Shown here: positions 1-64,000 of the stretch, piece by piece | Layout: every line of letters starts with the position of its first letter | How positions within the stretch are numbered: position 1 is the first letter of the stretch | Assembly (NCBI RefSeq): GCF_000003815.2 | Contig: NC_049979.1 | Coordinates: 27,246,203 to 27,310,202 of the forward strand | DNA length: 64,000 bases | Origin: Branchiostoma floridae | Lineage: Eukaryota > Chordata > Leptocardii > Amphioxiformes > Branchiostomatidae | Direction: 5' to 3' | Made by a program: the position numbers and the translations under genes | The notes under the pieces: generated by a model | Database searches by the model: none | Told to the model about the DNA's origin: nothing | Seen by the model: the letters and a program-made list of their open reading frames with translations, nothing else

Positions 1-699
1 CAAATATTTCAAAAAGTGCCTTTACAATGATATCATGTCAAGCAGTTTCAAAACGGCCCATACACAAAAGTGTGTTAGATCTGAGGTTAGCCGACACGCT
101 TGAAAACATGTATTGTATCTAAATTTATCTCAAAGTAGCACCATCGCTCCAAGATGCTTGCTTACAATGTGTTAACAACTTCAGTAAATCTGAATAAGAT
201 AGTTGTTAAGTTGTACAGTAACTGTTGTATATTGCTTCACTTATCATCAAGCCTACTACGCTGTGCAAATTAATGTGCAATAAGTTAAGTTGCAAATTTA
301 CAATGTATTTTAGAGGGTGATCATTCGTCAAACCAAGGACAAAAAGCTCCTTGGTCACAAGTGCACTCAATATTTGCGCAACTACTAGCATCGACTTGGT
401 CGTAATGTTACACAATGTATCATCTACAGCACAAAGAAGTCAGTTTATTATGTCATTCCCCATTCTTATCCATGGAATTGTTGGACTGACTCATGAATCT
501 ATATTGTGTAAAACTTTCAAGGACGTCTGGTCACAGATGTGAATTTTAAAAATACAACTGAAAACTAGATTGGCTTTTGTTGTTGTTTTTGTGTCGGCTC
601 AAGTTATATCGTAGTTAATAGTTCTATCTGGCTTGTTAATGAAATTTGGTTTGGTTTATAGATGAAGGTTCGACTTAACACAATATGATTGGTGTAAAA
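1..699. other. No supported feature
   Basis: This AT-rich stretch has only short open frames without family resemblance, splice structure or repeats. I see no gene, RNA or element here. Confidence 0.6.
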
Positions 700-893
700 T
701 ATATAATAATTATCGGGTGTATTTGCAGCCAGTGCCATAGGCAGGTACCCAATGTGTTGAGTAATGAGGCTGATTAACGTGGTCGAGGCACCTCCTCGAG
801 CACGGGACCCCCGTTTTACGTCCCTCCCGGAAGACGATTTCGTGGAAAGCTTCGTGAGGCTACAGCAATCCGGACGTCCTTTATGGCACGCCA
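700..893 (-). mobile_element. 5S-derived SINE, 3' part only
   Basis: The block that reads on the + strand from the ATA/ATT-rich tail through GGTACCCAA, AATGAGGCTG and GACCCCC to CAATCCGGACGTCC is repeated almost exactly at about 23692-23865. There it joins a 5S-rRNA-like head. Here the head is missing and the sequence passes straight into the GGAAATA satellite, so the copy is truncated at its 5' end (minus-strand orientation). The central block resembles the conserved core shared by 5S-headed Deu-type SINEs; that family link is from memory and moderate. Confidence 0.75.
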
Positions 894-894
894 A

Positions 895-3062
895 ATGGGG
901 TCAAAAGTCGCGCGCAAGAAAAAACAGCGCGAGAGAGATAAAATCGTGCGCGCGGAGGATAAAATCGTGCGCGAGAGAGATAAAACCGTGGAGAGAGAGG
1001 AAATATCGTGCGAGAGAGAAAATAAAACCAGAGAGAGAGGAAATATCGTGCGAGAGAGAAAATAAAGTGCGAGAGAGGAAATAAAGTTGACAGGGAGGAA
1101 ATAAACTGCGAGAGAGGAAATAAAACTATAAAGATAGGAAATAAAGGGGGAGAGATAGGAAATAACGTGCGAGAGAGGAAATAACCCTATAGAGATAGGA
1201 AATCCCGTGCGGGAGAGGAAATAAAGGTGGAGGGATAGGAAATACCGTGCGAGAGAGAAAATAAAGGTGGAGATATAGGAAATACCGTGCGGAAGAGAAA
1301 TTGAACCATAGGGATAAAAAAATATCGTGCGGGAGAGGAAATAAAGATGGAGAGATAGGAAATACCGTGCGGGAGAGGAAATAAAGGTGGAGAGATAGGA
1401 AATACCGTGCGGGGGGGGGGGGGATAATTAAAACCATATATAGATAGGAAATATCGTGCGGGAGAGGAAATAAAACCATAGAGATAGAAAATACCGTGCG
1501 AGAGAGAAAATAAAGGTGGAAAGATAGGAAGTACCGTGCGGGATAGAAAATAAAGGTGGAAAGATAGGAAATACCGTGCCTGAGAGGAAATAAAGCTGGA
1601 GAGATAGGAAATATCGTGCGGGAGAGGAAATAAAACCATAGAGATAGGAAATACCATGCGAGAGAGAAAATAAAGGTGGAAAGATAGGAAATACCGTGCG
1701 GGAGAGAAAATAAAGGTGGAGAGATAGGAAATATCGTGCGGGAGAGGAAATAAAGCTGGAGGGATAGGAAATATCGTGCGGGAGAGGAAATAAAACCATC
1801 GAGATAGGAAATATCGTGCGGGAGAGGAAATAAAGGTGGAGAGATAGGAAATACCGTGCGGGAGAGAAAATAAAGGTGGAGAGATAGGAAATACCGTGCG
1901 GGAGAGGAAATAAAGCTGGAGGGATAGGAAATATCGTGCGGGAGAGGAAATAAAACCAAAGAGATAGAAAATATTGTGCGGGAGAGAAAATAAAGGTGGA
2001 GAGATAGGAAATACCGTGCGAGAGGGAAAAAATGTGGAGAGATAGAAAATACCGTGCGGAACAGAAAATAAAACCATAGAGATAGAAAATATCGTGCGGG
2101 AGAGGAAATAAAGGTGGAGGGATAGGAAATACCGTGCGAGAGACAAAATAAAGGTGGAAAGATAGGAAATACCGCGCGGGAGAGGAAATAAAGGTGGAAA
2201 GATAGGAAATACCGTGCGGGAGAGGAAATAAAGCTGGAGAGATAGGAAATACCGTGCGAGAGGGAAAAAATGTGGAGAGATAGGAAATACCGTGCGGAAC
2301 AGAAAATAAAACCATAGAGATAGAAAATATCGTGCGGGAGAGGAAATAAAGGTGGAGGGATAGGAAATACCGTGCGAGAGACAAAATAAAGGTGGAAAGA
2401 TAGGAAATACCGCGCTGGAGAGGAAATAAAGGTGGATAGAGAGGAAACATCGTGCGGCAGAGGAATAAAGGGGGAGAGATAGGAAATACCGTGCGGGAGA
2501 GGAAATAAAACCATAGTGATAATAAATACCGTGCGAGAGAGAAAATAAAGGTGGAGTGATAGGAATTCGTGCGGGATGGGAACTAAAGTTGGAGAGATAG
2601 GAAATACCGTGATGGAGGGGAAATAAAACCATAGAGAGAGGAAATACCATGCGGGAGAGGAAATAAAACCATAGAGATAGGAAATAACGTGCGGGAGAAA
2701 AAATAAAACCATAGAGAGAGGAAATACCGTGCGGGAGAGGAAATAAAACCATAGAGATAGTAAATACCGTGCGGGAGAGGAAATAAAACCATAGAGATAG
2801 GAAATATCGTGCGGGAGAGGAAATAAAACCATAGAGATAGGAAATACCGTACGAGAGAGAAAATAAAGGTGGAGAGATAGGAAATACCGTGCGGGAGAGA
2901 AAATAAAGGTGGAGGGATAGGAAATATCGTGCGGGAGAGGAAATAAAACTGGGGAAGAGGAAATATCCTACGAGGACGGAAATAGAAGTATAAAACGAGG
3001 AATTGTCTTTGCGAAAGAGGAAATACAAGGCTGGAAAGAGGAAATATTCCACAAGAAAGAAA
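895..3062. repeat. GGAAATA satellite, array A (40-bp unit)
   Basis: This is a tandem array of about 54 diverged units of 40 bp. Each unit holds two GGAAATA cores about 20 bp apart, as in GATAGGAAATACCGTGCGGG followed by AGAGGAAATAAAGGTGGA. The first ~200 bp are a looser purine-rich variant. On the minus strand stop codons are almost absent, and because 40 is not a multiple of 3 several frames stay open for 340-620 codons. Those frames encode a monotonous hydrophobic repeat (SPARYFLSLHLYFLSRT type) and have no splice or domain support, so I do not call a gene. Confidence 0.93.
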
Positions 3063-3315
3063 ATAAAGGGCTAAGTTAAAAGTATAATGAATGCTTCTTC
3101 GTCCTCACAGTCCGAGGTTCGGCCGCTTTACTTTTTACCGTACTATACAATGTTGTACATAACGCTTAATGCCGCGACACACGCAAACAACGGTTTCCAT
3201 CTATCTCGCGATCTTGCTGTTTTGATTTCGAGAACTACTTTTTATCTGTTGCAATAGTTTTTTTCGCTTACGTTTAGATGAGATTTATATATTCTCTTTC
3301 CGAAAGTCAGGAATC
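3063..3315. other. Spacer between satellite and LINE tail
   Basis: The satellite decays by about 3060. No element boundary, gene or target-site duplication is visible before the zinc-finger frame. Confidence 0.5.
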
Positions 3316-3483
3316 ATGGCCTTTGAATCGAAAAGAGCTGCTGCCATACATGAGAAGAAGGAGAGGAGGAAACAGGGCTCTGTGCCTGTAAGCTCGAGCT
3401 CCTTCATCTGCAGCACCTGCGGCCGCTCCTGCGCCTCCAGAATAGGACTTCACTCCCACATGAGGAGACACCTGGACAAGTGA
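3316..3483 (+). mobile_element. Non-LTR retrotransposon 3' end (C2H2-like C-terminus)
   Basis: A 55-codon frame runs from ATG 3316 to TGA 3481-3483. It has a basic stretch (EKKERRKQ) and then FICSTCGRSCASRIGLHSHM and RRH. The C-x2-C ... SRIGLHSHxRxH pattern is the usual last ~25 residues of many invertebrate LINE ORF2 proteins (endonuclease-reverse transcriptase), lying just before the stop. No reverse transcriptase is found upstream, so this is most likely a 5'-truncated copy of which only the tail survives. A free-standing small zinc-finger gene is possible but less likely. Confidence 0.7.
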
Positions 3484-3499
3484 CTGGCTGCCTGCCTAC

Positions 3500-4200
3500 T
3501 CATCTGTCGACAACCGACAGGAGAATCCATCATTTTCTCTCTCGCTAGCTGACTCGCTGGAGAGAGGAAAAGAAAAACCCTGGGCGGGAGAGGAAATAAA
3601 TCGCATGCAAACGCGAGAGAGAGGAAGACACGGCGGAGGGAAAAATAAATTGCACTTACCACCATCCCACCATGCATAAAAGAATATTTCTTCCATTTTT
3701 TTTTCACGCGCCTGTTTAGTTTTGGTAATATATTTCTTCTGTTGCGCTCGTTTCCTTTGTCTTTTTTTTTAATCCGATTCCGCGGCGTTTTCTCCTCTCG
3801 CGTTTGTATGCGGTTTATTTCCTCTCCCGCTCAATATTTCTCCTCTCTCGCAGCGGGCCAGCCAGCGAGAAAGGAAATAAATAGGCTGGGGGAGAGGAAA
3901 TATCCAGCGAGAAAGGAAATAAATAGGCTGGGGGAGAGGAAATATCTTACGCGAGAGGATATAAAGTTTGGGGGAGAGGAATTATCTTACGCGAGAAGAA
4001 ATATTGTTTGGGGGAGAGGAAATATCTTACGCGAGAAGAAATAAAGTTTGAGGGAAAGGAAATATCTTACGCGAGAAGAAATAAAGTTTGGGGGAGAGGA
4101 AATATCTTACGCGAGAAGAAATAAAGTTTGGGGGAGAGGAAATATCTTACGCGAGAAGAAATAAAGTTTGGGGGAGAGGAATTATCTTACACGAGAGGAT
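3500..4200. repeat. GGAAATA satellite relatives, incl. second 40-bp array
   Basis: From about 3530 the sequence mixes inverted and direct fragments of the purine-rich module (GGGCGGGAGAGGAAATAAA, CGCATGCAAACGCGAGAGAG). From about 3865 to 4195 it becomes a clean array of about eight 40-bp units, GAGAGGAAATATCTTACGCG followed by AGAAGAAATAAAGTTTGGGG. The unit length and GGAAATA core match array A, so it is a variant of the same family. Confidence 0.85.
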
Positions 4201-6730
4201 AAAATGTCAGAAAGTGTGTCATTATGAAATTCAGGAGATAGTAAAAACTAACGCGAAATGAAAGAATAGTCGGGGATATGATAAAAAACGGAAAGGAAAG
4301 AAACATTTTATGGAAATGTCATGACATTGATTAATTGATTATTGATAAAATCTATGAAAAGAAATTGATGATTATAACATTACCTGGATCCACTTAAACA
4401 AACTATGGTCTTATATATAGACTGTTCAAGTCAAGAATAGGATATAGATATTGACAATATACAGCAGAGCACTGCCCAAACAAATAAACAATACAGGGGA
4501 TTGGCTGCCACGAATCATAAATTAAAACTGGAAGACACTGTAATGAAGATAAAATAGAAAATGAGTACAATTTCATAGAATGTAGATTATACAATAGATA
4601 GTTATATTTTGTAGACTAGTACTGATGCAATATGTGTTTCCCATGAATTCATACACCTAAGAAATTTTGAGGAGTTCATATATTTAATAATAACTTTTGA
4701 TTATAAGACATATCTGTTTATACATCTTCACCATCACAGGAAAGCAAGGTGCAGCCGAATTTGTTCTTGTGCTAGCTTGACACACTCTGACACACATGTA
4801 TCTGTAAACTACCATTTCATTTTGACCTGCACGTTACCTAGTATGTACAGTAAAGGGAATAAAGGTATTTTTTCTCAATAAATCCCTGTGGGTGTTGATT
4901 CAAACAAGATGAGCAGAGTTGTGAAAATATGGTACACAAGCCATGAAGGACCTGATTTTTAGGATTCTTTTCATATTAATAAAGTTTCACATTTCAAAAA
5001 GTATACTACTGGTAGTGACATAGTCCCAATTTTTTCTTGAGCGTAGGGATGGGACCCGATGGGTAAGAAATTACTCTGCATTTGATCATATTACAGACTT
5101 TCTTTAAAGAGGATACTGACAGTGTCACATTCTTGGGGGAATTTTTACATGGGTAATCTTCTTTCATTCAAGAAAGAAGACTTGATATTAAGTGGAAAAT
5201 GATTGCTGCCATACACACTTTTGCAATCTTACCATCTACAGAATGATGTATGAAGTAAAAGCAAAGATGTAACAATAAGTCACATACACTTTGAATCTTC
5301 TTGACAGCTTTAATGAATATTCGAAACCTTACATGGCCTCACCATCTAATTGCATTTCTGTACATACAAAAACTGATGTTGGCTAAATTGATATACATTT
5401 TGAAGTTTTGGCTTGCCAAAAAAATCTTCAGGAATATTACAACTGTATCAAAATTTGCAAAGCTGGTGACAATCCTTGTCCTGTTGGCTGGGACCAGGTC
5501 ATTCACTTTCTCATGGACAAAGTTCTGCTTCTCTTCCATTGAAGGTGCTCCATCTGGAGAACAGAAACAGGAGAATGAGATTTAACATTTCAAAGAATGT
5601 CAGAAATCATAGTCCAAACCATACCAGAACATAGATTGATCAGTCACTTCATCCACCTTTACATGTCAATTCATACCCCTTGATATGACCTTATCTTTAT
5701 TACTCTATCTGTCAAAATTATGGAGTGGCCATATACATGTACATTTTGTATTTTGTCCCATCATTAGCTAGCTACAACATTCATGAGCCAAATAATTCAA
5801 GACACTTTACTTACTTGACAGGATTTCAATGAGACTCTTAGATTTAGTGCAGATAATCAGGTCTTAATCATGGATAGGCAGACAAAATGGCAAAAATTAT
5901 AGAATACAAGATATTACTTCATTGCATTGGAAACTAGGTTCAACAATGTCACACTGCATCTGTATGAGTCTAGTGGGATTAAAATCATTTGACCAAGTAG
6001 CAATATGGGGTGGGAAGTCTTACAGGCAGGGTTTTAATAGAGTGTCTAGGCTTCTTTGGTGCCTTTCATCTGCAATATTCAGCAGCATTTTGAAAATGTG
6101 TTCAGCATGGACAGGCTGGCATGCATGCCTACTTAGCGTGTGTGTACCCTTGGCTACATTGCAAACTGAATACATTTTTGTGTGCTAAATATCCGACTTG
6201 GGAACCTGTCTTGTATGGAAGACGACATTTCACTCATTTGCTATATGACGTACAATTATTTTGCTAGACTGTGACTCTATATCGTTAGATGCTGGGTTCC
6301 CTGTATTTTGCGCCAATGCCATGCCCCTCCTCAAAGTATAATATCTGAGAATTCTGAGTGGGAGGGGGGCGGAGGGACGCCCTCCCTCCCGGGCCTGCTT
6401 GGCGTTTATTTAATAACGGCTACCAAACAGATAGAGAGCTCAATCATGATTCGATTATTTTGTAGAACATGCGTCTCATAGTGCAGGTCACATGTAGTTG
6501 TAAGGCCTATATAAACAGACTCTTACCTGAGTGTTGCATGTTGTAGCATACCTGAAGGAATCCTGTTCACGTCTGAGGCAGTGACGTCAGCGGTCAGTGC
6601 CCTCTGTCGCGTTTGCATGCGATTTTCTTCCTCCCGTGGTGATTTCGTCTCTCGCGCTTGCATGCGGTTTTTTTCCTCGCTCGCAGATTCTGTCTTTTTC
6701 GCCGAGAGAGAGAAAAAAAAATCGCAGCCA
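4201..6730. repeat. Segmental duplication, copy 1
   Basis: This ~2.5-kb segment recurs at 8760-11355 in the same order and orientation. Shared landmarks include TCGGGGATATGAT (about 4270 and 8933), ATTACCTGGATCC, ATTCATACACCTAAGAAATTT, GGACCAGGTC and AGGTCACATGTAGTTG. The copies differ by many substitutions and small indels. Each copy follows a satellite array and ends in the module with GTGACGTCAGCGGT (6581-6594 here). Apart from the exon-like frame noted separately I see no gene. Confidence 0.85.
5339..5553 (-). pseudogene. Exon-like fragment, copy 1 (unrecognised)
   Basis: On the minus strand an acceptor-like TGTTCTCCAG (ending at 5554) opens into a frame containing MEEKQNFVHEKVNDLVP and NRTRIVTSFANFDT. 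The counterpart in the other duplication copy keeps the same frame with conservative changes, which suggests an ancestral coding exon. I do not recognise the family and see no convincing partner exons, so a captured or decayed exon is the cautious reading. Confidence 0.4.
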
Positions 6731-6904
6731 CACGCGAAAGAAGACAACGACGCCAAAAGGGATCGATGGATGCGAACTGGCGAGAAAAACGATTTACACC
6801 AAATACCGAGGGACAGGAAACAAATAAGATATACAATACGAGTGTGAGGTCTATCTTTCTTCTGAGTTCTTGATTTCGGTAAAGCGATTCCTCGCGCTTG
6901 CATG
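6731..6904. repeat. Purine-rich junction module, empty-site copy
   Basis: The module around CTCGCAGATTCTGTCTTTTTCGCCGAGAG (begins near 6673) continues to a direct join with satellite array B. The same module lies on both sides of the composite insertion at 11361-15618, so this is the uninterrupted (empty-site) version. Confidence 0.8.
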
Positions 6905-8760
6905 CGTTTTTTTTCCTATCCCGCGCTCATAGACTTGCTGCGAGAGAGAACAAATCCTGGGCGGGGGGAAATAAACGCCAGGGGGATAGGAATGATAATC
7001 CGGCACGTGCGTGAGAGAAAATAAAACCATAGAGATAGGAAATATCGTGCGGGAATGGAAACAAAGGTAAAGAGATAGGAAATATCGTTTGGCAGAGAAA
7101 ATAAAGGTGGAAAGATAGGAAATATCGTGCGGGAGAGGAAATAAAGTTGGAGAGGTAGGAAATATCGTGCGGGAGAGGAAATAAAGGTGGAGAGATAGGA
7201 TATAACGTGCGGGAGAGGAAATAGAACCATAGAGATAGGAAATACCGTGTGAGTGAGAAAATAAAGATGGAGAGCCTAGGAGATAACGTGCGGGAGAGGA
7301 AATAAAGGTGGAGGGATAGGAAATATCGTGCGGGATGGGAAATAAAGTTGGAGGGATAGGAAATATCGTGCGGGAGAGGAAATAAAACCATCGAGATAGG
7401 AAATATCGTGTGAGAGAGGAAATAAAGTTGGAGAGATAGGAAATATCGTGCGGGAGAGGAAATAAAGGTGGAGGGATAGGAAATATCGTGCGGGAGAGGA
7501 AATAAAGCTGGAGAGATAGGAAATACCGTGCGGGAGAGGAAATAAAACCATCGAGATAGGAAATATCGTGTGAGAGAGGAAATAAAGTTGGAGAGATAGG
7601 AAATATCGTGCGGGAGAGGAAATAAAGGTGGAGGGATAGGAAATATCGTGCGGGAGAGGAAATAAAACCATTGAGATAGGAAATATCGTGCGGGAGAGGA
7701 AATAAAAGGTGGAGAAATAGGAAATACCGTGCGGGAGAGGAAATAAAGGTGGACAGATAGGAAATACCGTGCGGGGGGTGAAATGAAACCATGGAGATAG
7801 TAAATATCGTGCGGGAGAGGAAATAAAGGTGGAGAGAGAGAAAATACCGTGCGAGGGAGAAAATAAAACCATACAGATACTCAGATAGGAAATACCGTGC
7901 GGGAGGGGAAATAAAGGTGGAGAGATAGGAAATAACGTGCGGGGGAGGAAATAAAACCATAGAGATAGTAAATACCGTGCGGGAGAGGAAATAAAACCAT
8001 AGAGATAGTAAATACCGTGCGGGAGAGGAAATAAAACCATAGAGATAGTAAATACCGTGCGGGAGAGGAAATAAAGGCGGAGAAACAAGAATAGCGTGCG
8101 GGAGAGAAAATAAAGGTGGAGATATAGGAAAAACCGTGCGGGAGAGGAAATAAAACCATAGGGATAAGAAATACCGTGCGGGAGCGAGGGGAAATATAGG
8201 TGAAGAGATAGGAAATAACGTGCGGGAGGGGAAATAAAGGTGGAGATAGATGAAATACCATGCGGGATGGGAAATAAAGGTGGAGATAGAGGAAATACCG
8301 TGCGGGAGGGAAAATAAAACTATAGAGATAGGAAATACCGTGCGGGAGGGGAAATGAAGGTGGAGAGATAGGAAATACCGTGCGGGAGGGAAAATAAAAC
8401 CATAGAGATAGGAAATACCGTGCGGGAGGGGAAATAAAGGTAAAGAGATAGGAAATGCCTTGCGAGACAGTTAATAAAGACGGAGAGATAGGAAATATCG
8501 TGCGGGAGAGGAAATAAAGGTGGAGAGATAGAAAATGTCGTGCGGGAGAGAAAATAAAGGTGGAGAGATAGGAAATATCGTGCGAGAGAGGAAATAAAAC
8601 CATAGAGATAGGAAATAACGTGTGAGAGAGTAAATAAAACCATAGAGATGGGAAATAACGTGTGAGAGAGGAAATAAAGGTGGAGAGAGATGAAATATTG
8701 TGCGTGAGAGGAAATATCCTGCGAGAGAGGAAATAAATGCGGCGAGAAGAAATAAAGTTT
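6905..8760. repeat. GGAAATA satellite, array B (40-bp unit)
   Basis: This is a second array of the same 40-bp unit as at 895-3062, about 46 units, with the same two GGAAATA cores per unit. Block-wise similarity (for example three consecutive units with AAAACCATAGAGATAGTAAATACCG at 7950-8060) indicates recent local unequal exchange. Long minus-strand open frames again run through it in more than one phase and are treated as by-products of the repeat. Confidence 0.93.
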
Positions 8761-11355
8761 GGGCGAGAGGAAATATCTTATGCGAAAAGAAATAAAGTTT
8801 TGGGGAAAGGCATTATCTTACACGAGAGGATAAAATGTCAGGAAGCGAGTAATAATGAAATCCAGGAGATAGGAAAAACTAACGCGAAAGGAAAGAATAA
8901 ACAGCCTACCTAGTATAGAATAGTCGGGGATATGATGAAAAACGGAAACATTTTATGGAAATGTCATGACATCGACTGATCATTGATAAAATCTATCAAA
9001 AGAAATTGATGATTATAACATTACCTGGATCCGCTAAAAACAAAGTAAGGTCTTATAGACTGTTGAAGTCAGATAGGATATAGATATTGACAATGTACAG
9101 CAGAGGACTGCCAAAAGAAATTAAAAAGACAGGGTGATTGGCTGCCACAAATCATTAATTGAAAATGGAAGATACTGTAATCAAGATAAGATAGAAGATG
9201 AACTCAGTTTTATAGAATTTAGTTTATACAATAGATTGTTATATTTTGTAGACTAGTACTGATGCTATATTTGTTTCCCATGAATTCATACACCTAAGAA
9301 ATTTTGATTATAAGACATATCTGTTTATACATCTTCACCATCACAGGGGCAGTCAAATTTGTTTTTGTGCTAGCTTGCCACACTTGTATCTGTAAACTAC
9401 CATTTTGTTTTGACCTGCACATTACCCAGTATATGTACTGTAAAGGGAATAAAGATCTTCTTTCCATTAAATTTCTGCAGGTGTTGATTCAAACAAGATG
9501 GGCAGAGTTGTCAAAATACAGTACAGAAGCCATGAATGACCTGATTTTTTAGGATTCTTTTCATATTGATAAAGTGTTTACATTTAAAAAAAATATCCAG
9601 AAACACTGACACACAGACATACCAAAAACTATACCTCCATTTTTCATGGAGATGTCATGGTCACAATTTTTCTTGAGGAGGGATGGGTAAGAAGCTATTC
9701 TGCTTTTGATCATATTGTAGACTCTTTTCAAAAGATGATGACAGTGTCACATTCTTTGGGAAATTTACATGCGGTAATCTTAGCCTCAAAAGTCTTCTTT
9801 CATTCAAGAAAGAAGACTTGGGATAAAGTGGAAAATGATTGCTGCCATATACACTCTCACAATCCTACCATCTACAGATGTATGCAGTAAAAGCAAAGAT
9901 GCAACAATAAGTCACATACACTTTGAATCTTCTTGACAGCTTTAATAGATACTTGAAACGGTACACATGCCTCACAAAATTGCATTTCTGTACGTACAAA
10001 AACTGATGCCGGCTGAAATGATATACATTTTGAATTGTTATCTTGCCAATAAAATCTCAGAAATTTTACAATTGTATCAAAATTTGCAAAGCTGGTTACA
10101 ATCCATGTCCTGTTGGATGGGACCAGGTCTGGTTCCTCCCCATTCACTTTCTCATGGACCAAGTTCTGCCTCTCGTCCCTTGAAGGTGCTCCATCTGGAG
10201 AATGGAAACAGGAGAGTGAGATTTAACATTTCAAGCACTGTCAGAAATCATATTCCAAACTATACTAGGTTTGAAAAATCAGAACATGATCAGTCACTTC
10301 ATCCACCTTTACAAGCCAATTCATAGCTCTCGACATGACCTTATCTTTATCATTATATCTGTCAAAATTATGGAGTAGCCATATACAAGTATTTTGTCCC
10401 ATAGCTAGCTACCCCATTCCATCAGATGATGAAATGACTAAGGCTAGCAGACATCCAGACAGGGTTTCAATGAGACTCTTACTGATTTAGTGCAGATACT
10501 CAGATTTTAATCACAGATGGACAGACAAAATGGCAAAAATTATAGAATACAGGATGTAACAGTTAACGTCATTAGATTGGAAACTAGGTTCAACAATGAA
10601 ACACTGCATCTGTATGAGTCTTGTGGGATCAAGGTCATTTTAACAAGGTCACAATAAGGGATGGGAAGTTCTTTCAGGCAGGTTTTTAATAATAAAAAGG
10701 TTTTAGGAGTTTCTAGGCTTCTTTGGTGCCTTTCATCTGTTTCTAGCTTTAAAGCTTCAATATTCAGTAGCATTTTGAAAATGTGTTCAGCACCATGGAC
10801 AGGCATGCAAGTCTACTTGGCGTGTGTGTACGTAACGGAATACATTTTTGTGTGCTAAATATCCGAAACTTGGGAACCTGTTTTATATGGAAGAGGGAAT
10901 TTCTATCATTTGCTATAATACAGTGAACAATTATTTTGCTAGACTGTGACTCTATAGATGCTGGGTCCCTGTATTTTGCGCCAATGCCATGCCCCTCCTC
11001 AAAAAAGTACTAGTATAATATGTGAGTGGGAGGGGGGCGAAGTCCTACCCTCGCTCGCCTCCCTACTTTATTTACGCCTATTACAGCTACCAAACAACCA
11101 AGAAATCAATCATGACTAGGTTATTTTGTAGCAAATACGTCTCATAGTGCAGGTCACATGTAGTTGTAAGGCCTATATAAACAGACTCTTACCTGAGTGT
11201 TGCATGTTGTAGCAGACCAAGCTAGGAATCCTGTGCACGTCTGAGGCCGTGACGTCAGCGGTCAGTATCACCTCTCGCGTTTGCATGCGATTTTCCTTCC
11301 CGCGCGGTGATTTGTTCTCTCGCGCTTGCATGCGGTTTTTTTCCTCGCTCGCAGG
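8761..11355. repeat. Segmental duplication, copy 2
   Basis: This is the diverged direct copy of 4201-6730. It ends in the module with GTGACGTCAGCGGT (11249-11262), which is then interrupted by the composite insertion. It also contains the second exon-like fragment and, on the minus strand at 10540-10806, an 88-codon frame with IFKMLLNIEALKLETDERHQ that is frameshifted in copy 1. No full gene is supported. Confidence 0.85.
9872..10195 (-). pseudogene. Exon-like fragment, copy 2 (unrecognised)
   Basis: This is the counterpart of the frame at 5339-5553. It reads NLVHEKVNGEEPDLVPSNRT and then WIVTSFANFDT, with a four-residue insertion relative to copy 1 and an open frame that continues further. 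Keeping the frame despite substitutions supports past coding use. Function unknown. Confidence 0.4.
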
Positions 11356-11359
11356 TTCT

Positions 11360-12018
11360 GGTTCCGGTTCGGAGTTTTTTTTAGGATTTGCGGCCGATTT
11401 GACTGTCTCTGAGAAAAGCACTAGCGCTACTCAAAACATTGTTTTTCGGATAATTCAATGTTTCCGATGGAAAAGGGTGTGTTGTCGCTGACCGACAGAC
11501 TCATTTGACATTTTCTGTAGAAATGTTGTTTTTGGTAAAAACCATCAAAAATATATGCTTTTCATCCAAAAATTGCTAATTTGGGGCCATTTTTTACAGG
11601 CCGCTACACGGAAAAAATGAATTTTCCTGGGATAATGACTGATATGGCAATGAAGGTCAAGACTTCTTCTGTATACTGAGTAAAAAGGAAAAAAAGTTAT
11701 CCGATACGTTTTCCGCGAGCTCCGATGGTGCTAAAACACCCAAAACGCACATAGAACGCATGATCTGGGTAATCAGGCGACGAAACGCTTTACCGCTATC
11801 GCGCGCACTAATACCCGGAAGTGTTCGCCGCACGATCAAATCTCCGACACCATAAAACGCTACGAATAACAAGCATTTGGAGAAGTATAAAAGATTATAC
11901 ACTTCTAAAGCGATAGCCGAAAAATCTAGAGCCAAAACTATGGAGACAACCTCTGATTTGCGTCTTATTCTTAGGGACTATTTAGATATCTGGACACTTG
12001 AAATTCCGAACCGGAACC
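11360..12018. mobile_element. E unit 1 (659 bp, inverted termini)
   Basis: It starts GGTTCCGGTTCGGAG and ends CCGAACCGGAACC, followed by TTAA at 12019-12022. Its left flank is TTCT instead of TTAA, unlike units 2 and 3. A 92-codon minus-strand frame (11657-11935, MALDFSAIALEVYNLLYFSK...) is identical in all three copies, but copy identity explains this without selection. Confidence 0.8.
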
Positions 12019-12022
12019 TTAA

Positions 12023-13152
12023 GAGGAATATTTTCTTCTCATTATACATTTTTATTACTTAAAAAGTTCATATCTACCATATATCCAAATTTGGTTTGTC
12101 TGCGATGGTTACTTTTCCCACAGGAGCGGTTTAAAGTCAAGTCAAAAACACTGTGTTTTGAGGCTGTCAGGCCTAGATGCATATTGGAATTACGTCATAA
12201 TGGAGAAACATTAAAAAACTTGCCTTTTTCTGACATCGCTTTTCTGAAAACGGATAAAATGGGGTGCAAAGTCTGCCCATGAACTTGTCCGGGAGGGTAT
12301 GTGCACTCTACGTCGTTTCGGTGCTGCACATCGGCAGAAAACCGTCTTTAAAAGTTGTCACCGCTGACGTCACGGAGTGACGTCAGCGGTTGCTCAAGGA
12401 AAACAGCAGGGGGGCGCGTTTTAAGTTCGTCGCTTGTAAGTATAATGAAGAATGTGCCAGATTTTGACATGGAGCGGCAGACCAGATCTCACACTTTCAG
12501 AATCAAACGCGTCCGACACCAAACTCTTGGCTAATTCGCCGTGGACGGCCCCTTAAGAAGCACAATGCTCCTCAAATGTGTGCAAGAATGCATTCTTACA
12601 CAGTGCAAAGCACAAACTGGATCTTATTGTCGGCGCTAGAAGCGGGCAGTTTGAATAAGCGCGGCAGAGATGTGTAGTACTTTTAGCAGGCTACTACTAC
12701 ATACCACCGAAAGAAAAAAAGATTGCCGCGTTAAGGAGCTATGAACCGAAAGTCAGTAAACCCAGTTTCGCCTTAAGTAAGGGCTTAAAGCACCAAGATT
12801 TCAGCTTTAATACCCATTTAAGTCATACTAATGAACGGCATCGCGAACATATGCGATAGGTGAACGACAAAGGTCGGCCCCAATCAAATGACATAGAGAA
12901 TGATATGATTTTGGAAAATTCTGCCCGCCAGAAACGTTTAAAGTTGCCCGTAATAGTAGTTCGAAGGGGGGGGGGGGGGTGAAAAGGGGGAGGGGGGCGC
13001 CAATAGCCTGTACATGAATATGCTGACTTTTTAACTACAAAAATGCAAAACGGTGGTTTTTTTTACATAATATCACGACATCTGATGACAACATTACAAT
13101 GCGTCGAAATTACGTCATCTATGACGTCATATAAGGTACAAGCGGCGCCCTA
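12023..13152. repeat. S spacer 1 (1130 bp) with CRE hairpin
   Basis: This non-coding spacer lies between E units 1 and 2. It contains a perfect hairpin at 12360-12390: ACCGCTGACGTCAC, loop GGA, GTGACGTCAGCGGT. It also has a poly-G run near 12967 and ACGTCATCTATGACGTCAT near 13123. There are no inverted termini of its own. Confidence 0.8.
12360..12390. promoter_or_regulatory. Perfect 14-bp palindrome with two CREs
   Basis: Both arms contain TGACGTCA, the full cAMP-response element. The stem is 14 bp with a 3-nt loop, so it is either a strong cruciform/hairpin or two opposed bZIP sites. The identical structure is at 14157-14187 in spacer 2. Confidence 0.6.
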
Positions 13153-13156
13153 TTAA

Positions 13157-13815
13157 GGTTCCGGTTCGGAGTTTTTTTTAGGATTTGCGGCCGATTTGAC
13201 TGTCTCTGAGAAAAGCACTAGCGCTACTCAAAACATTGTTTTTCGGATAATTCAATGTTTCCGATGGAAAAGGGTGTGTTGTCGCTGACCGACAGACTCA
13301 TTTGACATTTTCTGTAGAAATGTTGTTTTTGGTAAAAACCATCAAAAATATATGCTTTTCATCCAAAAATTGCTAATTTGGGGCCATTTTTTACAGGCCG
13401 CTACACGGAAAAAATGAATTTTCCTGGGATAATGACTGATATGGCAATGAAGGTCAAGACTTCTTCTGTATACTGAGTAAAAAGGAAAAAAAGTTATCCG
13501 ATACGTTTTCCGCGAGCTCCGATGGTGCTAAAACACCCAAAACGCACATAGAACGCATGATCTGGGTAATCAGGCGACGAAACGCTTTACCGCTATCGCG
13601 CGCACTAATACCCGGAAGTGTTCGCCGCACGATCAAATCTCCGACACCATAAAACGCTACGAATAACAAGCATTTGGAGAAGTATAAAAGATTATACACT
13701 TCTAAAGCGATAGCCGAAAAATCTAGAGCCAAAACTATGGAGACAACCTCTGATTTGCGTCTTATTCTTAGGGACTATTTAGATATCTGGACACTTGAAA
13801 TTCCGAACCGGAACC
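13157..13815. mobile_element. E unit 2 (659 bp)
   Basis: Flanked on both sides by TTAA (13153-13156 and 13816-13819). Termini GGTTCCGGTTCGGA are inverted. It is essentially identical to units 1 and 3. Confidence 0.85.
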
Positions 13816-13819
13816 TTAA

Positions 13820-14951
13820 GAGGAATATTTTCTTCTCATTATACATTTTTATTACTTAAAAAGTTCATATCTACCATATATCCAAATTTGGTTTGTCTGC
13901 GATGGTTACTTTTCCCACAGGAGCGGTTTAAAGTCAAGTCAAAAACACTGTGTTTTGAGGCTGTCAGGCCTAGATGCATATTGGAATTACGTCATAATGG
14001 AGAAACATTAAAAAACTTGCTTTTTTCTGACATCGCTTTTCTGAAAACGGATAAAATGGGGTGCAAAGTCTGCCCATGAACTTGTCCGGGAGGGTATGTG
14101 CACTCTACGTCGTTTCGGTGCTGCACATCGGCAGAAAACCGTCTTTAAAAGTTGTCACCGCTGACGTCACGGAGTGACGTCAGCGGTTGCTCAAGGAAAA
14201 CAGCAGGGGGGCGCGTTTTAAGTTCGTCGCTTGTAAGTATAATGAAGAATGTGCCAGATTTTGACATGGAGCGGCAGACCAGATCTCACACTTTCAGAAT
14301 CAAACGCGTCCGACACCAAACTCTTGGCTAATTCGCCGTGGACGGCCCCTTAAGAAGCACAATGCTCCTCAAATGTGTGCAAGAATGCATTCTTACACAG
14401 TGCAAAGCACAAACTGGATCTTATTGTCGGCGCTAGAAGCGGGCAGTTTGAATAAGCGCGGCAGAGATGTGTAGTACTTTTAGCAGGCTACTACTACATA
14501 CCACCGAAAGAAAAAAAGATTGCCGCGTTAAGGAGCTATGAACCGAAAGTCAGTAAACCCAGTTTCGCCTTAAGTAAGGGCTTAAAGCACCAAGATTTCA
14601 GCTTTAATACCCATTTAAGTCATACTAATGAACGGCATCGCGAACATATGCGATAGGTGAACGACAAAGGTCGGCCCCAATCAAATGACATAGAGAATGA
14701 TATGATTTTGGAAAATTCTGCCCGCCAGAAACGTTTAAAGTTGCCCGTAATAGTAGTTCGAAGGGGGGGGGGGGGGGGTGAAAAAGGGGAGGGGGGCCCC
14801 AATAGCCCGGACATGAATATGCTGACTTTTTAACTACAAAAATGCAAAACGGTGGTTTTTTTTACATAATATCACGACATCTGATGACAACATTACAATG
14901 CGTCGAAATTACGTCATCTATGACGTCATATAAGGTACAAGCGGCGCCCTA
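13820..14951. repeat. S spacer 2 (1132 bp)
   Basis: Near-identical to spacer 1. Differences cluster at the poly-G tract near 14764, which could be true variation or sequencing error. It carries the second CRE hairpin (14157-14187). Confidence 0.8.
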
Positions 14952-14955
14952 TTAA

Positions 14956-15614
14956 GGTTCCGGTTCGGAGTTTTTTTTAGGATTTGCGGCCGATTTGACT
15001 GTCTCTGAGAAAAGCACTAGCGCTACTCAAAACATTGTTTTTCGGATAATTCAATGTTTCCGATGGAAAAGGGTGTGTTGTCGCTGACCGACAGACTCAT
15101 TTGACATTTTCTGTAGAAATGTTGTTTTTGGTAAAAACCATCAAAAATATATGCTTTTCATCCAAAAATTGCTAATTTGGGGCCATTTTTTACAGGCCGC
15201 TACACGGAAAAAATGAATTTTCCTGGGATAATGACTGATATGGCAATGAAGGTCAAGACTTCTTCTGTATACTGAGTAAAAAGGAAAAAAAGTTATCCGA
15301 TACGTTTTCCGCGAGCTCCGATGGTGCTAAAACACCCAAAACGCACATAGAACGCATGATCTGGGTAATCAGGCGACGAAACGCTTTACCGCTATCGCGC
15401 GCACTAATACCCGGAAGTGTTCGCCGCACGATCAAATCTCCGACACCATAAAACGCTACGAATAACAAGCATTTGGAGAAGTATAAAAGATTATACACTT
15501 CTAAAGCGATAGCCGAAAAATCTAGAGCCAAAACTATGGAGACAACCTCTGATTTGCGTCTTATTCTTAGGGACTATTTAGATATCTGGACACTTGAAAT
15601 TCCGAACCGGAACC
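14956..15614. mobile_element. E unit 3 (659 bp)
   Basis: Flanked by TTAA at 14952-14955 and 15615-15618. Right after it the interrupted purine-rich module resumes with TTCTGTGTCTTTCGCC. Confidence 0.85.
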
Positions 15615-15618
15615 TTAA

Positions 15619-15960
15619 TTCTGTGTCTTTCGCCGAGAGAGAGAGAAAAAATCGCAGGCACACGCGAAAGTAAACAACGACGCCAAAACGGATCGATGGA
15701 TGCGAACTGGGGAGAAAAGCGATTTACACGAAATACCGAGCGACAGGAAACAAATAAAATATACAATGCGAGTGTTAGGTCTATCTTTCTTCTAAGTTCT
15801 TGATTTCAGTAAAGCGATTCCTCGCGCTTGCATGCGTTTTTTTTTCTCTCTCGCGCTGGCTGACTTGCTGCGAGAGAGAACAAATCCTGGGCGGGGGGAA
15901 ATAAACGCCAGGGGGATAGGAATGATAATCTGGCACGCAGACGAAAGAAGAACGCGAGCA
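15619..15960. repeat. Right half of interrupted module plus satellite stub
   Basis: This matches 6687-7010 (TCGCAGGCACACGCGAAAG, GATCGATGGATGCGAACTGG, GGGCGGGGGGAAATAAACGC), but the satellite array that follows in the other copy is reduced here to a few dozen bases. Confidence 0.8.
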
Positions 15961-16435
15961 AGATGAAATATTATCATAATGATATGAATAAAATGTTGTT
16001 GTTGTTTATGCTGTAAAATCAATGCCTGTGGTGGGTAAAGTCAGGGTGATAATCTAATTGCGATCCATTAAAACACAAGTAGTAGTTATTATCGAAATAG
16101 GTCCAGCCTTTTGGCAGGATGCCCCATTCAATATGTTGTTTGCGCTATTGACATGCCTATCGTAATAAGGTACAGACGTTTAGGACAACATCTGATTTAA
16201 GTTCTCATTTCCCTGAGAAAAGGCTGGAATTTCTTGCTCAGTTGTAACCGCAACAATATTTGCGATGTATGATGCGATGTATATACTAGACACATGGATC
16301 TGTGTTTCATACATTATCCTTTAAATGTTAAAGCACCATTTTACCCACATCAATATCACACTTTGCTATACTTCTTAATCATCCAGATACACAGTTCTTT
16401 AATGATGTCTGTGTAGGCTTAGACGACTGTCTGCA
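15961..16435. other. No supported feature
   Basis: Unique AT-rich sequence. No gene, element end or tandem repeat is recognised. Confidence 0.5.
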
Positions 16436-16439
16436 AAAC

Positions 16440-16765
16440 AGTCGGTGTTTTCTCTCACATAAGATTTGTTTTTTCCCGCAAAGCATTTTCTTTCACGCAA
16501 GATATTTTCCTTCGTGCAACGTATCATCTCTCACGTAAGATCCGTAGTATTCTCTAGTCTCTTCCGCAAAATAGTTTCTCTCGCGAAAGATATTTTCCCT
16601 CGCGCAAGATATAACTTTCCCGCAAAGTATTATCTCTCACGTAACATATTTTCCATCCCGCAAAGTATTTTCTCTTGCGCAAGATATTTTCTCCCCTACA
16701 GAATATATCTTGCGCGAGAGAAAATACATTGTGGGAGAGGAAATATAGTGTTTGGGATAATGAAT
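16440..16765. repeat. Inverted-orientation GGAAATA satellite remnants
   Basis: TATTTTCC/TCTCTCGCGCAAGATAT motifs, the reverse complement of the satellite core, are repeated about every 20 bp. Near 16700 the orientation flips to AAATACATTGTGGGAGAGGAAATATAG, forming an inverted junction. Confidence 0.7.
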
Positions 16766-16768
16766 ACT

Positions 16769-16769
16769 T

Positions 16770-16818
<49 letters not shown>
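16769..16818. repeat. (GT)n microsatellite
   Basis: About 24 uninterrupted GT dinucleotides. A shorter (CA)n run lies at 17029-17040. Confidence 0.95.
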
Positions 16819-16819
<1 letters not shown>

Positions 16820-17164
16820 GGGAAGAAAGCAAGAGCAAGTACCTCATATGCATATATTACAAGAACATTTGTAATAACGTTCTCTCAAATGATTAGAGAA
16901 AATTATTGTACATCTTTAACCGTATTCGATATTAATACGTTCTATTGTATTAAGTGATGTCAACAGAGAATACGTAGACATGTGCAATGCATTCAAATGA
17001 ACACAGTGTACACAAGCACTCATCATACACACACACACACGCTTACACAGCGCACACAAACGTACATGCACATAACTGCACATATATTGGTATAACATAA
17101 TGTTGTCAGGGGTAATCTACGATATCCAAGTCATCAGTAACGTTGTTTAAGCATTTACTCCCAT

Positions 17165-17300
17165 CCATCACCAAATGTCCGTTTTTCCTCTCGCGCTCTC
17201 TTTTGTTTTCCCTCGGACGGGTGTAGTTTATTTCCTCTCGCGCGGTTTCTTTTATCTCTCTCCGCGTTTTCTTTCCTCGCGACGTTTTTTCTTCTTTTGA
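17165..17300. repeat. Inverted satellite-type fragments
   Basis: Pyrimidine-rich TTTCCTCTCGCGC motifs are reverse-complement relatives of the GGAAATA satellite. Confidence 0.6.
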
Positions 17301-17310
17301 CACCTTTGGC

Positions 17311-17424
17311 GCTCCATACGTCCTTGGTTGGTCCCCCATCCAAGTACTGTCCGGACCGCGCGTTGCTTAACTTCCGGGATCGAGGGATCAGGTGTACCAA
17401 CGCGCCACGCGGCCGTAGCAATAA
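17311..17424 (-). mobile_element. 5S-rRNA-derived SINE head
   Basis: The minus strand reads TACGGCC, then CCCGGAAGTTAAGCAACGCG and CAGTACTTGGATGGGGGACC. These match the order and sequence of the internal promoter of 5S rRNA (box A around AAGTTAAGCA, box C around TACTTGGATGGGAGACC). Only the head plus a little of the body is present. A 5S rRNA pseudogene is the alternative, but the extra joined sequence shared with 23692-23965 favours the SINE. Confidence 0.75.
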
Positions 17425-18750
17425 CTTGAATAAGGAGATAAAAGGTTTGCGATCTTCTTTTTGTTCTGCTAAGCCCCTAACGTTATAACGCCGGTTAGTA
17501 GCAGTGCACCTGTGTCGGTAGCTAGTGATCAGAACAAATAAACATAGGGAAATAAAGGTAAGGACACTGTGGAACATGAACAACTGATTTGTGGGTGCAA
17601 GACAAGTGATCTTAGTGGGTATTATAACACGTTATAACGTTACACATAACATTATACATGTACAAGGACGTGTAGGGGTGACTCAATGCAGCAGGGCCCT
17701 CCCAACTTCGGTTTTACACTGGCAGAGAGACCCCACCTCCGCCATACCAGGCTCAAGTTTCTTCCACTCCTGGATAGTGCGACGGAAAACGAGAGCCTGT
17801 AACGTTAGGAGTTGGATTTGTTATTCGCATGTCGCAATGGTCTGCAGTTTGAAAGCGTGGTTGGTGCGGCGGGAGCTTCGAGTTGCCAGGACCAGTTATT
17901 TGGTGACGCTTGTGGGACAGGAATGTGTTTTGTGGATGATTTTGTACATGGGTGTGACTTGTGAGCCTGGTATTATTCCTTCTGGTTTGCAAGGACTGCC
18001 AGCCCAGTTTGTTGATAAGTGCGGTGTCACAGAGCATGTGTGTGTTACGGAGATTTGTGCACGATTACAACTTCATCAACTGCTTATGCTGACAACTGTG
18101 TGACTGACAGCCGTGTTGAACTGGACAAAACACAGGATACCCCAACTCTGCATCGGTAAAGACTCTTTCTTTACTTTCCTTTAGGATGTACAAACACGTG
18201 TTTACGCTAGGAAAGTGTGAATGTAGCCATTCGAACGTTACCTTACTCATACGGCAGTGACCCCAAAGGTCGCCGTTTCTAACGATAACAAAAGTTCGTG
18301 CTGTTTACCAAGCCTTATTTCAGGATCCCACAGTCTTTAAGCCTGTAAGGCTCTCCATTCCAAGTTGGAGTAAAAATCTCCGTTGTGTATGTGTGTATGT
18401 TGGAAATGAGAAGACATTGAAGGCTAACGTTATCAAATGTAGCGCTACGTCGGCTATGATTCGAACGTAAATAACTTCTGTCTCATTTCAACTAAAGTTG
18501 GCCAGTCATTTCTCAGCGGACAGTTGTCAATGAAAATCGTTTGCGAAGGATTATGTACTCGCACCGTTATGGTGTTAAACTGAGGTTAGTTGTGTTTTTG
18601 TAGTTTTTTTTCATAAATGTGCATTTTTACGCCAAAGTGGGTGGGGGGAAGAGGATGGGGAGGGGGGCAAATCGAACTTGCGAACGCTGCTTCTAACGGT
18701 TATATGTTCTGGAACGCCATTGTACGGCATGGTTAGCCGGGGCAACCTTC
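17425..18750. other. Intergenic, no supported gene
   Basis: A 170-codon plus-strand frame and an overlapping minus-strand frame exist at about 17590-18100, but neither resembles a family I know nor shows exon borders. A 5' untranslated exon or promoter of the gene at 18859 could lie here and is not identifiable by eye. Confidence 0.45.
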
Positions 18751-18858
18751 TGTTTGCTTCATTCCGCGAGAGACTTCACCGCGGACGGACGTTCTTTTCA
18801 AGAGCTCCGCAGTCTCAGTGTTCCACACAGTTACGATCCTGACCGACACTATCCAACG

Positions 18859-21136
18859 ATGTCAGCCAGTCAGCCCGAGTCACCTGTGGTCGGCACAGCA
18901 TGCGCCATCGCAGGTAGACTCGCTCACCGGCGCGACGCCTGGAGGAAGTTGTGCGAAAACCGGGCCAAGCGGCTGCCAGCGATGGACGAAGCCGTGAAGC
19001 CCACCATTCTCTTTCAGGAAGGACCCAGCCCAGCGGAGGATGACAGCAGTGCCGTGGACAGCCCAGCAGAGACGGAGGAGTCGGAGTATGCTTCAGGTAA
19101 GGACACAACTTTCTTCTCAAGTTCATCAGTACAGGATTGTTGTTTTTTTTTGTCTGGTGGAAATGCTTTCAGTACCACGGCTACACAAAGTGCGAACGGC
19201 AATTTTCAGACGATCCAGGCAGCAATATTTCAGACTAAAACTCCAAAACAGACTCCTTCAGACTATGTCCCAAACATGGTATATTTCACATATCCAGTTT
19301 CTCTGGCGAGTGTATTCATTTTGTTATATCATTGTCCATATGGTAGTGGATGTAGTTGTGTAGTTGTTGCTGTTGTTGGTTTTCTGCTTTGCTTTGGCAT
19401 GAAGGTATTTGATTGAAGCAAATAGTTAGGCCATATTGATTTGATTACGACAGCCCAGCAGAGAACAGCCCAGCAGAGAACAGCCCAGCAGAGGACAGCA
19501 GTGCGGTGGACAGCCCAGCAGAGAAGGGGGACAGCAGTGCGGTGGACAGCCCAGCAGAGAAGGGGGACAGCAGTGCCGTGGACAGCCCAGCAGAGGACAG
19601 CAGTGCCGTGGACAGCCCAGCAGAGGACAGCAGTGCCGTGGACAGCCCAGCAGAGGACAGCAGTGCCGTGGACAGCCCAGCAGAGGACAGCAGTGCCGTG
19701 GACAGCCCAGCAGAGGAGGAGACCAGCAGCGAGAATGCTGACTACGAAGCAGATGATGAAGCAGAAGACAGCAGCGAGGAAGAAGATGACTCCAGCGAGG
19801 AAGATGACTCCAGCCAGGTATTTTAATATGATATGTACTTGGATACATCAGTGTATGTTATGGATGTCTGTAAGATTATACATAATTCAGCCTTTTGGCT
19901 GCCAGGTATATTCATTTTGAAAAATAATTTTCACTGTTTGATGAAAATTCTATTTACTGAATGATAAACCAATCATCATCATCAGGAAGAAGATGATGAT
20001 GGTGAGTGCAGTCAGGAGGAGATTGCCAGTCAGGACGAAAATGACAGCAGTGGTGTCAGCAGCCTCTATGACTTCACCAGCCGAGACGAGACTGCCAGCC
20101 GAGCCGAGACCGCCAGCCGAGACGAGACTGCCAACCGGGATGAGACCGCCAGCCGTGACGAGACCGCCAGCCGGGATGAGAGCTACAGCAGTGGTGTCAG
20201 CAGCTTCTATGACTACACCAGCTGGGACCAGGAGTCTAGCAGTCTCTCCTCAGTTGACTCTGAAAGTGCTTCAGGTAAGGACAACAGCTTTATTCTCAAA
20301 TTCATCACTACAAGCTTTTTTACTGGCAGAAGTACTTTCAGTACCACGGCTACACATAGTACTATGTTTTGAACTATAATTCTGTTCCAAACATGGTTAC
20401 ATATCCTCTCTGATTGGAGTATTCGTATCTGTTACATCATTGTCTACAGAAGTGCATGTTGTCATTGCCATTGTTGGTTTTCTCTTTTGTTTTGGCATGA
20501 AGGTATTTGATAAGGAAGCAAATAGTTGGGCCATGTTAATTTGATTATATGGATGACATCTGCGTGCAAGTTTTCAGCCATACCGTTAATCAACTTCTTT
20601 TTTGCTAAAGGTTTTTTTATTGGCCCGCTCACATCAGTTTGGCGGTTCCATACGATGTCATCCACATAATCAAATCAACATTGCCTTATTATCAGAAAAC
20701 ATGATGAATCAGTAGAATCATGTATTTGATTCTACTAATAATGGCCCCACCATAAAGGTGGTATCTCACTGCACTTGGGGCACCGGTGCGGCACTGCGAG
20801 GTTCCTTTACTGTGGCACTGTTGTGTTATTTTTGCTGATTTTTACAATTTAGATATTCCGTAAAAGTATGACTTAGAAGACAAAAAAATGACACAAAACA
20901 TAAGAAAATTCATCTCTGAAATCTGTTGAGTAAACTTTAGAACCCCCCAAGTGCAGTGAGATACCACTTTTATTTAAGACAGAATATGTTGACTGGCAAT
21001 TTCCAAAACTACAACATTGTTTCCGTCATGTGTAATTTTTCTACAACTTGTAGGAAAGAAGAGGAGGAAGTGGTGGAAGAAGCTGTTCTGTTGCTGCTGC
21101 AGCAGACAGGAGGCCTCCGACGATGAGTTTGACTAG
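18859..21136 (+). CDS. Acidic Ser-rich repeat protein with basic/Cys4 C-terminus
   Basis: I do not recognise this gene. Four coding exons join in phase: 18859-19096, 19459-19817, 19986-20274 and 21054-21136, giving about 322 residues. ATG 18859 is the first in-frame ATG. Donors are CAG|GTAAGG, CAG|GTATTT and CAG|GTAAGG. The acceptor at 19459 is chosen because it keeps the same SPAEDSSAVD frame that exon 1 already contains. Exon 2 encodes 10-residue DSSAVDSPAE repeats (30-bp DNA unit) and then an acidic Ser/Glu/Asp run. Exon 3 encodes TASRDE hexamers between two SSGVSS(L/F)YD(F/Y)TS blocks. Exon 4 encodes GKKRRKWWKKLFCCCC and a short acidic end. Basic-aromatic residues next to four cysteines suggest a palmitoylated inner-membrane anchor; this is inference. 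The body is probably disordered. Confidence 0.7.
20529..20685. mobile_element. Harbinger-like MITE (GGCCATG termini)
   Basis: Inverted ends GGCCATGTTAATTTGATTAT and its complement ATAATCAAATCAACATTGCC are flanked by TTG and TTA. It is a member of the family also at 43221-43628. GGCC starts and TWA-like 3-bp flanks fit PIF/Harbinger. It lies in intron 3 of the acidic repeat gene. Confidence 0.7.
20753..20972. mobile_element. MITE with AAAGGTGGTATCTCACTGCA termini
   Basis: Near-perfect inverted repeats of about 27 bp (AAAGGTGGTATCTCACTGCA and its complement) lie at both ends, with TA at each border, in intron 3 of the acidic repeat gene. Superfamily not certain. Confidence 0.75.
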
Positions 21137-21520
21137 AGAATGTGGTGAGTAAGGCTGGTTTTACTTGTTTGTCTGTATGATATGCTGACACAGTTGGGCT
21201 GTATTATGAAAGAAAAATCAGGAGGTGGTTAGGAAGATTTTTTCAGCCCTTAAACGTGTATTATTGTCAATCTGAAATGTTCAATATTGTCCAATGGTGA
21301 TCTACTGTGCTTCCATTCTTTTATTATACGTTAACCTATTTTTTAGAAATGATCATGAAATGCATATGTACATGCACACACATGCACTCATTCATGTACA
21401 CACTCAAATATATATACATACACACACTAATACACACATTCACATACATGCATGAATAGGAATTGCCCATATTCTAATACTTTGCTGTGACAAAAATGAA
21501 TGTGTGATAAATAGTCCTTA

Positions 21521-21875
21521 GGCCACACCAATTTAATTTCTTGGTTCACGGATTTTTTCATAAAAAATATGGAGCGAGAGGGCGAAGTAAAAATTGTAAA
21601 ATGGTTGGGGTAAAGGTAACGGCTAATCCAAAACATAATGAAAAAAGTTTTCAGCTTGAAAAAAGTACAAAAACACTATTTTTGTACAGTAACTGCACCT
21701 GTACCCACACCTTAAGGAGCTTATAATATAAAGGCCAATTTGCTACACCAGAAAGTTGGTGGATGGTTTCATCAATGGTGAAAATTTGCTGAGTAGTAAT
21801 TTTTATTTTTATCTTTATTTTCCAAAAAATAGGAGCGAGCGAATCCGTGAACCAAGACATTAAATCGGTGTGGCC
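21521..21875. mobile_element. Harbinger-like MITE, 355 bp, TTA duplication
   Basis: Ends GGCCACACCAATTTAATTTC and GTGTGGCC, with inverted match through TTGGTTCACGGATT. Both borders carry TTA (21518-21520 and 21876-21878). It sits in the 3' UTR intron of the acidic repeat gene. Confidence 0.85.
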
Positions 21876-21914
21876 TTAGTCCTGTCTTACACTCATCTTT
21901 TTCTTTTCTTTCAG

Positions 21915-22100
21915 GCAAGAAGGAGAAGATAGAAGACTTGTAAAGACATCTATTTTTGTAAAGAATTTTAGGAACTATTGTATAGTATCAGATGAGATGC
22001 TGAAGATCACTATCTGCAAAATCATGTATTTGTAAAATTAATAAGTTATCAAAATGTATATCCGGTGAATAAAGCTTGTCAGAGAATACTGAATAGTACA
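21915..22100 (+). other. Last exon (3' UTR) and poly(A) signal of acidic repeat gene
   Basis: The stop codon at 21134-21136 is followed by a donor (GTG|GTGAGT at 21146). A pyrimidine-rich acceptor TTTCTTTCAG ends at 21914. AATAAA at 22068-22073 suggests cleavage near 22090. The stop is only about 9 nt before the junction, so nonsense-mediated decay is not expected. Confidence 0.6.
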
Positions 22101-23444
22101 ACACTGTTATGGGCTTTGTTTTTTTCCATGCTGTTATGCAAATTGCTGCGTCAGTGTATGTGAGAGATATGCAAGTCCTTGACTTTCTCTTCAGAATCTG
22201 TGATTATAGTTTATCAATCTCTAAGACAAATCATTCTCCAAGCAGAGGTTTGGGGGTGGCTAGTAGTGGCCAAAGTGGCCTTTACTATTGAAGCTGGGTG
22301 AAGGGAGTTAAAGATGTAAAAAATCGCCACTACAAGCCAGCCGATTGAAACATCTGCTTAAAGAGTAAAGACAAATGTACATGTACATACAGACGATAAA
22401 CCGGACAGTGAGCGCGCGAGTAGCTGAAAACTATCCATTGAATTTTTTTTAACCCATCTTGTTTTTTTTTTTTTTGCCCTACCTCATTTCTATTGCAGTC
22501 TGCATTCATACTCACTTGGGAATGTTGATTCAATTATATGCAATGTTGTGAAAATCTCTCGGAACCCCAAAACTGATGCAAGGAGGCACGGAAAAGAAAT
22601 ACGAAAAGAATCTTTCTAATCAAAGTGATCAGGAAGGTAGAAAAAGAGAAAATACACAGTGTATGGTGAATGCGTGTTTAAAAACACACAGTTTTAAAAA
22701 AGCTTAATGATCATTTACCAAAGAAAGGCAGAATGTTAGAACGTACCTCCCTTTTGTCCACCCTAAGACACGTCCATGTTACAATATAATGACTAGACAC
22801 CATTTATACAGCATTTCTAAACCTATGCAAAATTCACCTAATATATTTACAGTATAAAATATTAGCTTACACATGGGCTAAACTACCAGTTGCCCAATTG
22901 CGCTGTGCAACCATATGCTGTTTGGCAAAACTTGAATACGTTGTAGTTTAAAACTAGTTTCAAGGTGGAGAAACCAAGTGTTATGTGAGTGGTCTACCAA
23001 TGTCACTGCACCAAGGATGAAAATGTACAATTCTTTCAAATTTTTCTTCATGATTTTGTTCAACTTATCCACATTCGCTGGTTTCCAGAAGAATTTTTCC
23101 TCTGTGTGCGAATCTTCTTACTACATGTATGAAAATCTTTACACTCCTGTCATCTAGACTAACGTAAGCAAAATAAACAATTGAAAAACTTAAAGAATAC
23201 ACTTAAAAAATACACTTTCAGACCACTTTGAGATGTGCAACCTAGCATTTGGGTGTGGAACCTAGCATTTGGGTGAGGTTGCCCACTGGGCAACCTGGCA
23301 ACAAAACATATTTTGAACAATGATGCACAATGTAAATGTAACTGAGAAGAGTTGTTAAGCCATACTGACTTGATTCCATACATGATAATATCACCAACTG
23401 TTACCAATTGCAACCGACCCCCCCTCAACCCTCCCCCCCCCTCC
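22101..23444. other. Intergenic; 3' region of SRXN1
   Basis: I see no coding frame or RNA gene. It contains poly-T tracts and AT-rich sequence. Confidence 0.5.
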
Positions 23445-26400
23445 CTACAGTAAGTCAGGTGTAGACCCCCCTAGATAAGTCCTGAGGTCCTGTACTGTGG
23501 ACCTGATGAGTTTGCAGGGAATGGTCGCCTCCTGAAGTCTCTGGAATGCAGCGTAGCGGTGACAGCCTCCAAACGAGTAGTAATAATTCCCTCCCTGTCT
23601 GCCGGTAATCCAGAGGACATCGATGGGCGGGATCGTCTGTCTCTGCGCCGGGTCCTGGGGAATACAGAGGAACAGTTTTAGATTAAGAGGGAGGAAAATA
23701 ATAATAATCTGGTGTATTTTGCCAGCCAGTAGGTACCCAAAGTATGAGTAATGAGGCTGTTTAACGTGGTCGAGGCACCTCCTTGAGCACGGGACCCCCA
23801 TTTTACGTCCCTCCCGGAAGACGATTTCGTGGAAAACTTCGTGAGGCTACAGCAATCCGGACGTCCTTGGTTGGTCCCCCATCCAAGAACTGTCCGGACC
23901 GCGCGTTGCTTAACTTCCGAGATCGAGGGATCGGGTGTACCAACGCGCCACGTGGCCGTAGCAAATAAGGACGAAATTTTAAAAAACAGGTGCAGCTACT
24001 GTAATGCTAGTTCACCTTTATCGGTAGGGTAACCCGTTTTCAAATCTGTTGTATTCGGAAATGGCATTTAGGGATATCAACTTGACTGACAGCGGTTTCA
24101 AGCTGCAATGTTTTGGAAGTTTTGAAAATATCACAGTTTGAAACACCATCCAATGACTAGATATCCTGGCCTAAATACCGTTTTTGAAAACAAGGGAAAT
24201 AGGTCGCACCCTGCGGATAAAGTTGAAGTAAAGAATACCGTTGAAGTAAAGAATACCTGATGTTTTCAAAGGGATTCGCAGTCAAAAACTGTAGAACTGC
24301 ACACTCTGCTGTGGGTAAGTCAGCCCTGTTCTATCAGAGGGATACAACCCTCAAAATAAAGTTCAGTTGATCGGTAGTTTACATCTGTATCTGTATCTAT
24401 ATAGCCAGTTTAACCGCCCTCTGGCGTAACACACCAGCTTCTGTATCTGTATCTATATAGCCGGTATAACCGCCCTTCAGCGTAACACACCAGCTTCTGT
24501 ATCTGTATCTATATAGCCGGTATAACCGCCCTTCAGCGTAACACACCAGCTTCTGTATCTGTATCTATATAGCCGGTATAACCGCCCTTCGGCGTAACAC
24601 ACCAGCTTCTGTATCTATATAGCCGGTATAACCGCCCTTCGGCGTAACACACCAGCTTCTGTATCTATATAGCCGGTATAATCGCCCTCCTGCGTAACAC
24701 ACCAGCTTCTGTATCTGTCTCTATATAGCCGGTATAACCGCCCTTCGGCGTAACACACCAGCTTCTGTATCTGTATCTATATAGCCGGTATAACCGCCCT
24801 CTGGCATAACACACCAGCTTCTGTATCTGTATCTACTAGTATATAGCCGGTATAACCGCCCTTCGGCGTAACACACCAGGCACGTGGGGCAGCAGCAGCT
24901 GGTTATATTACATCGAACGACCCGTCACACCTTAACTTTTGCACATCTATCTACAAGCGTTCTTTAAAAGTATCCAGAAAAGATGCCCCTACTGTGCTTG
25001 GTGATAACAAATTCCACTTTACATGTTTGTCATGAGGCCAAATTCAGCAACACACATAGAAAAAAGCCATTAAGTCTTCTTCCGCTAAAGCGTGATAGGA
25101 ACATCTGCAACTTGTATTGGCCTGTGTAACTTCCTGCCTCTGCCCACTCTAGTGATTGTACACTGTGCCCACACACTGGTCTATGTTTAGAATCCTGTGG
25201 TCCTGTGGTTTACTGAGAAGGACTCACAAAAGTACATATTCATGAGAAAATAACCTTATGACTTTAACCAAAGTTTGACACCACTGTCCTTTTGATTTCC
25301 CTACTAATACCCTGTTCTTAAATACAGCAGATATAGTTTTAACCCACAGATAAAGGTGAACAAGCATTACAATAACAATAAAAATCACAACAACCACTTA
25401 TCATTATTTTCATTAGCCAAAGAAGTCAAACCCCCAAGTAAAGTTAGTAATGTAAATAGAAACCGTCAGAAAGTTGTATCTATTACAGGGCTCTAGCCAG
25501 CTCGACATTTTTTTCCGCCAGCCAATTCCCATTGTCGCGAAAACACTATTCCAGGAGTTAGAGAGACTGAACTGAGACCTTGAAAAACGGGTTTTAATGA
25601 GATTATCGTATGCGAAAGGGCACCGACACACATTGTCAACAATCATAACAATAGCAAAACAGTGTGTGGTTTTTACGGTCGTGGACGGCGTCCCCAAGCC
25701 GCCTGTAGCTTCCACCAAGGAGCTATTATCAGATTTTTGTCTGTCAAAGTTGACGGATTGGTTTTAAAATTTTTCCGTCACACGCAGCAAATTTCCGTCA
25801 ATTGACGGAAAAACAGACGCTGGCTAGAGCCCTGATCTATTACACCCTAACTGTGTTTCCTCTGCTACAGACCAATCCCACAGCCCTACAGACTACATCA
25901 AAATATAGAAATTGCTCAAATAAGGGGCATAACGACACTCTGTCTCATTGATTGAACTGCTAATTGCCATGCTACCATTGGTTGAACTGCTTATTGTGAT
26001 TGACAGTCATGATCAGTCTATTAGCCTGCATGAGTACAGGTAAAGGTTAATGGCCTAACCTTGATGGCCTCCATGAGGGACTGTACTTTATCCTGGTTGA
26101 GTACGGGAGGGATGGGTCTGATCAGCACGTGTATCGGAACCTCGTGGACCTCCCCGATGTGCGCCGTCTGGACCGTCATGTCGTCCTGAAGCTCAATGCC
26201 GACAGATGGTGGCGGCTTGCTCTCTCCTGATTGGACATCGGACTTAGGTTATACTCACTCAATCAATATTAGTGATCACATATGATTTGTACAATGGAGA
26301 TCATCTCCAAGCAGACGTAGGAAGGCAAAATTGTAATGTTTCTCAAGCTCCCAGTTCCATGAAAATATTAGCCCTTTCACAGAGATCATATTGCATGTGT

Positions 26401-26839
26401 GCGGAATTCTAGGTAACATGTCAAAGGTAAAGGCCTCGAAAAAGAAAACAGTTGTCGTTTTGCGGGCCTAAATTACCTTTGTATTATTACCTAGAATTCC
26501 TGTCGCCACACATGTGTTCTGATCTCTTTGAAAGTGTTTATCACATCGACAGATTTCGCCCTTTCAACATCTGCTTGGAGATTACCATGGAAACACTTTA
26601 AGTACATTAATGATTATCCAAACACAATGATCACATATTAGCCTCTAGCCTATATAAACATCCAAGGTATTGAGATGGTTGTTGTTGTTGAGATGGCATA
26701 CTTCACACCTATACAAACATACACTGTCAGACTCAGACATAAACACTGTGAGGCTTGGCCGAAGCAAAACTTGGCTTATTATAGAAAAAATTTACAAACC
26801 TGTTTCCTCGTCCGATAAAGTCCTGACCATGATACTCAT
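23445..26839 (-). CDS. SRXN1: Sulfiredoxin
   Basis: Sulfiredoxin uses ATP to reduce cysteine sulfinic acid in over-oxidised 2-Cys peroxiredoxins. Three exons join in phase: 26839-26800, 26226-26060 and 23654-23445, giving 138 residues, close to the human length (137). Exon 2 ends with [20 protein letters not shown]. Exon 3 holds [11 protein letters not shown] and the active-site [10 protein letters not shown], with Cys100 as the catalytic cysteine, and ends [13 protein letters not shown] 26839 has A at -3. An upstream in-frame ATG at 27004 would add 55 residues rich in Arg and hydrophobics, conceivably a mitochondrial presequence. Intron 2 holds a SINE, a 56-bp minisatellite and a hAT MITE. 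It is divergent to NDUFAF8. Confidence 0.95.
23692..23965 (-). mobile_element. 5S-derived SINE, near full length
   Basis: The minus strand begins with a 5S-rRNA-like head at 23960-23865 (TACGGCC, CTCGGAAGTTAAGCAACGCG, TTCTTGGATGGGGGACC). It continues through GGACGTCCGGATTGCTGTAG and a central block GGGAGGGACGTAAAATGGGG, and ends in an ATT-type tail. The head supplies the internal polymerase III promoter. The central block resembles the Deu-type core. It lies in intron 2 of SRXN1 in the same orientation. Confidence 0.85.
24371..24885. repeat. 56-bp minisatellite in SRXN1 intron 2
   Basis: About nine units of CTTCTGTATCTGTATCTATA, TAGCCGGTATAACCGCCCTT and CGGCGTAACACACCAG. Some units lack one TGTATC hexamer (50 bp). 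Confidence 0.92.
25486..25834. mobile_element. hAT MITE with perfect 8-bp target duplication
   Basis: Termini CAGGGCTCTAGCCAGC and GCTGGCTAGAGCCCTG are flanked by ATCTATTA on both sides (25478-25485 and 25835-25842). CAGGG ends and 8-bp duplications define the hAT superfamily. At 349 bp with no transposase it is non-autonomous. The same element lies in opposite orientation at 49582-49922. Confidence 0.95.
26360..26545. mobile_element. Foldback element in SRXN1 intron 1
   Basis: Arms CACAGAGATCATATTGCATG..GGAATTCTAGGTAA and their inverted counterpart TTACCTAGAATTCC..GATCTCTTTGAAAG. A relative is at 28140-28385. Confidence 0.65.
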
Positions 26840-27301
26840 CCTGGCTGGTACGGTGGGAGTTCGGAGAAAAAACAGCGTGGTCTGCAGCAGTACAGCGTAC
26901 AAACTCACACACTTCCGCCGACTACTGGCCACGGGAAAGGCACATGGAGGGCGACGGTGGAAGGCACGAACAGACGTCCGGATCCAAAATAAAACCTGAC
27001 TCATTTTACGCACGACAGATTCCCTGAGTCATTCTGAGATTTCTCCGACTTTCGTGAAACCAGGAAGTTTCAGAACCTCTGACCTCGCGGGATTGACGTC
27101 ACCATGCAGCTGATGAATCCTGTTGCTTGCTCAAGAACCGCTAGATGTCGCTTTCGTCTGGTGTTGAATGTGCTGTTGTTTTTTCATGAACCGCTAGATG
27201 TCGCTTTAGTCTTGTTTGCGGCCTCTGTACCTTGTGCCAGGCGCTGCGTGGCGTGGATGTTTTGAGAGCAAACTTTCTACGAGAGCCAGTATCTGCAGAC
27301 A
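26840..27301. promoter_or_regulatory. Shared divergent promoter SRXN1 / NDUFAF8
   Basis: Only about 460 bp separate the start codons of the two divergent genes. The interval contains a full cAMP-response element TGACGTCA at 27094-27101 and a direct repeat GAACCGCTAGATGTCGCTTT near 27128 and 27187. No TATA box is evident. A bidirectional promoter is inferred from spacing. If SRXN1 starts at 27004 the core is under 300 bp. Confidence 0.6.
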
Positions 27302-29641
27302 ATGAGGGATTTGTCTCAGGTTCGGCGCAGGATTCGGCAGTTCTCCTACGCAATGAGTGAATGTTCACCTCAAGTGAGCCCCACACCTTTTACTAGTTTT
27401 AGTTTTATTGTTGAACGTTGTGGCTGGGAAGGGGGAGGGGGGCGTGTGTAAACTTGTTTTGGTGAAACGTTTGTTATGTAGGTCATGCATTTTGTATGTA
27501 GGTCATGAGCAAGGATTAGGTATAAAAGTAGGTGTAACGTTTTAAGACTATAAGCTCTAACGTCCAGGCAAAGCTCTAGTTTATGAACTACCACGGGACG
27601 GCGAAGTTTGAGCGCATAATTTTTGTACTCAGCAAAATTCCTGAGGGATAACCTTATAATGCATACTCAGTATTTGGATGCATATTTTATCTAGGAGTGC
27701 GTACTTAAATGGAGAAAATACGGTATGTCAACTCCCAGGAGAATATCAACTTTGACACGGACCAATGAGATGAAATGGTAGTGTATAAAAAGTGCCTCAC
27801 AGGCTACTCAGTCAGTTTATTTATTTATTTATTTATTGATCTTTAGGGTGTGTTCTGATCTCTTTGAACGTGTTTACCACATCCACAGATTTTGCCCTTT
27901 CTACATCTGCTTGGAGATAACCATGGAAATACTTACATTAATGATTATCCAAACACAATCATATAGCCTCCTGCCGGTACAAACATCAACAAGGTAATTA
28001 GGAGATGGCAGACTATTAGGTAATTAGGAGATGGCAGACATATTCTAGTGAATACTCAGTCAGTGTTTTATAATTTTATGTCTTTGTGTTTTTATGAGTT
28101 ATAATGTGTGGGCAACTGCTGCCTGAGACCTACCACATGCATAAAAGCCCTTTTACAGAGATCAGGATGCATGTGCAGCGACAGAAATTCTAGGTATATG
28201 TCAAAGGTAGAAAAGGCCTCGAACTTGAAAACAGTTCTTGTCTCGACCATTGTTTTGATTTGCATAACAATGTCCAGATGGGTTTTGTTTTTAATTTCGG
28301 GACCTAAAATATACCCTTTGACATATTGCATGTACCTTGAATTCCTGTCGCTGCAGGTGTTCTAATGGTTAAACGTCTGTGAAAGGTCATATTATATTGT
28401 TTACAATCTGAATCAAGTCAAGTGTTGTGTAACACTTGTGTTGTTTTTTCTATGTAGATTGCAGCTTATGGCAGATGTGTGGCTGTGAAGGAGAATATAA
28501 AGAAGGGCGATTGTGCCAAGGAGTTCCAGGCTATGAAAGACTGTGCACGCAAAGTGGTAAGGAAAGAAGTTACCTAAAATCTATGTGTGCCCAATGAAGA
28601 TAACAGTTTAAGTTACATCGATGATTATGTTAGACATCCAGGTAATGTGCCCGATTACAGTCACTCTAGCTGTCTAGCAAGTGGACAGACCTGTAAACGG
28701 TCAGATAAATTGATATCCTTCTGACCGTTTACAAATCTATTTCTTGAGTATAATTATAAATATTATTTCTATGTTTAAGAAAGAACCTTCCCATGTATGA
28801 CATCGATTTCAGGTTCTGTTCAGATGTTTTGTGGGATCAAAAAGGCATACAGACCCCTTCAGTGTTGAGTAGTTACACAGGAACTTATAGAAACCGTTGT
28901 AGCTAGTGCTTCTTGTGTATGGGAATATTGCAAGCAGAAGTTTGGACTTTTAAAGTTTTATTACTCCTAAGTCGTCAACTCCTATTCTTGAGCCATTAAT
29001 TATGTAAAAGTTACTACTAGGACTGTTCCAAGGAGCAGGAATGAATGTGTCAGTTAAAGGGGCATTCCACTCCAGAAGGGAGTATTGTTTTCCACTAGAT
29101 AATGTGGCAATGAATACATAATCAGCCGAATTTTATTGAATTCACCTTGGAATGAATTGCGTTATGTGTACAATAATGACACTCACTAAACCCATGCAGA
29201 CCCTACCCATGAATTCCCTATACGCATAGACACTGTGTTTATCGTACATATTTTCGGAATAAATGAGGTTCGCTGAGCACACCGAGAAGGCAAATTGCTC
29301 ATAAGATAGCAAAGAATACAAGAACAAGACGAGATTTCTTAGCAAACCTGAAATTAGTTTTGTAACCTTACCTAAAAGTTTTGCATTGTATTCAGCCATA
29401 GGATTAATTCAATTAGAGGGTACTTGGGGAGTTTAGTAGAAGACTGAATGCTTTTGAGGCATGTGGAGCAACTGGGTACTTTATCGTATAATGTAAAGTA
29501 GTATGCAGTTATCACTTCCTAAAATTAATATCTATCGGAAAATAACACTCCCGTGTGGAGTGGAATGCCCCTTTAAGTTTTCCTTCTGTTCAGTGTAGTT
29601 TGTGTCTTTCTCTCCCCTCACAGGTACAGAAGTCTCACTAG
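27302..29641 (+). CDS. NDUFAF8: Complex I assembly factor NDUFAF8 (first cistron)
   Basis: NDUFAF8 is a small twin-CX9C protein that partners NDUFAF5 in mitochondrial complex I assembly. Three exons join in phase 0: 27302-27373, 28458-28556 and 29624-29641, giving 62 residues (human 74). Exon 1 gives MRDLSQVRRRIRQFSYAMSE; the VRxR(I/L)RxF pattern matches the human protein. Cys22-Cys32 and Cys44-Cys54 form two CX9C pairs; IAAYGRCV and CAKEFQAMKDC are near-diagnostic. Splice sites are CAA|GTGAGC, GTAG|ATT, GTG|GTAAGG and CACAG|GTA. The last exon contributes only VQKSH and the TAG at 29639-29641. The NSUN4 ATG follows 11 nt later in the same exon, so the message is predicted to be bicistronic. 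Each exon is too short to show up as a long open frame. Confidence 0.93.
27850..27975. repeat. Dispersed repeat shared with SRXN1 intron 1
   Basis: A ~120-bp segment (TGTTCTGATCTCTTTGAACG, ACATCTGCTTGGAGATAACC, ATGATTATCCAAACACAAT) is a direct, diverged copy of about 26515-26635. A short TTTA run at 27818-27840 precedes it. Confidence 0.75.
28140..28385. mobile_element. Foldback element in NDUFAF8 intron 1
   Basis: Inverted arms around CAGCGACAGAAATTCTAGGT and GAATTCCTGTCGCTGCAGGT, related to 26360-26545. Its right end lies about 70 bp before exon 2 of NDUFAF8. Confidence 0.65.
29058..29572. mobile_element. TTAA-flanked MITE (515 bp)
   Basis: Termini AGGGGCATTCCACTCC and its complement, each bordered by TTAA (29054-29057 and 29573-29576). 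TTAA target sites occur in piggyBac and Kolobok elements; the TTAAAGGGG start leans to Kolobok. It is in NDUFAF8 intron 2 and ends about 50 bp before the shared NDUFAF8/NSUN4 exon. Confidence 0.85.
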
Positions 29642-29652
29642 CTTGAGTGGAA
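29642..29652 (+). promoter_or_regulatory. 11-nt intercistronic spacer NDUFAF8-NSUN4
   Basis: This is the only sequence between the NDUFAF8 TAG and the NSUN4 ATG. It includes an in-frame stop for the second frame, so NSUN4 cannot be made as a fusion. Translation of NSUN4 from the spliced mRNA would need reinitiation, leaky scanning past the first ATG, or a separate promoter in intron 2. Confidence 0.8.
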
Positions 29653-30921
29653 ATGGAGACAGTCCAGGGTCTGCTGTCCAGGCGGTACGCGCGCCTGGCC
29701 CTGCACCAGGTCCGCTACAAGAAGACGATCTACCGCAACCGGAAACCGCCTACCTGGGCGTCCCAGGTGGCGCTGGACATGTTTGACCAGTACTACACGC
29801 GCCAGTTTGGAACCCGCTGGTCATCCATCCGCCTGGCTCTCCTGTCCGAGCCCAAACACGCCGCCCTGGTCAACAACTTCGGCCACGATCCCGAGGCCGT
29901 GTGTGCTGACTTGGAGGCCCTCGGTGCTGTGGACGTCATGGACGGTCAGCAGGCACTCCGGCCAGCACGACGGGCAAAGAGGGGCGTCCGAGGGGCTGCT
30001 CACATCGCTACCGTCCAACCAGAAACTGTCGAAGACAGTTATGATGATGATAATGTACAAGGCCACGGGACTCGCGAAATTAGTCAGACTGGTGTCGAGA
30101 ACGGCAGAGACGAGGAAACTTCGCCCAGTCTTCCCGTCGCCGCCACCAACCTGAGACTGTACAGCATGGCGGACACGAGCAGGTTTCCCCCGGCGCAACC
30201 CGACGCCGACGGGATTCTCACGTACTATGCAATGGACGCTTCGTCAGTCCTCCCCGTGTTGGCGCTCAACTTGAACCCCGGTGACATCGTGCTAGACATG
30301 TGTGCCGGTCCCGGCGGCAAGACTCTCACTATTCTAAACATGTCGGTGTCGCTTTCGGGGATCATCGCTAACGAACCGAAGTCTAGTCGCCTCAAGCGTC
30401 TGAACCAGGTGTTACGGCTGTACCTCCAGCGTGGCTTGAGCGTCCAGAAGGGAGTGAAAGTCACCAGTTTTGATGGCTGCAGGTGGGGGAAGGTGTCCCC
30501 GAACTCTTTCGACAGAGTCCTGGTGGACGTACCGTGCACCACCGACCGCCACTCCCTCACGCACGACGAGAAGACCAACATCTTCCACGTGGCGCGGGCG
30601 CGCGAGCGTACTGAGTTAACGGACCTTCAGGTGAAGTTGTTGAGTTCGGCACTAGCGGCCGTGCGCCCAGGTGGTGAGGTTGTGTACTCCACCTGCACCA
30701 TGTCACAGATGCAGAACGAAGGCGTGGTCTACATGGCCATGGAGCACGCCAACCAGAACTCCAACATCCTGGCCGAGGTGGCCGACGTCTCCGGACTGGT
30801 CCAGTTCTTCCGAAACACTTTCACTTTCTCGGAGGGCTGCAGGATCGGCGCGCTGGTGCTGCCCAGCCTGCCCAACAACTGGGGACCGATGTACTTCTGT
30901 AGGCTCCGCAGGATTAACTAA
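29653..30921 (+). CDS. NSUN4: Mitochondrial rRNA m5C methyltransferase NSUN4 (second cistron)
   Basis: NSUN4 methylates a cytosine in mitochondrial small-subunit rRNA and, with MTERF4, helps monosome assembly. The 422-residue frame is in one exon (human 384). Residues 1-35 are Arg-rich and amphipathic, fitting a mitochondrial presequence. SAM motif I is DMCAGPGGKT from Asp215. Motif IV VLVDVPCTTDRHS has Cys295, and motif VI VVYSTCTMS has Cys348, the expected nucleophile. The C-terminus WGPMYFCRLRR is family-typical. ATG 29653 is chosen because an in-frame TGA sits at 29644-29646 and the context is strong (G at -3, G at +4). The coding part is GC-rich compared with its flanks. An insertion of about 40 residues near 105-150 is acidic and low-complexity. 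Confidence 0.96.
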   Translation: METVQGLLSRRYARLALHQVRYKKTIYRNRKPPTWASQVALDMFDQYYTRQFGTRWSSIRLALLSEPKHAALVNNFGHDPEAVCADLEALGAVDVMDGQQALRPARRAKRGVRGAAHIATVQPETVEDSYDDDNVQGHGTREISQTGVENGRDEETSPSLPVAATNLRLYSMADTSRFPPAQPDADGILTYYAMDASSVLPVLALNLNPGDIVLDMCAGPGGKTLTILNMSVSLSGIIANEPKSSRLKRLNQVLRLYLQRGLSVQKGVKVTSFDGCRWGKVSPNSFDRVLVDVPCTTDRHSLTHDEKTNIFHVARARERTELTDLQVKLLSSALAAVRPGGEVVYSTCTMSQMQNEGVVYMAMEHANQNSNILAEVADVSGLVQFFRNTFTFSEGCRIGALVLPSLPNNWGPMYFCRLRRIN

Positions 30922-31335
30922 TCTGTACTTCTGTAGGCTCCACAGGATTAACTAATCTGTAGACTCTGCAAGATTGGCTTATCTGTACTACTGTAGACTC
31001 CGCAGGATTAATTAATCTGTAGACCCTGCAGGATTAACTAATCTGTACTTCTGTAGGCTCTGCAGGATTAATTGATCTGTTCTCCTATAGACTGCAGGAT
31101 TAACAGATCAGGATTAACTAATCTGTACCTCTGTAGACTGCAGGATTAACTGATCTGTAGTTCTGTAGACTCCACAGGATTAACTGATCTGTAGTTCTGT
31201 AGGATTAACTGATCAGACTTCTGTAGACTCTGCAGGATTGACTAATCTGTACTTCCCTGACTGTGCATGATTAACTAAACTGTAGACTCTGCAGGATTAA
31301 CTGATCTGTACTTTTGTAGACTGAATTAACCGATC
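30886..31335. repeat. Minisatellite seeded by the NSUN4 stop codon
   Basis: About twelve units of ~34 bp, TACTTCTGTAGGCTCCRCAG followed by GATTAACTAATCTG. The first unit is the last codons of NSUN4 (YFCRLRRIN and TAA) itself. Later units lose length and frame. Confidence 0.9.
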
Positions 31336-32784
31336 TTAACTATATTGGTTCCAGTGTTACAATGCGGTTCGTATCGTCTCAAATGTGTTATGACACAATA
31401 GGCCAGTTAATACATCTTGCAGAAATCTTTCCATTTGGCATATATTGTCAATTAATGAGAACCATGCATGTATTGCCCTCTGCCAAGCTATGGTCAAACT
31501 GAAGGTTATAAAGGTGATGCTCTTTTGTTTAAAACAAAGCCAAGTGGTCACCTGTTTTGAGAGTTGTTTGAAGCTTTGGTGGAAAAATGAATTATGAAGC
31601 TTGTGCTAAAAACTAAAAAAAATGGATGTAAAAAGCTTCAATGCTTATCAATATTTAGCATTACATGGAAAAAGCTTAAGTATGCCTTCAAACTTTAAAC
31701 ATTAGGTCATCAAACACAATGATAAGTCATGATTTTAGGCCACTGATCAAGCATTTAGAAAATCGTTTGAGAGTTTAGGCAAAAATATTGATTCTTTCGT
31801 AAAGGGTAACAACATCTCAAATACAGAAAAAGGTTTGTTATGCTGCCTTGGGACAATGCAATCTGAGTAATGTTTACTTCTACATAGAATTTGAATTGCT
31901 TTGTAAATTATGAAACATAAGGTAAAGAGTGGCTGTTTTCCAACCAATTTGGATATTAGAACTTTGCTTGCTCTGAAAAGGATTGTATAAACTATAATCT
32001 GATAGGTTGCTGGGCAAGAAAATGCCCCCAAAAAGGCATTACAGTACCTGGATATCTAAGGTTTGTTGGCAAGACGTGATGATATGCAATAAATTAAACA
32101 ATTTTCTTTAATATCTTTGTCACTGCATAATTTTTTATACCCAACATTAGGCCACACTGATTTGATTGTATGGATGACATAGGAGTGCACAATTTTCGTT
32201 GAGGGACTATATATAGATCATCAGCATCTTACAATCATACCTCAAAGTTTTTGCTTAGCTGTCTTTTTGTCTGCACAATGTACATGTGTAAAGTAAGGTG
32301 AAATTTTTTAGATAATTGAACATGTTTCTGCAATATAGTCATTAACCATCAAACTATGAAGTCCCTCAAAATATGGAAAACAAGATCATTGGTACATACT
32401 ACATGGCTGTTATTTCAATTATAGTTACCCTAAACACAGACCCTACCTACTACCAAAAACTAATAGATTAATAGAAGTGTAAACTCATAATATTATACAG
32501 GGCATTAAGTGAAAATTCTGGTGCTTTGTGCATTTTTTAGGGTGACCCATGGTTGGTCTGTCACCTTGGGTGATATGGAATAAACAGAAATGTTTTGTTC
32601 TATCTATATTGACGATGGTAAAATCCTAATTTGCACCAATCCTACAGCATTGTCCATGGCAATGAACAGTACAATACAAGAATAACATTCGCTGCCACAC
32701 AAGACACATCTGTAAACTGGTTCTGTTCTGAGTTGCAAACATCTCTTAGCATTACACAAAGAAAACAGTGAAGAAAACAAACCA
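31336..32784. other. Intergenic between NSUN4 and TTC13-like
   Basis: AT-rich. A lone end of the Harbinger-like family (TTAGGCCACACTGATTTGAT at 32151) is present without a partner. AATAAA at 32088-32093 could be a distant NSUN4 poly(A) signal but is weak evidence. Confidence 0.5.
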
Positions 32785-33540
32785 TAGCCCTTTTTCATGA
32801 TTAAGAATTTCCAAAATGGACCTAATTATGTGATTTGGGAAAGTCTTGACACATTAGGTAGGAAGTGACAGAAGTACATATAGAGAAACTATTATAGGCT
32901 TTTTTCATGATTAAGAATTTCCAGAATGGACCTAAGTATTGGGAAAGTCTCTGACACATTAGGTAAGAAGTGACAGAAGTACATATAAAGAAACTATTAC
33001 AGTGGAAGCCGCTTAATTGCACACCCAATTTGCTAGCGAATTCCGTGCCATTATCCGGCGTGTGCGATAATGCGAAGTTACCCAGTTGGACCACACTGCC
33101 ACGGGATTTGGGGAACCCGTGCAATTGACCGAAGTGTGCGTTTATCGGACGTGCAATCAACTGGCTTCCACTGTATAGGCTTTTTTAATTAAGAATTTTC
33201 AGAATGGACCTAAGTATTGGGAAAGTCTTGACACATTAGGTAGGAAGTGACAGAAGTACATGTAAAGAAACTATCATGATAGGCTTTTTTCATGACTAAG
33301 AATTTCCAGAATGGATCTAAGAATTGAGAAAGTTTCTGACACATTAGGTAGGGAGTGATTGAAGTACATATAAAGAAACTATTATAGGCTTTTTTCATGA
33401 TTAAGAATTTCCAGAATGGACCTAAGCGTGGGAAACATTTCAGACACATTAGGTAGTGAGTGATTGAAGTACGTGTAAAGAAACTATTATAGGCTTTTTT
33501 CATGATTAAGAATTTCCAGAATGGACCTAAGCGTTGGGAA
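32785..33540. repeat. 105-bp repeats of the TTC13-like stop-codon end
   Basis: Six copies of a 105-bp unit (GGCTTTTTTCATGATTAAGA near 32790, 32897, 33180, 33283, 33388, 33493). On the minus strand each encodes a version of LPNVSETFPTLRSILEIL and NHEKSL plus TAA. The copy at 33493-33540 is the functional end of the gene; the other five lie in its 3' UTR. As 105 is 35 codons, all units stay in the same phase. Confidence 0.9.
33000..33173. mobile_element. Tc1/mariner (pogo/Tigger-like) MITE, TA duplication
   Basis: Ends CAGTGGAAGCCGCTTAATTG and CAATCAACTGGCTTCCACTG flanked by TA on both sides. The neighbouring 105-bp units show the empty site, so the insertion is later than the repeat expansion. 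Confidence 0.9.
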
Positions 33541-36500
33541 TGTTTCTGAGACGTTGGGTAGTGAGCGTAAGGGACTTGACTCCAGATGCTGTAGTGATGA
33601 TCCGACCCATTCGTCCAGCATGCCGATAAAATCCCGCGGCGTGGGCAGAAAGATGGCCTCCCAGTCCACCTGTAGCCCGGCGGGGATCGGTTGCTCGATT
33701 TGCAGATCCATCGCCAACAGGAGAGCGTGTAGCGAGAGAAGTCCGCACGCGGCCGACCCGCGGGAAAGAGGCATGAAGTTGTACCAGTAGTACGCTAACG
33801 TGGCCGACAGTTCGTACATGGTTCTCGTGTCGGGTTGCGGGCGCACTGCCTCCTCGCAGAGTCTCTCCCAGGCGTGCGCCATCTCTTGGTCGAACTGTTT
33901 CCACCTGGCGGGCGTACCGGGCGTACGGATGGAACACGTGTAGCCGTAACGAGTCTTCTTCTGGATGGTAAGACGGGTGCCCTCCATGATGCGGCCGGGC
34001 GCGGCCTGGCTGTGGCACGGCGTCGCCACGTAGAAGTCGTGGCTCCGGATGGCGTACAGGTCGTGCGGGGTCTGGGCCTCGTTGATCTGTTCTAACTGTG
34101 CAGGGGAGGGGTTACACTGGTCCTTCATCAGATCCTGTCGGGGGGAATAACAAACAGTACAGTACAGGTAACAAACAAATACACAAAACAAACAGTTCAC
34201 ACACAGGCTGGAACATCCCAGGCCTCCACACTACATGAAAATTATTTCCTGGCATATGCAAGTACATATATCTAACCTACTACATATACATGCATTGCTA
34301 TAAATAAGGACTTGTTACTCGACTTCCTCCTATACATATCATTGTACAAAGCTTTGTGACTTCTCTACTTCAAATGATTTTTTAAAAGATCTTTACACAT
34401 CAAATTGCATTATTATGAGTCTGAGACAGTACAAGAACTGTGAACTACAAACCCTCACATGCTGTAAGCATTTATGCTTTGATATTACATACTATGGAAC
34501 TGTAATGCTAAAATGTGATTCACATTATGTAAGTTCTTCACAATTTTAGGGAGATGTCTTGAATGCAATAATTGAAACACATCCTGATATGAATGCCTTA
34601 CTTACCTCAAAAGTCTTATCTTATCCACTAACTGCAGATGCCAGTGGGTATATAACTGTATGGTTCATCATTTAAGATTAATGAAATTGAATAACAAAAA
34701 CTAATGACAACTAACAAGAAACTGTACTTCACCTTCATAAGTGGGAATGCCTTTTTCCAGTAGGGGTAGTAGCGGACCACATGGCACTGCCCGAGGATCA
34801 TGGGAGTCTGCGAGCCGAAGCCCTCCGTGAAGGTCTCCTGGTTCAGGAGGTCCACCCACCACACGGGGTCGTTCGGTTCCGAGGCCTGACGCCACTTCAC
34901 CGCGATGTCGAACAGGTCCCGCCAGCCAAACACGTGGGAGGTGCGGCACCCGCTGCTGGCGCGACCGGTCACCATGATGCTTCCACTGGTGTCCTGAAAA
35001 CACGGGAACAAGTGGGGGGGGGGGTCAATCATTTTACCCTGGAGGAAAGGAAAACGTGATCTGGAACCAAGACGGGGGTGAAAGAGGGAAAACGGGGAGA
35101 GCTCTGCAGTCCCTTACTGAAGGTGAGAAGTTGATTTCCTTCTGTCAGAAATGGATTCTCAGGCCAACAAGTCCGATGTTGGCAGGCTCACCATTCAGGA
35201 ATATTTAAGATGACTCAGATGATGAAAAATGCATTTTCAAGGCGGAGCCTAGGGCTAAGAAGGCCAAAAAAGAAAGTGACGACAAGAGGAAGAAAGCTGC
35301 ATGTGCTGCATGAACAGACAATTGACAAGCACGATGGTAAAATTTGGCCCCAAAATTTCCAGACTTCTATGTGGGGATTTAGAACACGAATCATCTTCCA
35401 TCGAACAGAACGCTGGCGTGATCGAACAGAACGGGCGTTCTATTTGGGGTCATCCGAGGTCACCCGCAGGTTGTTACAGTAAACACGCAGCAAACACCCT
35501 CATTTTCTCGGGTGCCGTGCGTCAGAAGAAAAACTGACATTTTCACAAATATAAACCGTTATCTGGCAAGCTTAGTTTTGCAGCCGCTTAGTTTGGAACA
35601 TGTGACATGTAACAAAGCTGCTGGCGTCATTATTGGTGACCTTGAATGTTACAACACTTGTTTACGGCGGTATCAATTACTCTATGTCACTATCAGTGCG
35701 ACTCGACATAGGACCAAACATGGTATTTAAATCGCTTGCAAAACGCGTGCAAATCAACTCTTTCAGGACTTATATTGTCGACAACTAATATCTCCAGCTT
35801 TGTGTCTTAGGGATTTTTGGAACATGGAGGCAATTTTGAATTACGAGTCTTTGAGTGTGAAAACTTGAAAAAATGACGATTTTTCGACCTTATATTGGCT
35901 ATAGAAATAGTTTTAAGTAGAAGTTGAAAAATCCCTAAGACAGAAAGTTTGATCTTAATATCATTACCTATATGAAATAGAAGATTTGGATTTTCAGTCA
36001 AATTTAGGACCAATCTAAATATGGTATTTGCTTTTTTGGCCCACCGAACACCCTTTCTAAATCAACCAACTATGCACATTTCAGAAGACATTGAGACAAA
36101 ACTGTGTAGCACACGTACACGGTAAGACTTGACGTGTACACACTGCCAGTTTTCATTTAATCTCGACGAGGCACGTGCGAGAGGTTGTTTTTCAAACTAT
36201 CACGATATTTTAGAAGATGTTTCAGTCACCGTCAGCCCTCAGCGGGGACCGCGCGGGAGCCCCGGTAACCCGATACTCTGCGTTCGAATGGAAACTTTTC
36301 GGCCAAATTTGACCATCGTGAAGAAGGTATATTTTGGTGAGGCTTACAGTAACAGCTTCTTTTTCAAGCAACAAGAAGCCAGGATCATGCTTTACTTGTG
36401 GAGAAGAACATTGGAGGAGTACCTGTCCCAAGATTAGACATACAGCATGTGCAGCAGTTGGATTGGAATATTACCAGCAAGAAAGTTTAATTGATTGTGT

Positions 36501-39500
36501 TTTCAATTTCAGACTTTTTCCCCTCAGAGTGACTAAATCGTCAGGATGACTTCGTTTGTCACATCCCAGGAATTTCTTCTTTGAGGGACATTATGAAGTT
36601 GAAAGATTTTGAATTCGGAGAAGGAGATTGAGGTATCAGCGTCAGAGGAAGACTCAAGAGAAACACTGCTTTTTAGAAATGCTGGTGCTTCTGAGTTCAT
36701 TCTAGATTGGTTATAAATTACCATTTAATGCATTTACCACAATCCAGGGTTTTGCATAATAATGCTAGTGTGAAAGATAATCATGATTTTGTTTCCAATG
36801 CAGTTTCTCAACTCTTAAAACAAGGATGCGTGCAGGAAGTTGCCACGTGTCCTTTTGTATGCAATCCTCTTTCCGTAGCAACACTAGTCTAGTGTCCACA
36901 GTCACACTTGTGTCCACCCTAACACTTGTGCTGTGTTTCATTTTGTGTATGTGAGAGTATGAATGCATCGAGAGTGAGTGATGTGTAGGGATGACGCAGA
37001 AATTTGAGTCTTCTTTAAATTTCATATTCTATAATACATAATATATTTTATTACATATTTCATATATTTCCCACCCACCTGTTTCCTCATGACTCTCCAG
37101 ACTCGCTGAACCGTCTGCGCCATGTCCACCATGGCCAGGCCGAACCAGCGGTGCTGCTTCTTGTTCACCAGGAACCCCGGGGTGTCGTACTGCAGCCTGT
37201 CACCCAGGGGAAACGCTACCTGCACGGTGGGGCACAGAGAGAAGTCCTTAGCTTGAAAGTGTTGACAGAAATCATAATTGAAAAGTACTGTTATTGTAAC
37301 TGTGTTACAGTACAAAATTGGACTTATACCCAATTTTCCATCATCTAACTCCAGTCTTCACCATTGAGCCTGAGGGTTGTAGCCAGCACCCGTCCTTCCG
37401 TCCTTTGACGGAATTTTGCAGCTAGGGACAGCTAGAATTGGCCCAATCCATCCTCTGTGAGCAAAATTAAACCCTCAAAATGCAGGAGATAGCGTTTCTG
37501 AGGGTCTAGATTTCAAAATTTTCCTTGCGAGCATGCCCCCGGACCTCCCTCAGGGAACGCTGCGCCAAAGCCATTCAAAATCGAGGGGACGGAAAATGAT
37601 TTCTGGCTGGCTACAACCCTGGTATGAGCATCAATTTCTTCTGTGATGTCATGTTATGCAGGTAGAACACATTTTCGGTGAGCAGTGGATCATTTAAGTA
37701 TGTGATGTGACAGAAAGAGGTGGATTGCTCATTCCTTAAATGACGAAGAAGTGTGCAGTCAAAAATTGAGAAAAGTGTTGGTAATTGCAAGGAATTCTAT
37801 GACACAAGTAGGATGATCCATTTTCCAATACATAAAGAATGTATGTACTCAATTCGCAGCAGCTCTGTACAGTTAGCAGTATGGTTTTGGAAATGATCGA
37901 CAATTGATTCATACAGATGTCATCCACATAATCGAATCAACATGGCCTATTAGAACAAAGACCAAAAAGAAGCATATCATGATAACTTTTACTAAAAGGA
38001 TAACCATGTCTAAGTAATTTCTAAGTCTTCTGGTTCAAACCTTTGCAATGTCTCTTGCAGCAGTACTAAGCATTGCATCCTGGTCCACGTCGGCTATATC
38101 TGGACTGAAGTCAGCCTGCTTGCAATAGTCGAAGGTCAGATGGGTTGGGTCCAGTCTCTTGGTCCACGCCTCCTTGAAGCACTCGTGTAACTCAATGTCT
38201 GCGTTGTAGTCCTTTAAGGGCATGTCCAGGTGGTGGTGCTGGAAGAGACACAGTTCTCGGGTGTAGAACGCCCAGTGGGCAGGGTTCATGCCATTCAGAT
38301 GGGTAAAACTCTCCACAGCCTTGCGGAACAGCCCGAGGGCTTGCGCACTGATGCCGTGCATGTACAGACAGTCTTCGTTGTGCGGGGCGACCTCCAGAAG
38401 CTTGCAGTGGGTTTCGTAGCTGCAGCGAATCTCCCCCGCGCCGTACAGACACAGGCCGTGTAGGTTCAGCGTCGTCACGCAGCGCGGATCCAGTCGTAAG
38501 GCCCGAGCGAACAGCTCATCCGCCTTCTCGAAGTTTCCGTAATCCTTATACGCCTGAGCCATGTTTACGATGGATTCGCGGAAATCCGGGTCAAGGTTTA
38601 GCGCCCGTTGGTAGGTGACCACGGCATCCATACAGTACCCAAGACTGTTCTGACAGAGGCCCATGGCATTCCACAATGTCTTAGCCTGAGACTTGTCCAG
38701 CTCTCCTTGTTTTTGCTTCACCAGGAGAACCTTGTCGGCTCTCTTGAAGTGCATGAGTGCGGAAACGTTGTCACCTTTTGCCTGATAGATGAGTCCGACC
38801 TCCTTCTGTATGTCCACGTCCACCACCTTACAAATGGACTGGGCTCGGTTTAGATCCTCGATCGCTTGGCCCTCCTGGCCGAGGGCTGCCCGGACTTGGC
38901 CGCGCCGTTTCCAGATCTCCGTCTCCTTCGGTTCCAGTGTGAGAGCCTGCGTAAAATCTGCCTCTGCCTTCAGAAGCTGTCTGGTCATGGCGTAAGCCGT
39001 CCCCCTCCCGACGTACGCCTTGTACGTCATGGGGTGCAGCTGGAGGATGGTGTTGAACAGCTTGATTGCTTCTTCGTAGTTCCCTTCGTTCACAAGTAGG
39101 AAACCCCGTCCCACCTTGAACTCCGGGCTGCGGGGGTCAAGAAAGCCTCCTGTTGTTTTCGTGCTGTCCTGACCTTCAGCTGTCCCTACTGCTGCTTTGG
39201 TGCTATCCTGACTCTCAGCTGTCCCTACTGTTGTTTTGTTGCTGTCCTGACTCTCTGCTGTTCCACCTGCTGTTTTGTCATTGCCCTGACCTTCTGCTGT
39301 CCCTTCGGTTGTTTTCTCGCTGTCCCCACGGTCTGCTGTCCCTTGCTGCAGGTTTGGGGGCGTCGTTGACCTCCCATAATCTGCATGGTCTCCATTCACC
39401 TGGACACAAAATATATGTGGACATACAGCCTTGTCAGTATCTGCATCTGAGTCTGTGTTTGTTATGTAGCAGGTTAATAATAACTGCCCCTTGGCATGAC

Positions 39501-42000
39501 ACTCCTAACACCCACAAATCTGAAAATTCAGCATGTATAATTCTATATTCTGTATCTTTATCTTTATATATTCTGTATCTTTATCTTTGATATGTTACAG
39601 CCTGTAAAGCTGAAATGAGGGCCATCATCCCCCTTTTCTGTAGATATGCCTATTTTGATTTCCCATAATTCATAGGGATAGCCATTTTACATGATATAAT
39701 TTGGATCAAGGCGAACAAATGTGGCATTATTGCCATGCTTAATTTAGTGTCATATGCAGGGGAGTTCTTCTGAATACAACAAAAAATGTTGTTGTAAGCC
39801 CCCATGCAGACCCTCTGAACCATCACCTTTACCTTGTTGGTTTGTTGACTCGGAGTAGGGCCTGACTTGTCCTCCTCCAAACACTGGATACAGCCCAGGA
39901 TCTCGGACAACACCTGGAAGTCTCCGTACCTGCCCAGGGCCGACTCCCAAACCTGCCGCGCCTGGTCAGGCTTCTTCAGTCTGTGGAGAGCCTTACCTGT
40001 GGGAGATAGAACACTTACTGTCTCACCTGTGGGAGATAGAACACTTACAGTCTCACCTGTGGGAGATAGAACACTTACTGTCTCACCTGTGGGAGATAGA
40101 ACACTTACAGTCTCACCTGTGGGAGATAGAACACTTACTGTCTCACCTGTGGGAGATAGAACACTTACTGTCTCACCTGTGAGAGATAGAACACTTACTG
40201 TCTCACCTGTGAGAGATAGAACACTTACTGTCTCACCTGTGGGAGATAGAACACTTACTGTCTCACCTGTGGGAGATAGAACACTTACTGTCTCACCTGT
40301 GAGAGATAGAACACTTACTGTCTCACCTGTGGGAGATAGAACACTTACTGTCTCACCTGTGGGAGATAGAACACTTACTGTCTCACATAGTAGGAGATAG
40401 AACACTTACTGTCTCACCTGTAGGAGATAGAACACTTACTGTCTCACCTGTTGGAGATAGAACACTTATTGTTTCACCTGTGGGAGATAGAACACTTACT
40501 GTCTCACCTGTGGGAGATAGAACACTTACTGTCTCACATAGTAGGAGATAGAACACTTACTGTCTCACCTGTGGGAGCTAGAACACTTACTGTCTCACCT
40601 GGTGGGAGATAGAACACTTACTGTCTCACCTGTGGGAGATTGAACACTTACTGTCTCACCTGTGGGAGATAGAACACTTGCTGCCTCATCTGCGGGAGAT
40701 AGAACACTTACTGTCTCACCTGTGGGAGATAGAACACTTGCTGCCTCATCTGCGGGAGATAGAACACTTACTGTCTCACCTGTGGGAGATAGAACACTTA
40801 CTGTCTCACCTGCGGGAGATAGAACACTTATTGTTTCACCTGTGGGAGATAGAACACTTACTGTCTCACCTGCGGGAGATAGAACACTTACTGTCTCACC
40901 TGTGGGAGATAGAACAATTACTGTCTCACCTGCGGGAGATAGAACACTTACTGTCTCACCTGGTGGGAGATAGAACACTTACTGTCTCACCTGTGGGAGA
41001 TAGAACACTTACTGTCTCACCTGTGGGAGATAGAACACTTACTGTCTCACCTGTAGGAGATAGAACACTTACTGTCTCACCTGTGGGAGATAGAACACTT
41101 ACTGTCTCACCTGTGGGAGATAGAACACTTACTGTCTCACCTGGTGGGAGTTAGAACACCTCATCTGGTGAGAAATAGAACACTGTCTCACATAGTGGGA
41201 GATACACATGTAGAACACTTACTGTCTTACCTGACGGAGATAGAACACTTACTGTCTTACTAGGTGGGACACAGAACACTTACGAAGAAAGGCAATTCGC
41301 TAATCTTTGATTTTTTTTCTAAAAAAAAAAACTGTTGATCTAACTTGCTTATGTAAGCAATACTCAGGGCTTATTTGCATTAGTCTTGCTAATCTATTCC
41401 CAACAGAGATATTAACTAATTCACAGTAATAACATTTGCATACCAATTAAGTCATATTAATATCCTCCTTCAATCAGTAGACCAATGACGTATTGGGAAT
41501 CTAGGATAGGAGAAATGTATAGTTTCACATTTTTCAGTCACTGTTTGTGTGCAGCCGTTTAGCCACCATAAAACTGGTAATATGTTACTTCCGGGTTGTG
41601 TGGCACCGAACTGAACATAGCAGCGGCCCACTATCGTTTCATACTATCTCTCGCGAAGTCAAAACCTTCTGGAGTAGAGCTACAAATGTAATCACACAGT
41701 ATCAAAGGTTTTTCAAAGGTTGTAGCGAAACGCACGCCCACCTTTATACAGGTACGCCTGCAGTGAGGCGGCGTCCGCTTTGATGGCGGAGTCACAACTG
41801 GAGACAACTTTTCGCAGGAGTCCCAGCTTTAGATAGCAGGAGGCCAGGTTGCAGTGGACAGCGGCGATCTCCCTGGGTTCCAGGGAGCGTCCCTTGTCTT
41901 TCAGCACCTGTGACAGGAGCTTGATGGCGTCGTTGTACCGTCCCTGGATGTAGTGTCGCTGGCTGCTGACCAGGACGTCCGGCAAGACAAGGTCCGCCAT
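33487..42000 (-). CDS. TTC13: TTC13/SRFR1-like tetratricopeptide repeat protein
   Basis: Six exons join in phase: 42000-41742, 39996-39833, 39399-38041, 37219-37079, 34993-34733 and 34134-33487, giving 943 residues. Exons 1-2 hold an N-terminal TPR pair (YIQGRYNDAIKLLSQVL; SLQAYLYKGKALHRLKKPD) that resembles plant SRFR1. Exon 3 has a Thr/Ser/Gln 13-residue repeat linker and then about eight TPRs (NEGNYEEAIKLFNTILQLHP onward). The C-terminal part with GFLVNKKQHRWFGLAMVDMA, YYWYNFMPLSRGSA and SETFPTLRSILEIL matches TTC13. No signal peptide is seen at this start, unlike vertebrate TTC13, so it may be the SRFR1-like paralogue. Cellular role is poorly known; TPRs imply a scaffold. The symbol is the nearest family name. 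Confidence 0.88.
35147..36890 (+). mobile_element. Decayed DIRS-like (tyrosine-recombinase) retroelement fragment
   Basis: A gag-like start (MDSQANKSDVGRLTIQEYL near 35151, then a basic KKAKKESDDKRKKAA) is followed by a zinc-knuckle-like CFTCGEEHWRSTC near 36400. At about 36760-36890 comes NNASVKDNHDFVSNAVSQLL and KQGCVQEV...PFVCNPLSV, the typical lead-in of DIRS/Ngaro reverse transcriptases. Frameshifts and stops separate the parts, and no palm motif or recombinase follows, so it is a dead 5' fragment in an intron of the TTC13-like gene. Confidence 0.6.
37372..37621. mobile_element. Old hAT-type MITE relative
   Basis: Inverted ends AGGGTTGTAGCCAGC and GCTGGCTACAACCCT with internal TTGACGGAA-type sequence related to 25486-25834. 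Target duplication is no longer clear. Confidence 0.6.
39997..41290. repeat. 30-bp minisatellite of a splice acceptor (TTC13-like intron 1)
   Basis: About 40 units of CTCACCTGTGGGAGATAGAA followed by CACTTACTGT. On the gene strand each unit reads TTCTATCTCCCACAG|GTGAG, a copy of the true exon 2 acceptor (CTCCCACAG|GTAAG at 39996/39997), and then ACAGTAAGTG, a donor-like site. The array starts exactly at the exon. Confidence 0.93.
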
Positions 42001-42479
42001 ACCTGCTCTGTGGACTCTACACACCACCTGTTCACAGCGCCACCTATCAGCTCATATGAAAATTGCAGCTTGTAATGGATTGTACTCAGGTCAAGACTAT
42101 GGTATACTCATCTGTCTCATCATCTCTAGAATCTTACTTAATCGTTACTGTCGTTACTTATTTCCCGCTACCATAATGTTAAGAGCGTATACAGGTCTGC
42201 ATTCCATTGGAAATATGAAAGATATGATAGCTTTTGCTAGTATTTCGTTTGATAATGTCCATCACTGTCCTTGTAACATCGACACAAACTTGCAAATACT
42301 AGTAAACTTTCTCGTTTATTGTGGGAGATCAAGGTCAACTTTTGACCCACAGCAAGTGGAAAATGAAATTGCTAAGACAAGGCCATGAGTTGACAAAAAG
42401 TATCAGGAAAAAAACACTGGAAACACGATTTTCAAGATAAAACCTACCGGAAGACTTTCGAGGGTAAGGCTTAGTTATA

Positions 42480-42720
42480 CCCCCTTTCCACTAGGACGGC
42501 GCTCTCACCGCGCTCTCTCTGCGACCTAAGATTTGACAGGTCGCTCAACGAACTTAATAGAAAAGAAACGAATTTTTTTACACTTTGCGTGTTTTGTTGT
42601 CTTATCAGTTAAACTTTTACATTTTGTATGATATACCCAGCGTGAAAGCGAAGGTTACACATATCCTATTTAGGTCGCAGTGAGAGCGCAGCGCGATCGC
42701 CGTCTAGTGGAAAGGGGGCC
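42480..42720. mobile_element. Foldback MITE (CCCCCTTTCCACTAG termini)
   Basis: Arms CCCCCTTTCCACTAGGACGG..CTCTCTGCGACCTAA and the inverted TTAGGTCGCAGTGAGAGCGC..CTAGTGGAAAGGGGG. It lies about 480 bp upstream of the TTC13-like start. No clear target duplication. Confidence 0.75.
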
Positions 42721-43220
42721 TTAGCGGGGAATTTCTCGGCAACAAAGGACAATCTTTTAATGCTATTTGCGGCTTACAATTACATACCAATGGACTTTTC
42801 AAAGGATACCAAATTCAACCCACCTGAAGATAGTTTAGATGTTCTATCATCCATTCAATCTAATCAAACATAGCAGTAGGCAACTACAAAAAGGTACATT
42901 TCTTAAAAATGGGAGACAATCATCACACATAACACCAGAGATTTGGGCATGGTATGTAATTTCTGCACACAAGAAGACTCTACATGTACTTACAATGGGT
43001 CGTTCCTTATAGAAACGTTCAGACGAATGAAGAACGGTTATCGATTCTCGAGCTGATTGTTGGCACAGTCTGACTTGGGAAGAAAGGTACAAAATGTCAT
43101 TGCTTATTTGTTTTCTCGTGGAAGAGTACAACGTTAATGTGAGAAACTTTCAGAGTGAATTCCTGTCACCGTTTGATGAAGCGTGCAGCTATCACAACAC
43201 TGATCTGTTACTTCATATTA

Positions 43221-43628
43221 GGCCATGTTGACTTGATTATTTATATGGATGACATCTACGTGTTTATCAATGTTTGTTCATTTCCAAAAACAAAGGTTTT
43301 CAACCATAATTAAAATCGTACAAAGTAGAAGCACAATATGTATGTCATAAATTGCACACAAAAAATATTGGAAAACAGAGTAGAATGCCAATTTCAAAGT
43401 TAAAGAATCCCAATTCCAATTCCAAAGTCAAAGAAAATGGCGTAAAAGTACAAAAGTAAACAATCTACTGTTTGGCATAACATACTAAACTGTAAGTCAT
43501 TTGTTCAACCACTTTCATTTCATAATGAAGGCAACTTTTTTTGCCAATCTTTTTTCTTTTCTTCACACGCTCACATCAGTTTAAGAGTTCCCAGAGAATG
43601 CCATCCATATAATCAAATCAAAATGGCC
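43221..43628. mobile_element. Harbinger-like MITE (408 bp)
   Basis: Ends GGCCATGTTGACTTGATTAT and ATAATCAAATCAAAATGGCC, flanks TTA / TTG. Same family as 20529-20685. Confidence 0.75.
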
Positions 43629-44406
43629 TTGAACTTGTTATTCAGCTAATGCTACGCAGAACAAAAAAATTAAATCTTCTTCAATGGTATTGTTACTGCA
43701 GCCTTTTGGTTAAACATGAATCAAATAAACACAATGCATGAAACGCATAATTATAAATAAACACAGAGAGCATGAACCAGTTACAAATCTGTAGACAATG
43801 TGTGGAAACGATGACTACTGTATTCAATACGCCTTCATTTGAAATTCTACTTTAATTACTCCTCTATTTTGTGTTCAGGACTAAAAAGAAGCTGTTCTAT
43901 TTTCTTGAGGTGTGCACAAGCAATGTAGTCCTTCATTATGACATGAGGTTCATGTAATAAGTTGTGTCATAAATTCTATAACGTATTTTGTGCTATTGTA
44001 CTAGAGACCATGTACATGTACACACACGCAAACCTGCAGGCTTGCTTGCTTGTTGAAATAAAAGCGAAATTAAATATTACACTTATTTTGTCTAATATGA
44101 AAAGGATTTAAAAAATCATAACACTCTTCTGAAGAGCCCAGCACCTACCATATACATGTATATTAGCAGGCACACTTTGCCTATTCTCCAAGCAGAGGTT
44201 TTGGTTGAGGGGGGGGAGAAGTGACCGGGTTTTCTTACGGCTTCCTCGCTTTATTCTGCAACAATATGCACCAGTGCGGGGCTATCCTTTACAAATTCGG
44301 TGGTGGTGCCTCTTCCTACGTAGCATTAAATTATTGTTTTCTTGCATGGGATTATGGACATTCGGAGGCAGTGATGCCCCAATGCAGCCTCGGTCCCAGC
44401 CCCTAA

Positions 44407-44625
44407 TACTGTAAATGTATTTAAGTTTGCAGGGATTTAATTTTGCGGTAGCGCGAAGAAGGACTTTTCGCGGTGGTTTTAAGTTGACGGTAGCACCATG
44501 CACTGTCTACAGTAGTCTCTTACTGCCATAGAAAAATTTTCGTGGTGGCTTTAAGTTCGCGGTGAAGTGGCCACCCCGAAAACCACGAACGTTAAACCAC
44601 CGCGAAATTTTCTGCATTTACAGTA
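44407..44625. mobile_element. MITE with TACTGTAAATG termini
   Basis: Inverted ends TACTGTAAATG and CATTTACAGTA with several internal repeats of the TTTTCGCGGTGGTTTTAAGT type in both orientations. TA borders suggest Tc1/mariner. Confidence 0.75.
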
Positions 44626-45507
44626 TCCCACTGACCTAAACTTCTACTTGGAGAATACACATTGCCCCATGTCCAGGATAGGGACATCCTACAGCAGTGT
44701 CCCTACTAATACATCACAAATACTTTCTCACTTTGTGTTGCTCACAGGCATTCCACATCGCTGCAACAAAGATTCATAATGTACATAATATTTACTCTCA
44801 ACCCTTATGTACAATTCTTGTAGTAGAGTTATTCAAACATTTTCATAATGCTCAGTATCAAAATTTTCTCGGGTCATGGAAAAAAAAGACTTGTCACCAA
44901 TGACCAAAGTGTTCCACTACATATCATCAAGAAAACTTCATCGTCAACTTTTCTTGAATTCTCATGAAAGAAAGAAGATTTTTCTTCTTGACATGCACTT
45001 ACTTCGCACTACTTTGTAGATGTTTCCACAGAATTTTCTTCTCCACAAATGGTGAAGACGTTTGTCTTCATATCAGGCTTTTATTATTTACAACTTTACT
45101 TGAGGAATGGATCATTACACTGTACGTGACGAGGACATAATGTTTGCTACACTTCAGCTATATACGGTTTGCCTTCCCTTGTTTCTACAAAAGGCTGCCT
45201 TCTTAAATGAGCTCCAAAGCTTGACCCTACATGCTACTGGCTAAACAATTTCTTTGCTCACTGAATGTAAAAAATAAAGCACAACAGGTAATAAAAGTAT
45301 AGTGTCACCAAAAGGCAGCCAGGACAATCAAAATTGAAATGCCCTGGGCTGTAAAGAATGAATCTCTTTTACATAACAAAAACCACAGCTGGTCTTCTAC
45401 ACTTGCTCAAAAGCGTTGCTATACAAGAATTGCTATATGTTTCCTTTGATACTAAGAAAGTGGTCGTCAGTCCAACCCAACTGAAGACGTTGCTTTACAG
45501 GGCTGCA

Positions 45508-48500
45508 TCAGTTTGTAGGCGTGAGCGTTTGAGGAGTGCTGGCTTCACTCTCTGCTCCAGTATAGGGGCCATCACGACCGTAGACACCACCATCAGACGT
45601 GTGCCGACCATAGACACGACCCTCTCCCATGTGCTGACCATAAACACCACCATCATCCTGCTGCATGGTAACAGAGCACCAATCCAGGTTATCATAGGTT
45701 GACAGGACAGCATGTCTGTCACTCTGTGCAGAAGTCCTTGGGTCTGACTCTGGCCTGCCACTCAACAGGTTTTCATAGTTAGCAGATTGGGCTAGGTGGT
45801 GCGGCCTGGGGTAATTGGCGCCGTCGGCAGGATACTGCTGGTGGGACCTGGGGTAATTGGCGGTGTCGGCAGGATACTGCGGGTGGGGCCTGGGGTAGAG
45901 AGGGGCTTGCGCAGAAGTGTCTGTGTGGGACGGGCGGTGGGGTACAGGGGGAGGGTGCCTCTCACCTTCCCTATGTGCAAATGTAGGTAACGAAGTTTGA
46001 CACACTGGTGCAGGCATGCTGACACTCCGTCCATGAACCTGGTAGAAGCGCCCCTCCACATACACAATGTTGCTGTGATCAGTCTCTGGTCTGTGGGCAG
46101 TGGTGTACGAATGTCTCATGGAGGAGGAGGCATTGGAATTGGTGTTGAACGCCGACAGAGGAATTTTCCTAAACTCCTCTTTCTGTCTGGTCATAGAATT
46201 GGAAAAATTGGAACCCTGTGATGGGACAGCTCTTCCAGGGTGGAAAGCATTTGTGTCCGATTCAGCCTCCTGGCCGCTTGTCTTGTGGTTTTCCGGGAGG
46301 CCCTCTGTGAAGGATTTTCGAAAGGACTGCCTTCTTGGGCTGCTGAGGAGCTGGGCATGGCAGTCACTTACACTTCTCAGCATCTTCGGGGGGACAAACT
46401 CGGTACCGGGTGGCGTCACACTAATGGGCTTTACTTCTCGGACTGGAGAAAGTGACCTTGACACAGGGTAGTTTGTTAGCGACTGCGAGTCTCTGTCTCT
46501 GGGCCGAGCTATTGAGATGGGAGCAGAGGGGTGCCTGAGTTTCACCGCTTTGATGTCTTCCTGCCTGGCAGGATGCTGGTGTCCCAAGTATGGACTGCTG
46601 TGCTGTGGCTCGGACGGGAGGAAACAGTCTGGGCTGACATCGATGAAGGGAGGACTCTGAGGGGAGACTGCTGGGCCCTTGGAATAGTCCATCTCCAGGG
46701 AGGAGGGGAGAGTGTGGCTCCTGGTTCTCGGTACAGGTGTTGGGGTGTATTCAGCAGGTCTCATATCAGGGTTCCCTTCAGGTCTCACATCTGGGTTCCT
46801 GTCAGGTCTCATATCAGGGTTCTCCTCCTCCTCCTCTGGGCTGGAGGTGGGGGCCAGTGTGGCTGGAGGCAGGTCGAAGAAGGAATCGTGTGAAGTGGCT
46901 TTCTTCAGGTAGTCTGGGGAGGGGGGCATGCCATTACTGGAGGAGCTGGTGGACACAGGGAGGACAGGCTTGCGCACAGGCTGCAGACCTGGACGGGACA
47001 GAAAAAGAACAGATTTATGACCCTTAAATACATGACATATATAATGTATGGACAATACATAACCTTAAAGACAATGATAGAAAGAGACATTGGACTGTAA
47101 GGGAATAGTTAAGTGTCTGCCATGAAGGTCAGATCATACTGGAAAAATTGTACTTCAGACTGCACTTCACCGGTGTAACCGGATGTACTTTGATGATGAT
47201 GATGAAATATACAATTTACTACCTCAACTACTGCCTCTACACATTCTACCATGAGTGACATAATATCAAAAAGTGTTTCAATGATTTCAAAAGCTCCTTC
47301 AATTGGCTGATCAAAATATCTAAAAAAACACTCTTCTGTTCACAGATACACACAAAAACATATCCCATTTTCTGAAGGTGACGAAGATCATACATTATAT
47401 GGTGTTGGATGGACAGAATAAGCTTGTCACTGTGTATTTTGTAAACTGACACGAGTTTTAATTGCAATCTTACTTTTAGGCTCAGGTGCCTCCTCCCTCG
47501 CCATGCTGCCCAGAGCGAACGGAATAGACTCCTCGCTACGGCACGGGGACAGCCCGGCCCTGTCAGTCTGCCCCGGGAACAGTCTGGACTCAGGGGGGAC
47601 CACCCTCTCGATCTCGATCTTCCGTTTTGTGCCGTCGGTCACGGCCTTCTCCTTGGTCTCCTTCGCAAAGATGGACCTCCAACCACGGGGCGATTTCTTA
47701 CTCTTGTTGTACTTGTCTGAGTTTGTCCTCCTGCGACTGAACAAAAGAAAATATAGCAAAGGTTCACAGTGAAAATCAATGAACGGTCTCATCTTTTAGT
47801 AAATCATCATAGGATTACAGTTCTTGTACACGGCCAAGGGATGCAAACTCTTTCACATTTGGAACGGCATTCTCCTTGTCACAGTGCAAGCTACACTGAC
47901 GCAGTCTTTCATCATTCTTTTAATCTTGTGGAAGGTGCCAGATTGGACTAGCAAAACATTGGGGGGATTGGTAAGAAGACCTTGATTGTATGTACAATCT
48001 CTACTACTTAGTCTACCATTTCCAAAATCTGATACTGTTACCCAGACAACATGGATGTGCATTTACCGGATACAAGCACTAAGAACAAATCAATCACTCT
48101 AGGTGTTAGTAAGGCCTCATGCATTCATCATCAGCTGCTACACAATTCTCCAAACTAGTTTAGTCGATATTAGGGAAACATTCTCTAAGCAAGCAGTTTG
48201 AACATGCAGACAGCATGTGCTTGTTTTGTTTTCCTTGTGCATTAGGAGGGTCCAAATGGGCAAGCCAGCTAAGAAGACACAGGTCAGGCTTACTCTTTGT
48301 TTCTACCCCATATCCCCAGAATGGTGTTGTACTTTGTTGGGAGAGACAGGGACCACCTACGAGAGTAGGCTGGCAAGTCGCGAGACCTTGAGAGAAAACT
48401 ACACACGACAGCACACGACAGGGGGAACCAAATAGAAGGAGAGAGAGGCAGAGATGAGACATTGAGTTACACAGTGAAGTACAGGGTTCTCACCAATATT

Positions 48501-51500
48501 TTTTCACAGCATAGGTGGCATTTTGGTAAGTAGTATGAGTAGCATAGGAGGGTCTCTCTCTAAAAATATCTAAATTCACAACAATCAGAAACACTATTTC
48601 CTACATTTTGATAGCCAAATTTTATCAAATGAAGCCAATTTTCTTTGCCTTATTTACAAAATAATACTCAGAAGAAAACCCTACACTGATTGAAACACAG
48701 CATAGGAGCCCAAATCACAGCATAGGGGATACAAATCACAGCATAGGGGCCCCCTATGCTCAACTGCACTAGTGAGAACCCTGGCCTGCAGTCTCTTAAA
48801 GTAAATACACAATCATCTATGAAAAATATACAGTCATGAGAAAATCTGTTGAACCAAAACGAGCATGTACCATCACTGGAAAGAGGAGAAAGTGGAGAAA
48901 AAATAATCGCAGATAGAGCAATAGTGTTGGGTGAGGTGACATGTAGAAGAATGTGTGTGTGCGTGTTTGTGGGGGTAGGTGGGAGGGGGGTGACAACAGC
49001 ATGAAAGAACCTACCCCTCAGGGAGGTCGATGATAGCGTGGTACTGCGGCAGGTTGGCTGGCCCCCCTCCCACCTCGATGAACCCCTGGGAGGGGAGGGA
49101 GCCTGTGGTGGTGCGGGCCTGGGCCTCCTCCAGGGACAGCAGCTTGGTGGGGGTGGACAGTACCAGCGACTTGGGCCGCCGAGCTGGCTTCAGTGCATCT
49201 ACAGCAACAAAACAACAACAATTACATTAGGCTTCTCTTTCTACAAAGAAAAAAAAATTAGTTACAGTTCAGAGGTCCTTCTACTAGTCTTCAATGCTGG
49301 AGATACTTCACACTGCTATAGGCAGTACTGAATTGAGACTGCAGTCCTAGTTCTCACTGCTAGGTGGCACTGCACTGCAGGGCATCAGTACATCTACAAC
49401 TGGATGAGGGATATGGAGATTACTTCCGGATGTGAAGAAGTGATGGATACCACCAAAAATGTTTAGAACTAATCCCTGTATCTTATCCAGTTGTAGAGAT
49501 TGAATTGTCTGCAAACAAGTCCATCATGGTTGTCTGAAGGGAGAACCTCACTTGACTGTGGTACGTTTGGTGCCGGCAGTACAGGGCTCTAGCCAGCGTC
49601 CGTTTTTCCGTCAATTGACGGAAATTTGCTGCGTCTGACGGAAAAATTTTCAAACCAATCCGTCAACCTTGATGGACAAAAATCCTTGGTTGGAAGCTAC
49701 AGGCGGCTTGGGGACGCCGTCCACGGCCGTAAAAGCCACACACTGTTTGTTTTGCTATTGTTATGATTGTTGACAATGTGTGTCGGCGCCCTTTCGCATA
49801 CGATAATCTCATTAAAACCCGTTTTTCAAGGTCTCAGTTCAGTCCTTCTAATCAATTTTCGCGGTTTTCGCGACAATTGGAATTGGCTGACGGAAAAAAG
49901 TTTCGAGCTGGCTAAAGCCCTGCGGCAGTACGTTCAAAATTGACTTTATTTCCCCTTGACTTTGATGTGTGCATAATGGAAATATCATGCAAACGTACAT
50001 GAATAACTACAGTAGACAACAACACACACGGCATAAAAAGATTAGTTTTCTATAGATAAAATTAAGTCTGTCAAATTGTTCGGCCGCAGCGTGGCCGCCA
50101 ACATGACACAGCTTCAGTGAGAAACGACCTTGAAGTTGTGCTGACCTTCAGAGGGTGCCCCCAGCAGTGTCCCCGCCAGCTTGTTGCTGAAGAGCAGGTC
50201 CACGTGGTGAATCAGGAACTCGATCACCACAGACTGGACACGGATCTCCATCAGTGCTGCTGCTCCAGACTCGATCTCCTTTGACCTGTGGAATGGCAGA
50301 CATGGAAATTCTTTTTTTAAATCATTTATTTTCATTATATCATCTATGTTGGTGTTGTAAACCTTGCGGTGTCTAGTGTCACAAAGGACAGCAAGTTTCC
50401 TTGCTGTTTCTGTTGCAAGGGTTCTTTTTTTTACAGGCAGGGGTTGATAGCCATTCCCCCTCTCAACGTGCTTGTGGCACCTCCTTGAACATGGGACCCT
50501 TCTCTGTTTTCTGTTCTTTCTAATGTCAAGCCAGGCCATTCAATGATATCCTCTACCTCTTCCATAGCCTCTTCTCTATCTTCCTCCCTTGCATTATTAT
50601 TTTACAAAGTCAGAATGACACATAACAATAGTTTTTACTTTCTTACACTGTACATTCGGGGAAACCTCTCTCTAGTTGTCTTGGAAGCTATGTTACATGT
50701 GTACATATCATTCAACAGACTCTAACAGGCTATTTGCGGGCCCAGACAACAGCCAGGTTCTAATGTAGTGTCCAACAATGTACCTGAGAAGGTTGGGGGC
50801 CCACACAATAGCCAGGTTCTTGGAATGCATGCCTGTCCTGTCGCTGAAGGTGGCCACATGAGACAGGTGTTCCATCAGGTACTTCAGGGTTCTGAGAACG
50901 GGAAAGGGCACAGGTAGAACAAGTCTGTTACTGTGTTGTTAAGCGGTCAGAAAAGGTACATGTATGTACGACCAAGTTCCTTCTGGTGAGACAAGGTAAA
51001 AATATTTGTGTGAGACAATTTACATGTGAGGCATTCAGGTGAGACAAGGTAAGAACATCCAGGTGAGACAAGGTGAGAACATTCAGGAGAGACAAGGTGA
51101 GAACATTTGGGTGAGGCAGGGTAAGAACATTCAGGTGAGACAAGGTGAGAACATTTGGATGAGACAAGGTGAGAACATTTGGGTGAGGCAGGGTAAGAAC
51201 ATTCAGGTGAGACAAGGTGAGAACATTCAGGATTAGGTAAGACAAGGTAACACCATTCAGGTTTCAGGTAAGAAAAGGTAAGAACATTTGGATGAGACAA
51301 GGTAAGACAATTTGGGTAAGAAGAGGTAAGGAATTCTGGTGAGACAAATAAGGACATCCAGGTGAGACAAGGTAAGAAATTCAGGAGAGACAGGTGAGAA
51401 CATTTGGGTGAGGCATGGTAAGAACATTCAGGTGAGACAAGGTGAGAACATCTGGGTGAGACAAGGTAAGGACATTCAGGTGAGACAAGGTGAGAACATT

Positions 51501-54500
51501 TGGGTGAGGCATGGTAAGAACATTCAGGTGAGACAAGGTGAGAACATCTGGGTGAGACAAGGTAAGGACATTCAGGTGAGACAAGGTGAGAACATTTGGG
51601 TGAGACAAGGTGAGAACATTTGGGTGAGGCAGGGTAAGAACATTCAAGTGAGACAAGGTGAGAACATTTGGGTGAGACAAGGTGAGAACATTTGGGTGAG
51701 ACAAGGTGAGAACATTTGGGTGAGGCAGGGTAAGAACATTCAGGTGAGACAAGGTGAGAACATTTGGGTGAGATGAGGTGAAAAATTCAGGTGAGACAAG
51801 GTGAAAACATTTGGGTGAGACAAGGTGAGAACATTTGGGTGAGACAAGGTGAAAACATTTGGGTGAGACAAGGTGAGAACATTTGGGTGAGACAAGGTGA
51901 AAACATTTGGGTGAGACAAGGTGAGAACATTTGGGTGAGACAAGGTGAGAACATTTGGGTGAGACAAGGTGAGAACATTTGGGTGAGGCAGGGTAAGAAC
52001 ATTCAGGTGAGACAAGGTGAGAATATTTGGGTGAGACGAGGTGAAAAATTCAGGTGAGACAAGGTAAGAACATTTGGGTGAGACAAGGTGAGAACATTTA
52101 GTTAACTTTGCAATTATATATGATATGGTGCAATTCAACATATTTGGTAATTATATGTACAATTATAATTATACACATACACATTAAGAAATGATAGACA
52201 AAAGAGGATTAAGAACAATCTAGAGGAGGTGTTAGTTTGTTGCTGGTTGCCATGGTAGCCTCTAAGGCTTCTCCAAAAATAGTTCTACTGTGACAATGCA
52301 ACATGCGATCACCCAATAACGGCACCACACACCGCCAAGACAGGAAATGTATTATGCATGTTGATTATCAACAAATATTCATCAGAACTGTTAGTAACGT
52401 TACACACAAAGCCATTTGCAGAGAATGGAAAGAATGCAGAATACACATCTCAGATGGTTATATGGTATTGCAGCTTGAGCTTTCCATCCTGTACTGGTTA
52501 AATTCTCTTTGTGGGTCATATTCTTCTTGAACCAATAAGCCTCAAAACATCTGAATGCCTACCGCTGTAGTGCCGGTATTTATTTTCTAACCGGTCCAAC
52601 ATCCGGTTTTGTTCATGTCAGGTCAAGACTGTACATGATGTACATGTAATGTTACCTGTAGAGGGGTAGGGGGAGCTGCTATGATGTTACCTGTAGTGGG
52701 GGGTGGGAGCTACTGTAATGCTACCTACAGGGTTTAGGGGGAGCTGCTATGATGCTACCTGTAGTGGGGGGGGGGGGGGGGGGGGGCTACCGTAACTGTT
52801 AAATTACCTGGAGAGGGGGAGGGGGAGCTCTATAAAATTGCCTGTAGGGGGAAAGGGGGAGCTTTGGTAAAACTACCTGTAGGGATCAACGGAAAGTTGC
52901 TATGATGTTACCCACAGGGGGATGGGGGGGGGGGGGGGGCCCCCTAAAATCTTTTTAAAATGGGAAAGGGGGGGCCCCTTTTATGGGCCCCCCCGGGGAA
53001 AATGGGGGGGTTTTTTAACCCTTCCCAAATTGGGAAAAGGGGGGCCTTTTTAAACCCTCCCAAAATGGGAAAAGGGGAACTTCTTTTTTTTTTCCTTTAA
53101 GGGGGGGGGGGCCCCCCCTAAAAAAAATCATATTTTTTGGCCGGTTTTTTTTCCCTGTTTTTCACGGCCCCCTAAAAATTTTTCCCCCCCAGGAAAAGGG
53201 GAAAAAGGNNNNNNNNNNNNNNNNNNNNNNNNNNNNNNNNNNNNNNNNNNNNNNNNNNNNNNNNNNNNNNNNNNNNNNNNNNNNNNNNNNNNNNNNNNNN
53301 NNNNNNNNNNNNNNNNNNNNNNNNNNNNNNNNNNNNNNNNNNNNNNNNNNNNNNNNNNNNNNNNNNNNNNNNNNNNNNNNNNNNNNNNNNNNNNNNNNNN
53401 NNNNNNNNNNNNNNNNNNNNNNNNNNNNNNNNNNNNNNNNNNNNNNNNNNNNNNNNNNNNNNNNNNNNNNNNNNNNNNNNNNNNNNNNNNNNNNNNNNNN
53501 NNNNNNNNNNNNNNNNNNNNNNNNNNNNNNNNNNNNNNNNNNNNNNNNNNNNNNNNNNNNNNNNNNNNNNNNNNNNNNNNNNNNNNNNNNNNNNNNNNNN
53601 NNNNNNNNNNNNNNNNNNNNNNNNNNNNNNNNNNNNNNNNNNNNNNNNNNNNNNNNNNNNNNNNNNNNNNNNNNNNNNNNNNNNNNNNNNNNNNNNNNNN
53701 NNNNNNNNNNNNNNNNNNNNNNNNNNNNNNNNNNNNNNNNNNNNNNNNNNNNNNNNNNNNNNNNNNNNNNNNNNNNNNNNNNNNNNNNNNNNNNNNNNNN
53801 NNNNNNNNNNNNNNNNNNNNNNNNNNNNNNNNNNNNNNNNNNNNNNNNNNNNNNNNNNNNNNNNNNNNNNNNNNNNNNNNNNNNNNNNCCTACAGATTAG
53901 TCGAGCAGAGGAGAAGGAGAGAAAGGATCAGAAACGCACCACAAGCTGCAAGGCAAGAGCCAAGTGAGCAAGGTTCACCTATAGTGTGGTGGGGGAAGTT
54001 TTTGGATGACATCATGGATCTTCTGAAACCTGGTCTCCTTGTTGTCTATGGCTTCCTGAAAGGGTTGGATAGGGTCAAGTAACACTGATACACACAGTAT
54101 CACACTCTAGTAATGCATTTAGGCAAAATCTACAACGGAAAAGACATACAAGGATGTACTAATCCAAAGTGGTGGTATTCGTACAAAGTTTAACATACAA
54201 TGTACTTGTTGTTAAATAATGCACAATAACTAAATTGATACTTCAGCAGTGAAAATATTTTGCCTGACCCACTTCCAGTTATAGTACATTTAATAAATCC
54301 CTCATCAGTAGGGCTGGGTACCGGTACAGTGTACCGGTACAAAACCATTTTTTCTTATTGGACTGGTCCAGAAAAACGGAACTGAAAAAATTTGGTGGAC
54401 CAGATGTTGGACCTACTGAAAAATGAACAGATTACATGATCAGGCATTTGCATGTTTTGGGGCTTACCGGACCTGAATTTTCTTTACCGGTACCCACCCT

Positions 54501-57500
54501 TACTCATCAGCATATATAGATCACATGGTAACTCTACATTTCCAAATACTAGACAGTTTCCTTCAGGACATCCTACCACAGTAAGGCCTTGAGTACTTCA
54601 CTAATTTGTTGTTCCCTACTGAAACCTGGGTCCTTTTCTTGACTCAGAACCTACAACCCTCTATAAGGAGGGTGCTCCCAGTAACAGCCCTTTGGAACTA
54701 GAATGGAGTATTTACCATCGATCCTGGCAAAGGGTGCCACAATTACTGGTACATGATATGCTCCACTGGTGCAGAAAATTGCAGAGGGCAATTGAAACCC
54801 TTTCTCTCTCTTTTCTTACTGTGCCAATATGGCAATATCTAATTCCACCTCTTCTTTTTACCCCAAAGTTAATTTTGCAGTGCAACTAGTTCCAAAACAA
54901 GAAATTGAAGAAATATTTATAGTCTAAGAGTTGTTGTGAATTTCTTGTTTTATTCAATATTGTGAATTTATTGCTAATTGGATAACTTTCATAAGTTTAA
55001 TTTGCTTTCTACCGTAACTGGAAGAGGGTCTGGTAAAATCTTCCCTCAAGACCACACCAATTTCATTTGTTGCTTCTTGGGTTCGCCTGTCCATTTCTTT
55101 CATTAAAAAGAAGAAAAAAAATACAGGTTTTGCTATCACAAACCTGTAAATATTGCCATTCAGAGCCACATACAAATAATTTCAGTTAAAAAACAATGCC
55201 TTTTATTCAGAACATTAGTAACAAATCAAAGGAAGGGATCCATTGAAAAAAAAAGTGCCATTAAACTCCTCAGCCTGTTGTTTTTTGTGTATTACTCACA
55301 GCAAACTTGTTGTAGAGTTGGCAGGTGAGTAGAGGGTTGGGCAGCTCGCGGAAGCTCAACTTCAACTTTCTAACCGTAACTGAAAGTGGGTCTGGTGAAA
55401 TCTACCCTCATGCATAAAAAATTTGCGCTAGAGACAAAACAAACTTCTAGCTTGTCTGTTTGGCTACATAACTCACAGCAAACTTGTTGTAGAGTTGGTA
55501 GGTGAGTAGAGGGTTGGGCAGCTCGCGGAAGTACATCTTGAGCAGGGAGCCGACACAGTGGATGTCCTGTCTGTAGCAGTCCTTGGACAGGTCCGGTTCT
55601 GTCTCCATGTCAAACTCCGCCCGCAGCTTGTGGATGTTGGAGGCCACGCCCGACAGTCTATACACGCCGTCTATGATGCCATACTTCTCTATGAACTCTG
55701 AACAGCACGCCAGCACGGGGGGCACTGAGGGAACAACACAGTACAGCCTTACAACAAAGTATAACTTTAGTAACAAGTAACATATTTTCTTGAATAAAGT
55801 ACTATGCACTTTCCAAAAACCAAAATTCAAAAGTTGTTGTCAAAGTCGGAAAGAAACATCTATACTTTATTTGAGATTATCACATGGATAAATAGAAAGA
55901 CCTCAAACAGCACATGGTGGTGCTACACTTCCAGGAAGGATGCAAAACTATGTCAACTATTGTTTTCATGTACAACATGTCTTTTGTTGTAAATGGGGGT
56001 GCATGTTCTAATTTTAAGTGAGTAGTGGAGCGTTCACCCTGAAAAACGTGAACGTATTTCTAGCATACCTAGCGCAAAATTCCAATGATACTGTAGTTTA
56101 CAACTGGTGAACACGTTCCTACATTTAACTGTATCTACTGTGATACACAGTGATAGTTTATAACAGTGAAAGGACTAAAGAATGGAGTTCGTCCCCACCG
56201 TCCACCCCACAGCGCAGCAGGTACTCCCCCAGGTCGCAGCCGAACACTCGCTCCCGCAGGATTCCTGTCTGCTGCAGCAGCCGGCGCGATGGGCGCGTCG
56301 CCAGGAACGACCGCAGAAACGTGATGAGCTTTCCGTGCTTCTTGGACACTGTGGTCGGGCAGAGAAGGAAGATATCAGATTAGAGTTTGTTTGTATTGCA
56401 ATTTAAAGTGTGCTAAGCTTAAGGGGTAACAAAATCATAATCTGTTAACCCCTTCTAAACTAATTTCCTATCAAAGTCTGACACTAAACCGGTACTGCAG
56501 TTCCAAAAAAGGTGCTAGGGGGCACAAACCTACAACACTTACTCTCGGCCTCAAGAGCTATCTACCATTGAAAAATCTTAACCATGGCTTGTCCAGAACT
56601 CGAGATTTGGAACCTGGAAGTTCTGCTGAAGTACCACAACAAGCCGCTAGGGGCCCCAAGATCTAATCGTTTTCAGGTCTCATCAAGACCTACCCACATA
56701 CCGAATATACTAATACAATCCATCTAGGCGTTCTCTAGTTATGCCAGTCATTTAGTTCTACAAACACAAAGACAGACACAAACGCTAATGAAAACATGAC
56801 CTTTTTGCTAAGATAATAATTTATTTCCACTGGTGTGGACAACATTTAATGGACTTGTAGTTGTACAGGATTCAAACCCAGAAACTTTAGATCGTGAGTC
56901 AATCACACGAACCACAAGGCCACATGATACCACACCGTGTTACGTTAGAGCATGTTTCATACAGTGTGATCCTACTGTGATTCTACAGGACACACGTACA
57001 GACAACCATGCCCTTACCCTTCTTTCTGGGTCCTTTATTTTTCCAGGGCAGAAGAGAGAGAATGGAAAGAAGTGTTAGCATAGAAACAAGCAGAGAGATT
57101 AATTAGTTATAACGGTCTTCAGGATGCTTAAGTTAACTCTCCATGGACATTTGTGTGGGGAAAAAATGTCCCTAAAACCATATACATGTTCAAGAAGTAT
57201 ATGTGCCTGGATACTAGAGAATGGAATGTCTTTGCCTGGACTGCACAGTGCACCAAAAGGTATCTACTTTTCTGCTCTTGTGCCTTTGTGTAGACAATTA
57301 CAGACAAACATGTAGGGAAAAATTCTGCATATTCAACACAGACTTCAGCCTATGGTAGAACAAGTATGTCAAAAATCTGTAATGGCCATAAATGTGCATG
57401 CATTGCATGTTACTAAGAACATCACTGGAACACCAGGAATACTAGACTGGGACACAGACACCTAAGGAGAGGGGAAAGCTAGACTGGGGCACAGAAACCT

Positions 57501-60500
57501 ACCAGGAGAATGCAATGCTAGACTGAGACGCAGACTCCTAAGGAGAATGGAATGCTATAGACTGGGACACAGACGCCTAAGGAGAAGGGAATGCTAGACT
57601 GGGACACAAACACATGAGGAGAAGGGAATGCTACAGACTGGGACATAAACACATGAGAAGAAAGAATGCTAGACTGGGACACAGGCTTCTGAGGAGAAGG
57701 GTATACTAGACTGTGACACACACACCTGAGGAGAGGGAATGCTATAGACTGGGACACAGACACATGAGAAGAACAGAATGCTATAGACTGGGACACAGAC
57801 ACCTGAGAAGAACAGAATGCTATAGACTGGGACACAGACATAATAGAGAAGAAGGGAATGCTAGACTAGGGACACAGACACCTGAGGAGAAGGGAATGCT
57901 AGACTGGGACACAGACACTTTCTAAAAGAGAGGGAAACTTAAAACTGGGACACAGACATCTGAGGAGAGGATAATGTTAGACTGGGACACAGGCAGCTAG
58001 AGGAGAGGAGAATGCTAAGACTGGGACACAGACACATGAGAAGAATGGAATGCTATAGACTGGGACACAGACACTTCCATGATAGAATGCTATTACAGTA
58101 TGGAACACAGCAAAGAAATTACAAGGATTAAAATACGTTGTATATCATGTACAAATTGTTACCTGGAGTACCGGTACTAGTGCCTTCCTCCCAAAAGTAT
58201 GGGTCTTTACATTTGTGGGGCAAGTGAGAGAAGTAGTGCTGAATTAGTGCAACGTGCAGTGCAATATCTACTATCAACTCTACATACACATAGAATGCAA
58301 CAACCATTCTAAGTGGACAGCTCTACTGAAAATAATGCATAGGATACTGACATAAGGAAAGTAACCATGTTATCTTGTTCAGAAGTTGGGTCCATGTCAA
58401 ACTACAGGTGACCATCAATGGTTGCAACTCGACAAGTAACACTGACCACAATACAACAGTACAGCCACACCACATACATGTAACACCACACCACAATACA
58501 ACACTATACAACCCACACCACATGTAACACCTGACAGTGCACACTGAGACGACACATGCAGAGGGAGGAATGTTGGTGACATACAGCTGGGAGCAGGCGC
58601 AGGTGCTGCCCAGGACCGGGGACGGGGGGCTGACACCCGGCAGCACAGCGGCAAGCAGGGGGGAGAGAAACACCAGGGGTGCTGTTAGTACAACAGGTAC
58701 TGACACTTTTCACACAGGAACATGTACCACATTGGCCATGTCAGGATGGTACTTTTCACACAGGTACATGTATAACTCATATGCAATAGTGGCCAAGTCA
58801 GGATGGTAATCCTTACAGTTACACACACAGGTATATGTACCAAAGTGCCCATTTCAGGATGGTACTCTTCACACATGTACATGTACAATGATCTCACACA
58901 TTTCACATGAAGAACTAGACTATGACACAGACACCTGAGAACATTAGGGAAACTATTCACTGTACTGTCAGAACAATGGGGGACTCTTCACTTGCATCTG
59001 TGCTCCCAGAATAATGTATGTAAGACCTGACTGTACCACAAGGAAGGCTATTCACTCCAATGTATGAGAGACTGTTCACTGTACTGTCAGACAATGGGAG
59101 ACAGCTGTTCACTTGTGACTGTGCTGTCAGAGTAATGGGAGACTGTTCACCATACTGATAGAACAGTGGGCAACTGTTTACACGTGGATGTGCTATCAGA
59201 ACAATGAGAGACTGTTCACTGTACTGTCAGACAATGGGAGACAGCTGTTCACTTGTGACTGTGCTGTCAGAGTAATGGGAGACTGTTCACCATACTGATA
59301 GAACAGTGGGCAACTGTTTACACGTGGATGTGCTATCAGAACAATGAGAGACTGTTCACTGTACTGCCAGACAATGGGAGACAGCTGTTCACTTGTGACT
59401 GTGCTGTCAGAGTAATGGGAGACTGTTCACCATACTGATAGAACAGTGGGCAACTGTTTACACGTGGATGTGCTATCAGAACAATGAGAGACTGTTCACT
59501 GTACCTGGTTTGATGGTTCTCCGTGTGGGAACGTTGAAAGAGGGGGGAACCTTGTCACTGATCACCTCAACACATTGGCTGGGAAAGAAGCCAACCTAAA
59601 CAAAACAGGTCAACATATGAACTATCAACTATGTACATTTCGAGTCATGGAAGTAAATATCATTTTTTCTGTCTACTCAGGAAATTCTGAACAATAAGTA
59701 ATCATTATTTACAACACCGTTTGTCAATAAAACTCACTGAGGATGGCAGTTGAAATAGGTACTAGGTAGAAGTAATGTACAATGTTCCAACCCATCTCTG
59801 GAATTGCAGAATATAATACTACAAACAAACATACTGTGACAAACATACACTAACATTATGAATAAAGAACTTTACTGTACATTCATACCCACTGGGTTCA
59901 GTACAGGTCACAATAAATGATACAACATGATATAATGATATAACTCGGAATCTACACTACTCAAGGATGGTATTCTACTGTGTACATTCGGCTTCTTCTC
60001 GTTTCTTTGTGAGATTGAAAATGTAAGAACAGATATGCTATGAGACTTACCTCAAATCCTTTCTTCCCTCTCCACCATAAGGTCTCGTGTGTGGGTGGCA
60101 TGTCAATAACAGATACAATATCTCCCACCTGTAGACACAAAACAACATGTCAATAACAGATACAATATGCCACAAAGTAGTTACTCAAGCAACTGGATGG
60201 TTTTGGAAGTTGCTTGAGTAACTACTTTTCTTATTACCTGGATGTCTAACCTACATCGACATAACAGACACAATATCTGCTACCTGTAGATAGCCAGGGC
60301 TCGAAATTCATTTTTGGGATTAGGTGCACTGGTGCACCCAGCTTAACAAATTGGGTGCACCAAAAAATGTTTGGGTGCACCTGGTGACTTAAAGGACAGC
60401 ATCAGAAAATTTTCAATTCATTATTTTCCAGTAGTTTACTCATTAAAAAGTTGATGTACGTCAATTTTTACATTGATCCGCCTAATATGACCCTGTAGAC

Positions 60501-62644
60501 ACGTTTGAACTTCGCGCTCTCCTCCTTTCCCCGCCGCGCTGGCCGATGACGTAATGGCCGCGTTCTGAGAGTCTGACGTCACAGATCCAAAACTTCCGTA
60601 GCCAGCCATTTTGCTCGGTGAACCTCGGTCCTCTCAGCGGTAAATAATCACTCCGCCATTCTGGAGTTCAGTCCGTAGTTGTTGACAATTACTTTCGTGG
60701 ACCTGTAAGTCGCATTGTGACCTGTCTACGAAGCCATAGTCCCCGGGAGACTAAACATGAATGAGCTTGCCTGCGAGTAAACCGCGCGGCGACGGGACGA
60801 AATCAAAACAATGGCGGTGGGGAAGGTTCACGCACCGTGCCATCCTGGACTGTTACAAGAGCGAGTTTGGGTCAATCCTTACCTTCTCCTTTCCGGACAG
60901 CACAGCGATAATTACACGTATTGCTTCCACGAATTTTGGTTGAATTCACAGTTGTCCAACTGGCAGTGACATTAAAAAAAAAGAAACATTTTCCTCTGAC
61001 AACATACCCCTGATCACTACATATCGAACGATCCCCTTATCGCGCCGAAACAGATAGCACCGCAACTTGTACAGATTCGAGCGAGTTACGCCTCGCCTCT
61101 CACTTTATTTTCTGTTTCTCAGGTAAATTATCTGCACTGTCCGGTTTTTCAATCATGTAGCTTTGGCGGAGATTGTTGGGTGTTCCATCAAAATAAATCA
61201 CGGACTCTGAAACGAAGCCGACATTTCGCGCCATTCACATTGCCGGCCTGTGTTGTATGTATGTTTCGGCGCGAAAAGGGGATCGTCCGATGTTGTCAGA
61301 GGAAAATGTTTCTTCTTTTTTTTTAATGTCACTGCCAGTTGGACAACTGTGAATTCAACCAAAATTCGTGGAAGCTTACGTGTAATTATCGCTGTGCTGT
61401 CCGGAAAGGAGAAGGTAAGGATTGACCCAAACTCGCTCTTGTAACAGTCCAGAATGGCACGGTGCGTGAACCTTCCCCTCCGCCATTGTTTTGATTTCGT
61501 CCCGTCGCCGCGCGGTTTACTCGCAGGCAAGCTCATTCATGTTTAGTCTCCCGGGGACTATGGCTTCGTAGACAGGTCACAATGCGACTTACAGGTCCAC
61601 GAAAGTAATTGTCAACAACTACGGACTGAACTCCAGAATGGCGGAGTGATTATTTACCGCTGAGGACCGAGGTTCACCGAGCAAAATGGCTGGCTAGAAG
61701 TTTTGGATCTGTGACGTCAGACTCTCAGAACGCGGCCATTACGTCATCGGCCAGCGCGGCGGGGAAAGGAGGAGAGCGCGAAGTTCAAACGTGTCTACAG
61801 GGTCATATTAGGCGGATCAATGTAAAAATTGACGTACATCAACTTTTTAATGAGTAAACTACTGGAAAATAATGAATTGAAAATTTTCTGATGCTGTCCT
61901 TTAAATTTAAATTAAGTAGAATGTTAAGAAAACCAGCTATCAAATTCTTTTACAAGTAACAAGACAGACATTTTTATTATCTTTCTAACACTTAGATGTC
62001 AAGAATACGATGTATATTAGCATACTTGATATCTTTCCATACATAAACCTAAGAAAATATTTTGATGAAAAAAAAATTGGGTGCACAGTTCCAATTTTGG
62101 GTGCAACTGGGTGCACATGCACCCAGTATTTCGAGCCCTGATAGCATACTACATAATGTAACATCGAGCAGATTAAAATGGGACTGAGCAGAGCACTTTG
62201 GACTAATGCTTATAGCCGGTCACAGACTACACCTACATTGTTTATATCAGATATTTTGGAAAATNNNNNNNNNNNNNNNNNNNNNNNNNNNNNNNNNNNN
62301 NNNNNNNNNNNNNNNNNNNNNNNNNNNNNNNNNNNNNNNNNNNNNNNNNNNNNNNNNNNNNNNNGAGAATTCTGCAGAATTCTGGCTCAGGTTCCCAGAA
62401 TTCTGCAGAATTCTCCAGAATTGACTACAAGCACTAGTCCAAAGTGCTCTGCTCAGTCCCATTTTAATCTGCTCGATGTTAATATATTATTAATAGTCTG
62501 ACTTAGAGAAATCCTTCTCACCTCGAGTGAAATTTCGTCGGACGCCTGAGCCGCGTATCTTTTGATGACGTGTGCAGCAGCGACCGCGGGAACGTTAATG
62601 GCGCACTCGTCTCGTGCAATCAGATGGTTTCCTCTGTTGTCCAA
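45508..62644 (-). CDS. ARHGAP32/33: ARHGAP32/33-type Rho GTPase-activating protein (5' end missing)
   Basis: A RhoGAP stimulates GTP hydrolysis by Rho/Rac/Cdc42. Eleven exons join in phase: 62644-62522, 60128-60051, 59595-59505, 56348-56199, 55724-55477, 54055-53979, 50891-50784, 50285-50146, 49198-49015, 47736-47474 and 46988-45508, giving 980 residues here. Order: end of PX (LDNRGNHL), SH3 (AAAHVIKRYAAQASDEISLE...WWRGKKGFEVGFFPSQCVEV), linker VSKKHGKLITFLRSF, then RhoGAP with the arginine finger in DGVYRLSG (about fragment residue 170) and NLAIVWAPNLLR. The long disordered Pro/Ser tail has a STYDNLDW motif near its end, like vertebrate p250GAP. The PX domain exons lie past the window edge. 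The gene spans the 680-N gap, but no exon is lost. Confidence 0.93.
48482..48783. mobile_element. hAT-like MITE (CAGGGTTCTCAC termini)
   Basis: Ends CAGGGTTCTCACCA and AGTGAGAACCCTG, with short internal CACAGCATAGGGG repeats. No clear 8-bp duplication is seen, so it is probably old or rearranged. Confidence 0.65.
49582..49922. mobile_element. hAT MITE, second copy, opposite orientation
   Basis: Same element as 25486-25834, inverted, 341 bp, with a perfect 8-bp duplication CGGCAGTA at 49574-49581 and 49923-49930. Confidence 0.95.
50435..50502. mobile_element. 5S-derived SINE fragment
   Basis: TCAACGTGCTTGTGGCACCT CC TTGAACATGGGACCC aligns with the central block of the SINE at 23692-23965. 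The rest is gone. Confidence 0.6.
51010..52100. repeat. 24-bp minisatellite in ARHGAP intron
   Basis: About 45 units of GTGAGACAAGGTGAGAACAT plus TTGG. It lies upstream (gene sense) of the exon at 50891. On the + strand, antisense to the gene, every unit carries AAG|GTGAGA donor-like sites. Confidence 0.92.
52640..53208. other. G-rich repeat and low-quality contig end
   Basis: A ~50-bp repeat (TACCTGTAGNGGG...GGAGCTNCTATGATGT) passes into homopolymer-rich text (GGGGCCCCTTTT, AAAATGGG runs) with no counterpart elsewhere. It ends at the N run, so it is probably poor base calls. Confidence 0.7.
53209..53888. other. Assembly gap (680 N)
   Basis: Unknown bases. The gap lies in an intron of the ARHGAP gene, between exons 53979 and 50891. 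Confidence 1.
54309..54502. mobile_element. hAT MITE (TAGGGCTGGGTACCGG termini)
   Basis: Ends TAGGGCTGGGTACCGGTAC and TACCGGTACCCACCCTTA, with perfect 8-bp duplications CTCATCAG at 54301-54308 and 54503-54510. 194 bp, non-autonomous. Confidence 0.93.
55295..55370 (-). pseudogene. Partial duplicate of ARHGAP exon 5
   Basis: The last ~66 bp of the exon ending at 55477 (ELPNPLLTYQLYNKFA) plus its GCT|GTGAGT donor are repeated here as ELPNPLLTCQLYNKFA. The 5' part and an acceptor are missing, and flanking intron sequence is duplicated too. It could act only if a new acceptor were used. Confidence 0.8.
56855..56945 (-). mobile_element. Possible tRNA-derived SINE fragment
   Basis: The minus strand has GGCCTTGTGGTTCGTGTGAT and then TCTGGGTTTGAATCC, resembling the A and B boxes of a tRNA-type promoter (B box consensus GGTTCGAATCC). 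No cloverleaf is complete, so it is not a tRNA gene. Confidence 0.4.
57430..58090. repeat. ~37-bp minisatellite in ARHGAP intron
   Basis: About 17 irregular units of GACTGGGACACAGACACCTG followed by AGGAGAAGGGAATGCTA. Diverged and variable in length. Confidence 0.85.
59069..59510. repeat. 141-bp tandem repeat abutting an ARHGAP exon
   Basis: Three units of 141 bp start at 59069, 59210 and 59351, with a partial fourth at 59491 that runs into the exon donor (minus: CCAG|GTACAGTGAACAG). The unit contains the same GTACAGTGAACAGTCTCTCA, so it grew from the donor side of the intron. Confidence 0.9.
60295..62140. mobile_element. hAT-like palindromic element with captured exon
   Basis: Ends CAGGGCTCGAAAT and its complement, with several subterminal GGGTGCAC copies at both ends. 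The interior is an inverted duplication with arms of about 660 bp (60389-61050 and 61905-61262), almost identical. Each arm carries a promoter-like GC-rich block and an exon-like frame starting ATGAGCTTGCCTGCG (60761 +, 61536 -) that encodes SLPASKPRGDGTKSKQW...ILDCYKSEFGSILTFSFPD. The right arm has ACAC|GTAAGC after it. Flanks share only ATAGC, not a clean 8 bp. The frame may be the first exon of the transposase of the autonomous relative or a captured host exon. Confidence 0.75.
62161..62479. mobile_element. Inverted repeat around an assembly gap
   Basis: ACATCGAGCAGATTAAAATG GGACTGAGCAGAGCACTTTG is mirrored at 62436-62479. The 100-N gap (62265-62364) sits inside. The right side also has GAATTCTGCAGAATTCT palindromes. 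Probably a foldback element whose core could not be assembled. Confidence 0.65.
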
Positions 62645-62700
62645 CTGGCGGCACAAATTCAGAATACATTTTACTAAAAATTCTACGAACTCGTTTTGCA

Positions 62701-63760
62701 CGTTAGAGCAAAACTACTGAAAGTACACTTTATTCCTGAAAAATTCTTGTTTCATTGATTGAATGTGTCTAATTGATTTATGCTGTCATGTTCTAATTAA
62801 CATAATCTATGTCCATTGATGGTCTCACTCTCAACTTCATCTTCATTAATGTGCAAATTCAGTTCTGTACAACATACATCAACATTGTACAATGTATTGT
62901 ATACAATATACATGTCGATTATAAGCTACACATGTCTCAATTGATAAAATTAATTGGTTATTTCAATTTGCAGTTTTACCTCTACAATTCTGAAAAAAGT
63001 TTCCTCATGACCACTTTTTCTCAACCCCAAAAGCTAACTGCCATCCAAAATATCAAGACCATAAGAAGTCCAGAACAGAAGATGCATAAGAATCATTACA
63101 GATGTTTTGCAGTAGTGCAAAGCTGTAGTAGTAAACAAAGCCAATAACAAGCCCAAATTTGACCTTGACCTTAGTTTTCCCAATATCTATGCACCTATAC
63201 ATGTTATCACAACCCACTCAAAGCTTTTTGCATATCCAGGCTTCAGTATGTAGAAACAAACACACACTAAACACAATACACACACTAAACACAATACCCC
63301 TTGCAGAAGAAGAAGTCAAACTTCTTCACAGAAGAGACTTACAGCCCCCCTCCCCATCCCTCTACCCACAAGAACCTTCCCTTCCACCAGTATCTTACCA
63401 TAAACCCTGCCATAGAACACATCGTCCACAGCCCAACACAGTATGCATGTAGCACAGGACCTGGTGTGTCTGTGCTTACCAGGAATGTCAACCACCACCT
63501 TTACACATCATGCCTCTCATCTACAATAATAACCAACCATTACCTTTGCCAGAAGATTATGTTTTCGATTTTGCTATGGTGGTGTGGCTGTGTGTGTGTT
63601 TCGTGTAAACAGCATAACTCAAGAAGCTGTGAATGGATGTTCATGATATTTGGTAGGTGGATACGTGTCGGTAAGATGGAGGTCGAGTTTGAGAATGGAC
63701 GTCCTGGCGGCTTCTTACGGTTCTGCATGGGAAATTGTATGCTGTATGTTTGCAGGGGTT
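62701..63760. other. ARHGAP intron sequence, no exon seen
   Basis: This is upstream of the first recognised ARHGAP exon. I looked for PX-domain exons on the minus strand and found none before the window ends. Confidence 0.5.
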
Positions 63761-63769
63761 GTCTAATAC

Positions 63770-63955
63770 CCCCCTCACATTAGGCGCGATTCGATCGAAC
63801 GACGAGTCTGCGAGCTCTAAATTACGAGGAGGCATGACCCTGACGGGAAGGGGGAACTCTGAGATTTCTTTGTCTGCATCAGGGTAATGCCTCATCGGAA
63901 TTTACAGCTCGAAGACTCGTTTGTAGATCGAATCGCGCCAAATGTGAGGTGGGGT
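63770..63955. mobile_element. Foldback MITE (TCACATTNGGCGCGATTCGA arms)
   Basis: Arms of about 75 bp: TCACATTAGGCGCGATTCGATC..ACGAGTCTGCGAGCTCTAAAT and the inverted ATTTACAGCTCGAAGACTCG..GATCGAATCGCGCC. Flanked by TAATAC on both sides (63764-63769 and 63956-63961). Confidence 0.85.
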
Positions 63956-64000
63956 TAATACCCGCCGTGTCTTCGAGCTGGATTATGATTGACGATGGGA

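Follow-up and report, generated by a model that had tools for sequence, protein, structure and literature searches.

In the lancelet Branchiostoma floridae, NDUFAF8 (also named C17orf89) and NSUN4 very probably lie on one shared mRNA, judging from their arrangement in the 64,000 nucleotides of contig NC_049979.1 analysed here (the window). The last exon of NDUFAF8, which encodes a small complex I assembly factor, also contains the complete frame of NSUN4, an enzyme that modifies the mitochondrial ribosome. In human, the two genes are on chromosomes 17 (NDUFAF8) and 1 (NSUN4). A normally spliced NDUFAF8 mRNA should carry NSUN4, because exon 3 is truly the last exon, its acceptor is strong, and no poly(A) hexamer occurs before the NSUN4 stop.

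The NDUFAF8 gene

The genes and their sites are on the plus strand. The coding part of NDUFAF8 exon 1 (27302..27373; 72 nt, 24 codons) was defined by the spliced frame and the genome match, and ends at a phase 0 donor (CAA/GTGAGC). Exon 2 (28458..28556; 99 nt, 33 codons), taken from the spliced frame, holds the second Cx9C motif. The coding sequence finishes in exon 3 (29624..29641) with VQKSH and a stop, as given by the spliced frame and the human alignment. Both introns have GT-AG junctions. The spliced frame is translated as MRDLSQVRRRIRQFSYAMSECSPQIAAYGRCVAVKENIKKGDCAKEFQAMKDCARKVVQKSH, with 62 amino acids, and its TAG ends at 29641.

The protein presents the twin Cx9C motif, with cysteines at positions 21, 31, 43, and 53. 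It matches the Pfam family CX9C (PF16860) with an E-value of 8.1e-6 and 26.1 bits, slightly below the cut-off of 26.4. The identity with human NDUFAF8 is 37% over 60 alignment columns, using a human sequence whose length and six aromatic positions match PMC7042492. As an NDUFAF8, the protein would be expected to associate with NDUFAF5. Phe55 of the human protein was named as invariant to zebrafish (PMC7042492). The lancelet F47 aligns with it, between the second pair of cysteines. Among solved structures, the protein resembles other Cx9C proteins only weakly (best E 0.01).

The boundary between exons 2 and 3 is in phase 0, four residues past the last Cx9C cysteine. Human NDUFAF8 has three exons and 74 amino acids, and c.195+271 is intronic. 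Its intron 2 (c.195, after codon 65) has the same place and phase as the lancelet boundary, and the human sequence compared is consistent with PMC7042492. Lancelet exon 3 is thus the true, orthologous last exon of NDUFAF8.

The NSUN4 frame and its origin

The NSUN4 coding sequence (29653..30921) is complete, intronless, and 422 amino acids long, according to its translation and domain matches. It begins with the ATG at 29653, stops at 30919-30921, and has no internal stop. The RsmB/F-type domain PF01189 is recognized with an E-value of 8.3e-31. The best PDB match is human NSUN4 (E 1.6e-92), and the best chain with a different name reaches 9e-21. Likewise, the frame scores 285 bits against NSUN4 and 161 against NSUN3. 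The PCT and STC cysteine motifs are both present, PCT at residue 294 and STCT at 346. A pattern search for the SAM-binding motif in the frame gave no match, and the sequence reads DMCAGPGGKT where human NSUN4 has DLCAAPGGKT.

The genome search found one full match for each gene. NSUN4 had three additional partial matches, on C2, which belong to one NSUN3/NSUN4-type gene that has introns. When three pieces were compared, NSUN3 gave the better score for two and NSUN4 for one. This gene is probably NSUN3, although the assignment is not firm. We rejected a retrocopy with a surviving parent, since the genome search contained no intron-bearing NSUN4 parent. NSUN4 is probably an old retrocopy that took the place of an NSUN4 gene with introns. 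Haplotype copies of either gene, sought for a selection test, were absent from the genome.

The shared exon and its splice sites

The gap between the two frames (29642..29652) measures 11 nt. Upstream of its ATG, the NSUN4 frame is first closed by a TGA within this gap (29644). The sequence-only reading had proposed a shared exon with this gap, and re-translation of the frames confirmed it to the base. The same reading held that the stop at 29644 rules out a fusion protein. This is correct for the acceptor at 29624 only. It fails for a weaker acceptor, whose first exonic base is 29710 and which would fuse exon 1 or 2 of NDUFAF8 in frame with NSUN4, starting at residue 20.

We scored splice sites with generic, hand-entered weight matrices. 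The exon 3 acceptor (29609..29624; TCTCTCCCCTCACAG/G) reaches 12.94 bits and ranks third among the 4293 AGs of the plus strand; of the 3605 on the minus strand, 6 reach this score. The exon 2 acceptor is ordinary (7.79 bits, rank 91 of 4293). So are the two NDUFAF8 donors (8.04 and 8.93 bits), which 93 and 62 of the 3669 GT sites equal or exceed. The acceptor at 29710 has 7.03 bits (rank 142 of 4293). Splicing to 29594, a candidate alternative acceptor with 9.59 bits (rank 30), would preserve the frame, give the tail CSLCLSLPSQVQKSH, and include the same NSUN4 exon. No YNYURAY branch point was matched in 29564-29609. Within the NSUN4 frame, donor-like sites at 30482 (9.81 bits) and 30673 (8.92 bits) match the NDUFAF8 donors in score, and a spliced form of exon 3 that uses them is conceivable.

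According to the portion of PMC3951408 used here, nonsense-mediated decay (NMD) is triggered when an exon junction lies over 55 nt past the stop. Judged over the frames to 30921, the NSUN4 frame is unbroken in the exon that holds the NDUFAF8 stop. The bicistronic mRNA should therefore escape NMD, since no exon junction lies downstream of that stop as far as the frames show.

Poly(A) signals

None of 13 poly(A) hexamers occurs in 29624-30921, from the exon 3 acceptor to the NSUN4 stop. This absence is at chance level: 61% of synonymous shuffles and 18% of base shuffles also have none. It was rejected as a positive signal because it is not significant against the shuffles. Being expected by chance, it permits read-through into NSUN4 and does not prove it. 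Past the NSUN4 stop, the first AATAAA (32088..32093) is a candidate common 3' end, and weaker variants appear from 31274. Intron 2 has 12 matches to the 13 hexamer types, including one AATAAA (29258) within a mobile element; an early end of NDUFAF8 with a different tail is therefore conceivable.

Taken together, the conserved intron position, the very strong acceptor, the lack of a hexamer before the end of NSUN4, and the single full genome matches lend the shared exon and bicistronic transcript predicted by the sequence-only reading more support than that reading had.

Intron 2 and promoter signals

Intron 2 (28557..29623) has 1067 nt, or 544 without the MITE-like mobile element (29054..29576) that occupies half of it. 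The element has 48-nt terminal inverted repeats that are 88% complementary, and TTAA at both ends. The genome has 1018 candidate copies; among the best 40 scored, the 39 others are 94-97% identical.

The promoter contrast between the region upstream of NDUFAF8 and intron 2 favours the former but is weak. The CpG observed/expected ratio (o/e) is 0.95 upstream, compared with 0.42 in the long non-mobile part of the intron (497 nt). Values of at least 0.8 are present in 35% of 247 windows of 500 nt. The upstream region has one perfect CRE, of 11 in the 64 kb, and no match to the NRF1, ETS, YY1, Sp1, CCAAT, or TATA patterns. Outside the element, intron 2 has no match to CRE, NRF1, ETS, YY1, or Sp1, and presents one TATAWAW (28755) and one CCAAT (28591). 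Apart from the CRE, promoter patterns fail to distinguish the two regions and were dropped as a discriminator. The NSUN4 exon is CpG-rich (o/e 0.94). We also discarded the idea that this marks a promoter private to NSUN4: stretches of other long frames reach equally high values (in the 500-nt windows from 33251 to 33751 and from 38251 to 38501).

Translation of NSUN4

The NDUFAF8 start has the context CAGACA[ATG]A, with A at -3, and the NSUN4 start has GTGGAA[ATG]G. Both have a purine at -3; only NSUN4 has G at +4. Five AUGs lie between the two starts, three of them with a pyrimidine at -3. Counting the NDUFAF8 start, six precede NSUN4. Three are out of frame, against means of 1.48 and 1.86, and show no depletion. 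Leaky scanning is not favoured, because A stands at -3 of the NDUFAF8 AUG, another five AUGs follow, and those out of frame are not depleted. The earlier suggestion that a first frame of 62 codons permits reinitiation now looks weak. Classical 40S reinitiation works better at a greater distance from the stop, and 11 nt is short for it, according to the part of PMC11952965 consulted.

Favoured and rival explanations

As a whole, the explanation towards which we lean is a single transcription unit. The NDUFAF8 promoter would drive both genes. Exons 1, 2, and 3 would be spliced, exon 3 being the ancestral last exon of NDUFAF8, whose 3' UTR would have gained the intronless NSUN4. In the mature bicistronic mRNA, NDUFAF8 would be the main product, and NSUN4 would be needed in small amounts. 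NSUN4 might come from ribosomes that bypass the NDUFAF8 start or begin again past its stop, and its G-3/G+4 context would aid initiation. Shorter mRNAs starting downstream of the NDUFAF8 AUG probably also supply it. We give an even chance to NSUN4 being made mainly from the shared mRNA. It is doubtful that this mRNA is the sole source, with NSUN4 wholly tied to the promoter and translation of NDUFAF8 and the 29710 fusion as a possible third product.

The read-through mRNA might express only NDUFAF8, with NSUN4 made from separate mRNAs that start in intron 2 or near 29600. We consider such nested promoters unlikely, though NSUN4-only mRNAs that start in intron 2 or exon 1 are the chief rivals of the favoured view. 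They would avoid the six AUGs, which are costly to pass and not depleted when out of frame. The CpG richness of the NSUN4 exon and its strong start context point the same way, as do the TATAWAW and CCAAT of the intron. However, the non-mobile part of intron 2 is short and CpG-poor, and a high o/e need not mark a promoter, given the other long frames. The missing CRE, NRF1, ETS, YY1, and Sp1 matches have little weight, since the NDUFAF8 upstream region matched CRE alone. A different possibility, which we regard as quite improbable, keeps one promoter with scattered caps around 27302. The mRNAs that start past the NDUFAF8 AUG or skip exon 2 would then serve NSUN4. Exon 1 is short, the -3 pyrimidines at most intervening AUGs fit this idea, and skipping exon 2 keeps the frame (72 + 99 nt) and leaves a first frame of 29 codons. 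Nevertheless, AUGs of the NDUFAF8 frame with G at -3 persist at 27353 and, in mRNAs that retain exon 2, at 28533. This choice of start sites overlaps with the favoured explanation.

A fusion made through the acceptor at 29710 would replace the NSUN4 leader with NDUFAF8 sequence. Joining either exon 1 alone or exons 1 and 2 to 29710 gives a continuous reading frame that starts at the NDUFAF8 ATG and ends at the NSUN4 stop, and the score of this acceptor is near that of the exon 2 acceptor. Against this, a far stronger acceptor lies 86 nt upstream, chance alone would put a third of all sites in frame, and 142 of the 4293 AGs in the window reach at least this score. We find this fusion very improbable. 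A polycistronic pre-mRNA trans-spliced into two monocistronic mRNAs seems the most remote of all. Tunicates, fellow chordates, have many bicistronic operons of this kind with a spliced leader (PMC4122922, in the passages used), and a 2014 review lists tunicates, nematodes, and flatworms as having operons. On the other hand, 29642-29652 has neither a poly(A) hexamer nor an acceptor of at least 6 bits, and the strong acceptor sits upstream of the NDUFAF8 stop. A spliced leader is not known in lancelets, and the passages of the papers examined do not mention one.

Comparison with known systems

The arrangement resembles Sloth1/Sloth2 and MIURF-MIEF1, so mRNAs of this type are already known for other mitochondrial proteins. 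Sloth1 and Sloth2, from a bicistronic mRNA of Drosophila, correspond to human SMIM4 and C12orf73 (PMC9681215, in the parts used here, as for the next statements). Like the lancelet pair, they are two nuclear-coded mitochondrial OXPHOS assembly proteins (for complex III) with a short first frame. Their gap is 5 nt, compared with 11 nt in the lancelet. They are neighbours in several species and lie on separate chromosomes in jawed vertebrates. Lancelets are not named in the main text of that paper. The Sloth proteins are distant paralogues of similar size, whereas NDUFAF8 and NSUN4 are unrelated and the second has 422 amino acids. Reporter evidence indicates leaky scanning past a poor first Kozak in Sloth1/Sloth2; in contrast, the NDUFAF8 AUG has A at -3.

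Human pairs offer another parallel, and PYURF is itself mitochondrial. In MIURF-MIEF1, PYURF-PIGY, and STREMI-SLC35A4, a small protein is likewise coded upstream of a second one on one mRNA. STREMI is mitochondrial, and a title among the references states that the MIEF1 microprotein regulates mitochondrial translation (all from the portion of PMC13303939 used). In these pairs a gene already known carries the first frame within its 5' UTR, whereas in the lancelet a complete, conserved three-exon gene comes first and NSUN4 looks like the later arrival. Green-algal bicistronic loci also have two frames per transcript, and a reporter used the 14-nt inter-ORF of one locus. However, they have a weak first Kozak and few AUGs before ORF 2 (PMC11892635, sections used), unlike the lancelet pair, which lacks AUG depletion. 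In tunicate spliced-leader operons, neighbours are co-transcribed, as proposed here (PMC4122922, same passages). These operons yield spliced-leader monocistronic mRNAs, and no site for that exists between the two lancelet frames.

A literature search for NSUN4 together with NDUFAF8 returned no paper naming both. Searches combining amphioxus with bicistronic, dicistronic, or polycistronic, and NSUN4 with bicistronic, gave no title on this pair among the matches listed.

Significance

The pair would be a testable case of how such an arrangement could originate, by insertion of an intronless gene behind the stop of its host. The lack of introns in NSUN4 would keep the mRNA safe from NMD. For annotation, pipelines that keep the longest frame per transcript would lose NDUFAF8 here. 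If transcripts confirm the arrangement, complex I assembly and mitoribosome maturation would be joined by a bicistronic mRNA that occurs naturally in a chordate, one in which a spliced leader is not known. If NSUN4 came solely from the shared mRNA, one transcript would tie the supply of a complex I assembly factor to that of a mitoribosome-modifying enzyme.

NDUFAF8 and NSUN4 frames

The window spans 27246203-27310202 of contig C1. The NDUFAF8 frame lies on its plus strand. It has 62 codons over three exons (27302-27373, 28458-28556 and 29624-29641) and ends in TAG. The NSUN4 ATG follows 11 nt past this stop, and its frame runs for 422 codons to 30921 with no internal stops. Upstream, a TGA at 29644 closes it. 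Frame analysis recovered every element of the shared exon claimed in the sequence-only reading: both frames, the 11-nt gap and the stop at 29644. The arrangement is real and well formed.

The second protein matches PF01189 (Pfam). Its best solved structure in PDB is human NSUN4 (E 1.6e-92); chains under other names reach 9e-21 at best. By sequence it is NSUN4. The similarity extends to query residue 8, which supports the start at 29653. The first protein is a twin-Cx9C protein. Its Pfam CX9C match falls just below the cut-off, and its matches to solved structures are weak and to other Cx9C proteins. It shows 37% identity over 60 columns with a human NDUFAF8 sequence whose length (74) and six aromatic positions match those printed in PMC7042492. 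In the alignment, the lancelet protein has Phe at the position of disease residue Phe55, named in the same paper.

Exon 3 as the last exon of NDUFAF8

Human NDUFAF8 has a 225-bp CDS, three exons and an intronic variant, c.195+271 (PMC7042492). Since this variant is intronic, a phase 0 intron follows human codon 65, which lies four residues past the last Cx9C cysteine. Phase and distance are the same at the exon 2/3 boundary in the lancelet. Because both agree, the join from exon 2 to 29624 recreates an intron position that human also has. It is unlikely that the five codons VQKSH are there by chance, and exon 3 is, on this evidence, the true last exon.

The acceptor at 29624 scores 12.94 bits, rank 3 of 4293 AG sites on the plus strand; the minus strand holds 3605, of which 6 score this high. 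A second acceptor at 29594, 30 nt upstream (9.59 bits), keeps the frame and also leads into NSUN4. The branch-point pattern YNYURAY had no match in 29564-29609.

A predicted bicistronic mRNA

From the exon 3 acceptor to the NSUN4 end, none of 13 poly(A) hexamers was found, and the first AATAAA downstream is at 32088. After normal splicing, the NDUFAF8 mRNA therefore lacks an obvious end short of NSUN4. Such a hexamer-free stretch is not unusual in itself, being present in 61% of synonymous shuffles. With NSUN4 unbroken, no exon appears to follow the one that holds the NDUFAF8 stop, and the 55-nt rule of NMD should spare this mRNA (PMC3951408). We predict with good confidence the bicistronic transcript proposed earlier, as the plain reading of this anatomy. 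Two features count against it. The NDUFAF8 mRNA could end early, within intron 2 (28557-29623, 1067 nt), which holds 12 poly(A) hexamer matches, including one AATAAA. Splicing could also start inside NSUN4, where donor-like sites at 30482 (9.81 bits) and 30673 (8.92) match the NDUFAF8 donors in score (8.04 and 8.93). The similarity to human NSUN4 continues across both sites, so the mRNA that makes NSUN4 does not use these donors.

A rival to the promoter upstream of NDUFAF8 would be a private NSUN4 promoter in intron 2. A MITE-like mobile element (29054-29576) makes up half of this intron; its two ends, inverted over 48 nt, both carry TTAA. Without it, 544 nt remain, whose long part has a CpG o/e of 0.42. 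One TATA-like and one CCAAT word lie outside the element, and no CRE, NRF1, ETS, YY1 or Sp1 pattern was matched there. The region upstream of NDUFAF8 has a CpG o/e of 0.95 and a single perfect CRE, at 27094 (such a CRE is found in 0.8% of shuffles); the remaining patterns had no match there either. Across the 64 kb, 35% of 247 windows have CpG o/e of at least 0.8, and CREs total 11. The contrast between the two regions is thus suggestive only.

The element family has 1018 genome candidates. Among the best 40 scored, 39 other copies are 94-97% identical to this one, so the family is young, at least in part. The only AATAAA of intron 2 (29258) sits inside the element.

Translation of NSUN4

Six AUGs precede that of NSUN4, including the NDUFAF8 start, and three are out of frame. 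This compares with a mean of 1.48 when NDUFAF8's own codons are permuted, where 5.1% of 5000 shuffles give at least 3, and with 1.86 in uniform synonymous shuffles (26% reach 3). The NDUFAF8 start is flanked by A at both -3 and +4, that of NSUN4 by G at both. Leaky-scanning bicistrons of green algae are described with a weak first context and few AUGs (PMC11892635). Given the A at -3 and the three out-of-frame AUGs, these marks are absent or partial here.

Classical reinitiation is favoured by more distance (PMC11952965). The same paper describes a selected yeast strain with 80S-type reinitiation. Gaps of 0 to 65 bp worked, 11 among them; the process decreased with longer spacers and was lowered by extra stops in the gap. 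The lancelet gap is also 11 nt, with one TGA inside. The 80S-type route is not known to operate in animals. Leaky scanning, reinitiation and mRNAs starting past the first AUG, in some mix, may give a low NSUN4 output. This could be enough for an rRNA-modifying enzyme.

Origin of the intronless NSUN4

Human NSUN4 has several exons. Our search of the genome (513 Mb in 431 contigs) gave one full NSUN4 match, in the window. A related, intron-bearing gene on contig C2 is, by partial evidence, an NSUN3-type paralogue: of three pieces, two are nearer to NSUN3 and one to NSUN4. Retroposition into a 3' UTR would leave such a trace, a gene without introns past the stop of another, and may be how NSUN4 came here. 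Alternatively, NSUN4 may have lost its introns in place.

Directly behind NSUN4 lies a minisatellite (30896-31343), with unit spacings of 34, 60, 26 nt and others. Its units copy the NSUN4 stop region and the codons just before it, which suggests that the array arose from the coding end.

Neighbouring genes and repeats

A sulfiredoxin gene (23445-26245, minus strand) stands head to head with NDUFAF8. Two of its frames match PDB sulfiredoxin (E 2e-29 and 3.4e-7); Pfam gave nothing at 0.001. About 1.06 kb separates the end of the nearer frame from the NDUFAF8 ATG, so the two genes may share a promoter region. Just upstream of NDUFAF8 (27120-27215), a 43-nt direct repeat (86%, 53 nt apart) carries GAACCGCTAGATGTCGCTTT in both copies and could be a doubled regulatory site. 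Fragments of another repeat, direct and inverted, occur at 26303-26630, upstream of NDUFAF8, and at 27849-28360, in its intron 1.

Other minus-strand frames are a TPR-repeat frame (38038-39504, Pfam), a RhoGAP frame (55450-55839, PF00620, E 2.5e-21) and one at 33490-34230, perhaps TTC13-like by its look, with no Pfam match at 0.001. At 816-8817, also on the minus strand, degenerate-repeat stretches hold several frames open simultaneously. CpG o/e is mostly above 1 in 501-3000 and 6501-9000. By its look, 816-8817 is tandem-repeat DNA and not genes.

Relation to known two-protein mRNAs

The closest system in design and meaning is Drosophila Sloth1/Sloth2, with a 5-nt gap and a role in complex III assembly. 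These genes are linked in several species and on separate chromosomes in jawed vertebrates (PMC9681215). The human MIURF-MIEF1, PYURF-PIGY, ASDURF-ASNSD1 and STREMI-SLC35A4 mRNAs share the general kind (PMC13303939). No earlier description of the NDUFAF8-NSUN4 pair had been known; likewise, our literature search found no paper with both names, and none on the pair among the matches listed for bicistronic, dicistronic or polycistronic amphioxus mRNAs. Two-protein mRNAs are already known as a kind, and NDUFAF8-NSUN4 adds another case.
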